59,922 nucleotides of DNA from an uncultured Myxococcales bacterium. GTDB lineage: Bacteria > Myxococcota_A > UBA9042 > DTJE01. Made by a program: the position numbers and the translations under genes. The stretch is from the NCBI GenBank assembly GCA_903847405.1, contig CAINDP010000065.1, positions 1 to 59,922 of the forward strand, written 5' to 3'. Below the pieces are notes generated by a model, which worked only from the letters and a program-made list of their open reading frames with translations, searched no databases and was not told the DNA's origin. Shown here in pieces: positions 1 through 59,922 of the stretch (within the stretch, counting starts at the first letter, position 1; each line of letters opens with the position of its first letter).

Positions 1-729
1 ATGGAAGGCGGCTGCGACGACGTCGGGATCGGCGCGCTGTTCGGGCTGTACGACTGGCGGTTCGAGGCGCTGGGCATGCTGGCCCACACCATCCACCTCG
101 AAGAGAATTACCACGTCGGTCCGCACACCTTTTCGTTCCCGCGGATCAAGGACGCCAGCAACCGCGCGCTGGACCCGAAGTACGCGGTCAGCGACGCCGA
201 CTTCAAGCGCCTGATCGCGATCCTGCGCCTGTCGGTGCCCTACGTCGGCATGATCCTGACGGCGCGCGAACCGGCCGCCCTGCGCCGCGAACTGATCGAC
301 TTCGGGTGCTCGCAGATCGACGCCGGGACGCGCATCGGGATCGGGGCCTACGCGTCCGAGGACCCAGAACAGGATCTCAGCCGCGAGCAGTTCCGCATCG
401 GCGACTGCCGCCCGCTGGACGAAATCGTGGGCGAACTGGTGGACATGGGCGAAATCCCGTCCTGGTGCACCGCCTGCTACCGCAAGGGGCGCACGGGCGA
501 GCACTTCATGGAGTTCGCCATCCCGGGATTCATCAAGCGCCTGTGTACGCCGAACGCGCTGCTGACCTTGAAGGAGTACGGGGTGGACTACGCCTCGCCC
601 GAGGTCCGCGCGAAGGGCGAAAAACTGATCGCCGACGAACTGGCGAAGATGCCCGACAGCGTGCAGAAGGTGCAGTTGCTGGAGCGTCTGGCCGCGGTCG
701 AAAACGGCGAACGCGATCTGGCCTTCTAG
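1..729 (+). CDS. hydG: [FeFe]-hydrogenase maturase HydG, C-terminal part
   Basis: Radical SAM tyrosine lyase of the HydG family, which cleaves tyrosine to supply the CO and cyanide ligands of the [FeFe]-hydrogenase H-cluster. The frame is open from base 1, so the N-terminal half, including the CX3CX2C radical SAM cluster, lies outside the window; the ATG at base 1 is most likely an internal Met. The 242 visible residues contain the HydG-specific C-terminal auxiliary cluster motif CX2CX22C (Cys156, Cys159, Cys182 of the visible part) in the context SWCTACYRKGRTG, which separates HydG from the thiazole synthase ThiH. The length fits the last half of a roughly 470-residue protein. It is convergent with the glycyl radical enzyme gene, with 27 bases between the stops. 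It implies a [FeFe] hydrogenase elsewhere in the genome. Family assignment is very secure. Confidence 0.95.
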   Translation: MEGGCDDVGIGALFGLYDWRFEALGMLAHTIHLEENYHVGPHTFSFPRIKDASNRALDPKYAVSDADFKRLIAILRLSVPYVGMILTAREPAALRRELIDFGCSQIDAGTRIGIGAYASEDPEQDLSREQFRIGDCRPLDEIVGELVDMGEIPSWCTACYRKGRTGEHFMEFAIPGFIKRLCTPNALLTLKEYGVDYASPEVRAKGEKLIADELAKMPDSVQKVQLLERLAAVENGERDLAF

Positions 730-756
730 CGTCCGCCGGTCACCCCGCGTCGGGGG

Positions 757-3700
757 TCAGCGCGTGTAGTACGACCGCCCGATGATCTCCAGCTTCAGCT
801 CGTCCGACAGGTCGTCGAAATACGCGCAGTAGCCGGCGATGCGGACGACCAGATCCTTGTGCTTCCCAGGGTTCCGGTAGGCGTCCAGCAGGACCTCGCG
901 GCTGACCAGGTTGGGCTGGAACTGCATCCCGCCCTGGTCGAAGAACCCGCGGATCAGCCCGGCCAGGTTGCGGACGCCGTCGGCGCCGGGGAACATGCCG
1001 CTGTCGATGGTCGGCGTCAGCGTGGTTCCGTTGGGGGCATGGCGGGCGAAGTCGACGCGCGCGACGGCGTTCAGCGAGGACGTCAGGTCCACCATCTGCA
1101 TCCCGTGATGGGGGCAGAGACTGTTGGCCAGCGGCGTGCCGTTCCTGCGGCCGGAGGGCAGGGCAGGGGTCTTCAGGCCGTAGACCCGGCTGACGTTGAG
1201 GCCGTAGTACCCGGCGACGAAGCGGCCGTTCCGGGTCGCGTGCGGGGCGCTGCGCAGGGCCTCGACGTACAGATCCAGCACGCGGTTCATCCACACGTGC
1301 GCGTCGCCGGACGCGTCGTCCCCGAACTTGGGAACGGCCAGCAGCGCCCGGTGCAGGTCGTGGTGGCGTTCGTCCTGGAAGTCGTCCCGGATCGCGTCCA
1401 CGACCTGGGCCAGCGTGTAGCGGCGCTGGCGGAACACCAGTTCCTGGATCGCGGCCAGCGAGTCCGCGACGTCGGTCACGCCCACCGCCTGGATGCCGCT
1501 GCTGTTGAATTTCGTCCCGCCCTCGTAGGCGTCCTTCCCGCTGGCCATGCAGCCCGGGTACAGCGACGAGGCCAGCGGCGTGGTCAGGGTCTGCGACAGC
1601 ACGGTTTCGATGCGCTGCTGGTCGGCCAGGATGTCCCGGACCAGTTCCTGCAGGCGTTCGCGGTAGCGTTCCACCAACTGGTCCATCGACGTCGGCAGCG
1701 CGCGCAGCCCCATGCGGGACCGGAGCGCGCCGCGGACCTTCTGCGCCAGCGTCCCCAGGGCGCCGTACTTCCACAGGCGGTCCGTGTCCCCCTGCAGGGC
1801 CTGCAGGAAGGGCAGCACCACGTTGACGTTGGCGCTGTCGGTGTTGGCGAAGTGGTCGTCCGACGCGACCGGTTCCACGCACCCGACGATCGAGTAGTTC
1901 CGGGCGTTTTCGATTTCGGTGCCGTACTCCAGCAGCAGTGCGGCGATGTAGGGTTCGTCCGCGTACAGCGCGGGCATCGGCGAGCCGTTCAGGTACACCT
2001 CCGCGATCCGTTCGACGTATTCGGGGGGGCTGTCCCGGTGGATGCGCGCGGCCATGTTCACGCCGATGGGGCGCAGTTCGCAGGCGTCCAGGATCATGTA
2101 GGTGACGTCGTTGGTGGCGTCGTTGCCGTCCCGATCCACGCCGCCCACGGTGACCGTTTCGACGGGCGACAGGGCCTCGAACAGCTTGCCCAACTGGAAC
2201 AGTTTGTCGCCGTCGTTCAGGAAGATGATTTCGTCCAGTTTCAGGACCAGGCACGCCACCAGTTCCCGGGCGGCTTCGTGATCGATGCGCCCGGCCTCCA
2301 GGTCGGCCTTGAAGTAGGGGTACAGCACCTGGTCCAGCCGGCCCAGCGAGATGGCGTTTTCGAAGGATTCGGTGCACAGCGCGATCTGCAGGAACAGGAT
2401 CGCCTGCAGAGCCTCGTGGAAGGTGCCGGCAGGATTCCGTGGGACGCGGCTGCAGACCACCGCCATCCGTTCCAGTTCGGCACGCCGGTCCGTGTCGGCT
2501 TCCGTGCGTGCCAGCCCGCGCAGGTGGGCCGCGTACCGGTCGGCGAACTCCTCCAGTCCCTTCAGCGCCAGCAGCACCCCGTCGTCGAAGGCATTGCCCG
2601 GACGGCGCGCGCGATTCGCCTGGGCCTCCCGCGCGATGCCCACCGTGCCCAGCCGCAGCAGGCGATCACAGTTGACGCTGAAGTGCGCGATGCCCGCCAT
2701 GTTGTTGGTGAACCCGGCACGCTTTTCGGTCATGCGCAGCAGGAACGGGCCCAGGTCCTTCAGGCGTGGGAACGCGCCTGCGAACACGCCCCCGGCCAGC
2801 CAGTAGGGCGCCACCCGGGTGTAGAAACGGATTCTTTCGGACCGCGGGAAGGCGAACGATACGGGGGTCTGGCGGTCGATGCTGAACAGGTTCAGCGCCA
2901 TCGCCGCCGACCCGAAGTACTCGACCCAGACATTTCCGCCCACGCGCTTGGACGTGAAGTTCCCGACCAGCAGTTCGTGGGGGTGCACCCTGATCGTTTT
3001 GTGGTTCAGCAGGTACCGGAGCAGGCCTGCCCGACGGATCGCCAGGGGTTCGGTGACGCCGTGCTGCCTGCACCAGGTCGTCTTCAGTTCGGCGGACTCG
3101 ATGCAGACCGCGTAGCCGCTGTCGCGGATGTCCCGGTGCAGGTCGCGCACCCGCTGCGTGAACGTCATCGGACGACGTGCGATGTCGGTGGCCGTGGCGT
3201 GGGCCTGGATCCCCTGGGAGGCGAAGGCGTCCATCGCGGCCGCGAGGGCCTGGACGCTGCGTTCTGTGTCGATGTCCAGCGGTTCCCGGTCCAGGTGCAG
3301 CGCCCGGGCCTTGCCTTCGTGCAGGTTGTAGTACCGCATCAACTCGATTTCGGAGTGGCCGATGGATTTCAGCAGCGTCGCCGTCGCCTGGATGTTGGCC
3401 GGCGTGTCGTTGTGCCCGGGGACCACGCACATCCGCACCCGGACGTTGGCGTCCGCCTGGACCAGGCGTCGCAGGTTGTCCTGTATCCGGCGTCCGTCGC
3501 GGCCCGTCAGTTCCCGGTGCAGGGCCGGGTTGCCGACGGCCTTCAGGTCGAACAGGAACAGGTCGACGCGGGACAGGACCGCCTGGAACGTCCGCCAGGG
3601 CACGTCGCCTGCGGTTTCGACGGCCACGTTCAGCCCGTCGTCCTGCGCCGCCCGCAGCAGCGCGTCCAGGGCGGCGAGGGGCTGGGCCAGGGGCTCGCCT

Positions 3701-3987
3701 CCGCTGAGCGTGATGCCGCCGTGGGTGCCGTCGTAGTACTGCCGATCCCTCGCCACGACCGCCAGGATGTCGGAAGCGGTCCGGCCCTCCTCGCAGGACG
3801 TGGGCGGGACGAATGCCTGGGCCTCGGGGTTGTGGCACCACCGGCACTTCAGGGGGCAGCCCCGGAAGAACACGGTCGTGCGGATCCCCGGTCCGTCGTG
3901 GACGCAGGTCCGCTGGATGTTCAGGACCGACAGCCTCGCCGGCGCATCGGGCCGGGGCCGGGCGAGGACGGGGTTGCTAGGGTTCAT
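757..3987 (-). CDS. Fused glycyl-radical-enzyme activase and glycyl radical enzyme
   Basis: A single 1076-residue frame. Residues about 20-265 are a radical SAM activating enzyme of the pyruvate formate-lyase activase type: Cys44, Cys48 and Cys51 form CX3CX2C in FFRGCPLKCRWCHNPEAQ, followed by LSGGEP at 95-100. No ferredoxin-like extra Cys cluster is present. Residues about 275-1076 are a full-length glycyl radical enzyme: the active-site loop is GCVEP (Cys703, Glu705) and the C-terminal radical loop is RIAGYCAYF with Gly1052. A Cys-x-Glu loop is typical of dehydratase/lyase-type members (glycerol dehydratase, CutC), so a C-O or C-N eliminase is more likely than a formate lyase; the substrate cannot be read. 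The start at ATG 3987 has GGAG about 8 bases upstream; a TTG 12 bases further upstream is less likely. Activase and enzyme are normally separate genes. An internal ATG at 3168 has no ribosome site. Confidence 0.92.
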   Translation of the reverse strand: MNPSNPVLARPRPDAPARLSVLNIQRTCVHDGPGIRTTVFFRGCPLKCRWCHNPEAQAFVPPTSCEEGRTASDILAVVARDRQYYDGTHGGITLSGGEPLAQPLAALDALLRAAQDDGLNVAVETAGDVPWRTFQAVLSRVDLFLFDLKAVGNPALHRELTGRDGRRIQDNLRRLVQADANVRVRMCVVPGHNDTPANIQATATLLKSIGHSEIELMRYYNLHEGKARALHLDREPLDIDTERSVQALAAAMDAFASQGIQAHATATDIARRPMTFTQRVRDLHRDIRDSGYAVCIESAELKTTWCRQHGVTEPLAIRRAGLLRYLLNHKTIRVHPHELLVGNFTSKRVGGNVWVEYFGSAAMALNLFSIDRQTPVSFAFPRSERIRFYTRVAPYWLAGGVFAGAFPRLKDLGPFLLRMTEKRAGFTNNMAGIAHFSVNCDRLLRLGTVGIAREAQANRARRPGNAFDDGVLLALKGLEEFADRYAAHLRGLARTEADTDRRAELERMAVVCSRVPRNPAGTFHEALQAILFLQIALCTESFENAISLGRLDQVLYPYFKADLEAGRIDHEAARELVACLVLKLDEIIFLNDGDKLFQLGKLFEALSPVETVTVGGVDRDGNDATNDVTYMILDACELRPIGVNMAARIHRDSPPEYVERIAEVYLNGSPMPALYADEPYIAALLLEYGTEIENARNYSIVGCVEPVASDDHFANTDSANVNVVLPFLQALQGDTDRLWKYGALGTLAQKVRGALRSRMGLRALPTSMDQLVERYRERLQELVRDILADQQRIETVLSQTLTTPLASSLYPGCMASGKDAYEGGTKFNSSGIQAVGVTDVADSLAAIQELVFRQRRYTLAQVVDAIRDDFQDERHHDLHRALLAVPKFGDDASGDAHVWMNRVLDLYVEALRSAPHATRNGRFVAGYYGLNVSRVYGLKTPALPSGRRNGTPLANSLCPHHGMQMVDLTSSLNAVARVDFARHAPNGTTLTPTIDSGMFPGADGVRNLAGLIRGFFDQGGMQFQPNLVSREVLLDAYRNPGKHKDLVVRIAGYCAYFDDLSDELKLEIIGRSYYTR

Positions 3988-4128
3988 CCTGGACTCCAAC
4001 CAGTCGACACCGTTAGAATAAACGAAACGGACGGACGCGTCAATCCCGGTTGACGCGTCGCGTTGATCGTCTGCGGAAGTGCAGGTTTCGCCAGCGGATT
4101 TGTCGGGGGCATCGGGGGCTGGGCTGCG

Positions 4129-6255
4129 TCACGGACGGAGGAAGACCAGGTTCGGATGCGTGTTCACCAGCCGCGCCAGGTGCAGGGCCTCGGCGCTGGT
4201 GCCCTTCAGGACGTAGAAGACCCACTGCACGTTCCCGGCCGCCGGCACGGTCTCGTCGATGAATTCCAGCGTGTCGCCTTCGGCCGCAACCCCCACGCGT
4301 GCCGCCAGGTGGACGTCGCGGCAGGACTTCAGCAGCCAGAGGTCGGGACCCAGCCCGATCAAGCCGTTGGCCAGGGGCAGGTACATCCGGGCCGCCAGCA
4401 GGTTGAATTCCGAAAGGGCAACGTCGGCCACGGTGTCCTCGACCAGTGCAGGCGTGTACCGCAGATGGCCGCCCTCCAGGGGCATCCGCAGCGTCACGGT
4501 CCGCCTGGCGCGGTTCTCCCCGGTCGGGTCGTCGCTGGCCCCGATCCCGACCTGCAGCCGGTACACCGGGCCGTCGTTGGACCACTGGATTTCGACCTGT
4601 CGCCCCTCGGAGGTGACGGTCAGGGCGACGGGAACGTCGGCCTCGGCGGTCGGCAACAGGCCGAACTGCGGCAGGTACGTGCCGTCCGGCTTGAGGACGC
4701 GCGCATCCAGGTCCAGCGTCACCTGGTCCTTCCCCCACTTCGCCAGCAGGCTGTTCACCGCCCGGGTGCACTCGATATCGGCCTCCTGGTTGAACTGGAA
4801 GCCGTAGACCCATTCGCCCATCCAGGGATTGATGCCCGTGGCGTCCGAAACCTCGGCCCGGACCAGGTTCATGTAGCCGGTGTCGATCCACCCGCGCTCG
4901 GCGGTCACGTCGAACGACTGCGCCGCGACCAGATCCGCCAGCAGGGCCGCGCCGGCCAGGCAGGTGGACGCGCGATAGTTCCCGGTGCGGATCAGGTTGT
5001 CGTTTTCGTGCAGGGACATGGCCAGCGTGCCCATCCGGCCCATCCAGCGGGAAATTCCTTCGGTGCTGGGCGGCTGCCAGGTCGAGTCGACGATCGGCAA
5101 CAGCGGCCGGGGCTGGATGTTCAGTCGGTCCAGGCGCGCAACGTAGTCGGTGATGGTGGTGTGCAGCGTTCCCGCGTCCGCCTTTTCCTGCAGTTTCAGG
5201 GCGAACCCCTCGACCTCGGTCCATTCGGGTTCCGGGGTGACCGGGGCCAGGTAGGGCGCGCCGGGCGTGGCCAGCACCTCGCCGTCGTCGAAAAAGGTCC
5301 AGTCGGCCTCCACGCCCGCGGACGGATCCGCGCCACCGCCGACCACGACCTTGACGGCCTTCGACGCCCCCGGACCGGTGCTTTCGTAGACCGGCCACAC
5401 GCCGTCGTCGACGTCCGTCATCTGGTGATAGCGGTACAGGTTCCGGGACAGCACGTCGATCGTGTACCCGTTGTCGGCCATGACGCGGTGCTTGCCCAGG
5501 CCGGACTGGCCTTCCTGGTCGAACACCACCCCGGACAGCGGCAGGGCCGCGTCTTCCAGGACCTGGCGGTTGTGGTCGATGGACCACTGCAGATCGCGGG
5601 ACGGGAAGGCCAGGAACAACTGGTCGGACCAGTGGAAACTGACGATTTCGATCTGGCCGCTGTTGGCGGCGCACTGCAGTTTCGCCAGGACGTCGGGGTG
5701 GCGGGCGGTCATCGCCTGGATCATCAGGCCGGGGATTTCGAAGGTGGCGCGCCAGGTCGGGTGCGCCAGATACATGTCCAGGATCGGCTGGAACGAAATC
5801 CGGATGATCCAGTCGTTCAGGGCGTCGTCCGTCCATCCCTCGCAGGCGTCGTGGCTGCCGAACATGTCGTTGCACAGGGAAATGGTCTGGCCGTTCCACG
5901 TGCCGATCAGCCCGCCTGCGACGTACTGGATGTTCCAATGGAACATCGTCAGGCCGAATTTCGTCGTGCCGTCGTCGATCGAGGGCCAGGGGTCGCGGGT
6001 CGCGCAGACGTAGGTTTCGACCGGCGTGTCGGCCGGGGCGTCGATCGCCGTGTCGGGGGCGTCAGGGTCATCCGGTGTGTCGGGCGACTGGACGTCCTCG
6101 CCCATCTGGCCGTCTTGCGGCTCGGCGGTTTCGACGACGTCCGGGGGCGTATCCACGGCGGCGTCGGATGGACCGGCGTCGTTTCCGCAGCCGATCGCCA
6201 GGGAAGCCAGGAGGGTGGCGAGGAACAGGGAAGCCGGGCGGGGCGTGCACTTCAC
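4129..6255 (-). CDS. Lipoprotein with a GH57-like (alpha/beta-barrel glycosidase) domain
   Basis: Predicted 708-residue outer-surface or periplasmic lipoprotein. The signal peptide ends in LAIGC (Cys23) and is followed by about 70 residues rich in Asp, Pro and Thr, a probable flexible linker. From about residue 80 the sequence resembles the GH57/GH38 barrel class: MFHWNIQY near the first strand, EIPGLM, then SFHWSDQL and VVFDQEGQSG, the last being a plausible acid-rich active-site strand. I infer glycosidase or related polysaccharide activity but cannot identify the catalytic pair. The start is GTG at 6255 with GAGG 8 bases upstream, chosen because it opens directly into the signal peptide; the longer upstream frame has no signal peptide. 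The gene is downstream of, and in the same direction as, another lipoprotein gene about 100 bases away. Confidence 0.7.
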   Translation of the reverse strand: MKCTPRPASLFLATLLASLAIGCGNDAGPSDAAVDTPPDVVETAEPQDGQMGEDVQSPDTPDDPDAPDTAIDAPADTPVETYVCATRDPWPSIDDGTTKFGLTMFHWNIQYVAGGLIGTWNGQTISLCNDMFGSHDACEGWTDDALNDWIIRISFQPILDMYLAHPTWRATFEIPGLMIQAMTARHPDVLAKLQCAANSGQIEIVSFHWSDQLFLAFPSRDLQWSIDHNRQVLEDAALPLSGVVFDQEGQSGLGKHRVMADNGYTIDVLSRNLYRYHQMTDVDDGVWPVYESTGPGASKAVKVVVGGGADPSAGVEADWTFFDDGEVLATPGAPYLAPVTPEPEWTEVEGFALKLQEKADAGTLHTTITDYVARLDRLNIQPRPLLPIVDSTWQPPSTEGISRWMGRMGTLAMSLHENDNLIRTGNYRASTCLAGAALLADLVAAQSFDVTAERGWIDTGYMNLVRAEVSDATGINPWMGEWVYGFQFNQEADIECTRAVNSLLAKWGKDQVTLDLDARVLKPDGTYLPQFGLLPTAEADVPVALTVTSEGRQVEIQWSNDGPVYRLQVGIGASDDPTGENRARRTVTLRMPLEGGHLRYTPALVEDTVADVALSEFNLLAARMYLPLANGLIGLGPDLWLLKSCRDVHLAARVGVAAEGDTLEFIDETVPAAGNVQWVFYVLKGTSAEALHLARLVNTHPNLVFLRP

Positions 6256-6353
6256 GGTCAACCTCACGTCAACGGGGGCGCAGTACCGGGCCGATGATAG
6301 TGAGGAAGGGATTCGCTGGAAAGTCCCGAAAGGCGTCGATGGCCCCCGCGGGG

Positions 6354-7988
6354 CTACGGGCACGTGACCTTCAGGGTGTAGTGGCCCGTGGACGAAGCGT
6401 TGTTGTCCTCGACGACGATGAAATACGACATGCCGGCGACCATCCCGACCGTCAGGCCGGGGTCGTAGCAGCACGCCCGGCCCGCGCACGCCGCAGGGTT
6501 GCAGACCCCCGAAAGGATGTAGGCGTGGAACTGGTCGCCGGTGGAATCCTCGTGCGTCACCTGGACCTGCAGCGTTCCGGTCCGGGGGGCCACGAACTGG
6601 AAGACCGAACTGTACAGGGCGTTGAAGTCGTCCCCGCAGCCGGATCCGGACACCTGGCGCAGGTTGTTGTAGTTGGCCGTCCGGGTCGTCCCGCACTGGA
6701 GCGTCGCGACCACCTTGCTGCTGCACGTGTCCTGGGGGCAGGGCGACTTCCCGACGCAGTCCAGGTCCTGGCAGTCGGTCTGGCCGTCGTGGTCGTCATC
6801 GACCCCGTTTCCGCAGGTGGCTTCGACGGTCGGGCAGGCCCCGCAGTCGCCGGGGCACGTGGCGCAGTCCTCCGCGGGGACCCAGCAGCCGCCGTCCCCG
6901 CACTGGGCGCAGGTCAGGACGCCGGACACGCAGGCGCCCCCCACGCAGTGGTCGCCGGTGGTGCAGGCGTGGCCGTCGTCGCAGGCCGCGGTGTTCGCGG
7001 TGGGCACGCAGGCGTGGGCGACGGTGCAGGTCCGGTCCAGGCAGGGATTGCCCGGATCGGGGCAGTCCGCCGCGACGCGGCACGCGCAGGTGTCGGGCCC
7101 CGGTGCGCAGGCGCCGTTGCTGCACGCGTCGGGCGTGGTGCACGGGTCGCCGTCGTCGCAGGCCGCGGCCACGGGCGCGTGGATGCAGGTGTGGGTGGGC
7201 AGGTCGCAGGTGTCCTGGGTGCACGGGGTGGCGTCGACGCAGTCCGCATCCTTCCTGCACTGGCAGACCAGGGTGCCCTGGCACGTCCCGGCCGCGCAGG
7301 CATCGTTCGCGGTGCAGGTATCGCCGTCGTCGCAGGCAGCCGTGTTGTCGGTGTACCTGCACGTGCCGGAATTGCAGGCGTCGTCGGTGCAGGGATCCTG
7401 GTCGTCGCAGTCGCCGGCCGCGCGGCACTGGCAGGTGAAGGTCCCGCCCTTGCAGGTGCCCGCCTGGCACGTTTCGCCCTGGGTGCAGGTGTCGGCGTCG
7501 CTGCAGGCATGGCCTTCCAGGCGCTGGGCGTCCAGCCGGCAATGGTTCGTGGTCGTGTCGCAGACGTTCGGTTCGCAGGTCGCGTTGTAGGCCGAATTGC
7601 AATGGTTGTCGGCGGTGCACCAGCAGGATGTGTCGTCGGGCGCACAGGCGCCGATGGTCACGTCGAAGCCGGCGTCGATGGGGCCCGGATCCGTCGGTCC
7701 GGGATCCGTCGGTCCGGGGTCGGTTCCGCCGGGGTCGTTCGCGCCCGGATCCTGCGTTCCCGGGTCCGGAGGCCCGTCATCGACCGCGCCGGGGTCCGGG
7801 ACCGCCACGTCGTCGCCCGGATCGTGGGGCTCGACCTGGTCCGCCGCAGCCTCGAAGCCCGGATCCCCAGGCCCGTCCCGGATTACATCGTGGACGAACA
7901 CGACGTCCAGCGGTTCTGCGACGGAATCCACCGTTCCGGAACCGCAGGCGCACGCAAGCACCAGTCCCGCAATCCAGGTTCTTCGCAT
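6354..7988 (-). CDS. Cys-rich repeat lipoprotein with DPG linker
   Basis: Predicted 544-residue lipoprotein of myxobacterial type. A short signal peptide ends at Cys13 or Cys15 (VLACACG). Residues about 20-105 are an Asp/Pro/Gly linker with repeated DPG units, then follows a long Cys-rich section with about seven copies of a CDDGDPCT-x4-C-like unit, a repeat common in secreted myxobacterial proteins. Near residue 385 is an NGVDDDHDGQTDCQDLDC segment, a relative of the calcium-binding-like DxDxDG repeats. The last about 140 residues look like a bacterial pre-peptidase C-terminal (PPC) beta domain. No catalytic domain is visible; a structural, adhesive or metal-binding surface role is inference. 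The start ATG has AGGGA upstream. It is divergent from the tetR operon, sharing a 148-base intergenic region. Confidence 0.85.
   Translation of the reverse strand: MRRTWIAGLVLACACGSGTVDSVAEPLDVVFVHDVIRDGPGDPGFEAAADQVEPHDPGDDVAVPDPGAVDDGPPDPGTQDPGANDPGGTDPGPTDPGPTDPGPIDAGFDVTIGACAPDDTSCWCTADNHCNSAYNATCEPNVCDTTTNHCRLDAQRLEGHACSDADTCTQGETCQAGTCKGGTFTCQCRAAGDCDDQDPCTDDACNSGTCRYTDNTAACDDGDTCTANDACAAGTCQGTLVCQCRKDADCVDATPCTQDTCDLPTHTCIHAPVAAACDDGDPCTTPDACSNGACAPGPDTCACRVAADCPDPGNPCLDRTCTVAHACVPTANTAACDDGHACTTGDHCVGGACVSGVLTCAQCGDGGCWVPAEDCATCPGDCGACPTVEATCGNGVDDDHDGQTDCQDLDCVGKSPCPQDTCSSKVVATLQCGTTRTANYNNLRQVSGSGCGDDFNALYSSVFQFVAPRTGTLQVQVTHEDSTGDQFHAYILSGVCNPAACAGRACCYDPGLTVGMVAGMSYFIVVEDNNASSTGHYTLKVTCP
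7680..7790 (+). repeat. Short GC-rich tandem repeats encoding DPG units
   Basis: Degenerate repeats of a roughly 15-base unit built on GGATCCGTCGGTCC and GGTCC/GGATCC cores, lying in the linker-coding part of the Cys-rich lipoprotein (minus strand gene). Two adjacent units are identical, which suggests slippage-driven length change. The repeat is in frame with the gene and encodes the Asp-Pro-Gly linker. Confidence 0.55.
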
Positions 7989-8049
7989 GGGTCCCTGCCC
8001 GAAGTTGGCCGAAAGGATAGCAGATTCCGAAGTCCGAACGATCCGGTCC

Positions 8050-8089
8050 TTGACGGGCGGTCTTTTCGATAATAAATAAGCATGTGCTT
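8050..8089 (+). promoter_or_regulatory. Probable promoter and TetR operator of the tetR operon
   Basis: TTGACG at 8050-8055 and TAAATA at 8073-8078 are separated by 17 bases and resemble a sigma-70 promoter. Immediately over the end of the -10 box lies the inverted repeat AAGCATGTGCTT (8078-8089), two 5-base arms around a TG spacer. This arrangement, 47 bases upstream of a TetR gene, suggests autorepression. The site is read by eye only. Confidence 0.45.
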
Positions 8090-8136
8090 GCAAAAGAACG
8101 AGCCTCGGGGAGGCCGTCGGTTCCGGAGGGGCAACG

Positions 8137-8739
8137 ATGGGGCGACACAAGCAGGTCAGCGACGAAGCCGTGCTGCTGGCGGCGCGGGAGGTCTTCACCG
8201 AGGCGGGGTTCGGCGCCTCGACGCGCACGATCGCCCGTCGGGCCGGGATTTCGGAAGCCGTGCTGTACCAGCGCCACAAGACCAAGATCGACCTGTTCTT
8301 CGCGGCCATGATCCCGCCACCCCTGGAACTGGCGGTGCAGCGCGCCCCGGGTCGGCGTCGTGCCGTCCTGCCGGAACTGGAGGCGCTGGCCATCGAGATC
8401 CTGGGGTACTTCCGGGGCGCCATGCCCGTGCTGCTGCAACTGGTCACCCATCCCCGGTTCCAGTTGTCGGACCTGGTGGACGGCGAACGCCGGATGCCCC
8501 TGCATCGCCTGGGGGACGCCGTGATCGCGTGCATCGAGGGGCACCGGGACGAGGGGAGGATCACCGCGGATTCCCAGCGGGTCCAGGCGGCGGCGTTGAC
8601 GCTGCTGTCGTCGCTGCACAGCCTGGCGCTGTTCGAGCGCATCGGCGTCCACGGCGGGGCGTTCCCGGATCGGGCGGTGAAGAACATCGTGGGATTGATC
8701 GTCGCGGGCCTGACCGCGACCGGGGGGAACGCACCATGA
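8137..8739 (+). CDS. TetR-family transcriptional regulator
   Basis: 200 residues with the canonical TetR layout. The N-terminal helix-turn-helix is at about residues 10-57, with AAREVFTEAGFGASTRTIA and GISEAVLYQRHKTKIDLF matching the family's helices 1-3; a helical ligand-binding domain follows. The ATG is preceded by GGAGGGGCAACG. Its stop overlaps the next ATG by four bases (ATGA), so it is the first gene of a three-gene operon with a membrane methyltransferase and an EamA transporter, whose expression it probably controls. The ligand is unknown; the linkage suggests a lipophilic or exported metabolite. Confidence 0.93.
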   Translation: MGRHKQVSDEAVLLAAREVFTEAGFGASTRTIARRAGISEAVLYQRHKTKIDLFFAAMIPPPLELAVQRAPGRRRAVLPELEALAIEILGYFRGAMPVLLQLVTHPRFQLSDLVDGERRMPLHRLGDAVIACIEGHRDEGRITADSQRVQAAALTLLSSLHSLALFERIGVHGGAFPDRAVKNIVGLIVAGLTATGGNAP

Positions 8740-9716
8740 AGAAGGGGACGCGGGCGCACAGCCACGGGTGGCTGGTGGGAATCGCGGGGCTGGTCGTCGG
8801 AATCGCCTTGATGGTGTGGTTCCCGAAACTGGAGGCCGTCGCCGGGGTGCTGCTGCTGGTCGCCCTGTTCCACCTGGTGGGCATCGCGATCGTGTTCGGG
8901 TCCGTGTACTCGTTTGCGCCCGAACGGTTCGGCCGCCTCATGGAACGCTTCCGCCGGCGGGCCCCGGACGCCGCCGGCTTCGATTTCGGCTGGTCCTGGG
9001 GCGCGATCAACGGACCGTGGCTGGCGGCGGTGGCGTTCCTGACCATCGCCTTCGGCCTGCAGTTGGAGTGGCCCGGACTGTGGCCGGCGTGGTTCCTGGT
9101 GGCGCTCCTCGGGGTGAACAGCTTCATCGGCGGGCTGCTGCTGCGCAGTTCGAAAACCGAGGGCCTCGCCTCGCTGCCCCTGGTCGACCTGCTCCGGTCG
9201 GACGAGGACCTGGTTCTGGACGCGGGATGTGGCGGCGGGCGGACCACCCTGGAACTGTCGAAGGTGCTGGGTGGTGGCAGCGTCGTCGCGTTCGACCGGT
9301 TCGACGCCTACTACATCGACGGCGGAGGCCGCACGCTGCTGGAGCGGAACCTGCGCATCGCGGGCCTCGGCGCGCGGGTGCAGATCCAGCAGGGCGATCT
9401 GACGACGCTGCCGTTCGCCGACGCCCACTTCGACAGCGCGGTCAGCGCCCACGTCATCGACCACCTCAAGCAGCACAAGAAGGCCGCGCTGACCGAAATC
9501 CGTCGCGTGCTGAAGCCCGGCGGCCGCTTCCTGATGGTCGTCTGGGTCCCGGGCTGGGCCACGTTCTCCCTGGCGAACGTCTTCTGCTTTCTGCTGACGT
9601 CGAAGGCGGGCTGGCGGCGGATCACCCGCGACGTCGGGTTCACGATCCGGGACGAGGGAACCTTCAACGGCATGTGGTTCGCCGTTCTGGAGCGGCCTGA
9701 AGGGGACGGCGCATGA
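8736..9716 (+). CDS. Membrane-anchored class I SAM-dependent methyltransferase
   Basis: 326 residues. The first about 140 hold four hydrophobic segments (about 12-28, 33-55, 93-110, 117-137), and the C-terminal half is a class I methyltransferase: motif I VLDAGCGGG at about 160-168, an acidic residue at the end of the second strand (VVAFDRFD), GDLTTLPFADAHFD as motif II/III, and EIRRVLKPGGRFLMVVW typical of the UbiE/COQ5-like fold. It overlaps both neighbours by ATGA. The four-helix anchor before the catalytic domain suggests a membrane-embedded or hydrophobic substrate. The substrate is unknown. Confidence 0.88.
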   Translation: MKKGTRAHSHGWLVGIAGLVVGIALMVWFPKLEAVAGVLLLVALFHLVGIAIVFGSVYSFAPERFGRLMERFRRRAPDAAGFDFGWSWGAINGPWLAAVAFLTIAFGLQLEWPGLWPAWFLVALLGVNSFIGGLLLRSSKTEGLASLPLVDLLRSDEDLVLDAGCGGGRTTLELSKVLGGGSVVAFDRFDAYYIDGGGRTLLERNLRIAGLGARVQIQQGDLTTLPFADAHFDSAVSAHVIDHLKQHKKAALTEIRRVLKPGGRFLMVVWVPGWATFSLANVFCFLLTSKAGWRRITRDVGFTIRDEGTFNGMWFAVLERPEGDGA

Positions 9717-10744
9717 CGCGGTTGACGACCCGGCCCGTGGCGTGGTGCATCGTTTCGGCCGTGCTGTTCGGGGCCGCGACTCCTGCCGCGAAACTGCTGC
9801 TGGGACCGCTGTCGCCGGTGCTGCTGGCCGGCCTGCTGTACCTGGGCGCGGCGCTGGCGGTGCTGCCGGCGGCCCTTCGGAACCGCCCGGCACGCCTGGA
9901 CCGCAGGAACGTCCTGCGCCTGTCCGGCGCCGTGGTGGCCGGGGGAGTCCTGGCGCCGGTGCTGCTGATGCTGGGCCTGTCGAAGGCCCCCGCGTCCTCG
10001 GTGGCGCTGTGGCTGAATTTCGAACCGGTCGCGACGGCCGTGCTGGCCTGGGCGATCTTCCACGAGCATGTCGGCCGGTGGACCTGGGCCGGTGCCGCCC
10101 TGGTCCTGGTCGCAGGGACAACCCTCGCGGCGCCCTCGGGGTTCCAGGCAGGCGTTCCCGCGCTGCTGGTCGCGGCGGCGTGCTTCTGCTGGGCCATCGA
10201 CAACAACCTGACCGCGACGATCGACGGCTTCACGCCGGCGCAGTCCACGCTGGCGAAGGGGCTGGTCGCCGGGGCCGTCAACATCGCCCTGGGCCTGCTG
10301 CTGGGGGATGGCGGCCTGCCGCTGGGGGCGGTTGGCGGCGCCCTGGCCGTCGGCGCGGTCGGGTACGGGCTGTCCCTGGTCCTCTACGTCGGCGGTGCCC
10401 AGCAGTTGGGGGCGACCCGATCGCAGATGCTGTTCGCCACGGCCCCGTTCTTCGGCGCGGTGGTGGCGTGGACGGTCCTGGGGGAGCCCCTGACGGGATG
10501 GCAGGTTGCCGGCGGCCTGGGGATGCTGGCGGCGCTGCTGCTGGCGGCCGCCGATCGGCACGGGCATCGGCATCGCCACGATCCGGTGGCCCACGTCCAC
10601 GCCCATCGGCACGACGATGGCCACCACGAACACGGGCATGCCGACGTGCCGCCCGGCGCCTGGCACACCCACGAGCACCTGCACGCGCCCGTGATCCACG
10701 AGCATCCGCACCAGCCGGATTTGCACCACCGGCATGAGCATTGA
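9713..10744 (+). CDS. EamA/DMT-family transporter with His-rich C-terminal tail
   Basis: 343 residues. The first about 280 form a ten-helix drug/metabolite transporter with two EamA halves; ATPAAKLLLGPLSPVLLAGL and the WLNFEPVATAVLAW segment are typical. The last about 60 residues are an extremely His-rich hydrophilic tail (repeats of HxH and HxHRH), likely cytoplasmic and able to bind divalent metals such as Ni, Co or Zn. A similar tail is known on a subset of EamA proteins. It is the third gene of the tetR operon, overlapping the methyltransferase by four bases. Export of a metabolite or metal complex is inferred; the direction and cargo cannot be read. Confidence 0.88.
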   Translation: MTRLTTRPVAWCIVSAVLFGAATPAAKLLLGPLSPVLLAGLLYLGAALAVLPAALRNRPARLDRRNVLRLSGAVVAGGVLAPVLLMLGLSKAPASSVALWLNFEPVATAVLAWAIFHEHVGRWTWAGAALVLVAGTTLAAPSGFQAGVPALLVAAACFCWAIDNNLTATIDGFTPAQSTLAKGLVAGAVNIALGLLLGDGGLPLGAVGGALAVGAVGYGLSLVLYVGGAQQLGATRSQMLFATAPFFGAVVAWTVLGEPLTGWQVAGGLGMLAALLLAAADRHGHRHRHDPVAHVHAHRHDDGHHEHGHADVPPGAWHTHEHLHAPVIHEHPHQPDLHHRHEH

Positions 10745-10845
10745 ACAGCCCCGTCTACACCCCCACGCTTGACCGGGCCGGAGCCGCTGGCCATACTTCG
10801 CGCCGCGGCGTGCAAGGCGCTTTCATTCAAATCATCGGTGGCAAT

Positions 10846-12555
10846 ATGTTGAAGATCGGTTGTGCGCGGACGGACATCACGGTGTTTGAGCCCGGCATGG
10901 GTCTGCTGGGCTGGGCATACCGCCACAACGTGGTGACCGGCGTGGCGATGCCGCTGTGCGCCCGGGCCTTCGTGCTGGAGCAGCAGGACGGCGGCCGGGT
11001 GGCCATCGTCGTCGCCGAGGTCGGCTTCATCACCCAGGGCCTGCGACAGGCGGTCGTCGACGAACTGGAACGGCGGCCCGCGCTGGGCCTGTCCGACGAG
11101 CGGATCATGCTGACCGCCACGCACACCCACAGCGGTCCCTCGGGCTTTTCGCACGTCATGTTCTACAGCGCCACCAGCCCCGGGTACTCTGCGAAGGTGT
11201 TCGGGGGACTGGTCCAGGGAATCGTTTCGGCCGTCGAGCAGGCCGTCACGGCGCTGGTGCCCGGGCGGGTCGGTCTGAAGTCCGGACGGATCCCGCTGTC
11301 CGAGCCCGTGGCGTTCAACCGGGCCATCCGTTCGTACGAGTCCAATCACGACGTGGTCGAGCGGACCGGGATCGACCACTCGCCCGCCGCCATCGATCGC
11401 GAAATGACCGTCCTGCGTTTCGACGACGCGTCCGGCAGGCCCCTGGGCATGATTTCCTGGTTCGGCGTCCACGGCACCAGCGTCCACCGCGAAAACCTGC
11501 TGCTGCATCCCGACAACAAGGGCATGGCCGCCGCCTGGTTCGAGCGCTATGCCCGCGAGGGGCTGGGCGTACCCGGGTTCGTCGCCGCCTTCGCCCAGTC
11601 GCCCTGCGGCGACGTGACGCCGAACCGCAACTTCTCGCTGCGCCGCGGGCTGACGATCGGCGAGCACAAGGATGACTTCGAATCGGCGCGCCGGAACGGC
11701 GAAATCCAGGCACGGTTCGCCCGGCAACTGTTCGATTCGGTCCTGCCCGGCGACGCCCTCGCACCCCGCCTGGACGCGGCGCTGCTGACCGCCGACTTCG
11801 CGAACCTCGCGGTGGATCCCGCGTTTGCCGACGGCCGGCCCGGGCGCCACACGTCCCCGGCGGTGGTGGGCCTGCGCATGATCTTCGGCACCAGCGAAGG
11901 CCCTGGGCTGCCCTACGTGTTCGCTCCGCTGGTCGAGTCGGCGTCGCGGGCCAGCGCGCGGTTGGTGGCACTGGCCAAGGCGCTCGGCGACGATTCGCAG
12001 GCTCCGAAGCTGCCCCTGTTCGAGGCCGGCCTGGGGACGAAGGGCAAGGCGCTGGGCTTCTACCCGATGAACCGCCCCTTCCCGATCCCCGATGATGCCG
12101 ACCCGACCGTGGGCTTCCTGAACCGCAGCCTCGCCAGCGGCGCCGTGGACGAGCGCCCGTGGGTTCCGCAGGTACTGCCGGCGCAGATCATCGTCATCGG
12201 CGGGTTCGCCATCGCCGCGACCGCCGGCGAGTTGACCACCGTCGCAGGTCGCCGGTTGCGTGCCGGGTTGCTGGACCGCCTGAAGGGCCGCGGCGTGCGC
12301 CACATCGTGTCGATGCCCTACAGCAACACGTACTCCGGGTACATCACCACCCCGGAAGAGTACCAGTGCCAGGGCTACGAGGGGGGGCACACGCTGTTCG
12401 GCCGCTGGACCCTGGGGGGGCACCGCACGCTGTTCGACCGGGTGGCTGCAAGGCTGCTGGTCGAACCCGCCGATCGCGGCAGCGACCGGGGCCCCGTTCC
12501 GCCCCGTGCCGATCCCGCCTTGCTGCGGCGCTGGGCCTACGTCCCGCGGCCCTGA
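10846..12555 (+). CDS. Neutral/alkaline ceramidase-like amidase, no signal peptide
   Basis: 569 residues of the neutral ceramidase N-terminal domain family (PF04734). Zinc-site motifs are present: THTHSGP (His93, His95), WFGVHGTSVH (His209) followed by HPDNKG, AGELTTVAGRRL (the family's Glu) and the Tyr-rich YSNTYSGYITTPEEY. The segment that carries the family's nucleophilic Ser in GDVSPN reads CGDVTPN here, placing Thr258 at that position. The ATG at 10846 has only a weak GGTGG upstream, but it coincides with the conserved family start; upstream codons are not conserved-looking. It lacks both a signal peptide and the C-terminal immunoglobulin-like domain of secreted ceramidases, so it may act in the cytoplasm on a small amide or N-acyl lipid. 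Ceramidase activity is not proven by sequence. Confidence 0.82.
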   Translation: MLKIGCARTDITVFEPGMGLLGWAYRHNVVTGVAMPLCARAFVLEQQDGGRVAIVVAEVGFITQGLRQAVVDELERRPALGLSDERIMLTATHTHSGPSGFSHVMFYSATSPGYSAKVFGGLVQGIVSAVEQAVTALVPGRVGLKSGRIPLSEPVAFNRAIRSYESNHDVVERTGIDHSPAAIDREMTVLRFDDASGRPLGMISWFGVHGTSVHRENLLLHPDNKGMAAAWFERYAREGLGVPGFVAAFAQSPCGDVTPNRNFSLRRGLTIGEHKDDFESARRNGEIQARFARQLFDSVLPGDALAPRLDAALLTADFANLAVDPAFADGRPGRHTSPAVVGLRMIFGTSEGPGLPYVFAPLVESASRASARLVALAKALGDDSQAPKLPLFEAGLGTKGKALGFYPMNRPFPIPDDADPTVGFLNRSLASGAVDERPWVPQVLPAQIIVIGGFAIAATAGELTTVAGRRLRAGLLDRLKGRGVRHIVSMPYSNTYSGYITTPEEYQCQGYEGGHTLFGRWTLGGHRTLFDRVAARLLVEPADRGSDRGPVPPRADPALLRRWAYVPRP

Positions 12556-12580
12556 CGGGGGCGGGGAGCGCCCCGGGAGC

Positions 12581-12955
12581 CTACGGAGCGGCGGCACCTG
12601 CGCGCATCGTGGTCGCGGGATGCCAGCAACGGGAACCGGTGCACGCAACCCCCCAACGCCAGGCGATCCCCTCCATCTCGTCGGCCTCGGCGAGCCCCGA
12701 TTCCCAGATCCGATGGAACACGCCGGACCGCGCCCAGCGCAGGTAATAGCGGTGCAGAGTGGATCCCGAGCCGTACGCCACGTTTACTTCCTTCCAGGGA
12801 CAGCCGGTCTTGAGGACGTGGAGGATCCCCGACAGGATCCTCCGGGGATCCACGGGGGGGCGCCCGACCCGACGCGAAGGGGGTTCGTCGCTGATGAGCG
12901 GGCGCACGCTATCCCAAAAGGCTGTCGAAACCAACCGTAATTGCTGTGTAGACAC
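12581..12955 (-). pseudogene. IS5-family transposase N-terminal remnant
   Basis: The first about 100 residues match the N-terminal domain (DUF4096) of IS5/IS427-group transposases: GRPPVDPRRILSGILHVLKTGCPW, then LHRYYLRWARSGVF and DEMEGIAWRW. After that Trp the family sequence normally continues into the DDE catalytic part; here it switches to unrelated residues and stops near the 3' end of the ceramidase gene. No DDE domain and no second frame is present, so the element is a dead 5' fragment (about 12650-12955). The start is GTG. I see no convincing terminal inverted repeats. Confidence 0.8.
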
Positions 12956-13161
12956 AGACCCCCTTGCGGTCGCCGGGACGGGGGGACTTTATCCTGCCTA
13001 CAAAACATGTCAAGAATTTTGGGATGGACCCCTAAAGTTCCGTTCGGCGGATGCCGAAGGCGTACGCGGAGGGGTCTGTCGGGTTGGCGGCGTGGCGGTG
13101 CCCGGTTCCGGGCCTGGCGTCGGTCAAAGGCTCCCCAGGGGCCCGTAGTCGGAGGTGTCCC

Positions 13162-14208
13162 ATGTTCCGAAGCGTTGCGTGTACCTCGTTCCTGTTCGTG
13201 GTTCCGTTCCTCGTCGCATGCGGCCCGGGTGCCGCGGATCCGCAGAGCAGCCAGGCGGTTTCGGCAATCAGCTTTGGCGACCAGACGTTCCAGGTGCCGC
13301 CGGGCACGGTGGTGGGCTGCCAGGTGGCCTATTGCCTCCAGGGGAGCGGTTGCCAGGCCTGCACCGGGGCGACGGGCGGTTGTGCGTGGTACGCGGCATG
13401 CGTGGCGCCCGCGGAAACCGTGATGGGCGCCGGCGAACTGTGCAGCGCGGACGGGTGCATCCCGAACGGCTGCTTCCCTGCGTACTGCACGGCCGCGGGC
13501 CTGTGCACGGTCTGTGACGACGGGGATCCGACCACGGTGGACGAGTGCTCCGGTGATCCAGCGAACCCCTGCAGCCACGTTCCGACCGCAGGGCCGGACG
13601 CCGTCGGCGGGACGGATGCCGGCGAACCTGCGCCGCTGGACGCCGTGATCGTGGCCGACCTGCCCTCCGGAAGCGACCCGTCCGCGACGGTCGACGCCCG
13701 CCCGACCTTCGACGTGCCCCGCACGCCGGATGCGGGCGCTGTCGAGGACGTGCCGTCGGTACCCGACGCCGTTGCGCCGGACGATCCGGGGCAGAAGGGC
13801 GACGAGGGTTCCGGGCCGGACTGCGTCGAGGAATGCGTGCAGAAGTGCCAGACCGACGACCAGGATTGCGAGAAGTACACGTCGGACACCCACCGGTTCC
13901 CGCTGCTGCCTCCCGGCTGGATGAAGGCCAAGAAACTGCACTGCGACAACGGGCTGCACAAGGGCTGGCTGAAGGGGCTCCACCAGGGATGGGGCAAGAT
14001 GTTCTGCACGACCGGCGAAACCCCGGACGACGAAGAACCCGCCCCCGAGTTGACGTGCGAGGAAGTCTGCAAGACCACCTGCGACGGCGACGACGACAGG
14101 GAGGACCACGACGGGGAGGACCACGACGGGAAGGACGATGACAAGGGGTGCGACCACGACTGTGGCAAGCACCACAAGCACCACGGCCACGGTCATTCGC
14201 ACTTCTAG
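13162..14208 (+). CDS. Cys-rich lipoprotein with His/Asp-rich tail
   Basis: 348 residues; lipobox VAC at Cys20 followed by GPG. Residues about 45-135 are Cys-rich with CDDGDPTTVDEC, a short form of the CDDGD repeat. An Asp/Pro/Val linker (about 140-215) and a Cys/Lys section follow. The last about 45 residues alternate Asp/Glu/Gly with His (EDHDGEDHDGK and KHHKHHGHGHSH), a probable metal-binding tail. The ATG is well supported by GGAGGTGTCCC. The 206 bases upstream hold the IS remnant's 5' side and no clear promoter. No enzyme domain is recognised; a metal-sequestering surface lipoprotein is inference. Confidence 0.8.
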   Translation: MFRSVACTSFLFVVPFLVACGPGAADPQSSQAVSAISFGDQTFQVPPGTVVGCQVAYCLQGSGCQACTGATGGCAWYAACVAPAETVMGAGELCSADGCIPNGCFPAYCTAAGLCTVCDDGDPTTVDECSGDPANPCSHVPTAGPDAVGGTDAGEPAPLDAVIVADLPSGSDPSATVDARPTFDVPRTPDAGAVEDVPSVPDAVAPDDPGQKGDEGSGPDCVEECVQKCQTDDQDCEKYTSDTHRFPLLPPGWMKAKKLHCDNGLHKGWLKGLHQGWGKMFCTTGETPDDEEPAPELTCEEVCKTTCDGDDDREDHDGEDHDGKDDDKGCDHDCGKHHKHHGHGHSHF

Positions 14209-14383
14209 CATCCGATCCGCATTTCCATCAGACTGAGCGATACCGACCAGAACGATGCGGTCCGCCGTCCGCAGGCGAAAGGTTGGAATACCCCGAATAT
14301 CCTGACGAATGGTCCAACTGCATAGGATGGCCCGGAACCTGCAATTACCCCCCATGGAGACCAGCTCCAACGGGGAAGGAACC

Positions 14384-14584
14384 ATGCGATACACTGCAAC
14401 AGCCCAAGTGCCGACGCGTCTGGACGACACCTTCTACTGCCGCAGTCGCCGATGCGGCGTGACGCTCGAAAAATGCCTCGACGGCTTCCTGGAGGCGAAC
14501 GCGATGGAGCGGCTGCGCAGCGCCTGCTTCCGCTGCCCCCTGGGACGCTGCAACCGCGAAACCTACGCGGACGGCGGGGACTAG
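14384..14584 (+). CDS. Six-Cys small protein (66 residues)
   Basis: Small soluble protein with a strong ribosome site (GGGGAAGGAACC) at ATG 14384; a longer frame from 14309 adds residues without such support. Six Cys occur as two clusters: CX4CX6C in YCRSRRCGVTLEKC, and CX2CX4C in CFRCPLGRC. This could bind one or two zinc ions. It has no signal peptide or membrane segment. It stands alone between a lipoprotein gene and the convergent minus-strand sigma-factor operon. I recognise no named family. Confidence 0.68.
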   Translation: MRYTATAQVPTRLDDTFYCRSRRCGVTLEKCLDGFLEANAMERLRSACFRCPLGRCNRETYADGGD

Positions 14585-14594
14585 GGGCGCGTCG

Positions 14595-16697
14595 CTAGAA
14601 CGGCGTGGGGTAGTTCGGGATCACGACGATCGCGCCTGTGGCGGCGTTTTCGTGCGGGACGAAGCCGCCCCCTGCTTCGGGCCCACAGACCTCGCCCACG
14701 TCCCACATGTCGCCCGTGTGCAGGCCGACGATGCTGGTGACTTCGTGGATCAGCACGTTGGAGTCCCAGATCTGGACGCTGGGGTAGGAACTGCCGAACC
14801 CGTGACCGTCGAAGTAGTGGACGCCGATGCGGTAGCAGAGTTTCGGGTCGGGCACACCCAGCGTCACGATTTCCGGGCCGCCGCCGTCGGTGTCGTCCCG
14901 GTCCAGGGTGGGTTCGTAGGGTACGCCCTGTTCATGAACGTCCCATGCTGTCGGGTGGGGGTTCATCCAGTAGGTGTCGTACACCTCGTCAAAGTATCCG
15001 TAGGGGCCGCCGGTCAGCGGATCGACGGGCGTCCCGCTGGCCTTCGGGTGCACGAAGTGGAGGTCCATGTCCGAGCCGCAGTCCTTCCCGACCTGGCACG
15101 AGTCCGTTTGATCCGGGTCGGCCGGAGTGTTCCACGTCACCACGATCATCCACCCGGTCGGGGCCTCGGCGCGGAGGGTATGCTGGCACGTCGCGACGCG
15201 GCCTCCCAGGTTTTCCACCGCCAGGCGGAACATGTGTTCCCCGGCCATGAGGGGCTTGAACGACACGTCCGGGCTCCCGACATCCGGGGCGAACGCCTGG
15301 TCGGCAATCACGGGTTGCTGGACCGACCACGTCCATCTCGCTAGGGCGCCGCCGACGGTCGCGTCGTAGCTCTGATCCGCCAGGCTCAGTTCCGTCAGCA
15401 CCGGGACGGCACCGCCCTCCGCGATCGGCGTACCGTTTGACAGGATCAGGAAGTCGCACACCGGATCCCTCAATTCCCCGCCCCGCCCGATCAGTTCAAT
15501 GCGCAGCGGCGAGGAGGGTGCATCGCTGTCCACCAGAAGGATGTTCGAGGCCCGGCTTTCGGGCAGGGCGGGAACGAAGGACACCAACACCGTCCAGGAC
15601 GCGTCGGGGGCCAGTACCAGCGGGTTTTCGGCGGACACCTCGCGGAATGCTTCCACGGCGAACCGGGTGTCCGTGGGATCCTCCAGGCGCAGACCGGTGA
15701 TCCGGGTCGGGGTGTCCAGGGCGCAACTCCGGATTTCCGCCTCGACAGCCCCCGCTTTGCCCAGGGGCACGAATCCGATTTCGATCGGGGTGGGGAGCAC
15801 CACGATGCAGGGGCCGTCGCGATTCGCGACCAGGGTGACGACCAGTGCGTCCGGGTCCGTCGAGTGGAAGGTCAGCCGGGCGATGGCGACGTCCGCGCTG
15901 CCGGCCGTGAAGCGAACCGGGATCGGCAGCGAACCGCCGGCCGGGACGGTCACCGTGCCGGCGCAGATCATCGACGTGTCGCCCGGGTTCGGCCCCACGG
16001 CGATGGATTCGGTCGCGCTGCCCTGCAGCCGTGCGCAGGGCCAGGTGAATCCGAACCCGGTGGCGCCGGTCGAGTCGAACGCGACCCGGTCCACGACCAC
16101 GTCGGTTCCGCCTTCGTTCCGGAGGTGCAGCATGGTTTCGACCCTGGCCCCCTGGGCGACCGGGCCCATGTCCACTTCCGTCGGCCCCTGCAGGTCGGCC
16201 GCGGTGACCGTCGGCGCGGGCCGGCAGCCGGCCTGGCCGCCCACCCGGATCGACAGGCGGACCGTTCCCCGGCCCAGGCCCTGGAAGGTTGTCAGGAGGA
16301 CGGTGTGCCGGCCGTCGGTCTTGGCCACGGCGTCCAGGATCGACAGGCGCCCGGGGCCGGAGTCGTCGTCGGTGGCGATCGGCAGCCCGCCTTCCCCCGG
16401 GCCGAACAGGTGCACCACGGTGTCCAGGGTGTCGTCGCCGGCCGTTTCCAGCCGGACCGCTTCGCCGTTCTGCAGGTCGAAGGCGAAGGCGAAGCGCTGC
16501 CCGGGCTCGGTGAAATCGACGGCGGCCTCGCCGTTCGTGCAGAAGTCGACGGGGCTGACCTCCACCGCAGCCAGTTCCTGGGCCGTGACCGTCGGGGGCG
16601 CTTCCGGCGTCTTGGCGTCCAGGTCCAGGTGGTTGCCCGGACAGCCGAGGATCAGCACCGTCGTCGACACCAGCAGCCGGATCGCGTTGCGTCCCAT
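14595..16697 (-). CDS. Multidomain lipoprotein (PPC-like, ASH-like, C-terminal YfaP-like)
   Basis: 700 residues; signal peptide with lipobox LILGC (Cys19) and a strong ribosome site (GGAGGG) before ATG. Residues about 50-150 resemble a PPC beta domain (GQRFAFAFDLQNG, DTLDTVVHLFGP). Two ASH-like choice-of-anchor beta domains follow (about 165-290 and 290-400), then an Ig/PKD-like domain to about 515. The C-terminal part (WMIVVTWNTPADPDQTD, GSDMDLHFVHP) resembles a DUF2135/YfaP-like module seen in delta-proteobacterial surface proteins. It lies 53 bases downstream of the anti-sigma gene in the same direction, probably the last gene of that operon and perhaps its regulated or sensing surface component. 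Domain borders are approximate. Confidence 0.78.
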   Translation of the reverse strand: MGRNAIRLLVSTTVLILGCPGNHLDLDAKTPEAPPTVTAQELAAVEVSPVDFCTNGEAAVDFTEPGQRFAFAFDLQNGEAVRLETAGDDTLDTVVHLFGPGEGGLPIATDDDSGPGRLSILDAVAKTDGRHTVLLTTFQGLGRGTVRLSIRVGGQAGCRPAPTVTAADLQGPTEVDMGPVAQGARVETMLHLRNEGGTDVVVDRVAFDSTGATGFGFTWPCARLQGSATESIAVGPNPGDTSMICAGTVTVPAGGSLPIPVRFTAGSADVAIARLTFHSTDPDALVVTLVANRDGPCIVVLPTPIEIGFVPLGKAGAVEAEIRSCALDTPTRITGLRLEDPTDTRFAVEAFREVSAENPLVLAPDASWTVLVSFVPALPESRASNILLVDSDAPSSPLRIELIGRGGELRDPVCDFLILSNGTPIAEGGAVPVLTELSLADQSYDATVGGALARWTWSVQQPVIADQAFAPDVGSPDVSFKPLMAGEHMFRLAVENLGGRVATCQHTLRAEAPTGWMIVVTWNTPADPDQTDSCQVGKDCGSDMDLHFVHPKASGTPVDPLTGGPYGYFDEVYDTYWMNPHPTAWDVHEQGVPYEPTLDRDDTDGGGPEIVTLGVPDPKLCYRIGVHYFDGHGFGSSYPSVQIWDSNVLIHEVTSIVGLHTGDMWDVGEVCGPEAGGGFVPHENAATGAIVVIPNYPTPF

Positions 16698-16750
16698 GGG
16701 TCCCTCCAAGTGAATCGTCCGGCCATGGGTCGCCGGACGGGGGGGCCGCG

Positions 16751-18421
16751 TTACCTGGCGGATCCCAGTGCCTCGACGACCCGGGCCACCTCGGCGGCCC
16801 GGAGGCCGGATGGGAACCGGTCCGCGTGCTGCGCCGCCAGGGCGCGTACGTCCGAGGCACGTCCCTGGTCCAGGCGGACGCGCATCAAGCCGACCAGGGC
16901 GGCTTCGGCCAGCGCCGGAGGGCCGGAATGCGTCCGAGCCGCGAACCAGGCCGCGGCACCGTCCAGGTCGCCGGTGGCGCGCAGGGCCAGTCCGATGGCG
17001 GCCAGCATGGGCACCGCCTCGGGCGACTGCGGAGCCTCGTCCAGCAGTCGCGTCCGGAGGGCCAGGGCCCGGTCCGTGTGGCCCGTCGCCTCCTGGATCG
17101 CCGCCAGCCGTTCCAGGGCCCGCCCGGCCAGGCGGCCGTGGGGGTACTGGAGTAGGCAGGCCTCCCAGGCGAGGGCGGCGTCGGCGGTTCGACCCCGCTC
17201 CTCCAGCGCGCGCGCCAGGTCGGCGTGGAGGCCCTCCGGGGCCGCGCCGGGCCACGATGCAATCGCTTCCTCCCAGGCCGCCCGTGCCTCGTCCGGTCGT
17301 CCCGAGGCCCGGTGCAGATCGCCCAGCAGCGCCAGGAGGCGCGGGCGGTGATCCGGGTAGGTTGCCAGTGCGCGGGACAGGGTTGCGATGGCCTCGTGCT
17401 CGCCGCCGACCGTCGCCAGGGCCCGGACGCGCGCCATCAGGTCCGCCACCGGGCCGGGGACGGGCGCAGGCACCGGCGAGGATGGCCAGGGCGGCGCATG
17501 GGACCCGGAGGTTCGGGAGCCTGCACGAACGCGCGTTTCCGCCGTCGCGGGACGAATGTCGATCGGCGGGCACGACGACTCGCGGCAGGGGAGGGCCGGT
17601 GCCGGATCGATGTCCGCGTCGCGGGTCGGACCCCCGGGACCCAGGCGTGCCACGCCGCCGGCCGGCAGTCGTGCGACCTCCTCCCCGGAGGGCGATGCGA
17701 CGGACACGGTTCCCTCGAAAACGTGCACTTCGGTCCGTTCGCCTGGACGGTGATCGACGACGAACCGGGTGCCGACGACCCGCGCGTGGGCCAGGTCGGT
17801 GCGGACCTCGAACCCCTCGCCGGGTCCCCGGGGGCGCACCGTCGCCTCGACGCTGCCCGATTCCAGGAAGACGATCGTTCGCAGGCCCCATGCCTGGATC
17901 CGCAGGTGCGTGCCGGGGGCCAACACCAGGGTTCCGACGTCCGGATCGGTCAGCCGGGCTTCGCCGTCGGCGGCCTCGACGCCGTCCCCCGGTTGCACGG
18001 CGATTGCAGCCAAGCCTGGATCCCGATCCGGGCCTCCGGCCGTGACACGACCGGCACCCGACAACAGCGGCCCGGGACGTTCCCCGGGGTCCGCCGAATC
18101 GGGACCCGTCGCGACCATGCGGATTGCCGGCACGGCAAGCACGACCAGGCAGGCCGCCGCGGGAATGGCCCAGGCCAGGCGAGGAATGCGTCGGGGCGCG
18201 CGGCGTTCCAACCGTGCCGACAGGCGGGCGGCCAGGACGTCGGGCTCCGGGTCCCGGAGCCCGGGTCGCGGGGGCAAGGCGCGCATCGTGTCCGCGGCGC
18301 CACGAAGGAGTTCCGCCCGCCGGCCGCACTCCGGGCATTCCTCCAGATGGCGGCGTACCGCTGCGGAATCCGGGGCCGGGCCCGCCGCCTCCAGCCAGAT
18401 CCGAACGGCCGTGCACCTCAT
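16751..18421 (-). CDS. Anti-sigma factor: zinc finger, TM helix, FecR domain and TPRs
   Basis: 556 residues. The N-terminal cytoplasmic ZAS zinc finger is HX3CX2C (His25, Cys29, Cys32 in HLEECPEC). A single membrane helix lies at about 82-101. A periplasmic FecR-like beta domain (about 125-255; VGTLVLAPGTHLRIQ, ARVVGTRFVVDH) is followed by a Pro-rich stretch and about five TPR-like helical repeats to the C terminus (for example ALLGDLHRASGRPDEARAAW). The layout implies that a periplasmic cue, relayed through FecR and TPR, releases the sigma factor. Its ATG overlaps the sigma stop by four bases and has GGAGGT three bases upstream, so the two are translationally coupled. Confidence 0.92.
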   Translation of the reverse strand: MRCTAVRIWLEAAGPAPDSAAVRRHLEECPECGRRAELLRGAADTMRALPPRPGLRDPEPDVLAARLSARLERRAPRRIPRLAWAIPAAACLVVLAVPAIRMVATGPDSADPGERPGPLLSGAGRVTAGGPDRDPGLAAIAVQPGDGVEAADGEARLTDPDVGTLVLAPGTHLRIQAWGLRTIVFLESGSVEATVRPRGPGEGFEVRTDLAHARVVGTRFVVDHRPGERTEVHVFEGTVSVASPSGEEVARLPAGGVARLGPGGPTRDADIDPAPALPCRESSCPPIDIRPATAETRVRAGSRTSGSHAPPWPSSPVPAPVPGPVADLMARVRALATVGGEHEAIATLSRALATYPDHRPRLLALLGDLHRASGRPDEARAAWEEAIASWPGAAPEGLHADLARALEERGRTADAALAWEACLLQYPHGRLAGRALERLAAIQEATGHTDRALALRTRLLDEAPQSPEAVPMLAAIGLALRATGDLDGAAAWFAARTHSGPPALAEAALVGLMRVRLDQGRASDVRALAAQHADRFPSGLRAAEVARVVEALGSAR

Positions 18422-19032
18422 GGGACCTCCGTTGTTCCCGCGGAACGGGCCAGGTACGCCCCGCTCATCGGGATCTGCGGGCCGTCAGCCAGTTCCAGGG
18501 TCGCCAGAAGGGCCCGCCGGGCCCGGAACAGGCGCACCCGGACCGTCACGACCGGCACGTCCAGGGCCGCCGCAGCCTCCGCTGGCGACAGCCCCTCGAC
18601 GTCGCACATCATCCAGGCCGCCCGAGTCTTCGTTCCCAGGCCTTCCAGGGCGCCCCAGACCCGCCGCAGCCGCTCGAGCGCAGCGGCCTGGTCGAGGGTG
18701 TCCGGGCGCATCTCCGGTTCGGCGGCCTTCCATGCCCCGAAGGCCTCGTGGCGCCGGCGCCGGCGGGACTCCGTCCGGAGGTGGTCGCGGGTGACGTGGA
18801 TCGCGATGCCGTAAAGCCAGGTGGTGAACCGTGAGTCGCCCCGGAAGCGCTCCAGGCCGGCGGCGACCTCCACGAAGATCTCCTGCACCAGGTCGTCGGA
18901 GTCGGCCGTCGGACCCGCGATGCAGCACACGAACCGCCGGATCGTCGGGCCGCACGCCCGGTACAGTTCGACCCATGCGCCGCGGTCCCCGTCCCTGCAC
19001 CGCCGGACGATGTCGTGCAGCGGGTCGTTCAT
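18418..19032 (-). CDS. ECF-type RNA polymerase sigma factor
   Basis: 204 residues with regions sigma2 and sigma4 only, as in ECF (group 4) sigma factors. Region 2 contains DDLVQEIFVEVAAGL and FTTWLYGIAIHVTRDHLR; region 4 has the helix-turn-helix in EGLSPAEAAAALDVPVVTVRVR. It overlaps the upstream barrel protein gene and the downstream anti-sigma gene by ATGA on both sides. It is presumably held inactive by the adjacent zinc-finger anti-sigma factor; target promoters cannot be read here. Confidence 0.93.
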   Translation of the reverse strand: MNDPLHDIVRRCRDGDRGAWVELYRACGPTIRRFVCCIAGPTADSDDLVQEIFVEVAAGLERFRGDSRFTTWLYGIAIHVTRDHLRTESRRRRRHEAFGAWKAAEPEMRPDTLDQAAALERLRRVWGALEGLGTKTRAAWMMCDVEGLSPAEAAAALDVPVVTVRVRLFRARRALLATLELADGPQIPMSGAYLARSAGTTEVP

Positions 19033-20078
19033 CGACCCTCCGGGTGCGCGGGGCGTTGGGCATCGGGCGGGAACACCGCGCCCACCCGCAGCGCCAGGCC
19101 CGCGGACCAGGCCGGGGCCTCCCAGGCCGAGCGGCCGTTCCAGGCGAAGGACGGACCGCCGATGTAGCCGCGGAAGATGCCTGCCAGGGCCACCCTGAGG
19201 GGTCCCCAGGCCGCCAGGGCCCCTTCGATCGACCCTTCCAGCATGCCGGCCACCGAGTCCCGGGACATTCGTCCGAAGCGGGTCGCCGGCTGGAGTTCGA
19301 AGTGCCGCCATTCGATGCCTGCGGCCAGGCCCGCCAGCAGTCGCACCCGGCCCAGGCCGACTCCGCCGCGGATCGCCGCCACGATCGGCACGGCCTGGGC
19401 CCGTCGCGTTCCGGCAGGCGTGGCCGCATTTCGGGGGGGCTCCCAACCGATCCGGAGCCCCACTTCCAGGCGCTCGCGGAACAGCGACGCGCCGGCCTCG
19501 ATGTCCACGCCGGCCCCGTGCACATCCGGTCCCGATGCCCAGGCCCAGACGCCACTCAGGCGGAAGTAGCCCGCCGGCGTCGCGGCACCTGTCGGAAGGG
19601 ACGCGGCGCCGGGTGCCAGGCTCGCGACCTCCGCCTCGACCATGGGAACCGGCGTCCTCGGCTCTCCCAGGTTGGACGCGACGATCCGGGCGACCTCGCC
19701 GGCCCGGTCCAGCGGGTCCACCGGCGACAGGTCGACGCGGATTCCTTCCCCGGGCCCCGCAGGCGGCAGCGGTCCTGCGCCGGGCCGGAATTCGACCATT
19801 GCAGGGGGAAGCAGGACCAGGATCAGGCCCGCGGTCGGAGGGCAGTCCGACGCATCCGGCACTTCCACGGTCTCCCAGGCTGCACCGCGCTTTCGCTGTT
19901 CCAGCAGCAGCGTCGGTCCCAGATCCTCCGGCGCCAGGCCCGGAACCACGGCCAGGCGCACCACGCAAAGCGGCCGTGGCGCGGCTTCGACCCGGTTGGC
20001 CACGCTGCACAGCGCGACCGTGAACGCCAGCAATGCCGCGGCGGTCCCGGTCCGGTCGTGCGTCGAACGGCGGTCCAT
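19029..20078 (-). CDS. Exported protein, probable outer-membrane barrel, first gene of ECF operon
   Basis: 349 residues. An uncleaved-looking N terminus with several Arg is followed by a hydrophobic stretch ending VANRVEAAP, a likely signal peptidase I site. Residues about 40-140 form a small domain with no match I recognise. From about 165 the sequence alternates polar and hydrophobic residues with many Gly and aromatic strand ends (GVDIEAGASLFRERLEVGLRIGW, RVRLLAGLAAGIEWRHFEL), as in an 8-10 strand outer-membrane barrel. Start ATG 20078 has CGGAG five bases upstream and is preferred over 20102. It overlaps the sigma gene by four bases. It may be the outer-membrane sensor or the product controlled by the sigma factor. 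Confidence 0.7.
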   Translation of the reverse strand: MDRRSTHDRTGTAAALLAFTVALCSVANRVEAAPRPLCVVRLAVVPGLAPEDLGPTLLLEQRKRGAAWETVEVPDASDCPPTAGLILVLLPPAMVEFRPGAGPLPPAGPGEGIRVDLSPVDPLDRAGEVARIVASNLGEPRTPVPMVEAEVASLAPGAASLPTGAATPAGYFRLSGVWAWASGPDVHGAGVDIEAGASLFRERLEVGLRIGWEPPRNAATPAGTRRAQAVPIVAAIRGGVGLGRVRLLAGLAAGIEWRHFELQPATRFGRMSRDSVAGMLEGSIEGALAAWGPLRVALAGIFRGYIGGPSFAWNGRSAWEAPAWSAGLALRVGAVFPPDAQRPAHPEGR

Positions 20079-20220
20079 GTCACTCCGAGGGCAAGGTCGC
20101 ACCCCATGTGTCGCCGCATGGGGCGCGTGCGTTACGTCGCGATCGTCGCAAGCATAATCGCAGGCATCGCGGATCGGGGGGGCAATCGACGGAAAGAGGT
20201 GCCCGGGATCATGCCTGTCG

Positions 20221-23200
20221 CTATTTCGGCGGCAGGTGCGTCCACGGCGACAGGGTGCCGTCCGGGGCCATGACAGATGCCGCCGAGGGGCCGGTCCACT
20301 GGTCCGCGGTGATCAGCAGGGCGCGGATGCCCCGGGCCTCCAGTTCGCCGACCTGGGCGGGGGTGACCGCGGGGTCAAGGCGCGGCTCGAACAGGAAATC
20401 CTCGGAAAAGTTGTGGTGGCCCGGCCGGTACGAACGGGCCCAACTGGACGACAGGTCCAGCGGTTCCGTGGTCAGGCCCGTCAGCGTGGTGGCGTCCCAG
20501 GCGACCAGCGGGGCCGTGTACCCGGCCGTGGGTCCCGTCGGGGACGGCGGCCACCACCATGACACGTTCGCCGAAACGCCGTCGCCCAGGTCCCAGGTCC
20601 GTTCCTGCCTCGGGTAGGCGCCGGTCACGTCGTCCTTCGAGGTGCAGGCGGCCAGGCGCGCCGATTCGGTGCTCACCGTCGTCACCAGGGGATCCCAGGA
20701 ATTCCACGCCGGGTGCGGTGTGGCGTAGTCGGCCTGCAGCGTCAGGTACAGATCGTTCCACCACAGGAAGGGGCCCGACGACTCGAAGATCTGCATGGGC
20801 ATCTGCGTGACCAGGGACAGCGTGCGCTGTGCCGCGCCCTGGCCCCGCGTGAACCCGTCCGTGACGACCTCGGACTGTTTGCCGTGGACGAACCCGGGGA
20901 AGGTCGCCGGGTCGCCCTGGAACGTCGTCAGGACGCCTTCCTCCATGCCTTCGAACGCCACGTCGGCCAGGAAGCTGTCCGTCCCCAGGGCGTCGCTCCA
21001 CAGGCCCCGCGTGCGCACGGTCCATTCCGACTTCAGACGGTGGTTCGCCAGCACATCGCCGTACTCGCCCTGGTTCACGCACACCCGGTACGTCCCGGGC
21101 AGGATCACCTGGCGCGTCGGCGGCGCGAACGTGGGTTGCGGCAACTGGCGCACCTGCTTCACCACCAGGTGCCCGGGACGCATCTTCTTGTACTCGAAGT
21201 CCAGCACGTAGGCGGACTGCCCGGTTTCGACCCCGTACGCGTCGGTCGCCTGGAACAGCAGGGCCGCCAGGTCCCGGTAGTCCTGCTCCCAGTCCATGAC
21301 CGTGCCGCCCAGGGGGACCAGGCTGCTGCGCGTCATCACCGCAAGGTACAGGGTCCCGAAGCCCGAATACCCGTCCACGACCTCGGGAATCGCGCTGCCG
21401 TCGGGGTTCGTCACGGAAACCGCGCCGGCCTGCGTCACGAAGTCCACCTGGTTCGAGCCGTCCGACGAGTGGGTCACCACGGCCACGCCGTTCGCCAGTT
21501 CGTCGGCGTCGGGGTACGAGTGGTGCACCAGGATCGCCATCCCTACGTCCGCTTCGTTCACGCCGCGACGCAGCCGTTCCAGGAAGGCGTTGTCGCCCCA
21601 GAACGACGCCAGGACGGTCCGGACGGCATCGGCGACGGGCTTTTCGTTCTTCGGCCCCGGCGGGCAGGCGCTGGGGCCGGCCGGGTCGGCGTCGGTGTCG
21701 TCCAGCAGGCAGCCGCTGGCGCTTTCGTACAGGCCGGCGCCCACGAACGTCTCGACGTCCTCGACGTTGGTGGACGAGCGGAAGCGCAGGCGCAGGCCCG
21801 GATCGAAGAAGGACTGCTGCTGCAGGGCGGCCAGGAGGTCGGTACGCAGGGCGTCGGGCAGCGGCGCCGCGAGGATCTGTCCCCGCACCCAGGCTAGGTC
21901 GGTCGCGACCCGGGCCATGTCCGGCGGCCAGGCCAGGCCTGCCAGGCGTTCGTCGATGGCCTGGCGCAGCGTCTTGCCCCCCTGGACGGCCTGGGCCAGG
22001 AACGCGTCGAACAGGTCGAACGACAGCGCGATGGCGGGATCGGTGTGGTCGGGGATCGCGCGGCGGAGGATGCCGTAGTGGGAGGCCTTGCCGCCGTACG
22101 ACTTCACGTCCCCGTCGCCCAGTTCGTCGGTCACGCGCCACAGGCGGCCGGGGGACAGGCGCGCCGGCACGTCGGCTACGGGCACCTGCTTCATGGCGAC
22201 GACCTCGTCACGCATCTGGGCCGACAGGTCCGTGGCGTCGGCCAACCGGACCGCGCAACCCCACAGCCCCTCGACCCGCAGGGCCACCGGGCGTCCCGCC
22301 AGAGCCCTGGCCGCTGCACGGTCGGCGTCGGTGGCCAGGTAGGCGAAGGGGATGCGGAAGGCGTCGGCCAGGATCGCCACGTGGGAGTTCGGGGTGGAGG
22401 GTTGCGTGGACAGGATGCCCGCCACGTAGGGCACCTCGGCCGGAACGCCGTCGGTCAGCAGGATGTCGGTCGGTCCCAGGCGCCCGTCCGTGTAGGCCTG
22501 CCGGATGTCGGTGCCCGCCAGTTCCACCAGGCGGCCCATGGCCCAGCCGTTCACATAGCAGGAACTGGACTCGGCCCAGCGCGCAACGGACGAAACGTCG
22601 ACGCCCCGCTCGTGCAGCCACGGGGACCACCGGGCGGCCGAGTCCTGCTGCTCGAACGTCGGGAAGTAGTAGGTCGTCAGGGGTCCGTCGGCGTCGATGG
22701 CGGCCCGGACCAGATCCACCACGGTGCGCACCATTTCGGGATGGTAGGCGTCCTGCCGCACCAGTTGGATGCCCGCCTCGCGGATGCCGTCCCGCGGGGG
22801 GGTGATCAGCGCGCCCAGGATCACCTCCTGGCCGGCGGCGTTCAGGGACACCGCGTCGAACTCCGGGCGCGTCATGTCCAGGAAGGGATCCAGGCGCTGC
22901 GTGGCGAATTCGTAGTGGAACTTGAAGGTTGCGCCGTTCTGGAAGTAGACCTTCGTGGGATCCCGGACCAGCACCGCGAACTTCACGAACCCCGGCAGCG
23001 GCCGGTAGTTGCCGTCGTAGTCGCGCACCAGGAACGGGTCGTCGGGGAAGGCGACGCGGTTCTTCCAGTCGGGCGAGGGCGTGATGGATACGGGGCCGGT
23101 GGGCAGCGGCCACGTGAAGGGGCCGGGGTCGCCCGGATCCACGTCGCCGCCCGGATCCGCGGGCGTGTCCTCGGGGACGTCCGGGGTGTCGGACGGTACG

Positions 23201-23313
23201 TCCAGCGCATCGGACGGCAGTTCCGCCGAGGGTCCGCCCGTGCCGCTGCCGCAGGCGATGGCCACGAGCAGGAACGTTGTCATGCCGAGCCCGGCAACCG
23301 TCTTGCGTCGCAT
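20221..23313 (-). CDS. Lipoprotein with glucan-water-dikinase-like phosphotransfer module
   Basis: 1030 residues. Signal peptide with lipobox AIAC (Cys21) and a short Asp/Pro linker (about 30-65). Residues about 280-330 look like a swivelling phosphohistidine domain (ILSTQPSTPNSHVAILADAFRIPFAYL region, His311 in NSHVAILA). From about 400 comes a PPDK/PEP-synthase-type ATP-grasp domain: GGKASHYGIL (407-416), IALSFDLFDAFL, and RSSTNVEDVETFVGAGLYES (512-531). The order phosphohistidine then ATP-grasp, and the wording of the RSS motif, match glucan or phosphoglucan water dikinases rather than PEP synthase. The C-terminal about 300 residues are unassigned. Start ATG has GGAGGT upstream. The lipoprotein signal puts it outside the cytoplasm, odd for an ATP-using enzyme; the module may be repurposed. 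Confidence 0.72.
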   Translation of the reverse strand: MRRKTVAGLGMTTFLLVAIACGSGTGGPSAELPSDALDVPSDTPDVPEDTPADPGGDVDPGDPGPFTWPLPTGPVSITPSPDWKNRVAFPDDPFLVRDYDGNYRPLPGFVKFAVLVRDPTKVYFQNGATFKFHYEFATQRLDPFLDMTRPEFDAVSLNAAGQEVILGALITPPRDGIREAGIQLVRQDAYHPEMVRTVVDLVRAAIDADGPLTTYYFPTFEQQDSAARWSPWLHERGVDVSSVARWAESSSCYVNGWAMGRLVELAGTDIRQAYTDGRLGPTDILLTDGVPAEVPYVAGILSTQPSTPNSHVAILADAFRIPFAYLATDADRAAARALAGRPVALRVEGLWGCAVRLADATDLSAQMRDEVVAMKQVPVADVPARLSPGRLWRVTDELGDGDVKSYGGKASHYGILRRAIPDHTDPAIALSFDLFDAFLAQAVQGGKTLRQAIDERLAGLAWPPDMARVATDLAWVRGQILAAPLPDALRTDLLAALQQQSFFDPGLRLRFRSSTNVEDVETFVGAGLYESASGCLLDDTDADPAGPSACPPGPKNEKPVADAVRTVLASFWGDNAFLERLRRGVNEADVGMAILVHHSYPDADELANGVAVVTHSSDGSNQVDFVTQAGAVSVTNPDGSAIPEVVDGYSGFGTLYLAVMTRSSLVPLGGTVMDWEQDYRDLAALLFQATDAYGVETGQSAYVLDFEYKKMRPGHLVVKQVRQLPQPTFAPPTRQVILPGTYRVCVNQGEYGDVLANHRLKSEWTVRTRGLWSDALGTDSFLADVAFEGMEEGVLTTFQGDPATFPGFVHGKQSEVVTDGFTRGQGAAQRTLSLVTQMPMQIFESSGPFLWWNDLYLTLQADYATPHPAWNSWDPLVTTVSTESARLAACTSKDDVTGAYPRQERTWDLGDGVSANVSWWWPPSPTGPTAGYTAPLVAWDATTLTGLTTEPLDLSSSWARSYRPGHHNFSEDFLFEPRLDPAVTPAQVGELEARGIRALLITADQWTGPSAASVMAPDGTLSPWTHLPPK

Positions 23314-23346
23314 CCTGCACCTCCAGCCCGAACGGGGGTTCGCACG

Positions 23347-24876
23347 TCAACGGACCCGGACCAGCACTTCGGGATCCCCGCGCGACTCGAACCGCTGCCC
23401 CGCCAGCGTGCCGATGCCGTAGAACGGGTGCCAGCGGGAGCCTGCCTTCACGATGACGCCCGGCGGGTGGTCCTGCAAGCGTTGCGGGTCGTCCTTGTAC
23501 CGGTCGTAGGGCGGCAGGGGCGCAAGGCTGACCAGCGCCCGGTGGAAGTCCGGGTTGTTGAACCAGAGGTGAAGGGCGTCGCGCCGGAAGATGGGGTGGT
23601 CGGGCGGGGACGCGATCACCGTGTCGCCGGGCGAGGTCAGGGCCAGGACTTGCTGCATCCGGGCGACCTGGGACTGGTCATCGGGCAGGGACGCCACCGT
23701 CAGCGCGTGGCGGACCCCGAAGGTGGCGACCGTCGCGACCAGCAGCGCGACGGCCACGGCCTGCCGGCGGGGCGTCGTGGACAACCGCTCCCCGAACGCG
23801 GCCAGGGCGTCCGCGCCCAGGACCGCCATCAGGGTGATCGCGGGGACCAGATACTGGTAGTTCGGCAGGCGGGTCGCCGCGGTCCCGCCCAGCACGACGG
23901 CGACGACGGCCAGCAGGATCGCGCGATCCAGCGCCGGCGCCATCGCGAAGCGGACCAGCGCCAGGGCCAGGCCCGCCCAGGCCAGGGTGTCGCGCTGGAA
24001 CGATGCCCGCAGGACCTCGCCCATCGCGAACCCGGTGCCGTCGGATCCCAGCAGGTAGGGGCCCTGCAGCCGGACGACCCACAGCCAGAACCCGTCCAGG
24101 ATCCCGGCGCCCTGCAGCACCAGGGCAAGGGCGGCCAGGGGGATGGTGAACCCGACCGCCAGGGCGAGGGCCGCGAGGAGGGACTGCCGCCGGACGTTCC
24201 GGGTGAGGACGGCCTGCAGCACGATGCCTGCGAACAGGGTCGCGCCCACGACGGCGGCCTTCAGCAGGACCGCGGCGGCCGCTCCGATGGCCAGGCCCGC
24301 GAGCAGCGGCCGGACGGGGGAAAATGGGGACAGACACCATTTCCGGGAAAATGGTGTCTGTCCCCATTTTCCCCGTCCCCATTTTCCCGGCAGTCCCAGG
24401 ACCAGCCCCAGCAGGACCAGGGTCGTCATGGGCACGTCGGGCCGGATCTGGACGGAATACACGGACCAGTAGGTCGACACGATCAGCAGCAGCGGCGCCA
24501 GGAACATCGCGCGGGGCCCCCCGATGCGGCGGGCCAGCAGGGCTGCCAGGACCAGGGACAGCAGCGAGCACGCCGCCATGGCGACCCGGCCCGCCTGCAC
24601 CGCGTCCCCGGGGGAATCGGTCGCGGGCAGCAGGGGCGCCAGGGCGTACCACAGGACCGGGTTGTGGTTTTCGCCGAAGTCGCGGTACGGCAGGTCGCCC
24701 TGGGAAACCAGCCAGGCCGCGTGCAGGTGCTCCACCTCGTCGTGGTCCAGCGCCAGGTCCGGGACGCGGGCCCACAGCACCAGCAGCATCGCGCCGGCGA
24801 ACGCCAGCGCGGCCGGTCCCGCCATGGACCGGAGCCGGTCCGCGAGGGGCATGCGTCTGTCGGGGGAGGGCGGCAT
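23347..24876 (-). CDS. GT39/ArnT-like integral membrane glycosyltransferase with in-frame repeat insert
   Basis: 509 residues, about ten membrane helices, of the dolichyl/polyprenyl-phosphate-sugar glycosyltransferase group (PMT_2 type). The first periplasmic loop has the family's acidic motif, LALDHDEVEHLHAAW (Asp44, Asp46, Glu47). ATG 24876 with GAGGAA upstream is preferred over a TTG at 24909. Residues about 163-187 (reading GKWGRGKWGQTPF and RKWCLSPFSP) are encoded by a palindromic repeat and lie in a loop between two membrane segments; the frame is kept. Downstream of the dikinase-like lipoprotein's 5' end by 33 bases, it is transcribed in the same direction. It may glycosylate exported polysaccharide or protein; the acceptor is unknown. 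Confidence 0.8.
   Translation of the reverse strand: MPPSPDRRMPLADRLRSMAGPAALAFAGAMLLVLWARVPDLALDHDEVEHLHAAWLVSQGDLPYRDFGENHNPVLWYALAPLLPATDSPGDAVQAGRVAMAACSLLSLVLAALLARRIGGPRAMFLAPLLLIVSTYWSVYSVQIRPDVPMTTLVLLGLVLGLPGKWGRGKWGQTPFSRKWCLSPFSPVRPLLAGLAIGAAAAVLLKAAVVGATLFAGIVLQAVLTRNVRRQSLLAALALAVGFTIPLAALALVLQGAGILDGFWLWVVRLQGPYLLGSDGTGFAMGEVLRASFQRDTLAWAGLALALVRFAMAPALDRAILLAVVAVVLGGTAATRLPNYQYLVPAITLMAVLGADALAAFGERLSTTPRRQAVAVALLVATVATFGVRHALTVASLPDDQSQVARMQQVLALTSPGDTVIASPPDHPIFRRDALHLWFNNPDFHRALVSLAPLPPYDRYKDDPQRLQDHPPGVIVKAGSRWHPFYGIGTLAGQRFESRGDPEVLVRVR
24317..24390 (+). repeat. REP-like palindromic element inside a CDS
   Basis: Perfect 26-base inverted repeat (24317-24342 and 24349-24374) around a six-base loop, followed by a partial direct copy of its right arm (GTCCCCATTTTCC, from 24375). 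The core GGTGTCTGTCCCCATTTTCC is shared exactly with 36390-36409. It inserts about 75 bases, divisible by three, into the glycosyltransferase gene. This resembles the mobile palindromes moved by RAYT-type transposases; no RAYT gene is in the window. Confidence 0.85.
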
Positions 24877-25014
24877 TTCGCTTCCTCGGCGGTCGGGTTC
24901 CTGGCGCAAGCCTACCCCCGCGGCGCCCCTGGAAGGAAGACGAATGACGCGGGGCCATCATGGACAACGCGGGGCGGCCGTGCAGAATGGGCCTCGACCT
25001 GCACGGGATACGCC

Positions 25015-26004
25015 ATGACGTCATGCATCCGAAAGTTGCCCCTTGCACCCGTCTCGCTGGCAGTCCTGCTGGCCTTCACCTGCCTGGCGTGCGGCGCGAA
25101 GGAGGTCGGCGCGACCGACGTCCCCACCGACCTCCCCGCCGACATTCCTTCGTTCGATGTTCCCCAACCCGACGGTCCGGCAGATGCCCCCGCCGACGTC
25201 CCGATCCCGGAATCCCTGGGCGGCGTGCGCCCGGCGGCCCTTTTCGTGCCCGACGACTACACCCCCGCCCGGGCGTGGCCCCTGGTGATCGCCCTGCACG
25301 GGTACGCGACCAGCGGATTCCTGATGGCCGCCTGGTTCGGCCTCGTTGAGCGGGTGACGCCGATGGGATTCGTGCTGTTGGCGCCCGACGGCACCTTGAA
25401 TTCGCAGGACAAGATGTTCTGGAACGCCTGGCCCTCCTGCTGCAACTTCGACGCGGCGGCCGTTGATGACGTGACGTACCTGCGGGGGCTGATCGGCGAG
25501 GCCGTCAACGTCCTGTCCGTCGACCCGGCACGGGTCTACCTGCTGGGGTACTCAAACGGCGGCTTCCTGTCGCTGCGCGCCGCCTGCGATGCGGCGGACG
25601 TCATCACGGGCATCGCCTCGCTGGGTGGTTCGATGACCGGAAGCGTTCCGTGCCAGCCGTCCCGGCCGGTGTCGATCCTGGCCATCCAGGGCACGGCGGA
25701 CGACACAATCGCGTACGACGGGGGCAGCTACGAAAACCTGCCCGCCCACCTGGGCGTCCAGGCGGTGGTCGATGGGTGGGTGCAACGGGACAAGTGCGTC
25801 CAGCCGTCGGCGACCGTTGGGGAACCGGTGGACTTCGACGCAGCGGTCGCCGGCGCGGAAACGCAGCAGACGTCCTGGCAGGGGTGCGGCGAGGGCGCGC
25901 GCGTCGACCTGTGGCGCATGGAAGGCAGCGGCCACGCCCCCGAACTGACGGAGCCCTTCAAGGACGCGGTCCTGGGCCACCTGCTGTCCCTGTCGGCGCC
26001 CTAG
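25015..26004 (+). CDS. Lipoprotein polyhydroxybutyrate depolymerase/feruloyl-esterase-like hydrolase
   Basis: 329 residues. Lipobox CLAC (Cys26), then an Asp/Pro/Ala linker (about 33-68) and an alpha/beta hydrolase of the LpqC/PHB depolymerase group. Visible: LVIALHGYA oxyanion strand, nucleophile Ser180 in LLGYSNGGF, an acid candidate in IQGTADDTI (Asp229/230) and the catalytic His307 in GSGHAPE. Two Cys (SCCNFD) sit in the usual lid position. The start ATG has GGGA upstream. Likely cleaves esters of a plant polysaccharide or a polyester outside the cell. It is divergent from the glycosyltransferase, 138 bases apart. Confidence 0.83.
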   Translation: MTSCIRKLPLAPVSLAVLLAFTCLACGAKEVGATDVPTDLPADIPSFDVPQPDGPADAPADVPIPESLGGVRPAALFVPDDYTPARAWPLVIALHGYATSGFLMAAWFGLVERVTPMGFVLLAPDGTLNSQDKMFWNAWPSCCNFDAAAVDDVTYLRGLIGEAVNVLSVDPARVYLLGYSNGGFLSLRAACDAADVITGIASLGGSMTGSVPCQPSRPVSILAIQGTADDTIAYDGGSYENLPAHLGVQAVVDGWVQRDKCVQPSATVGEPVDFDAAVAGAETQQTSWQGCGEGARVDLWRMEGSGHAPELTEPFKDAVLGHLLSLSAP

Positions 26005-26088
26005 AAGGCCGGCCGGCCTTCCAGCCGACGGTTGTGCCGATCGGTCCGGCCGCCGTAGGATCGGGGCGACTTCGGTCCCGGGGGAATC

Positions 26089-27975
26089 GTGGCGCGGTCG
26101 AAGGTTTTCCGGACGATGGGGCCGGTGCTGGCGATCCTCCTGATCGCCTGCGGATCCGGTGCGGGCAGCGACATCGGCCTGCGGGACCAGGCCGTGGATG
26201 CCCTGGACGCGGCCGACATCACGGAGGATCCGGATGTCCCGGCCGACGCCGTGGCCCTTCCCGACGTTCCGGAACCACCGGCCTGCGACCTGGCGACGAC
26301 GGGCCTCCGAATCGAGGTTTCCCGCGACAAGCCGCTGTTCCTGTTCAACCTGTATGGCGACGCATCGGAGGTGGCGGCCCTGAGCGCCCTGCTGCCCGCC
26401 GACGTGCGGTCCCGGTTCGCGATCCACTACGTTCCCGCCGAGCCCTACGACTTTTCGGAAGCATGGCAGGCGGCGGTCGAGGCGATCGCCACCGCCGCCG
26501 ACGATGCGGGAATGCCCCTCTTCCTGCAGGTCGAGCACGGCAACACCCGGAACGCGGCGACCGGCGAGTACTGGCACGGGATGTTCGACAGGCACCCCTC
26601 GCTGACGGGCCTGGTCTTTGCCGAAATCTGCTGGACCGGCCTGTGGTTCGACGGCCTGGACGACGACTACATCGCGCGGATGATCGCCGACCTGGACGTG
26701 GTGGCGGCCCACGGCGGCTACCTCCTCTGGCAGGACATGGCCACCGACAACGTCGTCGAGGTGCCCCACGTCTTCCTGAAGGCCGGCGCGGACCCGGGGT
26801 TGATGGCCGCCTTCCGGGCGCACGGCCGCAACGTCATCGTGCAGGACAAGCACAACGGTTCGGGCAAGCGCTTCGTGAACGCGGCGGCGCCGATGGGCCT
26901 GTGGGCGTCCTGCGTCATCGGGAACTGGGGTGTCCACAGCGAGGACTGGCTGTGGTGGGAGGCCGGCTACACGCACCTGTTCCAGCCGTCGTCGGGGGTC
27001 AGCCGCAGCGGCCCCGCGTGGCAGTCGGTGATGTCCTTCCCGGACGCCCTGTTCGGCATCGACTGGATGGCGGGCCTGGCCGGGGGCGCCACCGTCTTCG
27101 GCGTCGAAATCCCCGCGAAACTGGTCTCGCCGGACGGTCAGCGCCTGTGCCCGGCCTTCCAGAAAGTGCTGCTGCCCCTGATCCGCCGGATGCTGGCAGA
27201 ACCGCTGGCGCCTTCCCGGGACCAGGCGCGGTCGCGCATGAAGGTCGCCTACCAGCCCCTGGAGGCGCCTCTGCAGGACCTGATGCAGGACGGCATCTTC
27301 CAGGGCCTCTACGGACCGGAGGAGGCGAGCCTGTGGGAGTGGCTGCCCTCCACCGGGCGCTACTACTACCTTCCGATCCTGCCGGTGCTGTCGACGCCCG
27401 GCGAGCGGGCCCTTTTCGACGAGGTGATCGATTCGGCGCGCTGGACGGCGGACCTGTCGGACCTTGCGGTGCGGCGGGCCTTCTTCGACGCGCGGTACCC
27501 GTCCACGGGCGACGGGGATGCCTGGTTCGTGGCCTTCCCCGGGCGGCTGTTAGCCTTCAATCCCAGGGAAAACAAGGATTTGGATGCAAACTTCACAACT
27601 GCAATCGACGTCCCCGGTCTGTCCCTTTCGGCCACGCTCCCGGCCCACACGTCCCTGCTGGCGTTGTCGCGCGACGACGGTCTGGAGGTGGACCTGTCGA
27701 ACTACCGCATCGATTCCGAGGCCGACGTCTGGACGGATGCGTCCATCAACGACGACCCCATGAAGTACATCCGCGAGCGGTACTCCGTGGACCCGACCGA
27801 CGACGCCCGGCGCACGACGGTGGTCCGGGTGGAGGGGCTGGCGGCGGCTGCGACGCTGGAGGTGTCCGGGGACCCGCGGGCGGTGGCCAAGGACGTCTTT
27901 TCGGAAGGTCGCCACACCGTGACGGTGGACCACAACGGCCCCGTGACCCTGCGTTTCCGCTGGCCGGTCCCCTGA
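26089..27975 (+). CDS. Lipoprotein with a GH98-like catalytic-domain resemblance
   Basis: 628 residues. GTG start with GGGGGAATC upstream gives a positively charged signal peptide ending IAC (Cys21). A short linker (about 30-65) precedes a domain starting LFLFNLYGD and containing FLQVEHGNT, FAEICWTGLWF, IVQDKHNGSG, VIGNWGVHSEDWLWWEAGY. The pattern of aromatic and acidic residues resembles the GH98 endo-beta-galactosidase family; I cannot place the catalytic acid and base firmly. The C-terminal about 150 residues form a beta-rich accessory region (SLSATLPAHTSLLAL). Glycoside hydrolase outside the cell is inference; it could be another surface carbohydrate-active protein. It follows the esterase by 84 bases on the same strand. 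Confidence 0.62.
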   Translation: MARSKVFRTMGPVLAILLIACGSGAGSDIGLRDQAVDALDAADITEDPDVPADAVALPDVPEPPACDLATTGLRIEVSRDKPLFLFNLYGDASEVAALSALLPADVRSRFAIHYVPAEPYDFSEAWQAAVEAIATAADDAGMPLFLQVEHGNTRNAATGEYWHGMFDRHPSLTGLVFAEICWTGLWFDGLDDDYIARMIADLDVVAAHGGYLLWQDMATDNVVEVPHVFLKAGADPGLMAAFRAHGRNVIVQDKHNGSGKRFVNAAAPMGLWASCVIGNWGVHSEDWLWWEAGYTHLFQPSSGVSRSGPAWQSVMSFPDALFGIDWMAGLAGGATVFGVEIPAKLVSPDGQRLCPAFQKVLLPLIRRMLAEPLAPSRDQARSRMKVAYQPLEAPLQDLMQDGIFQGLYGPEEASLWEWLPSTGRYYYLPILPVLSTPGERALFDEVIDSARWTADLSDLAVRRAFFDARYPSTGDGDAWFVAFPGRLLAFNPRENKDLDANFTTAIDVPGLSLSATLPAHTSLLALSRDDGLEVDLSNYRIDSEADVWTDASINDDPMKYIRERYSVDPTDDARRTTVVRVEGLAAAATLEVSGDPRAVAKDVFSEGRHTVTVDHNGPVTLRFRWPVP

Positions 27976-27983
27976 TGGGGGCG

Positions 27984-28010
27984 CGGGCGCCGCCCTTGCG
28001 CGGGCGCCCG
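27984..28010 (+). terminator. Possible hairpin after the GH98-like gene
   Basis: Arms CGGGCGCC (27984-27991) and GGCGCCCG (28003-28010) can form an eight-base stem with an 11-base loop, nine bases after the stop codon and between convergent genes. No T run follows, so a Rho-independent terminator is uncertain. Confidence 0.25.
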
Positions 28011-28168
28011 GCCGGCCCGATGGTTCCCGATGTCTGTCGGGGTTTCGCCATGTGCAGCATCGATTTCAGGTGGGCGCGGACCGATCACGAAGGATTGTCG
28101 GGCAGGTACGGGCCGGCAGTGGAGTCGTCGGGGAGCGAGGCGCCGGAGGATGTCGATGATGGGAGCGC

Positions 28169-29647
28169 CTACCGGCCCGTCTTGGAGCCCGGCTTGAACG
28201 TGCGGCTGCCACCGTCCCGCGGCGCCGACCGGTTGTCGGGGCGCGAGTCCTGGCGGGCATCCGACCGGGGGCCGCTCTTCCAGTCCGGCTTCCCGCCGTA
28301 CCGCGGGTGATAGGGCCGGCGCTGCTCGTCCGCGTAGCCGCCCCGGGGCGGTTCGGGGATGTCGAAGCCCGCGTGGGCCTCCGTTTCGATCATCGACAGC
28401 AGGATCGACACGACGGCCTCGGGGGCCCGCTCGGCCAACAGCTTGCGGGCCAGACCGATGAAGCGCGTGGGCGCCTCGGGCGTGCCGATGCGTTCGGCCA
28501 GGCGGCGGCCCCGGGCCTCGCGGATTTCATCGCGGGTCGGCACGGGGCGCCAGTTCAGGTTCAGGCCGCCACGGCGGGCCCAGGCGGCCAGGATCCGCGA
28601 CTCCTTGAACCCCACCAGGGCCAGGCTGGTGCCCTTCTGGCCGGCGCGGCCGGTCCGCCCCGAACGGTGGATGTAGTTTTCCAGCAGCATGGGGATCCCC
28701 ACGTGGACCACGAGGGGCATGTTCTCGACGTCGATGCCGCGCGCCGCCACGTCGGTGGCCACCAGGTAGCGCAGCTTCCCTTCCTTGAAGGCGTTCATGA
28801 TGCGGGTCCGGACGCCCTGGACCAGGTCCCCGTGGAGGTACTCCGCGGCCAGGCCGGCTTCCCGCAGGGCCTCCGCGATCTCCTCGGCCTCCTGGCGGCG
28901 CTTGGAAAAGATCAGCGCGGACGACGGTTCGTCCAGCAGCAGGAAGTTCACCAGGGCCCGGGTGTGCTGCCGCTCGTCCACCAGGCACGGCGTGTGCGCG
29001 ATGTCCGCGTGCGACGTGACGCCCCCCGAGTCGCCCAGCGACACCCGGTGCGGCTCCTTCAGGAACCGGCGGGCCAGGCTGGCGATGGGGGCGGGCAGGG
29101 TGGCCGAAAAGAGGTACGTCTGGGGATCGTCGTGGGCCCGGGCGAGGATCTTTTCCACGTCCTCGATGAAGCCCATGTTCAGCATCTCGTCGCACTCGTC
29201 CAGCACGACCATCTTGACCGTGGCGAGGTCCAGGGTGCCCCGCTCCAGGTGGTCCAGGACACGGCCGGGCGTTCCCACGATCACCGACGCGCCCAGGCGC
29301 AGGGCGTTCAGTTGCGGGTCGTAGCTCATGCCGCCGACCAGCAGGGCGACCGGCAGGCGGGGGTTCACGCTCTTCAGTTCGAGGGCCACCTGCTGGGCCA
29401 GTTCGCGGGTCGGCGTCAGCACGATGGCCTGGGGATGCCGATCGTCCGAAAGCCGGTGCATGAGGGGCAGGCCGAAGGCCAGGGTCTTGCCGCTGCCCGT
29501 GCGGCTCTGGACCAGGAGGTCGCGACCGTCCAGCCCGGCCTGGAAGCATTCCGCCTGGACGTTGGTCGGGGTGTGGTAGCCGCGCAACTCGAGGGCGGAA
29601 AGGAACGGCTCGGCGCAACCGAGTTCGGCGAACGTGGTGGTATCCAA
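28169..29647 (-). CDS. DEAD-box family RNA helicase with DECD motif II
   Basis: 492 residues from TTG at 29647, chosen because AGGAGGT sits three bases upstream (the same short spacing occurs for the anti-sigma gene); ATG 29665 is an alternative without a ribosome site. Q motif around Gln31, Walker A SRTGSGKT at 48-55, PTRELA, motif II VLDECDEML (DECD instead of DEAD), SAT in LFSATLP, and HRSGRTGRAGQKG as motif VI. The C terminus is Arg/Gly/Asp/Pro-rich, a common RNA-binding tail. It likely remodels RNA during ribosome assembly or mRNA decay. It is divergent from the TonB receptor gene; the 243 bases between them show no clear promoter. Confidence 0.9.
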   Translation of the reverse strand: MDTTTFAELGCAEPFLSALELRGYHTPTNVQAECFQAGLDGRDLLVQSRTGSGKTLAFGLPLMHRLSDDRHPQAIVLTPTRELAQQVALELKSVNPRLPVALLVGGMSYDPQLNALRLGASVIVGTPGRVLDHLERGTLDLATVKMVVLDECDEMLNMGFIEDVEKILARAHDDPQTYLFSATLPAPIASLARRFLKEPHRVSLGDSGGVTSHADIAHTPCLVDERQHTRALVNFLLLDEPSSALIFSKRRQEAEEIAEALREAGLAAEYLHGDLVQGVRTRIMNAFKEGKLRYLVATDVAARGIDVENMPLVVHVGIPMLLENYIHRSGRTGRAGQKGTSLALVGFKESRILAAWARRGGLNLNWRPVPTRDEIREARGRRLAERIGTPEAPTRFIGLARKLLAERAPEAVVSILLSMIETEAHAGFDIPEPPRGGYADEQRRPYHPRYGGKPDWKSGPRSDARQDSRPDNRSAPRDGGSRTFKPGSKTGR

Positions 29648-29890
29648 TGGACCTCCTGGGGGCATCTGGCGGGGCGAAGGATGCGACGTGCACCAGTCGG
29701 GCCTGAGCCGCGGGCGCATTATGTCACTTTGGACGTCGCGCCGCCAGCCCGGATCTTGCATGGCAGCCTGGAACCTGCCGGGCCCGTTCCCGCGAACGTC
29801 ACGGATTCGTCCGGGACGCGTCACATGTTCGTGGGGTGACGCGGCCGGGCGGTCGTTCTAGAATCCCGCCGGGAAAACGGCGGGGTACCC

Positions 29891-31996
29891 ATGGGACGGT
29901 TTCCGGCGCTGACGGCGGTGCTGCTGGTCATGACGGCGGCGTCACCTGCCCGGGGCGCGGCCCCCGAGGATGACGAGGCCCCGGGCGGCAAGACCGTCGT
30001 CGTGGCGAAGTCGGTCCCCGAGGACCCCGTTCGCTCCGATCGGGCGGTGACCCTGCTGGACGCCCAAGCCCTGGCCGAAGGTGCCCCCCGGACCACCCCG
30101 GAGGCGCTCTGGGAGACCCCCGGCGTGTTCGTGCAGGCCACGAACCGCGGCGGCGGTTCGCCCATCATCCGCGGCCTGGTCGGGCCCCAGGTCCTGCTGC
30201 TGGTGGACGGGGTCCGCCTGAACAACTCGGTGTTCCGTCCGGGGCCGGTCCAGTACCTGCACCTGGTCGATGCCTTCTCCCTGGACCGGATCGAGGTCCT
30301 CCGGGGCCCCGGGTCGGTCCTGTATGGCTCCGACGCCATGGGAGGCGTCGTGTCGATGCACCTGGCGGACCCGGTGGACTGCCGGGCGGACCCCGGCGGA
30401 TGTGCGGCGGGCGCGCTGCGGGGGCGCTATTCGTCGGCCGACGAGGGCGGCGCGGTCCACGGGCGCGTTTCCGGGGGCGTCGGCGGGTTCGGCGCGATGG
30501 CGGGGGGCACGTTCCAGACCTTCGGGGATCTGAACGGCGGCGGCGACGTCGGGCGCCAGTCCTTCACCGGCTACAAGACGTACTCGGCCCTGGCGAAGGT
30601 CGTGCACCGCTTTTCGCTGGGATCGACGGTCGGCGGGACCGTGGCCGCGAACTGGATGTTTTCGCGCATCGAGGACGCCGGGCGCACGGATGCCGTGGCC
30701 GCCGGGTCCCTGCGCTTCACCGACAACGACCTGCACCTGGGCTGGGCCCGCCTGACGCTGCGGATGCCCACGACCCGGGCCGAAGTCACCCTTTCGTACC
30801 AGGATTTCCGGGAGGAGGTGCGGGATCTGGCCCTGGCGTCGGACCGGGCCACGACGACGGGCCTGGTCCGGGACCGGGTGACCGACCGCACCCTGGGCAG
30901 CGACCTCCGGCTGACGACGAGGCTGGTGGGCGACCGCCTGCGCCTGCAGTACGGCGGGATGTACTACCACGACTGGGTGGACGCGGCCCGGGCGAAGGTG
31001 ACGGGAAGCGGAGCCTACCAGGCCACCGGAGGCGCCCTGTACCCGGACGGCTCGACCTTCCACACCTACGGCGCCTACGCCCGGTTGGAGGGCGACCCGA
31101 TTTCCACGGCGGACGGCCACGTGCTGCGACTGTCGGGCGGCTACCGGCTGCATGGCATGGGAGGGACCGCGCCGGCGATCGGGATCGTGCCGCCCGCGGA
31201 CTGGGAGGCCCTGGGCCACGTGGGGCAGGCGGGGGTCCAGTGGCTGTGGCGCGACCGGACCACGCTGGCGGTGACCTGGTCCGAGGGCTTCCGGGCGCCG
31301 AACCTGCAGGAAGCGGTGATGTTCGGCGACAGCGGCCGGTACTACAACGTCCCGAACCCCGACCTGGGCGCCGAGCGGTCGGACACGGTGGAAGTCCTGG
31401 GGCGGATCCAGGTGTGGCGCCTCCGGTTCGCGGCGTCGGGCTGGGTGACCTTCCTGACGGACCTCATCGACCGCGTTCCCGGGACCTGGGACGGGCAGTC
31501 GAGGGTCGAGGGCAAGGACGTGCTGGTGAAGGTCAACGTCGGGAAGGCCTTCCTGTGGGGCGTGGAGGCCGAGGGGACCGTGGACATGGGGTGGGGCCTG
31601 TCGGCGGGCGGCAACCTGTCGTACACCCGGGGCGATCAGGAAGTGACGGGCAAGCCCGACGTGCCCTTGAGCCGCATCCCGCCGCTGTTCGGGACGGCCC
31701 GGCTGCGCTGGGACGTGCCGTGGCCGGGGCCGGTCGGCGGTTTCGTGGAGGCGTATGTCCGGGCCGCGGCCCGGCAGGATCGCCTGTCGCCGTTGGATCT
31801 GAAGGACAGCCGCATCCCGAAGGGAGGCACGCCGTCCTGGGCCACGCTGAACCTGCGGGGCGGGGTGACCGTGTCGCAGCGCGTCCACCTGGGCCTGGCG
31901 CTGGAGAACCTGACCAACGCCACCTACAAGCACCACGGGTCCGGCGTGTGGATGCCGGGGTTCAACGCGGTGCTGTCCGCCGGGGTGGACATGTGA
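29891..31996 (+). CDS. TonB-dependent outer-membrane receptor
   Basis: 701 residues with signal peptide (AASPARGAAP). The plug domain (about 40-160) shows ETPGVFVQATNRGGGSPIIRG, VLLLVDGVRLNN, LDRIEVLRGPGSVLYGSDAMGGVV. A beta-barrel follows and ends in a C-terminal aromatic-poor GVDM. The absence of an N-terminal STN domain suggests no sigma signalling from this receptor. The substrate (siderophore, cobalamin, sugar) is not deducible. The ATG has a poor ribosome site. A 106-base run to the small membrane peptide on the other strand follows. Confidence 0.93.
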   Translation: MGRFPALTAVLLVMTAASPARGAAPEDDEAPGGKTVVVAKSVPEDPVRSDRAVTLLDAQALAEGAPRTTPEALWETPGVFVQATNRGGGSPIIRGLVGPQVLLLVDGVRLNNSVFRPGPVQYLHLVDAFSLDRIEVLRGPGSVLYGSDAMGGVVSMHLADPVDCRADPGGCAAGALRGRYSSADEGGAVHGRVSGGVGGFGAMAGGTFQTFGDLNGGGDVGRQSFTGYKTYSALAKVVHRFSLGSTVGGTVAANWMFSRIEDAGRTDAVAAGSLRFTDNDLHLGWARLTLRMPTTRAEVTLSYQDFREEVRDLALASDRATTTGLVRDRVTDRTLGSDLRLTTRLVGDRLRLQYGGMYYHDWVDAARAKVTGSGAYQATGGALYPDGSTFHTYGAYARLEGDPISTADGHVLRLSGGYRLHGMGGTAPAIGIVPPADWEALGHVGQAGVQWLWRDRTTLAVTWSEGFRAPNLQEAVMFGDSGRYYNVPNPDLGAERSDTVEVLGRIQVWRLRFAASGWVTFLTDLIDRVPGTWDGQSRVEGKDVLVKVNVGKAFLWGVEAEGTVDMGWGLSAGGNLSYTRGDQEVTGKPDVPLSRIPPLFGTARLRWDVPWPGPVGGFVEAYVRAAARQDRLSPLDLKDSRIPKGGTPSWATLNLRGGVTVSQRVHLGLALENLTNATYKHHGSGVWMPGFNAVLSAGVDM

Positions 31997-32004
31997 TGCG
32001 CGTC

Positions 32005-32088
32005 CTACAGGACGACGCAGCACAGGACCGCTGCCATCGCGATTGCCATCAGGACCAGGTCGCTGATTTCCGCACGATTGATGCCCAT
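32005..32088 (-). CDS. 27-residue single-pass membrane peptide
   Basis: ATG at 32088 is preceded by an excellent ribosome site, GGAGG seven bases upstream (32096-32100). The frame MGINRAEISDLV-rest reads through a hydrophobic helix of Leu, Met, Ala, Ile and Val with two Cys near the end (AAVLCCVVL) and a TAG stop. The N-terminal part is charged and the last about 17 residues could cross the membrane. It does not match a family I know. Its support is the ribosome site and helix together, so translation is likely but unproven. Confidence 0.6.
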   Translation of the reverse strand: MGINRAEISDLVLMAIAMAAVLCCVVL

Positions 32089-32250
32089 GACTGAACCTCC
32101 GTTCACCTGCCGCAAGAATAGATCGGGGGTGCGACATGGACCCCGTCGTCGCGGATCCGGGGGCTTCCCCGCAAGGCGCTTCCGTGTAGGATCGGGCGCC
32201 TGGGCGGTCCGGCCGCGCGGTGGTCGTGGGTCCTGCAGGAGGAGCGTCGG

Positions 32251-32826
32251 ATGGTGGGTTCGTTTCGCTGGTTCGTGGTGCCGCTGGTGACGATCCTGTG
32301 GGCCTGCGGGGGGGGCGACGGCGACGCCGGTGCCGACCCGGGGGCATCCGACGTGTCGCGGGACCTGGCCGTGCTGGACGTCCCCGGCGATCTGCCGGGC
32401 GATCCGGGGGCCGATCGGCTGGACCCGGATCCGGGCGTCGCGGATCCCGGCGTGGACGATCCGGGGACCGTGGATCCCGGCCCCTCCGACCCGGGCCTCG
32501 CCGATCCCGGCGAACCGGATCCGGGCACCCCGGATCCGGGCACCCCGGATCCGGGGCCTGCCGACGTGCCCGCCCTGGGCACCAAGACCGCCGGCGAACT
32601 GTGCAAGGACGCCTCCGAGTGCTCGATGGGCATGTCCTGCATCGCCGGCCAGTACACGCCTGCCCACTGCAACATCCAGTGCTCCACGACCGACCAGTGC
32701 CTGGCGATCGCCCCGGGCACCAGCGTGACCTGCCAGGCCATCGGCGGCACCGGCGTCTGCATGTGGACGTGCTACAACGGCGAGGAGTGCCCGGGCGGCC
32801 TGCACTGCGCCTATTTCTGCGAGTGA
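32251..32826 (+). CDS. DPG-linker Cys-rich lipoprotein
   Basis: 191 residues. Signal peptide with WAC (Cys19) followed by GGG, an Asp/Pro linker (about 25-110) with many near-perfect PDPG units, and a C-terminal domain with ten Cys (CKDASECSMGMSCIAG, CNIQCSTTDQCL, CMWTCYNGEECPGG). The Cys domain is probably disulfide-bonded outside the cell. Start ATG has GGAGGAG upstream. No function is recognised. Confidence 0.8.
   Translation: MVGSFRWFVVPLVTILWACGGGDGDAGADPGASDVSRDLAVLDVPGDLPGDPGADRLDPDPGVADPGVDDPGTVDPGPSDPGLADPGEPDPGTPDPGTPDPGPADVPALGTKTAGELCKDASECSMGMSCIAGQYTPAHCNIQCSTTDQCLAIAPGTSVTCQAIGGTGVCMWTCYNGEECPGGLHCAYFCE
32437..32565 (+). repeat. In-frame GATCCGGG-type tandem repeats
   Basis: Many copies of a 15-base-like unit around GGATCCGGGCACCCC, two of them identical in tandem (about 32518-32547), encoding PDPG linker units of the lipoprotein. 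Copy number may vary between strains. Confidence 0.6.
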
Positions 32827-32922
32827 CCCCCTCGAAACCGGTCGCGTGAACGAATCGCCCCGATCCGGGCACCAACCTATCGGGTACACTGGTTCCTCGG
32901 CCGGTTCCAGGGAGGTGTCGCG

Positions 32923-34944
32923 ATGACCAGGTTCATCCAGGGTGTGGTCCCATGCCTGTTGCTGGCGGCAATGGTCGGCCCGGGGTGCGGCCCCGTATCC
33001 GCGGACGACGGCGCGGCCCTTTCGGGAAGCGCCCTTCGTGCCGCGGCGGAAGCGGCCCGGGGCGCGGCTGCGGCGACGGGGGAGGCCATCCAGGCCGAAG
33101 GCCATTGTCCGGGCGCCGGAAACGGGGGACACGGGGGCCACGGCGGGCACTGGGGGCACGACCCGGCAGACGATCCGTCCGATTGCACGCCGACCAACGG
33201 GTTCCAGGTCGCGACCTTCGACTTCCCGCCGGATTCCATCGCGTGCTCGGGCGCGCAGTTCGTCCGGTTCGACGAGGGGCAGGGCCTGTGGCTGGGCCTC
33301 GTGCTGTGCGGGCCGACCTCGTTCCGCATGTACGTGTCCGCGTCTGCCGAGGGGCCGTTCCTGCCCGCGCTGGACTACGCGGGGCACGGGCAGGATCTGT
33401 GCGAGTTCATCGATCCGGACTTCACGATCCCGATTGACGACGACATCACGTCGGGGGGTTGCCCGGGCTGCAAGACCGGCCAGAACACGCCGCTGGAAGG
33501 GGTGGCCGGCTGGGTCCGCGGTTCCTTCGGCGAGAAGTTCTTCTACGTGGCACGCACCCCGGTGTGGGGGAACCAGACCTCGTGGATCGACTGCGCCGTT
33601 CCGATCGTCGCGTGCCCGGACGAGGTCCAGGCCTGTGACGGCCCGTTCACCATCCGCGTCGAGGAAGGGCTGCCGAACGACGGGTACCCCCTGTCGTCCT
33701 TCCGGGGCGACGACCTCGTCGCCGGCGACCAGCCGCTCCTGCACCTGATCGGCATCTACGAATCCAGCTACGACCGCGGCTTCCGGAACCACCCGACGGG
33801 ACAGGTCGTCGTGCACATCGGGCCCACGCAGCGGCCGCTGGTCCTGGCCTTCAGTTCGTATGAGCCCACGGAGTGGATCCTGGACCTGGCCCCCGGGGCC
33901 GTCGTCCAGTCCGTCGTCCTCCTCGGGTACTACTCGCAGGAGTTGACGTCCCCGGAAAGCACGCCGGTCACGAACCTGAGCGGAAGCAACAGCCAGTCGT
34001 CCGGATACTGCTGGCCGTTCTGCACCGGGGGCAGCAACACGCCGCTTCTGGTCAAGACCGTCGAGTCGGCCACCGGCCTCACGCTGTCCGCCTTCGACGG
34101 CACCTACGAACTCCATGAACTCTGGATCCGGCACGAGTGCGCGGCCTGCACCCCGGACTGCGAGGGGCGGGTCTGCGGCCCGGACGGCTGCGGCGGGACG
34201 TGCGGTCCCTGCGTCGATCCCGCGGTCTGCACCGACGACGGCCAGTGCATCTCGGATTCCCCGGCCGTTTGCGACGGGCTGCCCGCGGACCCGCACTACT
34301 GCCTGACCCTGACGGAAACGGGGGCGGCCCTGGTGGGGCTGGAATCCGGCACGCTGTGCGCCCTGGGGCCGCAGACCGGCGTGTTGACCGGGTACGGCCT
34401 GATGGCCACGTCCATCGCCTGGCAGGGCGACTACGTGTACTCGTGCAATCCCATGAGCGGGGTTGACGGGATGATGCGGTTCTCGCTGGTGGACGGATCC
34501 TACGAGGTGGCCCCCCTCCAGGGGTGCGACGGCGTGGCCTCCTGGAACGGGAGGCTCCTGGTCCTGCTGGGCGGGCTGCTCCGGGCCTACGACAGCTTCG
34601 AGGACGTCGTGGCCGGCACCGGGGTTCCCGTCGACTTCCGGATTTCCGAGTCGCGGATGACGGTCCATGGCCAGACCCTGTTCGCGGCATGGCACTCGAC
34701 CAGCGAGGTCGTTGCCTACAGCCTGCCCGACGGCGCCCCCCGGGAAACCCTCGCCCTCGAGTCCTTCGATACCTGGATCCAGGGCATGTCGGTGACCGAC
34801 GACGACCTCCTGGTCGTCAACGCCTGGCCGTCCGAGCAGCGGTTCGCGGTCTTCAACGCCCACACGGGAAAGGCCCTCTGGAACGTGACCGGACTGCCCG
34901 GCGCCGGTCACCAGACCACCGGCCTGGTCTGTCGGACCCATTGA
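32923..34944 (+). CDS. Large Cys-rich exported protein with Gly/His segment
   Basis: 673 residues. N-terminal signal peptide with GPGC (Cys22), a weak lipobox also seen in the polyamine-binding protein here. Residues about 58-80 are His/Gly-rich (GNGGHGGHGGHWGH). Next come about 340 residues with paired Cys and no recognised fold, then the Cys motif CTPDCEGRVCGPDGCGGTCGPC (about 407-427), a repeat known from myxobacterial secreted proteins. The last about 220 residues resemble a beta-propeller-like repeat structure (SIAWQGDYVYSC, VASWNGRLLVLLGG, MTVHGQTLFAAWH). The start ATG has GGGAGGTGTCGCG. Surface or extracellular role is inferred; no activity can be named. Confidence 0.75.
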   Translation: MTRFIQGVVPCLLLAAMVGPGCGPVSADDGAALSGSALRAAAEAARGAAAATGEAIQAEGHCPGAGNGGHGGHGGHWGHDPADDPSDCTPTNGFQVATFDFPPDSIACSGAQFVRFDEGQGLWLGLVLCGPTSFRMYVSASAEGPFLPALDYAGHGQDLCEFIDPDFTIPIDDDITSGGCPGCKTGQNTPLEGVAGWVRGSFGEKFFYVARTPVWGNQTSWIDCAVPIVACPDEVQACDGPFTIRVEEGLPNDGYPLSSFRGDDLVAGDQPLLHLIGIYESSYDRGFRNHPTGQVVVHIGPTQRPLVLAFSSYEPTEWILDLAPGAVVQSVVLLGYYSQELTSPESTPVTNLSGSNSQSSGYCWPFCTGGSNTPLLVKTVESATGLTLSAFDGTYELHELWIRHECAACTPDCEGRVCGPDGCGGTCGPCVDPAVCTDDGQCISDSPAVCDGLPADPHYCLTLTETGAALVGLESGTLCALGPQTGVLTGYGLMATSIAWQGDYVYSCNPMSGVDGMMRFSLVDGSYEVAPLQGCDGVASWNGRLLVLLGGLLRAYDSFEDVVAGTGVPVDFRISESRMTVHGQTLFAAWHSTSEVVAYSLPDGAPRETLALESFDTWIQGMSVTDDDLLVVNAWPSEQRFAVFNAHTGKALWNVTGLPGAGHQTTGLVCRTH

Positions 34945-35064
34945 GGCCCCAGGGGACGACGTCCCGGACGCCTCGAATCCTTCCCCCCTGATCCTGTGTT
35001 TTCGGGGTTGCACACCCCCCCCGCTTGTGGAAGATCCTGCACATATCTCCGGTGAGGTGCACCC

Positions 35065-36330
35065 ATGGATCGTGGTCCACGTCACTCCTGGATCCTCGTA
35101 TTCCTGGTGGCCCTGGTCGTGCCGGCCTTCGCGGGTGGCGATGCCCACGCCGCGGCAGGGAAGGCCCCGGCGCCCCTGCTGCGGAAGGGGACGGCGGTCG
35201 ACTGGTGGTTCGTGCTGAAGATGAACTCGAAAATCTTCCCGGGATGCGGCGGCGATGCGGTGCCGTCGTGCACGTTCGGGGGCGACGTGCAGGGCTACGT
35301 GGGGAAGCGGAACTTCGGCCAGCGGTACGTGGTCGCCAGCAGTTCCAAGCCGGACCTGAGGGAGGGGCAGGGCTGCCTGGGGGACGGCGACGACGACCCG
35401 CTCAGCGCCACCTTCGGGCAGGTGTACGGCGATCCGTCGCTGTACTACGTGCTGTGGAACGACCAGTTCTACGAGGATCCGGAAGTCGAGGGTTGCGGGG
35501 AAAGTTGCAGCGGTCCGTGGGGGCATTCCAAAGGCATGCTGGCCTGGAACGACGCCGGGGAGGGGTTCGTCCTGCAGGTGTCGACGCCGTCCTGGCCCGC
35601 GTCCGGCAGCGCACTGCATCCGCGGGCGTCCGATGGGAACACCCTGGGCTGCATCGACGACAACAACGTGCAGGTCAGCCAGCACTTCTTCGCCCTGCGC
35701 CTGAAGAAGGGGGACCTGGAAACGGTGCTGGACGCGCTGCAGAACGCCAGCGTCGTCACCCTGGTGGACAACCCCCAGGTCGTGCGCAACGGCGGCCCGG
35801 CGGGCATCCAGGAGCGCGTGAAGGCCCTGGGGCACAAGTCGGCGTCGAAGATCGCGACCCTGTCGCCGCTGTCGATCAAGGGGGTTCGCGTGCTGTCGAA
35901 GCCGTCGAAACTGAACGTGCCGCCCTGGCAGTTGGTGTCGGCCGAACTGGGAGGCACGCCCCTGAAGGCGGCCACCTGGCGGATGGGGAGTCGGGGCATT
36001 CCCAGCACCACCGAGGCGACCCCGATCGAATGCTGGGACGCGGCACTGGGACGTCCGGGCGCGGTGGTGAACGCCACGACGGGCCAGTGGGACGACACGA
36101 TGTTCGGGCTGCGGGGAGGCCTGGGAAACGGCAACCACGCCAAGTTCGGCGTATCGACGGACCCGAAGCGGCCCTACGCGATCTTCGGGGACCTCAACCA
36201 GGAGGGGAAGCTGGCCGGCAAGTGCAGGTCCAGCCAGAACGGTCGCGGCGGCACCTTCTTCGTGGTCGAAAACCTCAAGTTCTTCCAGTCCCTGACGAAC
36301 CTCCTGGACGGCGAGGTCGAGCCGCCCTGA
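35065..36330 (+). CDS. Secreted DNase II-like nuclease
   Basis: 421 residues of the deoxyribonuclease II family, acid endonucleases with a PLD-like fold that cut DNA without metal to 3'-phosphates. The signal peptide ends near AHA (residue 29). Conserved features: VDWWFVLKMN (45-54), YYVLWND (127-133), the first HxK motif GPWGHSKGMLAW (His154, Lys156) and the second HxK NHAKFGVS (His358, Lys360), followed by VENLKFF. The two HxK pairs are the catalytic residues of the family. The length fits animal DNase II (about 360 residues) plus insertions. Start ATG has GAGGTGCACCC. DNase II is common in animals and uncommon in bacteria; uptake or degradation of extracellular DNA is inference. Confidence 0.85.
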   Translation: MDRGPRHSWILVFLVALVVPAFAGGDAHAAAGKAPAPLLRKGTAVDWWFVLKMNSKIFPGCGGDAVPSCTFGGDVQGYVGKRNFGQRYVVASSSKPDLREGQGCLGDGDDDPLSATFGQVYGDPSLYYVLWNDQFYEDPEVEGCGESCSGPWGHSKGMLAWNDAGEGFVLQVSTPSWPASGSALHPRASDGNTLGCIDDNNVQVSQHFFALRLKKGDLETVLDALQNASVVTLVDNPQVVRNGGPAGIQERVKALGHKSASKIATLSPLSIKGVRVLSKPSKLNVPPWQLVSAELGGTPLKAATWRMGSRGIPSTTEATPIECWDAALGRPGAVVNATTGQWDDTMFGLRGGLGNGNHAKFGVSTDPKRPYAIFGDLNQEGKLAGKCRSSQNGRGGTFFVVENLKFFQSLTNLLDGEVEPP

Positions 36331-36351
36331 AATCCCCGAGGGCCGCGGAAA

Positions 36352-36421
36352 GGGAAAGGGAAAGGGTGACTGTCCCACTTTCGGAAATCGGTGTCTGTCC
36401 CCATTTTCCGTCCCCATTTTC
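36352..36421 (+). repeat. Second copy of the REP-like palindromic element
   Basis: Intergenic, after the DNase II-like gene. It shares GGTGTCTGTCCCCATTTTCC and a following GTCCCCATTTTC with the copy inside the glycosyltransferase gene; its left part (GGGTGACTGTCCCACTTTC) is a diverged related motif, preceded by a purine tract of GGAAA units. The palindrome is imperfect here. Confidence 0.75.
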
Positions 36422-36466
36422 GGCGGCCGGTTGCCAAGCAGTTTCCGAGGACTGGCCGATCCGCGC

Positions 36467-36495
36467 TTGTAACTGATAAGCGTTCTCGGTAAGAA
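36467..36495 (+). promoter_or_regulatory. Possible promoter of the barrel protein gene
   Basis: TTGTAA (36467-36472) and TAAGAA (36490-36495) with a 17-base spacer, 43 bases upstream of the GTG start at 36539 and just after the repeat element. Match is moderate. Confidence 0.35.
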
Positions 36496-36538
36496 TTCCG
36501 GTACACCCGGAACCGGTTTGGCCGGATAGGAAGGTTTC

Positions 36539-37345
36539 GTGAAGGCGATCATTGCGGCGATCCTGGTCCTGACGGCGACGACGGCGGCCGGGGCCGAGGC
36601 GCCCGCCCGGATCCGCGACAACCTGTTCCTGCTGGAGGAGGCCTACAACCAGGAACCGGGGGTCATCCAGCACATCTTCGTCGCCACCGCGGGCACCCGC
36701 AGCCGCGACTGGTCCCTGACCTTCACCGAGGAATGGCCGGTTCCCACCGACCGGAACCAGGTGTCGCTGACGCTGCCGCTGCTGGGTTTCGACGGCACGG
36801 GCACGGTCGGCCTGGGCGACGTGCTGGTGAACTGGCGCATCCAGGCGCTGGGCATGGGCGGGAAGGGCCCCGTGGCGATCGCGCCGCGCCTGTCGCTGGT
36901 CCTGCCCACCGGCAGTCCGCGAAAGGGGACGGGGCGCGGCAGCACCGGCGTCCAGGTCAACCTGCCCGTCAGCATCGAGGCGGGCCGCTGGCTGGTGCTG
37001 CACCTGAACGGAGGCGCCACGCTGAACCCCACGGCCCACGCCCCGAACGGCCGCTCCGCCGCCATCGCGGACTTCAACGCCGGCCTGGCCGTGGTGGTCC
37101 AGCCCCTGACCTGGATGAACCTGCTGGTCGAGGTCGCGTGGAACCGGATTTCCGACGTGGAGGACACCCGGACGCGCCATCGCAACGAGGTGGTGGTGAA
37201 CCCCGGACTGCGGTTCGCCATCGACCACCGGGCGTCGGGGCTCCAGGTCGTCCCCGGATTCGCGGTGCCCGTGCGGGTGGTGCCCTCCGGCGACGTCGAG
37301 GCGTTCGTGCTGGCCTACCTGTCCTTCGAACACCCGGCGTTCTGA
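36539..37345 (+). CDS. Outer-membrane barrel protein (putative channel)
   Basis: 268 residues from GTG 36539, which has AGGAAGG upstream. The signal peptide ends near ATTAAGAEA. The rest has alternating strands with Gly turns, typical of a transporter-like barrel of the type PF13557: LTFTEEWPVPTDRNQVSLTLPL, GLGDVLVNWRIQAL, APRLSLVLPTGSPRKGTGRGSTGVQVNLPV, WNRISDVED. The GLGD turn is characteristic. It lies directly before the polyamine operon but has no shared ribosomal context, so co-transcription is unproven. Cargo unknown. Confidence 0.78.
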   Translation: MKAIIAAILVLTATTAAGAEAPARIRDNLFLLEEAYNQEPGVIQHIFVATAGTRSRDWSLTFTEEWPVPTDRNQVSLTLPLLGFDGTGTVGLGDVLVNWRIQALGMGGKGPVAIAPRLSLVLPTGSPRKGTGRGSTGVQVNLPVSIEAGRWLVLHLNGGATLNPTAHAPNGRSAAIADFNAGLAVVVQPLTWMNLLVEVAWNRISDVEDTRTRHRNEVVVNPGLRFAIDHRASGLQVVPGFAVPVRVVPSGDVEAFVLAYLSFEHPAF

Positions 37346-37429
37346 GAGCATGGAACGCCCCGTTGCCGCTTGACGATCGCCGATCCCACGAAGATAATTC
37401 GCACGGGTCGGAGGGGGAGGCACGGACCG

Positions 37430-38515
37430 ATGGCGCTGCTGGAATTCCGCAACGTGAGCAAGCGCTTCGGCAAACTGCTGGCCGTCGACAACGTGTCGTT
37501 TTCGGTCGACAGCGGCGAGTTCTTCACCTTCCTGGGCCCCTCGGGCTGCGGCAAGACGACGCTGCTGCGCATGCTGGCGGGTTTCGACGCGCCCGATGCC
37601 GGCGACATCCTGCTGGACGACCGGTCCCTGGCCGGCGTGCCCCCGGAAAAACGCCCCCTGCACACGGTGTTCCAGAACTACGCGCTGTTTCCCCACCTGA
37701 CCGTCGAGGGCAACATTTCGTTCCCGCTGGAGATGGCGGGCCGGCCGAAGGCGGAAATCCGGACGCGCGTGGCGGAAACGCTGGCGCTGGTGCACCTGGA
37801 GGAAAAGGGCCACGCCTTCCCGCACGAACTGTCCGGCGGCCAGAAGCAGCGCGTGGCGCTGGCCCGCGGGCTGGTGAACCGGCCGCGCCTGCTGCTGCTG
37901 GACGAGCCCCTGGGCGCCCTGGACGCCAAGCTGCGCGAGGAGATGCAGATCGAACTGATCGCCCTGCAGCGCAACGTGGGCGTCACGTTCATCTTCGTCA
38001 CGCACGCCCAGCAGGAGGCGCTGGCCCTGTCGCACCGCATCGCGGTGATGAACCGCGGCCGCATCATGCAGTTGGACGAGCCCGACAAGATCTACGGCTT
38101 CCCCCTGAACCGGTTCGTCGCCGACTTCATCGGCAAGATCAACCTGCTGGACGTGGACGTCCTGGCCGTGGACGCCGATGTTCTGACGCTGTCCGCCCAG
38201 GGCCTGGGGACCCTGACGACCCCCCGGGTGGACGGCGCGAACGTCGGGGACCACGGTTGCCTGGCCCTGCGCCCCGAACAGTTGCGGCTGGCGGCCGACC
38301 ACGAAGCCGGCGACCTGGGGATCCACTTCCCGGGGAAGGTCCACGACCTGCTGTACGAAGGCGACGTGACGATCTACCGCGTGGCGCTGGAAAACGGCGC
38401 GACCCTCGAGGCGATGATCGCGAACTCGGCCCCGGGGCGGCCGCGCTTCTTCGAGGTGGGCGATTCCGTGGTCCTGGGGTGGCGGCCCGACGCCGGACGC
38501 TACCTCCATGACTAG
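37430..38515 (+). CDS. potA: Spermidine/putrescine ABC transporter ATP-binding protein PotA
   Basis: 361 residues. Walker A GPSGCGKTT (36-44), Q-loop Gln82 (HTVFQNYAL), signature LSGGQKQR (134-141), Walker B LLLLDEP (154-160), followed by the C-terminal TOBE-type regulatory domain (about 260-361; LALRPEQLRL). Typical of PotA and the wider spermidine/putrescine/CUT group. Start ATG 37430 has GGAGG upstream; the longer frame has no support. The stop overlaps potB by eight bases. Confidence 0.93.
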   Translation: MALLEFRNVSKRFGKLLAVDNVSFSVDSGEFFTFLGPSGCGKTTLLRMLAGFDAPDAGDILLDDRSLAGVPPEKRPLHTVFQNYALFPHLTVEGNISFPLEMAGRPKAEIRTRVAETLALVHLEEKGHAFPHELSGGQKQRVALARGLVNRPRLLLLDEPLGALDAKLREEMQIELIALQRNVGVTFIFVTHAQQEALALSHRIAVMNRGRIMQLDEPDKIYGFPLNRFVADFIGKINLLDVDVLAVDADVLTLSAQGLGTLTTPRVDGANVGDHGCLALRPEQLRLAADHEAGDLGIHFPGKVHDLLYEGDVTIYRVALENGATLEAMIANSAPGRPRFFEVGDSVVLGWRPDAGRYLHD

Positions 38516-39371
38516 GCGGCGCGCCCCGGGAACGCCCCGGTCCGAGCGCGTGGTGAAGTGGGTGGTCAGCCTGCCGCCGGCGCTGTTCCTGGTCGTGTTC
38601 TTCCTGGTGCCCAGCCTGATCATGGTCCTGGCGTCCTTCCGCCTTCCCGGCGAGTTCGGCGGGCTGATGCCCCTGCGCGCCGCGGACGGCAGCCTGGACC
38701 TGTCCCTGGACACCTACCGGTTCCTGTTCGGGGACTGGATCTACGGGGAAATCCTGCTGAAGTCGCTGCTGGTGGCGGGGCTGACCACGGCCCTGTGCCT
38801 GCTGCTGGCCTACCCGCTGGCGCTGCTGATCGCCCTCAGCCCCAGGCGCCACCGGGACTTCATGGTCCTGCTGGTGGTGCTGCCCTTCGCCGCCAACTTC
38901 CTGATCCGCATCTACGCGTGGATCCTGCTGCTGGGCCCGGCGAACGTGCTGTACAGCCCCTTCGCCGTGATCATCGGCATGGTCTACGTGCACCTGCCGT
39001 TCATGATCCTGCCCCTGTACACCAACCTGGAAAAGCACGACGCGACGCTGCTGGAGGCCGCCCAGGACCTGGGGGCGCCCCGGTGGACGCGCTTCTGGCG
39101 GGTGACCTGGCCTCTGTCCCTGTCGGGCGTCTGGTCGGGCACGGCCCTGGTGTTCATCCCCGTGCTGGGCATGTTCGCGATCCCCGAACTGCTGGGCGGG
39201 ACGGGCGACATCCTGATCGGGAACCTGATCAAGGAGCAGTTCCTGGACAACCGCGACTGGCCCCTGGGGTCCAGCCTGTCGCTGATGCTGACCGTGATGG
39301 TGCTGCTGCTGGCGGGCAGCGCGGTGCTGGCCGGGCGCCGGCGGCGCACCCTCGCGAAGGGGGCGAAATGA
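38508..39371 (+). CDS. potB: Spermidine/putrescine ABC transporter permease PotB
   Basis: 287 residues with six predicted membrane helices and the inner-membrane permease signature EAAQDLGAPRWTRFWRVTWP (about 183-202, the EAA loop that contacts PotA). Overlaps potA at the start and ends four bases into potC (ATGA). Forms the import channel with PotC for polyamines. Confidence 0.93.
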   Translation: MTRRRAPGTPRSERVVKWVVSLPPALFLVVFFLVPSLIMVLASFRLPGEFGGLMPLRAADGSLDLSLDTYRFLFGDWIYGEILLKSLLVAGLTTALCLLLAYPLALLIALSPRRHRDFMVLLVVLPFAANFLIRIYAWILLLGPANVLYSPFAVIIGMVYVHLPFMILPLYTNLEKHDATLLEAAQDLGAPRWTRFWRVTWPLSLSGVWSGTALVFIPVLGMFAIPELLGGTGDILIGNLIKEQFLDNRDWPLGSSLSLMLTVMVLLLAGSAVLAGRRRRTLAKGAK

Positions 39372-40144
39372 AGCGCAGCGTCGGCCTGTGGGTGGCGGCG
39401 CTGGCCGTCTACGCCTTCCTGTACGTGCCCCTGGCGGTGGTGGTGCTGTTTTCGTTCAACGATTCGGACCTGAACGCCGAGTGGGTGGGCTTCACGACGC
39501 GCTGGTACGTGAAGCTGATGACCGACGATGCGATGCTGGAGGCCGCCGCCAACTCGCTGTTCATCGCCGTCGCCAGCAGCACGGTCGCCACGCTGCTGGG
39601 CGCCATGGCGGGGATCGCGATGCACCGGTATCGCGTGCGGGGCTTGTCCTTCCTGGTCCTGACGCCGGTGGCGATGCCCGAAATCCTGCTGGGCGTGTCG
39701 CTGCTGCTGTTCTTCCGGCAGGTGCTGGACCTGACGCTGGGCATGACGTCCATCCTGGTCGCGCACATCACGTTTTCGATCGGCTTCGTGGCGATCATCG
39801 TGCGGGCCCGGATGGCCGGCCTGGACGAAAGCCTGTTCGAGGCGGCCCGGGACCTGGGCGCGACCCCGTGGCAGACCTTCCGACGCGTACTGCTGCCCCT
39901 GATCCTGCCGGGCCTGCTGGCGGGCTACCTGATGGCCTTCACCCTGTCCATCGACGACTTCGTGATCACCTTCTTCACTGCCGGCGTGGGCGTCACCACG
40001 CTGCCGCTGCAGATCTACTCGATGATCAAGGTCGCCGTGACGCCGGAGGTGAACGCGGTGTCCACCCTGTTGATGGCGCTGACGCTGACGATGATCGGCC
40101 TGGCGTCGCGGCTGGCCCCCGAAACGCTGCGGGGAAAGGAATGA
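39368..40144 (+). CDS. potC: Spermidine/putrescine ABC transporter permease PotC
   Basis: 258 residues, six membrane helices, EAA loop EAARDLGATPWQTFRRVLLP (about 157-176), and the C-terminal MAFTLSIDDFVITFFTAG typical of PotC. Overlaps potB (ATGA) and potD (ATGA). Pairs with PotB in the inner membrane. Confidence 0.93.
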   Translation: MKRSVGLWVAALAVYAFLYVPLAVVVLFSFNDSDLNAEWVGFTTRWYVKLMTDDAMLEAAANSLFIAVASSTVATLLGAMAGIAMHRYRVRGLSFLVLTPVAMPEILLGVSLLLFFRQVLDLTLGMTSILVAHITFSIGFVAIIVRARMAGLDESLFEAARDLGATPWQTFRRVLLPLILPGLLAGYLMAFTLSIDDFVITFFTAGVGVTTLPLQIYSMIKVAVTPEVNAVSTLLMALTLTMIGLASRLAPETLRGKE

Positions 40145-41241
40145 GGCGGGGCATCCGGACGACGCTGTGCGTTGCCTTGCTGGCCTTTCTGCCGGGCCTG
40201 GCGGGCCCGGGGTGCTCCCGGACCGAGCGGCCCCCCGAGGACGTGCTGTACCTGTACACCTGGAACAACTACATTTCCGACGAGACCGCCGCCCGCTTCG
40301 AGGCCCAGTGCGGCTGCAAACTGAAGCAGGACTACTACTCGGACAACGAGGAGATGCTGGCCAAGCTGGAGGCCGGCGCGGTGGGCTACGACCTGCTGGT
40401 GCCCACGGGCAACGCGGTGGACACGCTGATCCGCCAGGACGCCCTGCGGCCCCTGGACAAGGCGCTGCTGCCCCACTTCGGCAACCTGAAGCCGGAAACC
40501 CTGGACCGCTGGTTCGACCCGGGGAACCGATACTCGGTCCCCTACGCCTTCACGATCACGCTGATCGGCTACAACGTGGAACGCCTGCAGGAACTGGGGC
40601 TGCCCACGGACACCTGGGCGCTGATCTTCGAGCCCCGGTACCTGGAAAAGATCCGGGGCAAGGTCAGCGTGCTGAACAGCCAGCGGGAACTGCTGGCGGC
40701 CGCGATGATCCATCTGGGGTACTCGGTCCAGTCCGCCGAACCGGCCGAGTGGGAGGCCGCGCGGGACGTGATCCTGCGGGCGAAGCCCTACTGGGCGACG
40801 TTCTCCAACTCGACCTACATCAAGGATCTGGCCGTGGGGAACCTGTGGGTGGCCCACGGGTATTCCTGCGACATGTTCCGGGCCCGCGAGGATGCCAAGG
40901 ATGCCGGCCGGCCGTTCCACGTCGGGTTCACCACACCGAAGGAGGGCGCGGTGCTGGCGCTGGACAGCTTTGTGCTGCACAAGGGCGGGCGGCGTCCCGA
41001 CCTGGCCCACAAGTTCATCGACTTCATGCTGGACGGGGCGAACGCCGCCGACGTGTCCAACCTGATCGGCGCCGGCAACCCCAACGCCGTCGCCCAGGCG
41101 GCCATCCGTCCCGAAATCGCCGACGACCCGGCCATCTTCCCGGCGCCCGCGATGATGTCCCGGATGTCGATGCTGCGGGACTTCGACCCGCACGTTCGCC
41201 GCGTGCTGTCCCGCCTGTGGACCGAAATCAAGGTGCGGTGA
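40141..41241 (+). CDS. potD: Polyamine-binding lipoprotein PotD
   Basis: 366 residues. Signal peptide with GPGC (Cys25) followed by SRT. Typical solute-binding features: LYLYTWNNYISDE near the start, YYSDNEEMLAKLEAGAVGYDLLVPTG, and VPYAFTITLIGYN. PotD delivers putrescine or spermidine to PotBC. It overlaps potC by four bases and closes the operon; the stop is 30 bases from the convergent DUF2804 gene. Confidence 0.92.
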   Translation: MRRGIRTTLCVALLAFLPGLAGPGCSRTERPPEDVLYLYTWNNYISDETAARFEAQCGCKLKQDYYSDNEEMLAKLEAGAVGYDLLVPTGNAVDTLIRQDALRPLDKALLPHFGNLKPETLDRWFDPGNRYSVPYAFTITLIGYNVERLQELGLPTDTWALIFEPRYLEKIRGKVSVLNSQRELLAAAMIHLGYSVQSAEPAEWEAARDVILRAKPYWATFSNSTYIKDLAVGNLWVAHGYSCDMFRAREDAKDAGRPFHVGFTTPKEGAVLALDSFVLHKGGRRPDLAHKFIDFMLDGANAADVSNLIGAGNPNAVAQAAIRPEIADDPAIFPAPAMMSRMSMLRDFDPHVRRVLSRLWTEIKVR

Positions 41242-41271
41242 GCGTTCTGGCGACGGCGCCGGGCGGACCCC

Positions 41272-42324
41272 TCAGTTGAACCCGCGCCCCTGCTCGGCCG
41301 CGCCGTAGAGGTCCTTGACCTCGTGGGCGATTCCGCGGGCGTCCACCACCGTGCCCCGGTAGTGGCCGAAGGCCTGGAAGTAGTCCAGGCGGACGGGGCC
41401 GAGGTGCGTGTGCTGGTGGCGGGCCCCGTCGGGGGTGAACGTCAGGTCCACGCGCCCGGCCGATTCGCCGATCGTCCAGGGGCGCAGGGGGTTGGCGGGG
41501 TCCAGCCGGAAGTCGACGGCGCCCAGCGGATCCAGGCGGCCCGCGACCCACAAGCGGTTTTCGTTGCCCAGGGCGGGATCCCGGTAGTTCACGTTGGTGC
41601 ACAGGTTGGCGGCCAGCAGGGCGCCCGTGGACTGGCGCCCGCCGAACGTGCCCCAGGTCCACTGCTGGCGACAGGGGTAGGCCGCCCTGTGCTCGTCGAT
41701 GTTGGCCAGGTCCCGGGCCGGGTCCAGCCGGTATTCGCGATCCCCGACCCGGACGAAGCCCTCGGCCGGCGCGTGGGCCTTGTGCGTGTACATGAACCAG
41801 CGGTCGGTCGCGGGCACGCTGACGACCAGCGGCGGGGTGCGCGTGACGTCCTCCAGCATCGCGAATTCCGCGCGGACCTCCGGCGCGTCCCGGGTGGCGC
41901 GGATGTCGATCGACACCTCGTGGCGCCCGTGGTCCAGCCGGTGCCGGTACGCCACGCGGTGCCCGGGGGCTTCGACGAAGGTCCGGTCGTCCCAGGGGTT
42001 CGTCGCCAGGCGTCCCCGGCGCGGGTCGATCACGAACGCCGTGTGTTCCCCGTAGGTACCGCGGGCGCGTTCGTACACGTACAGCCCCGACACGGTCGCG
42101 AACCCCAGGTCGATCACGATGGTCGCCAGGTAGACCTCGGGGTGGACCACGGCGAAGCCGAACCAGTACCGCTGGCGCAGGCGCAGCAAGGGGCGCAGGG
42201 CGCGCAGGCCGAACACGTCGGCGCGTTCCAGGCCCGGGGTTCTGAAGGGCAGGCGGAAGGCGCCCGCGCGGACCCGGCCGTCCACCACCAGCGTGCCGTC
42301 GGCGTCCTGAAGGTTTGCGTTCAT
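41272..42324 (-). CDS. DUF2804 protein (second of a tandem pair)
   Basis: 350 residues of the DUF2804 family. Recognisable patterns shared with its neighbour: HPEVYLATIVIDLGFATVSGLYVY, a WTWGTFGGR segment and ENRLWVAGRLDPLGAVDF. No signal peptide. ATG 42324 is preferred over TTG 42342, though its ribosome site is weak. Function of the family is not established; distant resemblance to beta-sandwich carbohydrate-acting proteins has been suggested, but I cannot confirm it. It lies 28 bases after the first copy and is probably co-transcribed. Confidence 0.78.
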   Translation of the reverse strand: MNANLQDADGTLVVDGRVRAGAFRLPFRTPGLERADVFGLRALRPLLRLRQRYWFGFAVVHPEVYLATIVIDLGFATVSGLYVYERARGTYGEHTAFVIDPRRGRLATNPWDDRTFVEAPGHRVAYRHRLDHGRHEVSIDIRATRDAPEVRAEFAMLEDVTRTPPLVVSVPATDRWFMYTHKAHAPAEGFVRVGDREYRLDPARDLANIDEHRAAYPCRQQWTWGTFGGRQSTGALLAANLCTNVNYRDPALGNENRLWVAGRLDPLGAVDFRLDPANPLRPWTIGESAGRVDLTFTPDGARHQHTHLGPVRLDYFQAFGHYRGTVVDARGIAHEVKDLYGAAEQGRGFN

Positions 42325-42352
42325 GGTGCAGGGTTCCCGCAAGGAGGGCCGG

Positions 42353-43381
42353 CTACCAGGTCACCCGGTGGTCCTCGACGACCCCCAGGGCTTCCGTCAC
42401 TTCGTGCCGAACGCCGTCGTCATCGACCAGCGTTCCCGTGAACACCCCGACGGGCTGGCGGAACTTCGACACGGCAATCAGCAGGTTCAGATCCTCGCTG
42501 CGCGCCCCGTGGGGCTGGAACACCAGGTCCACCCGGCCGTCCTGCGTCCGGATCCGCCAGGGGGCATCGGGCGACGCCGGGATTTCGAACCGTGCAGCCC
42601 CCAGCGGCGACAGGCGGTTGCCATGCCAGATCGCGTTTTCGTTCTGCTCCGCGTCGTCGGCGATCACGTTCTGGGTCAGGTTGACCCCCAGGACCTCGCC
42701 GTTGGCGTCGCGGCAGGCGAACGTCGCCCAGCGCCAGAAGGTGTTGCGCGGGTAGAACGCCTTGTGCTCGTCCAGGATCGCGAAGTCCCGGGCGGCGTCG
42801 AAGGTGACACGGTCCGTGCCGATGTCCAGCGTGCCCGACAGGGGGCACGGCGCCTTGTGCGAGTAGAACGGCTTGCCGGGGCCGAAGGGGAGGGCCGTGA
42901 CCAGCGGGTGGATGGCGGCCATGTCCTGCTGCGCCACGACCTCGCCCCGGATCGCGGGGAGGTTGTCGCGAGCATCGACGTCGATCGATATCCGGTGGCT
43001 GCCGCGGTCCAGTTCGTTGCGGATCGACACGCGGAAGCCCTGCCGGTCGAAGGTCACCCCGCCGTCGTACACGTCCGCGGGGATGCGCAGTGCCCCCAGC
43101 GGAACCTTGCGGGCGTGCTCGAAGATGCGGCGCGCGCGCCGATCGAACACGCTGACCCAGGCCGTCGCCAGGAACTTCGCGTCCACCAGGGCGATGCTGA
43201 CGTAGACCTCCGGGTGCAGCAGGCCCCAGTGCTGCCACTCCTTCAGGCGCCAGGGGCGGAGGCAGCGGGGGATGCCCGTGGCGTCCATCAGGTTGGGGGC
43301 GTGGAACGGCGTCCGGAACATGCCGTACGCGGCCTTCCCGCCGTCGATCATCCGTGCCGGTGTTTCCCGGATCGTGCGCAT
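42353..43381 (-). CDS. DUF2804 protein (first of a tandem pair)
   Basis: 342 residues, paralogous to the next gene (same WxWATF, ENxIWxGxRLSPLGAxxF and HPEVYVSIALVDAKF patterns), only moderately similar in sequence. Soluble, no signal peptide. The ATG is preceded by AAGGATCAACGGCC. The duplication suggests paired or heterodimeric action. The gene is divergent from the MopE-repeat lipoprotein across 159 bases with no clear promoter. Confidence 0.8.
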   Translation of the reverse strand: MRTIRETPARMIDGGKAAYGMFRTPFHAPNLMDATGIPRCLRPWRLKEWQHWGLLHPEVYVSIALVDAKFLATAWVSVFDRRARRIFEHARKVPLGALRIPADVYDGGVTFDRQGFRVSIRNELDRGSHRISIDVDARDNLPAIRGEVVAQQDMAAIHPLVTALPFGPGKPFYSHKAPCPLSGTLDIGTDRVTFDAARDFAILDEHKAFYPRNTFWRWATFACRDANGEVLGVNLTQNVIADDAEQNENAIWHGNRLSPLGAARFEIPASPDAPWRIRTQDGRVDLVFQPHGARSEDLNLLIAVSKFRQPVGVFTGTLVDDDGVRHEVTEALGVVEDHRVTW

Positions 43382-43540
43382 GGCCGTTGATCCTTCTGCG
43401 AAGTTGGGTCGTCATCCAGTCTGCAGGTGCCCGCCGATTATCGGCCGTCGGAGGCGCCCTCGTCAAGGAGGGCAGGGTGCACGATTGCCGACGACACGAT
43501 CCCCGTCTATGATCCGCGCGGAATCGGGAGCGGGGGAACG

Positions 43541-45691
43541 ATGCGCCTGTCGAATCGGGTCCGGTTGGTCGTCCTGGCGTGCGTCTGGATGGGAAGCGTC
43601 GCCGGGTGCGGCGGGGACGGGGCATCCGGAGACCCCGGCCCGTCGGGCCTGGACCTGGTATACGTGGACGAGGGTGTCGCCGACGGTGGCGTGGACGCGC
43701 CCCCCCCGCGCGACGTTCCCGAGGACGCCGCCATCGACGTTCCGGACGTCCTGGATCCGGACGTGGTCCCGGTCAACCCGCCCTGTGGAACCGACGAGGC
43801 ATGCCCCGACGGCCGCGTGTGCCGCACGGTTCCCGACGCCGGCGGCGACCTCCGGTTGTGCGTGCCCGACCCCGACCTCCTGTGCGCCCCGTGCACCCTG
43901 TCCACAGACTGCCGGCCCGCCGGCGTGGTCACGGCCGACCGGTGCCTGGGGACGGCGACCTCGGGGCTCTTCTGCGCGATCGACTGTTCGATCGGGAACG
44001 GCTGTCCCGCCGGGTACGACTGCGTGACGCCCCCGGAGGCCCCCCACACGGTCCGGCAGTGCGTCCCCGCAGGCGGCGCCCAGTGCGTGTGCCCGCCCGC
44101 CGCGGTGGAACTGGGCCTGGCAACCGCGTGCGGACGGACGAACGACTTCGGGACCTGCAAGGGGACGCGCACGTGCACGGCCCAGGGACTGACCGCCTGC
44201 GACGCGATCGAGGCCGTGGAAGAAGCGTGCAACGCCATCGACGACAACTGCGACGGCGAAACCGACGAAGGGATCGTGTACGGCACCTGCGCGCTGCAAT
44301 GGGGCTCGGTCATCTGCGTCGGCCCCCGCCTGTGCGTGAATGGGGCGTCCGCGTGCAAGGCCGGACCGCCCGCGACCGAAACCTGCAACGCCTATGACGA
44401 CGACTGCGACGGCGACACCGACGAGGACGGCACCGCGGACTGCACGAACGTTTGGCTGGACACGGATGGCGACGAACACGGCACCGGCGATGCGCGCTGC
44501 GGGTGCGCGTTCACGGCGCCCTGGACCGCCCGGATCGGCGACGACTGCAAGGGCGACGATGCCACGGTCCACCCCGGCGCGACCGAAATCTGCGACGGCA
44601 AGGACAACGACTGCGACGGCCTGACGGATCCGCCGGGGCTACCCGACTGCACCGTGGCCTACCTGGACGTGGACAAGGACACCTTCGGGGATCCGGCGAC
44701 GGCCCGCTGCCTGTGCGGCCCCGACGCCGCGCTGCTGGTCCTGGACGGCACCGACTGCAACGACGGCGACAACGCGGTCCACCCCGGCGCCGCGGAAGTG
44801 TGCAATGGGAAGGACGACGACTGCGACGGCAACACCGACGACGGCGAAAATCGGGGCGGTTGCCTGGTCTACCACGCGGACACCGACATCGACCTGTACG
44901 GTTCCGTGGTGGACGGCCCGTGCCTGTGCCACGCGGACGGCGTCTGGGTGACCACGACGGGCGGCGACTGCGCGGACGAGGACAACGCCCGGAACCCGGG
45001 CGTCGCCGAAACCTGCAACGACGTGGACGACGACTGCGACGGCAGCACCGACGAGGACTTCCAGTGCGATCCCAACCTGGTGGCCACCGAGGCCTGCGGC
45101 TTCTGCGGAAGGCGCGAGCGCATCTGCGGCGCCGACTGCATGTGGCCGGAATGGTCGGAGTGCCAGGGCTCGAAGACCTGCGAGCCGGGCACGCTGATGC
45201 CCTGCGCGGAAGGGTGCGGGAACCTGGTCTGCGGGCAGGACTGCGAGTGGCCGACCGCCTGCACGTGGACGCGGGATTCTTACGAGACCAACGACACCCG
45301 GTACACGGCGAGCTACCTGGGCTTCTTCGAGGAGCCGGACTCGCCTGCGAACCTGCAGGGGTGGAACCACAGCGCGGACGACATGGATTGGTACTCGTTC
45401 CGCGCGGACGAGGAGTGGCCGTTCTTCCCGCCGGTCGATACCGACGGCACGCTGGTCGCCTGGGCGAGCGTGGTGGGCGGCACCGGCTGGCACGAACTGT
45501 GTGTCTACTGGGACGAGGGTTCCAACGGCGTCTTCGACGACACGGACTGCACCCAGGGTGTGGGCGCCCTGACCGTCGAGACCTCCAACCTGGACCCGGG
45601 CCTGCTGGAGGACGCGTCCGGCACGGTGTACGTGTCGGTCCGCGGCGATGCCACGTGTACGCCCTACACGGTGTCCTTCGACTGGGACTAG
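43541..45691 (+). CDS. Lipoprotein with MopE-like CxxxDDDCDG repeats
   Basis: 716 residues. Lipobox SVAGC (Cys23), Asp/Pro/Val linker (about 30-75). Cys-rich domain (CPDGRVC, CTLSTDC), then five copies of the metal-binding-like MopE repeat: CNAIDDNCDGETDEG, CNAYDDDCDGDTDED, CDGKDNDCDGLTD, CNGKDDDCDGNTDDG and CNDVDDDCDGSTDED. The repeats carry paired Cys and a DxDxDG-like loop that could bind calcium or copper. After a Cys section, the last about 145 residues look like a PPC-like beta domain. The start is supported by GGGGGAACG. A structural or metal-binding surface role is inferred. Confidence 0.85.
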   Translation: MRLSNRVRLVVLACVWMGSVAGCGGDGASGDPGPSGLDLVYVDEGVADGGVDAPPPRDVPEDAAIDVPDVLDPDVVPVNPPCGTDEACPDGRVCRTVPDAGGDLRLCVPDPDLLCAPCTLSTDCRPAGVVTADRCLGTATSGLFCAIDCSIGNGCPAGYDCVTPPEAPHTVRQCVPAGGAQCVCPPAAVELGLATACGRTNDFGTCKGTRTCTAQGLTACDAIEAVEEACNAIDDNCDGETDEGIVYGTCALQWGSVICVGPRLCVNGASACKAGPPATETCNAYDDDCDGDTDEDGTADCTNVWLDTDGDEHGTGDARCGCAFTAPWTARIGDDCKGDDATVHPGATEICDGKDNDCDGLTDPPGLPDCTVAYLDVDKDTFGDPATARCLCGPDAALLVLDGTDCNDGDNAVHPGAAEVCNGKDDDCDGNTDDGENRGGCLVYHADTDIDLYGSVVDGPCLCHADGVWVTTTGGDCADEDNARNPGVAETCNDVDDDCDGSTDEDFQCDPNLVATEACGFCGRRERICGADCMWPEWSECQGSKTCEPGTLMPCAEGCGNLVCGQDCEWPTACTWTRDSYETNDTRYTASYLGFFEEPDSPANLQGWNHSADDMDWYSFRADEEWPFFPPVDTDGTLVAWASVVGGTGWHELCVYWDEGSNGVFDDTDCTQGVGALTVETSNLDPGLLEDASGTVYVSVRGDATCTPYTVSFDWD

Positions 45692-45745
45692 GTTCGGCTG
45701 CGTGCGGTTTCCGGCCTGTCCGTCGTTCCTGGCCTGCCCGCCCTG

Positions 45746-47419
45746 CTAGAACTTCAAATCCAGGTCCAGCCCGATCGTCGTGTCGGCGCGCTGCACCACG
45801 AACTGCCGCAGATACCCCGTGCGAATCATCCGGTTCACGCTGGCGCCGACGCGGGCGGGCGAGCCCAGGATGCGGTACCCGACCCGCGCGCCGTACGCGA
45901 CGCGCCGCTCGGAGGTGGGCAGGTCGTCCGTGACCTGCTCCTGGAAGCGATCCACGCCGTTCAGGCTCCAGACCTTGTCCAGGCGGACCGACGCCGACGC
46001 CTCGAAGCCCCCCCGGTATTCCGCCCGGAATTCCCCCAGCGCCACGGCGCCGATGGCGAATGCGTAGCCCTGTTCCCGGAGGATCGAAGGCAGGCCCTCA
46101 TGCCCGTGCGCGGCCTTCCAGGACGGCAGCGCGAGGGCGCTGACCAGCGAGAACACGGGGTAGGCCTCGAAGGTGCCCGTCAGCGTCCATCCGTCGACGA
46201 ACCCCTCGGCGACGATCAACGGCCCCAGCAGCCCCGTGTTGGACCACAGATCGAAGCGGCCCCCCAGCAGGCCTGCCGCATCGACGGCCGACAGATCGAA
46301 CGAGGTGGCGCCGCCGAAGAACACGCTGTATCCGCGCCGACCGCCGGCCCCATCCGCCTGGATGTCCTGCAGGTAGCCGCCCACGATCCCGGCCCGCGAC
46401 AGGAAGGACATCTGGCGCAGCCCCCGGGCGCCGAAGGCCACGGAAGCCGCCAGGCGCGTCACGTTCCCCTCGGTCAGGTGGTCCGCGAAGGTCCCGGGGG
46501 CGCCGGCGCCCAGGATGTTGGACAGGCGCAGGTCCAGGTCCAGGGTCGCATCGTTGCGCCACGCGGGGCCGGAGGATTCGGTGGTCGTCGTGCGGGTCGC
46601 GGACCATCCGGCCTGGAAGGCGAACCGGTGGGAAACGTCCGCGGGCAGCCCCAGGTCGTCCAGTCGTTCCGCCTTGCGCGGCGGGGTCTTGTCCATGTGG
46701 TTGTGAAGTGCGCGGGTCGGGCTGAGGAGGCCGGCCAGTCCCTGGTGCAGCCAGTGGCCGGAGCCCCGCTCGAAGAAGGCCCCCAGTTGCGCGACGGTTT
46801 CGCCCAGGGCCATCCCCGCCACCGTCGTGGTGACCAGGTCGTTGATGGAAACCTTTTCCCGGAACTCGCAGATGTACTCCCAGACCGACGCCCCCAGGGC
46901 CGTGACCGCCAGGGCCCCGCCCGGCCCCAGGTCGTTGGTGCGCGCCACCTGGTAGTAGTACGAGCCCAGCAGCGGGTGGGACACGTTGTTGTACCAGAAG
47001 GCGTTGTTGTCGAACCGGACGTCCCGGAACGAAATCCACCGTCGCAGGGGATACCGGTTGTCCAGGCGGGCGTCCCAGTCGGTGCGCTGGGTCGGGGAAA
47101 TCGCCGCGTAGATCGCGGTTTCGAACACCAGGATGACCCCCAGTTCCACGATGGCCCGGGCGTGGTTGGGTCGGGCCGCCTCGCGATCGGGATAGAGGGC
47201 GTTGTGGTGGTAGCCCCGGAAGATCTTCCACAGCCGATCGCGGTCCGCGTCGGACGGCGCCTGCCGCAGGACGGGCGGGGTGAAAGCCTCGGGCGCCGGC
47301 CCGCGCAGGGGCACGGCCCGGGCGGTCCCCGGGGGCGCCAGGACGGCGGACAGGGCCAGCAGGATCGGCAGGATGGGCGCGATGCGCTTGGGGAGGGGCA
47401 CCCGATGCTGCGACGCCAT
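45746..47419 (-). CDS. DUF3943 family outer-membrane-associated protein
   Basis: 557 residues. Signal peptide ending ARA near residue 34. Central DUF3943 motif: DNNAFWYNNVSHPLLGSYYYQVAR followed by VWEYICEFREKVSINDLVTTTVAGMALGE. The C-terminal half contains repeated barrel-like strands with Gly and Arg and ends in LDLDLKF, an outer-membrane-protein-type terminal Phe. The ATG is preceded by AGGGA three bases away, a tight spacing. It starts 10 bases after rimI's stop on the same strand, so the two may be co-transcribed with rnj; the function of the family is unknown. Confidence 0.8.
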   Translation of the reverse strand: MASQHRVPLPKRIAPILPILLALSAVLAPPGTARAVPLRGPAPEAFTPPVLRQAPSDADRDRLWKIFRGYHHNALYPDREAARPNHARAIVELGVILVFETAIYAAISPTQRTDWDARLDNRYPLRRWISFRDVRFDNNAFWYNNVSHPLLGSYYYQVARTNDLGPGGALAVTALGASVWEYICEFREKVSINDLVTTTVAGMALGETVAQLGAFFERGSGHWLHQGLAGLLSPTRALHNHMDKTPPRKAERLDDLGLPADVSHRFAFQAGWSATRTTTTESSGPAWRNDATLDLDLRLSNILGAGAPGTFADHLTEGNVTRLAASVAFGARGLRQMSFLSRAGIVGGYLQDIQADGAGGRRGYSVFFGGATSFDLSAVDAAGLLGGRFDLWSNTGLLGPLIVAEGFVDGWTLTGTFEAYPVFSLVSALALPSWKAAHGHEGLPSILREQGYAFAIGAVALGEFRAEYRGGFEASASVRLDKVWSLNGVDRFQEQVTDDLPTSERRVAYGARVGYRILGSPARVGASVNRMIRTGYLRQFVVQRADTTIGLDLDLKF

Positions 47420-47429
47420 CTTCCCTGCG

Positions 47430-47912
47430 TCAGGTCCCCAGGCGGACCAGCATGACCTCGGCGTCTTCGCCGTCGCGGTAGTACCGCGCCCGCACGCCGA
47501 TGACCTTGAATCCCAGGTCCACGTACAGGGACTTTGCAGGCACGTTGCTCTTCCGGACCTCCAGCGCCACGAAGTCGGCGTGCTCGCGCCGGGCCTCCTC
47601 CATGACACGTTCCATCATCAGTCGGGCGATGCCCAGGCGTCGCGCCTCCGGGCGCGTGGCGACGTTCAGGACGTGGTACTCGGGGCCGGCCACCCAGAAG
47701 ATCATGTAGCCCAGCAGGCGCCCCTCGCTGTCGCGGGCCAGCAGCGAGTGCGAAAAGGTGTTGGTCGTTTCGCGCTCGAAGGCGGACTTGTCCCAGGGAT
47801 CCGGGAAGCACAGCCTTTCGATTTCCATGACTTCCGGCACGTCCTTGCGGCGCAACCGGTGCAGGGTGATCCGCCCCGCCTTCGTCCGTCCATCATCCAT
47901 CCGTGTCGCCAC
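47430..47912 (-). CDS. rimI: Ribosomal protein S18 alanine N-acetyltransferase RimI
   Basis: 160 residues of the GNAT fold. Acetyl-CoA-binding motif A EARRLGIARLMMERVMEEAR, strand 4 YHVLNVATRP, and C-terminal LYVDLGFKVIGVRARYYRDGEDA typical of RimI. It acetylates the N terminus of ribosomal protein S18. The GTG at 47912 has GGAGGT four bases upstream and is preferred over ATG 47900, which is 16 bases from it. It follows rnj by 17 bases. Confidence 0.85.
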   Translation of the reverse strand: MATRMDDGRTKAGRITLHRLRRKDVPEVMEIERLCFPDPWDKSAFERETTNTFSHSLLARDSEGRLLGYMIFWVAGPEYHVLNVATRPEARRLGIARLMMERVMEEARREHADFVALEVRKSNVPAKSLYVDLGFKVIGVRARYYRDGEDAEVMLVRLGT

Positions 47913-47929
47913 GTGGACCTCCCCGGGGA

Positions 47930-49573
47930 TCAGTCTTCCAGCAGTTCGACAAAGGACAGGACCGCAGGCTTCCGGTCCATCTTCTTCCGGAAGAACGATC
48001 GCAGCGCGGCGACCAGGGCTTCCTCCAGTTGCTTGCGGGTCGAGTCCAGCGGCAGGTCCGCCACCTGGTCCGCCGAATGGGCAGCAGCCTCGTCCAGCAG
48101 GGCTTCCTCGGCCATCGGGACGCCCACCGAGTGGAGGTCGACCACGGTCTTCCACCGCCGCCGGCCCCGCTCGGCCTTCAGGCGCGCCGCGACCACGCCG
48201 GTCCAGCCGATGCGCTTGCGCTCCTCCAGGACCAGTTCCTTGGCGTCGCCGACGATCGGCGTGTCCAGGTAGTGGAACGTCAGCGGGACGTGCTCGGTCA
48301 CCACGGCGTCGTCGCGGGTGACCTCCAGCACGTGCCCGTTTTCGATCAGGCGCACGTCCGTCACGCCGATTTCCGTGGCCAGTTCCCCGTGGGCGCGCAG
48401 GAACGCGAACTCGCCGTGGATCGGGACGAACGTCTGGGGGCGGACCAGCCGGATCATTTCGGCCAGTTCCTCCCGCTGGGCGTGGCCGGAGCCGTGGATC
48501 GGGGCCATCCGGTCGTGGACGATCCGGGCGCCCTGCCGCGCCAGGTTGTTGGCCATGCGGTGGATCGCCTGCTCGTTGCCCGGGATCTGCCGGGCCGACA
48601 TCATGACCAGGTCGCCTTCCTTGATGCGAAGGTCCGGGTGGTCGTTCACGGAAGCCCGGTACAGCACGGCCCGCGGCTCGGCCTGGCTGCCCGTGCAGAT
48701 GACCACGACGCCCCGGTCGTGCACCCGGTGCAACTGGTGCGAATCCACCAGGTCCGGCAGCGGCGGCAGCTTGAACGCGCGCTGGGCCGCCTCCTGGTAC
48801 ACCAGCAGGCTCTTGCCGATCAGGCACGCCCGGCGGCCGCAGCGGGTCGCGGCCTCGACCAGCGCCCGGATGCGGTACACGTTCGACGAGAACAGCGCCA
48901 CGATGACGCGGCCCTCGGCCTCGGCGATCCGCCGTTCCAGTTCCGCGATGACTTCCCGGTCCGGCCGCGAGTGCCCGGCGACCTCGGCATTCGTGCTGTC
49001 CGACAGCAGCATCCGGACGCCCTCGTCGCCCAACTGGCGGAACCGCTCGGTGTCGAAGTGCTGGCCGTCCAGCGGGTCGGGATCGATCTTGAAGTCGCCC
49101 GTGTGGATCAGGGTTCCGACCGGCGTCCGCAGCACCAGGGCGTGGCAGTCCGGGATCGAATGCGTGACCCGCACGAATTCGATCGACAGGACCCCGGCCG
49201 TGACGACGTGTCCCGGGGTCACGGGGCGCAGGTCCGCCCGCGCCACCGCGCCGTATTCGTTCGCCTTCAGGCGCAGCAGTTCGCAGACGAAGGGCGGGGC
49301 GTAGACCGGCACCTTCAGGATGCCGACCACGTACTCCACGGCGCCGATGTGGTCCTCGTGCCCGTGCGTCAGGACGATGGCCTGGACGCGGTCGCGGTAC
49401 TCGGCCAGCAGGTCCAGGTCGGGCATCGTCAGTTCGGCGCCCACCATGCTGGGATCGGCGAACTGGACCCCCGCGTCGACGATGATGTAGTCGTCCCCGA
49501 CCCCGTACAGGGTCAGGTTCATGCCCATCTCGCCCACCCCGCCCATCGGCAGGATCTTCAATGTCGTGTCCAC
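47930..49573 (-). CDS. rnj: Ribonuclease J
   Basis: 547 residues, metallo-beta-lactamase/beta-CASP family. HxHxDH motif THGHEDHIG (His70, His72, Asp74, His75), ILIHTGDFK-like HTGDFKIDPDP, then the beta-CASP motif with GSGHA, and a C-terminal domain to FVELLED. It processes and degrades mRNA from the 5' end and makes endonuclease cuts. GTG start with AGAGG upstream. It begins a probable operon with rimI and the DUF3943 gene. Confidence 0.95.
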   Translation of the reverse strand: MDTTLKILPMGGVGEMGMNLTLYGVGDDYIIVDAGVQFADPSMVGAELTMPDLDLLAEYRDRVQAIVLTHGHEDHIGAVEYVVGILKVPVYAPPFVCELLRLKANEYGAVARADLRPVTPGHVVTAGVLSIEFVRVTHSIPDCHALVLRTPVGTLIHTGDFKIDPDPLDGQHFDTERFRQLGDEGVRMLLSDSTNAEVAGHSRPDREVIAELERRIAEAEGRVIVALFSSNVYRIRALVEAATRCGRRACLIGKSLLVYQEAAQRAFKLPPLPDLVDSHQLHRVHDRGVVVICTGSQAEPRAVLYRASVNDHPDLRIKEGDLVMMSARQIPGNEQAIHRMANNLARQGARIVHDRMAPIHGSGHAQREELAEMIRLVRPQTFVPIHGEFAFLRAHGELATEIGVTDVRLIENGHVLEVTRDDAVVTEHVPLTFHYLDTPIVGDAKELVLEERKRIGWTGVVAARLKAERGRRRWKTVVDLHSVGVPMAEEALLDEAAAHSADQVADLPLDSTRKQLEEALVAALRSFFRKKMDRKPAVLSFVELLED

Positions 49574-49658
49574 GGTCGCCTCTCGCCGGCCCAGGGGCCA
49601 GCCATCGCTGCCTCGTCCGCCGGAACTGTAGTCAATTGGGAATTTTCAGGCGGCACGT

Positions 49659-50639
49659 TCACCGGCCGTTGAGCAGGCGGGCGGCCTCCAGGCTGAAATA
49701 CGTCAGGATCATGTCCGCCCCGGCGCGCTTGATGGCCAGCAGGGACTCCATCATGGCCCGGTCGTGGTCCAGCCAGCCCAGTTGGGCGGCGGCCTTCAGC
49801 ATCGAGTACTCGCCGCTGACCTGGTAGGCGGCCAGGGGCAGTTGGAACTCGTCGCGGGCCTGCCGGATCAAGTCCAGGTTGGTCCCGGCGGGCTTGATCA
49901 TCAGGATGTCGGCGCCTTCCTCCTCGTCCAGCAGCATTTCGGTCAGCGCCTCGCGGGCGTTGGCCGAGTCCATCTGGTACGAACGGCGGTCGCCGAACTT
50001 CGGGGCCGATTCGGCGGCCTCCCGGAAGGGGCCGTAGAACGCCGAGGCGTGCTTGGCCGAGTAGGCCATGATCGGCAGGTCCTCGAACCCGGCCTCGTCC
50101 AGTTCCTCGCGGATGAAGCCGATGCGTCCGTCCATCATGTCCGACGGCGCGACCATGTCGGCGCCGGCCTTGGCATGGGAAATGGCTTCCTTGGCCAGCA
50201 GTTCCAGCGTCGAGTCGTTGACGATTTCGCCCTTGTCGACGATGCCGCAGTGGCCGTGGTCCGTGTACTCGCACAGGCAGACGTCCGTGATCACGCACAG
50301 ATCGTTGCCGTACTCCTTCTTCAGCGCGCGGATCGTCTTCTGGACGGGGGCCTGGTCGTTGTAGGCCTGCGTGCCCAGGGCGTCCTTCTTTTCCGGGAGG
50401 CCGAACAGGATGACCGCCGGCACGCCCAGCTTCAGGCCTTCGCCGGCCATCCGCACGGCCTCGTCGACCGACAACTGGAACTGGCCGGGCATCGCGCCGA
50501 TCGGCTTCTTCACCTTCTGGCCCGGCACCACGAACATCGGGTAGATGAAATTGTCCACGGACAGGCGGGTTTCGCGAACCATCCGGCGCAGGGTCTCGGT
50601 ACGGCGCATCCGCCGCATGCGGCGCTCGGGGAAGCCCAT
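49659..50639 (-). CDS. hemB: Delta-aminolevulinic acid dehydratase (porphobilinogen synthase) HemB
   Basis: 326 residues. Condenses two 5-aminolevulinate to porphobilinogen, early in heme biosynthesis. Zinc-binding Cys121, Cys123, Cys131 in DVCLCEYTDHGHCG (the zinc-type enzyme), Schiff-base lysines Lys196 (AYSAKHASAFYGPFRE) and Lys249 (ILMIKPAG), and the conserved SDMMDGRIG. ATG 50639 has GAGGT upstream. Upstream 204 bases separate it from the divergent tRNA gene. Confidence 0.96.
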   Translation of the reverse strand: MGFPERRMRRMRRTETLRRMVRETRLSVDNFIYPMFVVPGQKVKKPIGAMPGQFQLSVDEAVRMAGEGLKLGVPAVILFGLPEKKDALGTQAYNDQAPVQKTIRALKKEYGNDLCVITDVCLCEYTDHGHCGIVDKGEIVNDSTLELLAKEAISHAKAGADMVAPSDMMDGRIGFIREELDEAGFEDLPIMAYSAKHASAFYGPFREAAESAPKFGDRRSYQMDSANAREALTEMLLDEEEGADILMIKPAGTNLDLIRQARDEFQLPLAAYQVSGEYSMLKAAAQLGWLDHDRAMMESLLAIKRAGADMILTYFSLEAARLLNGR

Positions 50640-50792
50640 GGGAAAACCTCGCGAAAATCGACGCGCAGGCAATACCACGGCGGCGCGGGACCGGTCAAGG
50701 ACCGGAGGGGCGCGCGGCGTCGCTTCCCGGGATCCCGTGGCCCGGGGCGGGGCGCCATTCGGGGCCCATTCGAAAGGGTCGCCACGTTGGTG

Positions 50793-50821
50793 TTGACAAG
50801 GTGCCTTCGTTTCGGTTAAAA
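50793..50821 (+). promoter_or_regulatory. Sigma-70 promoter of tRNA-Ala
   Basis: Perfect TTGACA at 50793-50798 and TTAAAA at 50816-50821 with a 17-base spacer, 22 bases before the tRNA's 5' end. A typical strong housekeeping promoter; it may also drive the following zinc-ribbon gene. Confidence 0.7.
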
Positions 50822-50843
50822 ACCCCTCGCTTTGTGACTCCCC

Positions 50844-50916
<73 letters not shown>

Positions 50917-51023
50917 CCCGGGACCATTCAGTTACCGTGCGGTTCTAGATGCTTTGTTCCCGCCCGCGTGGCCGCCAGGGCCGCGTTGCACCTCGAGGCT
51001 TCAACTAGCAAGGGACAGCCTAC

Positions 51024-51428
51024 ATGACGACCACGGACGAACTTCGGACCGGCGGCTACATCGACGCCTTCTGCACGAAGTGCGACATGCTCCTGGGCCA
51101 CACCATCCTCGCGATGGTCGGCACGAAGGTCGTGAAGGTGAAGTGCAACACCTGCGGCGTGGATCACTCCTACCGGGGCGAAGCCAAGCCGGTGAAGGGC
51201 GTGCGGACCGCCGCACCCAAGAAGGCCGTCCCCACCTGGTCCGTTCGCATGAAGGGCAAGAACCTCGCCGCCGCCCGGAAGTACTCCGCCAAGGAAAACT
51301 TCCAGGTCGACGACGTGATCGTCCACGCGACCTTCGGGCTGGGCCTGGTCACCGCGAACCGCGGCGACAAGATCGACGTCATGTTCCAGGCGTTTGAAAA
51401 GACGCTGGTGAACGGCAAGGGGTCGTAG
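51024..51428 (+). CDS. Zinc-ribbon protein with C-terminal Tudor/KOW-like patch
   Basis: 134 residues. Two CX2C pairs (CTKC at 17-20 and CNTC at 41-44) form a probable zinc ribbon in AFCTKCDMLLGH and VKVKCNTCG. A Lys-rich middle is followed by VDDVIVHATFGLGLVTANRGDKIDVMFQ, a small beta-barrel-like patch reminiscent of CarD/UvrD-type or KOW RNA-polymerase-binding modules. A role in transcription or nucleic-acid binding is inference. It is 107 bases after the tRNA and may share its promoter; ATG has AAGGGA 11 bases upstream. Confidence 0.75.
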   Translation: MTTTDELRTGGYIDAFCTKCDMLLGHTILAMVGTKVVKVKCNTCGVDHSYRGEAKPVKGVRTAAPKKAVPTWSVRMKGKNLAAARKYSAKENFQVDDVIVHATFGLGLVTANRGDKIDVMFQAFEKTLVNGKGS

Positions 51429-51475
51429 GCCCCGCGCCCCGCTCGCCTCCCGTGCCTCCCGCGCTCCCGCGAACT

Positions 51476-53176
51476 TCACGGAAACGACGGTCGCGTGCCC
51501 GGGTCGTCAGGCTCGACCATCCCCGTTTGCGACAACGTCGACAGTTGCCGGATCGTTTCGTCGCCCAGCCAGGAGGCCAGCCTCGCGTCGTCGGTGAAGG
51601 TGTCCGTGGACGTCCGGACCCCGGTCCGGGACACGATCGTCATCGTCACCAGACCGTGGTTGACCGCGTCGGTGGCGTGGGTCCCGTCGCTGGTGATCTG
51701 CACGTCCGGGCGGGCGGTCTTCAACTTCGCGAACATCAGGTGGTACGGGATCATCGCCAGACCGTACCACTTCGCAGCGTCATAGGTCCCGGTCAGCCTG
51801 TACTCCATCATGCCCACGGCCCAGACACCGTCCTGCGGGATGCTGTCCGCGTGGCGATCCCAGACCTGGACCTGCAGGTCCGTCTGGCCGCCCGCCGTCC
51901 GGATGGCGTCGGCGGCCACCGAGTAGTCCCGGGCGAACAGGACGTGGAACTGCGTGGTGGCGAAGTACGGCAGCGCCTTGGCCAGGCTGGCTTGGTCGAA
52001 GGTCTTGGACGGGTTCGTATAGCCCAGGGCGATCCCCTGGGACGACCAGCCGTCCTGCACGACGATCAGCTCCATCATCGCCTGCCAGGCGGCTTCCGAA
52101 CTGGAGCCCGCGTCCATGAACCGGAAGTCGCCCTCGGGCGGCATCGTCCGTTGCTGCACCACCCCGGCGTACGCGGACTGGTAGTGCGTCTTGCCGGCCT
52201 CGGCCACGACGGCATCCAGGGCGTGGCCGGCCAGGGACGTCGCCTCGCCCGGGTCGAAGCCCGGGGGCTGGAACCCGGTACCCGCCGCGTCCCGGCCCGT
52301 CATCGCGCTGTAGAGGCTGGCGGCTGCCACGAACACGTCGCGTCCCGCCGGCTGGGCATGATCCGCACGGGCCGCGGCCCACGCGGAACCCGCGGGGACG
52401 GCGATCGCGCCCGTTCCGTTGGCCACGCGATAGGCGACCTCGGCCCGGGCGTCGGTGTCGTCGGTGTTCGACCACGTCATCAGGACGACCGGCTTCGCCC
52501 CCGCGGCGCGCGCCAGGTCCGCCAGCGTCCGGACCCCTTCGAAGTGGAACTCGGGGTACGCGATCGCGAACGCCGGCGAATCCAGCAGGACGACATAGTC
52601 CCACGGCGATTGGAGCACCGCCAGGCGGGTGTCGCGACCGTCGGGCGCGTAGAAGAAGTACATCAGCGAAACGCCGCCGAGGATGCCGGTCGGATCCCCC
52701 GTTTCGATGGCCTGGCCCTGGACCACCGGGGACTGGAAGGCCGGGTCGGCCCCCAGCAGGCCCTGGAGGTGCGTCGCGATCGTCCTTGCGTCGGGAGAGC
52801 CGGGGCCCAGGATCAGGATGCGCGGGGAAACCGGGAGAACGGCCGGGGCGTCCGTGGCGTCCGCGGCATCGATGTCGTCCGGCACCGTGTCGGGCACGTC
52901 CTCCACGCGAGCGTCCGCGATTCCATCGTCCGTTCCATCCGGCGCGTCGAGGTCCGCCCCGGGATCCGTGGCGGCCTCGGGAGCCTGGTCCCGAGCTCCC
53001 ACGTCCTCGTTCGCTGGACCGGTGTCGTCCTCGCCGGCGTCCGTCGTCGCGTCCTCGTCCTCGACCAGCGGGGGACCGGACCAGCGGTTCGACGTCGTGC
53101 AGCCCACCGCGAAAGCCAGCAGCAGGGCCCAGCGGACCGAAACCGGGGATTGCCTGCACGTTCCGCGAGCGACCAC
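51476..53176 (-). CDS. SGNH/GDSL-hydrolase-like lipoprotein
   Basis: 566 residues. The GTG at 53176 has GGAGG six bases upstream (the SD lies within the first codons of the longer frame from ATG 53194), so the shorter form is preferred. Signal peptide with AVGC (Cys26), then an Asp-rich linker (about 35-115). Residues about 115-480 show a hydrolase-like pattern: LILGPGSP (block I-like), WDYVVLLDSPAF, VVLMTWSN and, near the C terminus, TSDGTHATDAVNHGL (block V-like Asp/His). This resembles SGNH-type esterases, without a Ser in the usual GDS position. Activity uncertain; surface esterase or binding protein inferred. Confidence 0.6.
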   Translation of the reverse strand: MVARGTCRQSPVSVRWALLLAFAVGCTTSNRWSGPPLVEDEDATTDAGEDDTGPANEDVGARDQAPEAATDPGADLDAPDGTDDGIADARVEDVPDTVPDDIDAADATDAPAVLPVSPRILILGPGSPDARTIATHLQGLLGADPAFQSPVVQGQAIETGDPTGILGGVSLMYFFYAPDGRDTRLAVLQSPWDYVVLLDSPAFAIAYPEFHFEGVRTLADLARAAGAKPVVLMTWSNTDDTDARAEVAYRVANGTGAIAVPAGSAWAAARADHAQPAGRDVFVAAASLYSAMTGRDAAGTGFQPPGFDPGEATSLAGHALDAVVAEAGKTHYQSAYAGVVQQRTMPPEGDFRFMDAGSSSEAAWQAMMELIVVQDGWSSQGIALGYTNPSKTFDQASLAKALPYFATTQFHVLFARDYSVAADAIRTAGGQTDLQVQVWDRHADSIPQDGVWAVGMMEYRLTGTYDAAKWYGLAMIPYHLMFAKLKTARPDVQITSDGTHATDAVNHGLVTMTIVSRTGVRTSTDTFTDDARLASWLGDETIRQLSTLSQTGMVEPDDPGTRPSFP

Positions 53177-53257
53177 CCTCGTCCTCCGGCGCATCGTCGA
53201 TTCGAGGCTACGGCCAGGGCCCAAGGGGTGTCAAATGTCGATGGATGCGCCGGTTCG

Positions 53258-55390
53258 TCACCCGCGGGCCACCAGGACCACCACGGAGTGCTCCGCGACC
53301 CTCAGTTTGCCGGGGCGGGGCAGGGCGGTTTCGGCGCCGGGTTCCCGGATGTCGTCGGGTGTGTCGCAGGCCGTGTCGATCGCCACGCGCCAGGTCGTGC
53401 CGGCAGGTGCGGCAGGCAGGCGGAACTCCAGGGGCTTCTTCCAGGCGTTGAACGCCGCGTACAGGGCCGACACGTCACCGGGTTCGCGCCCGCGCAACGT
53501 CCACTCGGCGGCCAGGCTGTGCGAGTCCCAGGTCCAGTCCGGACCCAGCGGCCGCACGCCATGCCAGTTGATCGGCCCGCCACCGGGGCCTTCGCCTTCC
53601 CCGAAGGCCTCGGCCCGCAGGCACGCGTGGCTGGACCGGAAGGCCACCAGTCGCCGGAAATAGCGCAGCAGTCCTTCGTCCAGCGTCCCGGGCGTCCAGT
53701 CCACCCAGCCGATGTCGTTGTCCTGGCACCAGGCGTTGTTGTTCCCGCGCTGGGTGCGGCCGATCTCGTCGCCGCCCCGCACCATCGGGACGCCCCGCGA
53801 CAGCATCAGGATCGCCATCAGGTTGCGCACCTGCCGCCGCCGCAGCGATTCGAGCGCCTGGCGCGCGGACGCGTCCAGGTTCCTCGGGTCGCCCTCGACC
53901 CCGCAGTTGAACGACACTTCCCCCCGGTCGCCGTCCGCGCCGTTTTCGCCGTTCGCGTCGTTGTGCTTGCGGTCGTAGGACACCATGTCCCGCAGGGTGA
54001 ACCCGTCGTGGGAGGTCAGGAAATTGATGCTGTGGCAGGGGTTGCGGTCGTGGGTGTCGTACAGGTCGGGGCTGCCCAGCAGGCGCGTCGCCAGGGCCCC
54101 GACCTGCCCCGGGTCGCCCCGGACGAACCGGCGCACGTCGTCGCGGAACCGCCCGTTCCACTCGGCCCAGCGGCCGTAGGACGGGAAGCTGCCGACCTGG
54201 TACAGGCCCGCCGCATCCCACGCCTCGGCGATCAGTTTCGTGCCGGCCAGGACGGGGTCGGCGGCGATGTGCTCGATCAGCGGGGGGTTCGCCAGGACCT
54301 CGCCGTCGCGCCCCCGGCCCAGGATGGACGCCAGGTCGAACCGGAACCCGTCGACGTGCATCTCCATGACCCAGTACTGCAGGCACTCGATGATGAAGTC
54401 CCGCACGACCGGGTGGTTGCAGTTCAACGTGTTCCCGCACCCGGAAAAGTTCCGGTAGGCGCCGGTCGTCGGTTCCAGCAGGTAGTACTCGTCGTTGTCG
54501 ATCCCGCGGAAGGACAGGGTCGGGCCCCGCTCGTCGCCTTCGCCCGTGTGGTTGAAGGCCATGTCCAGGATCACCTCGATCCCGGCCTGGTGGAAGGCCT
54601 TCACCAGGGCCTTGAACTCGCGCACGGCCCCGCCGGCCGAGCGGTCCGCGGCATAGCCGGACTTGGGCGCAAAGAAGCCGATCGTGGCGTAGCCCCACAG
54701 GTTCAACAGGGGCCGGCCGGTCGCCGGGTCGGTCAGTACGCAGTCCGTTTCGTCGAACTCCTGGACCGGCAGCAGTTCGACCGCCGTCACCCCCAGGGAC
54801 TTCAGGTACGGGATGCGCTGGACCAGTCCCGCGTAGGTTCCGGGCATCGACACGCCCGACGACGGGTGCCGGGTGAACCCCCGGACGTGCAGTTCGTAGA
54901 TCAGCGTGTCCCGGAGAGGGACGTTCAAGGGCTGGTCCAGGTCCCAGTCGAACTCGTCGTCCACGACCAGCGAGCGCAGCGGCCGCGGCAGGTTCCCGGG
55001 GGCACGTTCGCTGCCCCAGTCCTGCCAGCCGTCGAAGGCCCGGGCGTGGGGGTCCGCCAGCACCAGGTCGGACCGGAACCGGTGGAGGAGCGGCGGCGTG
55101 TCGCTGCCCGGGCCGTACACCCGGTACCCGTAGCCGATCCCCGGGTCGATGCCCCGGACCAGCACGTGCCAGACATCGCCGGTCCGGTGGTAGCGCGAAT
55201 CCAGGGGGAACTCGGCGACAGGCTCCTCGGATCCCGGGGGGAAGAAGACCAGGTGCACCTTGGTGGCGTGGCGCGAAAACAGGGCGAACTGGATGCCGCC
55301 CCGACGCAGCGTGACGCCCAGCGGCAGCGGGGACCCCCGGGTGATCTCGAAGTCCTCGCTGACCAGGTCCAGCAACCCCGACAAGGGCAT
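53258..55390 (-). CDS. glgX: Glycogen debranching enzyme GlgX
   Basis: 710 residues of the GH13 isoamylase/GlgX type. N-terminal CBM48-like domain (about 18-135), then the GH13 barrel: nucleophile Asp352 (DGFRFDLAS), acid/base Glu389 (LIAEAWDA) and stabilising Asp462 (LTSHDGF). It cleaves alpha-1,6 branches of glycogen in the cytoplasm. Start ATG 55390 has GAAGGAG. No signal peptide. Intact length for the family. Confidence 0.93.
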   Translation of the reverse strand: MPLSGLLDLVSEDFEITRGSPLPLGVTLRRGGIQFALFSRHATKVHLVFFPPGSEEPVAEFPLDSRYHRTGDVWHVLVRGIDPGIGYGYRVYGPGSDTPPLLHRFRSDLVLADPHARAFDGWQDWGSERAPGNLPRPLRSLVVDDEFDWDLDQPLNVPLRDTLIYELHVRGFTRHPSSGVSMPGTYAGLVQRIPYLKSLGVTAVELLPVQEFDETDCVLTDPATGRPLLNLWGYATIGFFAPKSGYAADRSAGGAVREFKALVKAFHQAGIEVILDMAFNHTGEGDERGPTLSFRGIDNDEYYLLEPTTGAYRNFSGCGNTLNCNHPVVRDFIIECLQYWVMEMHVDGFRFDLASILGRGRDGEVLANPPLIEHIAADPVLAGTKLIAEAWDAAGLYQVGSFPSYGRWAEWNGRFRDDVRRFVRGDPGQVGALATRLLGSPDLYDTHDRNPCHSINFLTSHDGFTLRDMVSYDRKHNDANGENGADGDRGEVSFNCGVEGDPRNLDASARQALESLRRRQVRNLMAILMLSRGVPMVRGGDEIGRTQRGNNNAWCQDNDIGWVDWTPGTLDEGLLRYFRRLVAFRSSHACLRAEAFGEGEGPGGGPINWHGVRPLGPDWTWDSHSLAAEWTLRGREPGDVSALYAAFNAWKKPLEFRLPAAPAGTTWRVAIDTACDTPDDIREPGAETALPRPGKLRVAEHSVVVLVARG

Positions 55391-55648
55391 CCGGCACTCC
55401 TTCTGGGACGGTGACGTTGCGGACCCGTCGGACCCGGGCCCGCCGCGGGCGCATTGTCGATCCGACGCACCCGGAATGGCTAGTCTACGGATGCACGGCG
55501 AATCCGTCCCGTCCCGCCGCGGAAGGCCTTACACAATCCTGATCCCTCCAGGCACAACCCTTAGGTTCCGCTTCGCGCCGGCGCTGCAGAATGACGGTGG
55601 ACGGCAGGAGGTCCTGCCTGGACCCGGAACGCGGAACGAGGTGACGCC

Positions 55649-55969
55649 ATGAGCGGACGAGACAGTTGGAAGCCACCCGCCGACGCTCCTGAGGTGCGGA
55701 CGTGGCATGCCGAGGATCGCGACACGGCGTTCGTCCCCGCCGGACCCTGCACCGGGCCGTCGCCGCGCTGCCTGTCCCGACTGCGCTGGCCGCTGGCCTT
55801 CCTGACGCTGCTGGTCGCGGGGGCGCTGGGGACGCAGATCGAGGTCGGGGACGCCGGCGCGGTGGATGTGCCCTGGGTGACGGGCCTGGTGATGGTTCTG
55901 GCCGCCCTGGCCGTCGCCGCCTGGGTTGGGGGTGCGTCGTCGGAGCCCGCCCGGTCGTTCCGGGATTGA
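55649..55969 (+). CDS. Small two-helix membrane protein upstream of kdpF
   Basis: 106 residues. Hydrophilic N-terminal about 45, then two membrane helices (about 46-62 and 75-95). The ATG has a strong ribosome site (GAGGTGACGCC). It ends 22 bases before kdpF on the same strand, so may be the first gene of the kdp operon. No family known to me; a Kdp-associated accessory is inference. Confidence 0.62.
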   Translation: MSGRDSWKPPADAPEVRTWHAEDRDTAFVPAGPCTGPSPRCLSRLRWPLAFLTLLVAGALGTQIEVGDAGAVDVPWVTGLVMVLAALAVAAWVGGASSEPARSFRD

Positions 55970-55991
55970 CCGGGTTCCGGGAGGTCGGGTC

Positions 55992-56084
55992 ATGGACGGG
56001 ATGCAGATCCTGGGCGCGGTGACGGCCGGCGCGCTGCTGGTCTACCTGCTGGCGGCTCTGCTGAAACCGGAGTGGTTCGGATGA
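55992..56084 (+). CDS. kdpF: Potassium-transporting ATPase subunit KdpF
   Basis: 30 residues with a strong ribosome site (GGGAGGTCGGGTC). One hydrophobic helix, [20 protein letters not shown], followed by EWFG, matching the KdpF pattern (about 29 residues, LL-x-LxYPE-like end). It stabilises the KdpABC complex. Overlaps kdpA by four bases (ATGA). Confidence 0.85.
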
Positions 56085-57829
56085 CCGGCAACATCCTGCT
56101 GCAGTACGGCCTGTTCTTCGCGGTCCTGCTGGGCCTGACGAAACCGGTCGGGGCCTACCTGGCGCGCGTGTTCCAGGGCGATCGGATCGCGCTGGACCGT
56201 GTCCTGGGTCCCGTCGAACGCCTGGCATACAGGGTCCTGGGCATCACCGCGGACGACGGCATGGACTGGAAGACCTATGCGCTGGCGCTGCTGGCGTTCA
56301 GCGGGGGCGGGATCGGTCTGCTGTGGGCGATCCTGTGCCTGCAGGGGGTCCTGCCGTACAACCCGGAGGGCTTCCCGGGCCTGTCGTGGGACCTGGCCCT
56401 GAACACGGCGGTCAGTTTCGTGACCAACACGAACTGGCAGAACTACGGGGGGGAAACGACCCTGTCGCCCCTGTCCCAGGCCGTGGGACTCGCCGTCCAG
56501 AACTTCGCGTCGGCGGCGGCGGGCATCGCGGTGGCCGTGGCGCTGATCCGGGGCCTGGCCCGGAAGTCCACGCGGGACCTGGGGAACTTCTGGGTGGACA
56601 CGATCCGGTGCACCTTGTACGTCCTGCTGCCGCTGTCCCTGGTCCTGGCCGTGGTCCTGGTGTCCCAGGGGGTCGTTCAGACGCTCGACACCCACGCCAC
56701 GGTCAGCCTGGTCCAGCCCACCCGGGACGCCGACGGCCACGCGGTCACGGAACAGGTCCTGTCCCTGGGGCCCGTGGCCAGCCAGGTCGCCATCAAGATG
56801 CTGGGGACCAACGGAGGCGGCTACTTCAACGCCAATTCGGCCCATCCCTTCGAGAACCCCACGCCGCTGGCCAATTTCCTGGAAATGCTGGCGATCCTGC
56901 TGATCCCCGCGGGCCTGGTGTGGATGTTCGGACACGTCGTCGGGGACACGCGCCAGGGCTGGGCCCTGCTGGCGGCGACGCTGATCCTGCTGCTGCCGCC
57001 GCTGTGGCTGGGGACCGCCGCGGAACAATCGGGAAACCCGCTGTTGCAACCCCTGGGCGTGGACCAGGCGGCGAGTTCCCTGTCGGCGGGCGGCAACCAG
57101 GAAGGAAAGGAGGTCCGCTTCGGCGTCGCAGGGTCGGTCCTGTTCACGGCGGCAACCACCGGGGCATCCTGCGGCGCCGTCAACGCGATGCACGACTCGT
57201 ACACGCCCCTGGGGGGCCTGGTGCCGCTGGTCCTGATCCAACTGGGGGAAATCGTCTTCGGGGGCGTGGGGTCCGGCCTGTACGGGATGCTGGTGTTCGC
57301 GGTGCTGGCGGTGTTCGTCGCGGGCCTGATGGTCGGCCGGACGCCGGAGTACCTGGGGAAGAAGATCGAGGCGCGCGACATCCAGATGGCATCGCTGGCG
57401 ATCCTGGTCCCGGCGGCGGCGATCCTGATCGGAACCGCGGTCGCCGTGCTGTCGCCCGCGGGCCGGGCGGGGATCGGCAACCCGGGCCCCCACGGATTCA
57501 GCGAAATCCTGTATGCGGTCACGTCGTCCGTGGGCAACAACGGCAGCGCCTTCGCGGGGCTGTCCGGCAACACCCCGTTCTGGAACCTGCTGCTGGCGGT
57601 CCTGATGTTCGTGGGGCGGTTCGGGATCGCCCTGCCCATCCTGGCCCTGGCCGGTTCCCTGGCGGCGAAGACGCGCGTCCCGGCGGGCGCCGGAACCCTG
57701 CCGACCCACACGCCGTTGTTCGTCCTGATGCTGGTGTCCGTGATCGTCGTCGTGGGCGCCCTGACGTACGTCCCGGCCCTGGCACTGGGCCCCGTGGTCG
57801 AGCACCTGCAGATGGTCGCGGGCCGTTGA
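56081..57829 (+). CDS. kdpA: Potassium-transporting ATPase subunit KdpA
   Basis: 582 residues, about ten helices. The ion-channel-like subunit with four pore loops: [40 protein letters not shown] and [12 protein letters not shown], the last three carrying selectivity-filter-type Gly. Start ATG 56081 overlaps kdpF's stop; a GTG 9 bases upstream is less likely. High-affinity K+ uptake. Confidence 0.95.
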
Positions 57830-57840
57830 GGAGGAGCGCG

Positions 57841-59889
<2,049 letters not shown>

Positions 59890-59903
59890 GGAGGTTCGGG
59901 AAG

Positions 59904-59922
59904 ATGAAGACGTTGTGGAGGG
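59904..59922 (+). CDS. kdpC: Start of kdpC (truncated by the window end)
   Basis: ATG at 59904 after GAGGAGGTTCGGGAAG, 14 bases after kdpB's stop, opens MKTLWR, the typical start of the KdpC subunit. Only six codons are visible. Confidence 0.75.

Follow-up and report, generated by a model that had tools for sequence, protein, structure and literature searches.

A large family of predicted lipid-anchored proteins with a dikinase-type fold in Myxococcota

Known dikinases that combine an ATP-grasp domain with a phosphohistidine domain, such as pyruvate phosphate dikinase (PPDK), work in the cytosol or in plastids. In rifampin phosphotransferase (RPH), HpeHI and PEP synthase (PEPS), phosphate passes from ATP to a His residue, is carried by a swivelling domain and is then delivered to the acceptor (PMC4844700, PMC12167813). 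RPH and the small-molecule dikinases HpeHI and PpsAB have a PPDK-type ATP-grasp, a phosphohistidine domain of the swivel type and, for the acceptor, a domain that is unrelated to the pyruvate barrel. In RPH, Lys22, Arg117, Thr136 and Glu297 are involved in ATP/Mg binding, with Arg117 and Thr136 positioning ATP, and His825 is the phosphate carrier; replacement of Lys22 by Ala abolishes activity (PMC4844700).

Here, we analysed a stretch of 59,922 nucleotides from an uncultured Myxococcales bacterium (hereafter the window), in which a gene for a predicted exported lipoprotein with a dikinase fold (P0001) occupies positions 20221..23313. It is an ORF of 1030 aa from ATG on the minus strand, a strand that the initial annotation had not given; the plus-strand frame across the same interval is broken by internal stops. 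The GC content at the three codon positions (0.69/0.50/0.92) shows the signature typical of this GC-rich genome, and a Shine-Dalgarno sequence, GGAGG (23320..23324, minus strand), is located six bases 5' of the ATG.

The initial annotation had described the product as a lipoprotein with a lipobox at Cys21, and this was confirmed. The signal peptide MRRKTVAGLGMTTFLLVAIAC (23251..23313, minus strand) ends with the lipobox LLVAIAC, in which Cys21 (AIAC21; codon 23251-23253) falls in a family column with Cys in 85/86 sequences. The residue at +2 is Gly, and the protein thus lacks the Asp at this position that acts as the E. coli-type inner-membrane retention signal (PMC3222651). An Asp/Pro-rich linker follows the lipobox. 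With respect to how common the signal is in Myxococcota, a strict lipobox filter was passed by 60 of the 97 family members, and in the remaining parts of the same 97 proteins, used as a control, one lipobox-like site was found per 66,437 aa. Members that failed the filter were mostly fragments cut before the N-terminus, and approximately 10 had near-miss lipoboxes when inspected by eye; almost all members with an intact N-terminus are lipoproteins by their sequence signal. The features of a bacterial lipoprotein (signal peptide, lipobox and +1 Cys) are therefore present in the window protein and conserved in the family, and it is strongly supported at the sequence level that this protein carries an export/lipidation signal.

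Four domains could be delineated downstream of the signal, all encoded on the minus strand: an N-terminal domain (~residues 90-245; 22579..23046), a phosphohistidine swivel domain (~residues 250-365; 22219..22566; His311 codon 22381-22383), a PPDK_N-type ATP-grasp domain (~residues 398-727; 21133..22122) containing K409, R512, S531, D705, E707, Q720 and R722, and a C-terminal beta-rich domain (~residues 735-1030; 20224..21111) that is present in the clade of close orthologs. The order previously proposed for the center of the protein, a phosphohistidine segment followed by a PPDK-type ATP-grasp, was borne out by Pfam PPDK_N, PDB profile alignment and Foldseek. In the profile search, PPDK_N matched residues 405-627 (E 3.8e-12, 46.6 bits vs gathering score 27) as well as all 30 of 30 aligned relatives, whereas the PEP-utilizers His domain (residues 293-331, E 2.3e-3) stayed under its gathering score and GWD1_pHisD was unmatched. 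A profile built from 30 relatives matched PEP synthase structures in PDB with E-values down to 2e-30, the alignments spanning the ATP-grasp, the His segment and the MDIEW...LQARP end. The last ATP-grasp motifs, LDFEYKK (D705, E707) and VKQVR (Q720, R722), lie outside the Pfam match and were aligned by HMMER with MDIEW..YILQARPE of PEP synthase.

Structure prediction was consistent with these results. The AlphaFold model of residues 62-1030, based on 30 aligned sequences, had a mean pLDDT of 85.7 and contained the PPDK-type fold; the best Foldseek matches were RPH 5hv1 (7e-14), the RPH ATP-binding domain 5hv6 (TM 0.72 on target), PEPS 2ols and PPDK. The C-terminal 300 residues were modelled as beta-rich with moderate confidence (79.7), and a fold search with this domain alone gave no confident match. 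Absence of the ATP-grasp fold and loss of the ATP-binding residues, two outcomes that would speak against the initial annotation, were both looked for and neither occurred.

The motifs named by the initial annotation were found as described, namely GGKASHYG with K409 (407-414), RSSTNVED with R512 (512-519) and GAGLYES (525-531), and His311 lies in SHVAI (within TPNSHVAI). Inspection of the ATP ligands and His311 showed that all of them are present and near-invariant among the 97 members: His311 is kept in 95/96, K409 in 96/97, R512 in 96/96, S531 in 95/96, E707 in 90/94, and both Q720 and R722 in 92/93, while E518 and D519 occur in all covering sequences. K409, R512, E707, Q720 and R722 are the equivalents of PPDK K22, the Arg of the RSS motif, E323, Q335 and R337, and the spacing between R512 and S531 (19 residues) equals that between Arg117 and Thr136 of RPH. 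It is thus well supported that the predicted active site of the window protein is intact. The exception is one member of its own clade (L057:6883-10026, G021:C7), which lacks the Lys, the His, the first Ser of RSS, S531 and the Gln/Arg pair. It is the single member without the His, and its other active-site losses coincide with this one, so that by its residues it is a natural pseudoenzyme. This joint loss provides indirect evidence that the other members are under selection for catalysis, and they look catalytic.

The window protein is not an isolated case. Seven more proteins with this architecture, missed by the initial annotation, are encoded in the same genome; two contig-end matches (C74 and C216) share an overlapping segment and, if taken as one split gene, leave six full or partial loci besides the window gene. 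Two additional genes in this genome (on C191 and C137) have stronger PPDK_N scores, were not found by the window protein and are probably canonical enzymes. Close orthologs with the C-terminal domain were identified in seven other genomes and form a clade with the window protein (support 1.0), and several paralogs possess an extra lamin-tail domain. Of the 284 Myxococcota genomes sampled, 203 gave a match to a family profile at E<=0.001, although numerous weaker matches probably represent canonical PEPS/PPDK; among the matches listed for these 284 genomes, well over 100 places scored below 1e-100. A scan of genome contigs detected only one relative, which was fragmentary, and tblastn of plasmid records with the window protein as query gave no match. 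We found no Pfam or NCBIfam model dedicated to the family and no NCBIfam model that fits at its cut-off, as well as no study of it in the open literature searched (secreted PEP/pyruvate-binding proteins and myxobacterial lipoproteins).

The N-terminal domain, for which no Pfam match was obtained, is common to the whole family. Two of its residues hardly vary among the Myxococcota members (K111 in 92/94, H133 in 93/94), and both have equivalents in relatives encoded on two Streptomyces linear plasmids (WP_142270066.1 and WP_331760287.1, annotated as 'PEP/pyruvate-binding domain-containing protein'). These relatives were detected by tblastn with a family member as query, of which they cover 82% and 73%. 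They have the N-terminal domain (including the K and H), the His domain and the ATP-grasp in common with the window protein, but differ from it in lacking a signal peptide and in their neighbors, a gene resembling an ATP-grasp ligase on one side and an MFS transporter on the other. Because the N-terminal domain is conserved between cytosolic and exported branches, we infer that it is the strongest candidate for holding the acceptor. As a separate observation, the order ATP-grasp ligase-like gene, cytosolic dikinase-like gene and MFS transporter is a conserved cassette in both plasmids (L134:4508-9335 and L135:4514-9194; NZ_CP108236.1 and NZ_CP109451.1) and is adjoined by a PAS regulator, an arrangement reminiscent of a small cluster for a natural product or for detoxification.

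The gene neighborhood was also examined. Upstream, 33 bp before the dikinase gene, lies a gene for a membrane protein resembling a glycosyltransferase (23347..24909, minus strand), whose match to PMT_2 narrowly misses the cut-off; the two genes possibly form an operon here. As a clue to function this arrangement was rejected, since no homolog of that gene occurs at the ortholog loci examined. At each of these loci the neighbors differ (S46 peptidase, aldehyde dehydrogenase, aminotransferase, CotH), and no conserved neighbor gene that would name a substrate was found among them. In one case, a CotH-kinase lipoprotein with a lamin-tail domain (L054:3955-7869) adjoins a dikinase ortholog (7888-11091), and the two families co-occur at the genome/class level (Fisher p 4.8e-6, with kinship ignored). 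This linkage was set aside as evidence, as it is close in few genomes only and about what chance might give by a rough estimate.

Several other features of the window were recorded. Within the glycosyltransferase-like ORF, a palindromic dispersed repeat with AATGGTGTCTGTCCCCATTTTC arms is located in frame at 24303-24387; about 150 of its half-sites were counted in the genome and none in a reversed control, and it resembles a REP-type element. A glycoside hydrolase lipoprotein of the GH98 family (26089-27975, plus strand), in which the two GH98 Pfam domains both score above cut-off, is encoded a few kb away from the dikinase gene. On the downstream side of the dikinase gene, an ECF sigma factor, a zinc-finger/FecR/TPR protein and a lipoprotein are encoded in a row (14595-20010, minus strand).

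Considering these data together, we propose, with about an even chance of being right, that the window protein is a putative extracytoplasmic, lipid-anchored phosphotransferase of the dikinase type, which would transfer the beta-phosphate of ATP via His311 to an acceptor. According to its sequence signal, the protein would be exported by Sec and lipidated at Cys21. By comparison with PPDK and RPH, the ATP-grasp would then bind Mg-ATP through K409, R512, S531, E707, Q720 and R722, and His311 of the swivel domain would accept the beta-phosphate with release of AMP and Pi, as in the family mechanism. The swivel domain would turn to a second site and hand the phosphate over to an acceptor. The N-terminal domain (K111/H133) would most likely hold this acceptor, perhaps with help from the beta domain at the C-terminus. 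The acceptor may be a glycan of the surface or matrix, but also a protein or small molecule, and ATP would, speculatively, derive from vesicles or from lysed prey or siblings. Of this scheme, the sequences show the export signal, the predicted fold and the conserved residues, and we infer catalysis, acceptor and ATP source, the catalytic steps by analogy with RPH, HpeHI and PEPS. Extended to the phylum, the proposal would be that the PPDK superfamily has an extracytoplasmic branch in Myxococcota, evolved there as a large family of ATP-dependent dikinases that are anchored at the surface, carry a new acceptor domain and use ATP of lysed neighbors to phosphorylate molecules of the surface, the matrix or prey; this wider version is more tentative and falls somewhat short of an even chance. 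Multi-copy, phylum-wide lipoproteins with an intact site imply that phosphorylation outside the cytoplasm is driven by ATP or else by some unknown donor, and either would be unexpected. The family thus poses the question of which molecule is phosphorylated and from where ATP is obtained outside the cell.

ATP is scarce outside the cytoplasm, which counts against an extracytoplasmic dikinase, as does the absence of a conserved neighbor gene at the loci examined, and the observed residue conservation would also suit an ATP sensor or a hydrolase. One alternative is that the protein scavenges extracellular ATP: water would finally accept the phosphate (ATP to AMP and 2 Pi), and the products would feed the uptake of nucleotide and phosphate from lysed cells. 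An intact active site on a lipoprotein, in a phylum that contains predators, would be expected in that case, bacterial ATP release is documented in the literature, and the missing conserved substrate gene would be accounted for. However, the conserved N-terminal domain, in which K111 and H133 hardly vary, and the many divergent paralogs per genome suggest diverse acceptors instead of one hydrolase, and we consider this alternative unlikely, if still the most serious one. Somewhat less likely again is an ATP/AMP sensor, receptor or structural surface protein, whose fold would have been preserved because it binds a ligand and switches conformation, and not for transfer. Such a role agrees with the lipid-anchored setting and with the pseudoenzyme mentioned above, in which the fold has persisted after loss of the catalytic residues, but His311, which is known for its role in transferring phosphate, is retained nearly throughout. 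The same near-invariance of catalytic residues disfavors the suggestion of the initial annotation that the fold was repurposed for non-catalytic carbohydrate binding.

It is also conceivable that the protein is an exported alpha-glucan, water dikinase (GWD) acting on glucans outside the cell. The likeness to GWD noted in the initial annotation holds for the position of the His domain (293-331) ahead of the ATP-grasp (405-727), which is the GWD order, and for the GWD-like wording of RSS-N-ED and GAGLYES. A specific link is not supported: GWD1_pHisD (PF22973) had no match in the window protein and its best match in the genome (E 0.08) was below cut-off, while no CBM45, CBM20 or other CBM was matched by Pfam at E<=1 in the window protein. 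GWD membership was rejected on these grounds. The fold matches RPH, PEPS and PPDK, a comparison in which no solved GWD structure was available (PMC12892837), and we regard an exported GWD as improbable. More improbable still is that the protein is a cytosolic enzyme, with a misplaced start or a falsely predicted signal and a hydrophobic N-terminus that remains unused. Although the cytosol supplies ATP and the Streptomyces relatives are free of a signal, the lipobox and an Asp/Pro/Thr-rich linker recur in divergent members, and the Shine-Dalgarno sequence and ATG are placed exactly at the signal peptide.

In comparison with known systems, the window protein shows the tested features of the dikinase superfamily (PPDK/PEPS/RPH) as predicted from its sequence, namely PPDK_N, the ATP ligands and a catalytic His on a swivel domain. 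It resembles GWD and phosphoglucan, water dikinase in domain order and motif wording, and differs from them by its lipoprotein signal and in having neither a GWD-specific phosphohistidine domain at cut-off nor a CBM. With PEPS/PPDK it shares homologous ATP-grasp and His domains (PDB profile to 2e-30), but the domain order is reversed and a lipoprotein signal is present. PEPS/PPDK proper was rejected, as the PEP/pyruvate TIM barrel (PEP-utilizers_C) had no Pfam match at E<=1 and the C-terminal domain is modelled as beta-rich. With RPH, HpeHI and PpsAB it has in common the PPDK-type ATP-grasp, the swivel phosphohistidine domain and a putative acceptor domain other than the pyruvate barrel. RPH has the order ATP-grasp, RIF domain and C-terminal His, with no export described, whereas the order here is N-terminal domain, His, ATP-grasp and an extra C-terminal domain in addition to the lipoprotein signal. 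No relation was detected between the N-terminal domain and the RIF domain, and assignment to RPH by the NCBIfam model RIF_Ptrans_rph was rejected (11.5 bits vs cut-off 999). CotH kinases are similar in being a kinase family found as LTD-bearing lipoproteins in the same phylum, but they belong to a different Pfam family and are unrelated in fold and chemistry. Thus, the proteins described here constitute a large, unstudied, phylum-wide and multi-copy family of predicted lipoproteins in Myxococcota, which is distinguished from the known systems by its predicted export and lipid anchor, its domain order with an undescribed N-terminal domain, and its expansion.
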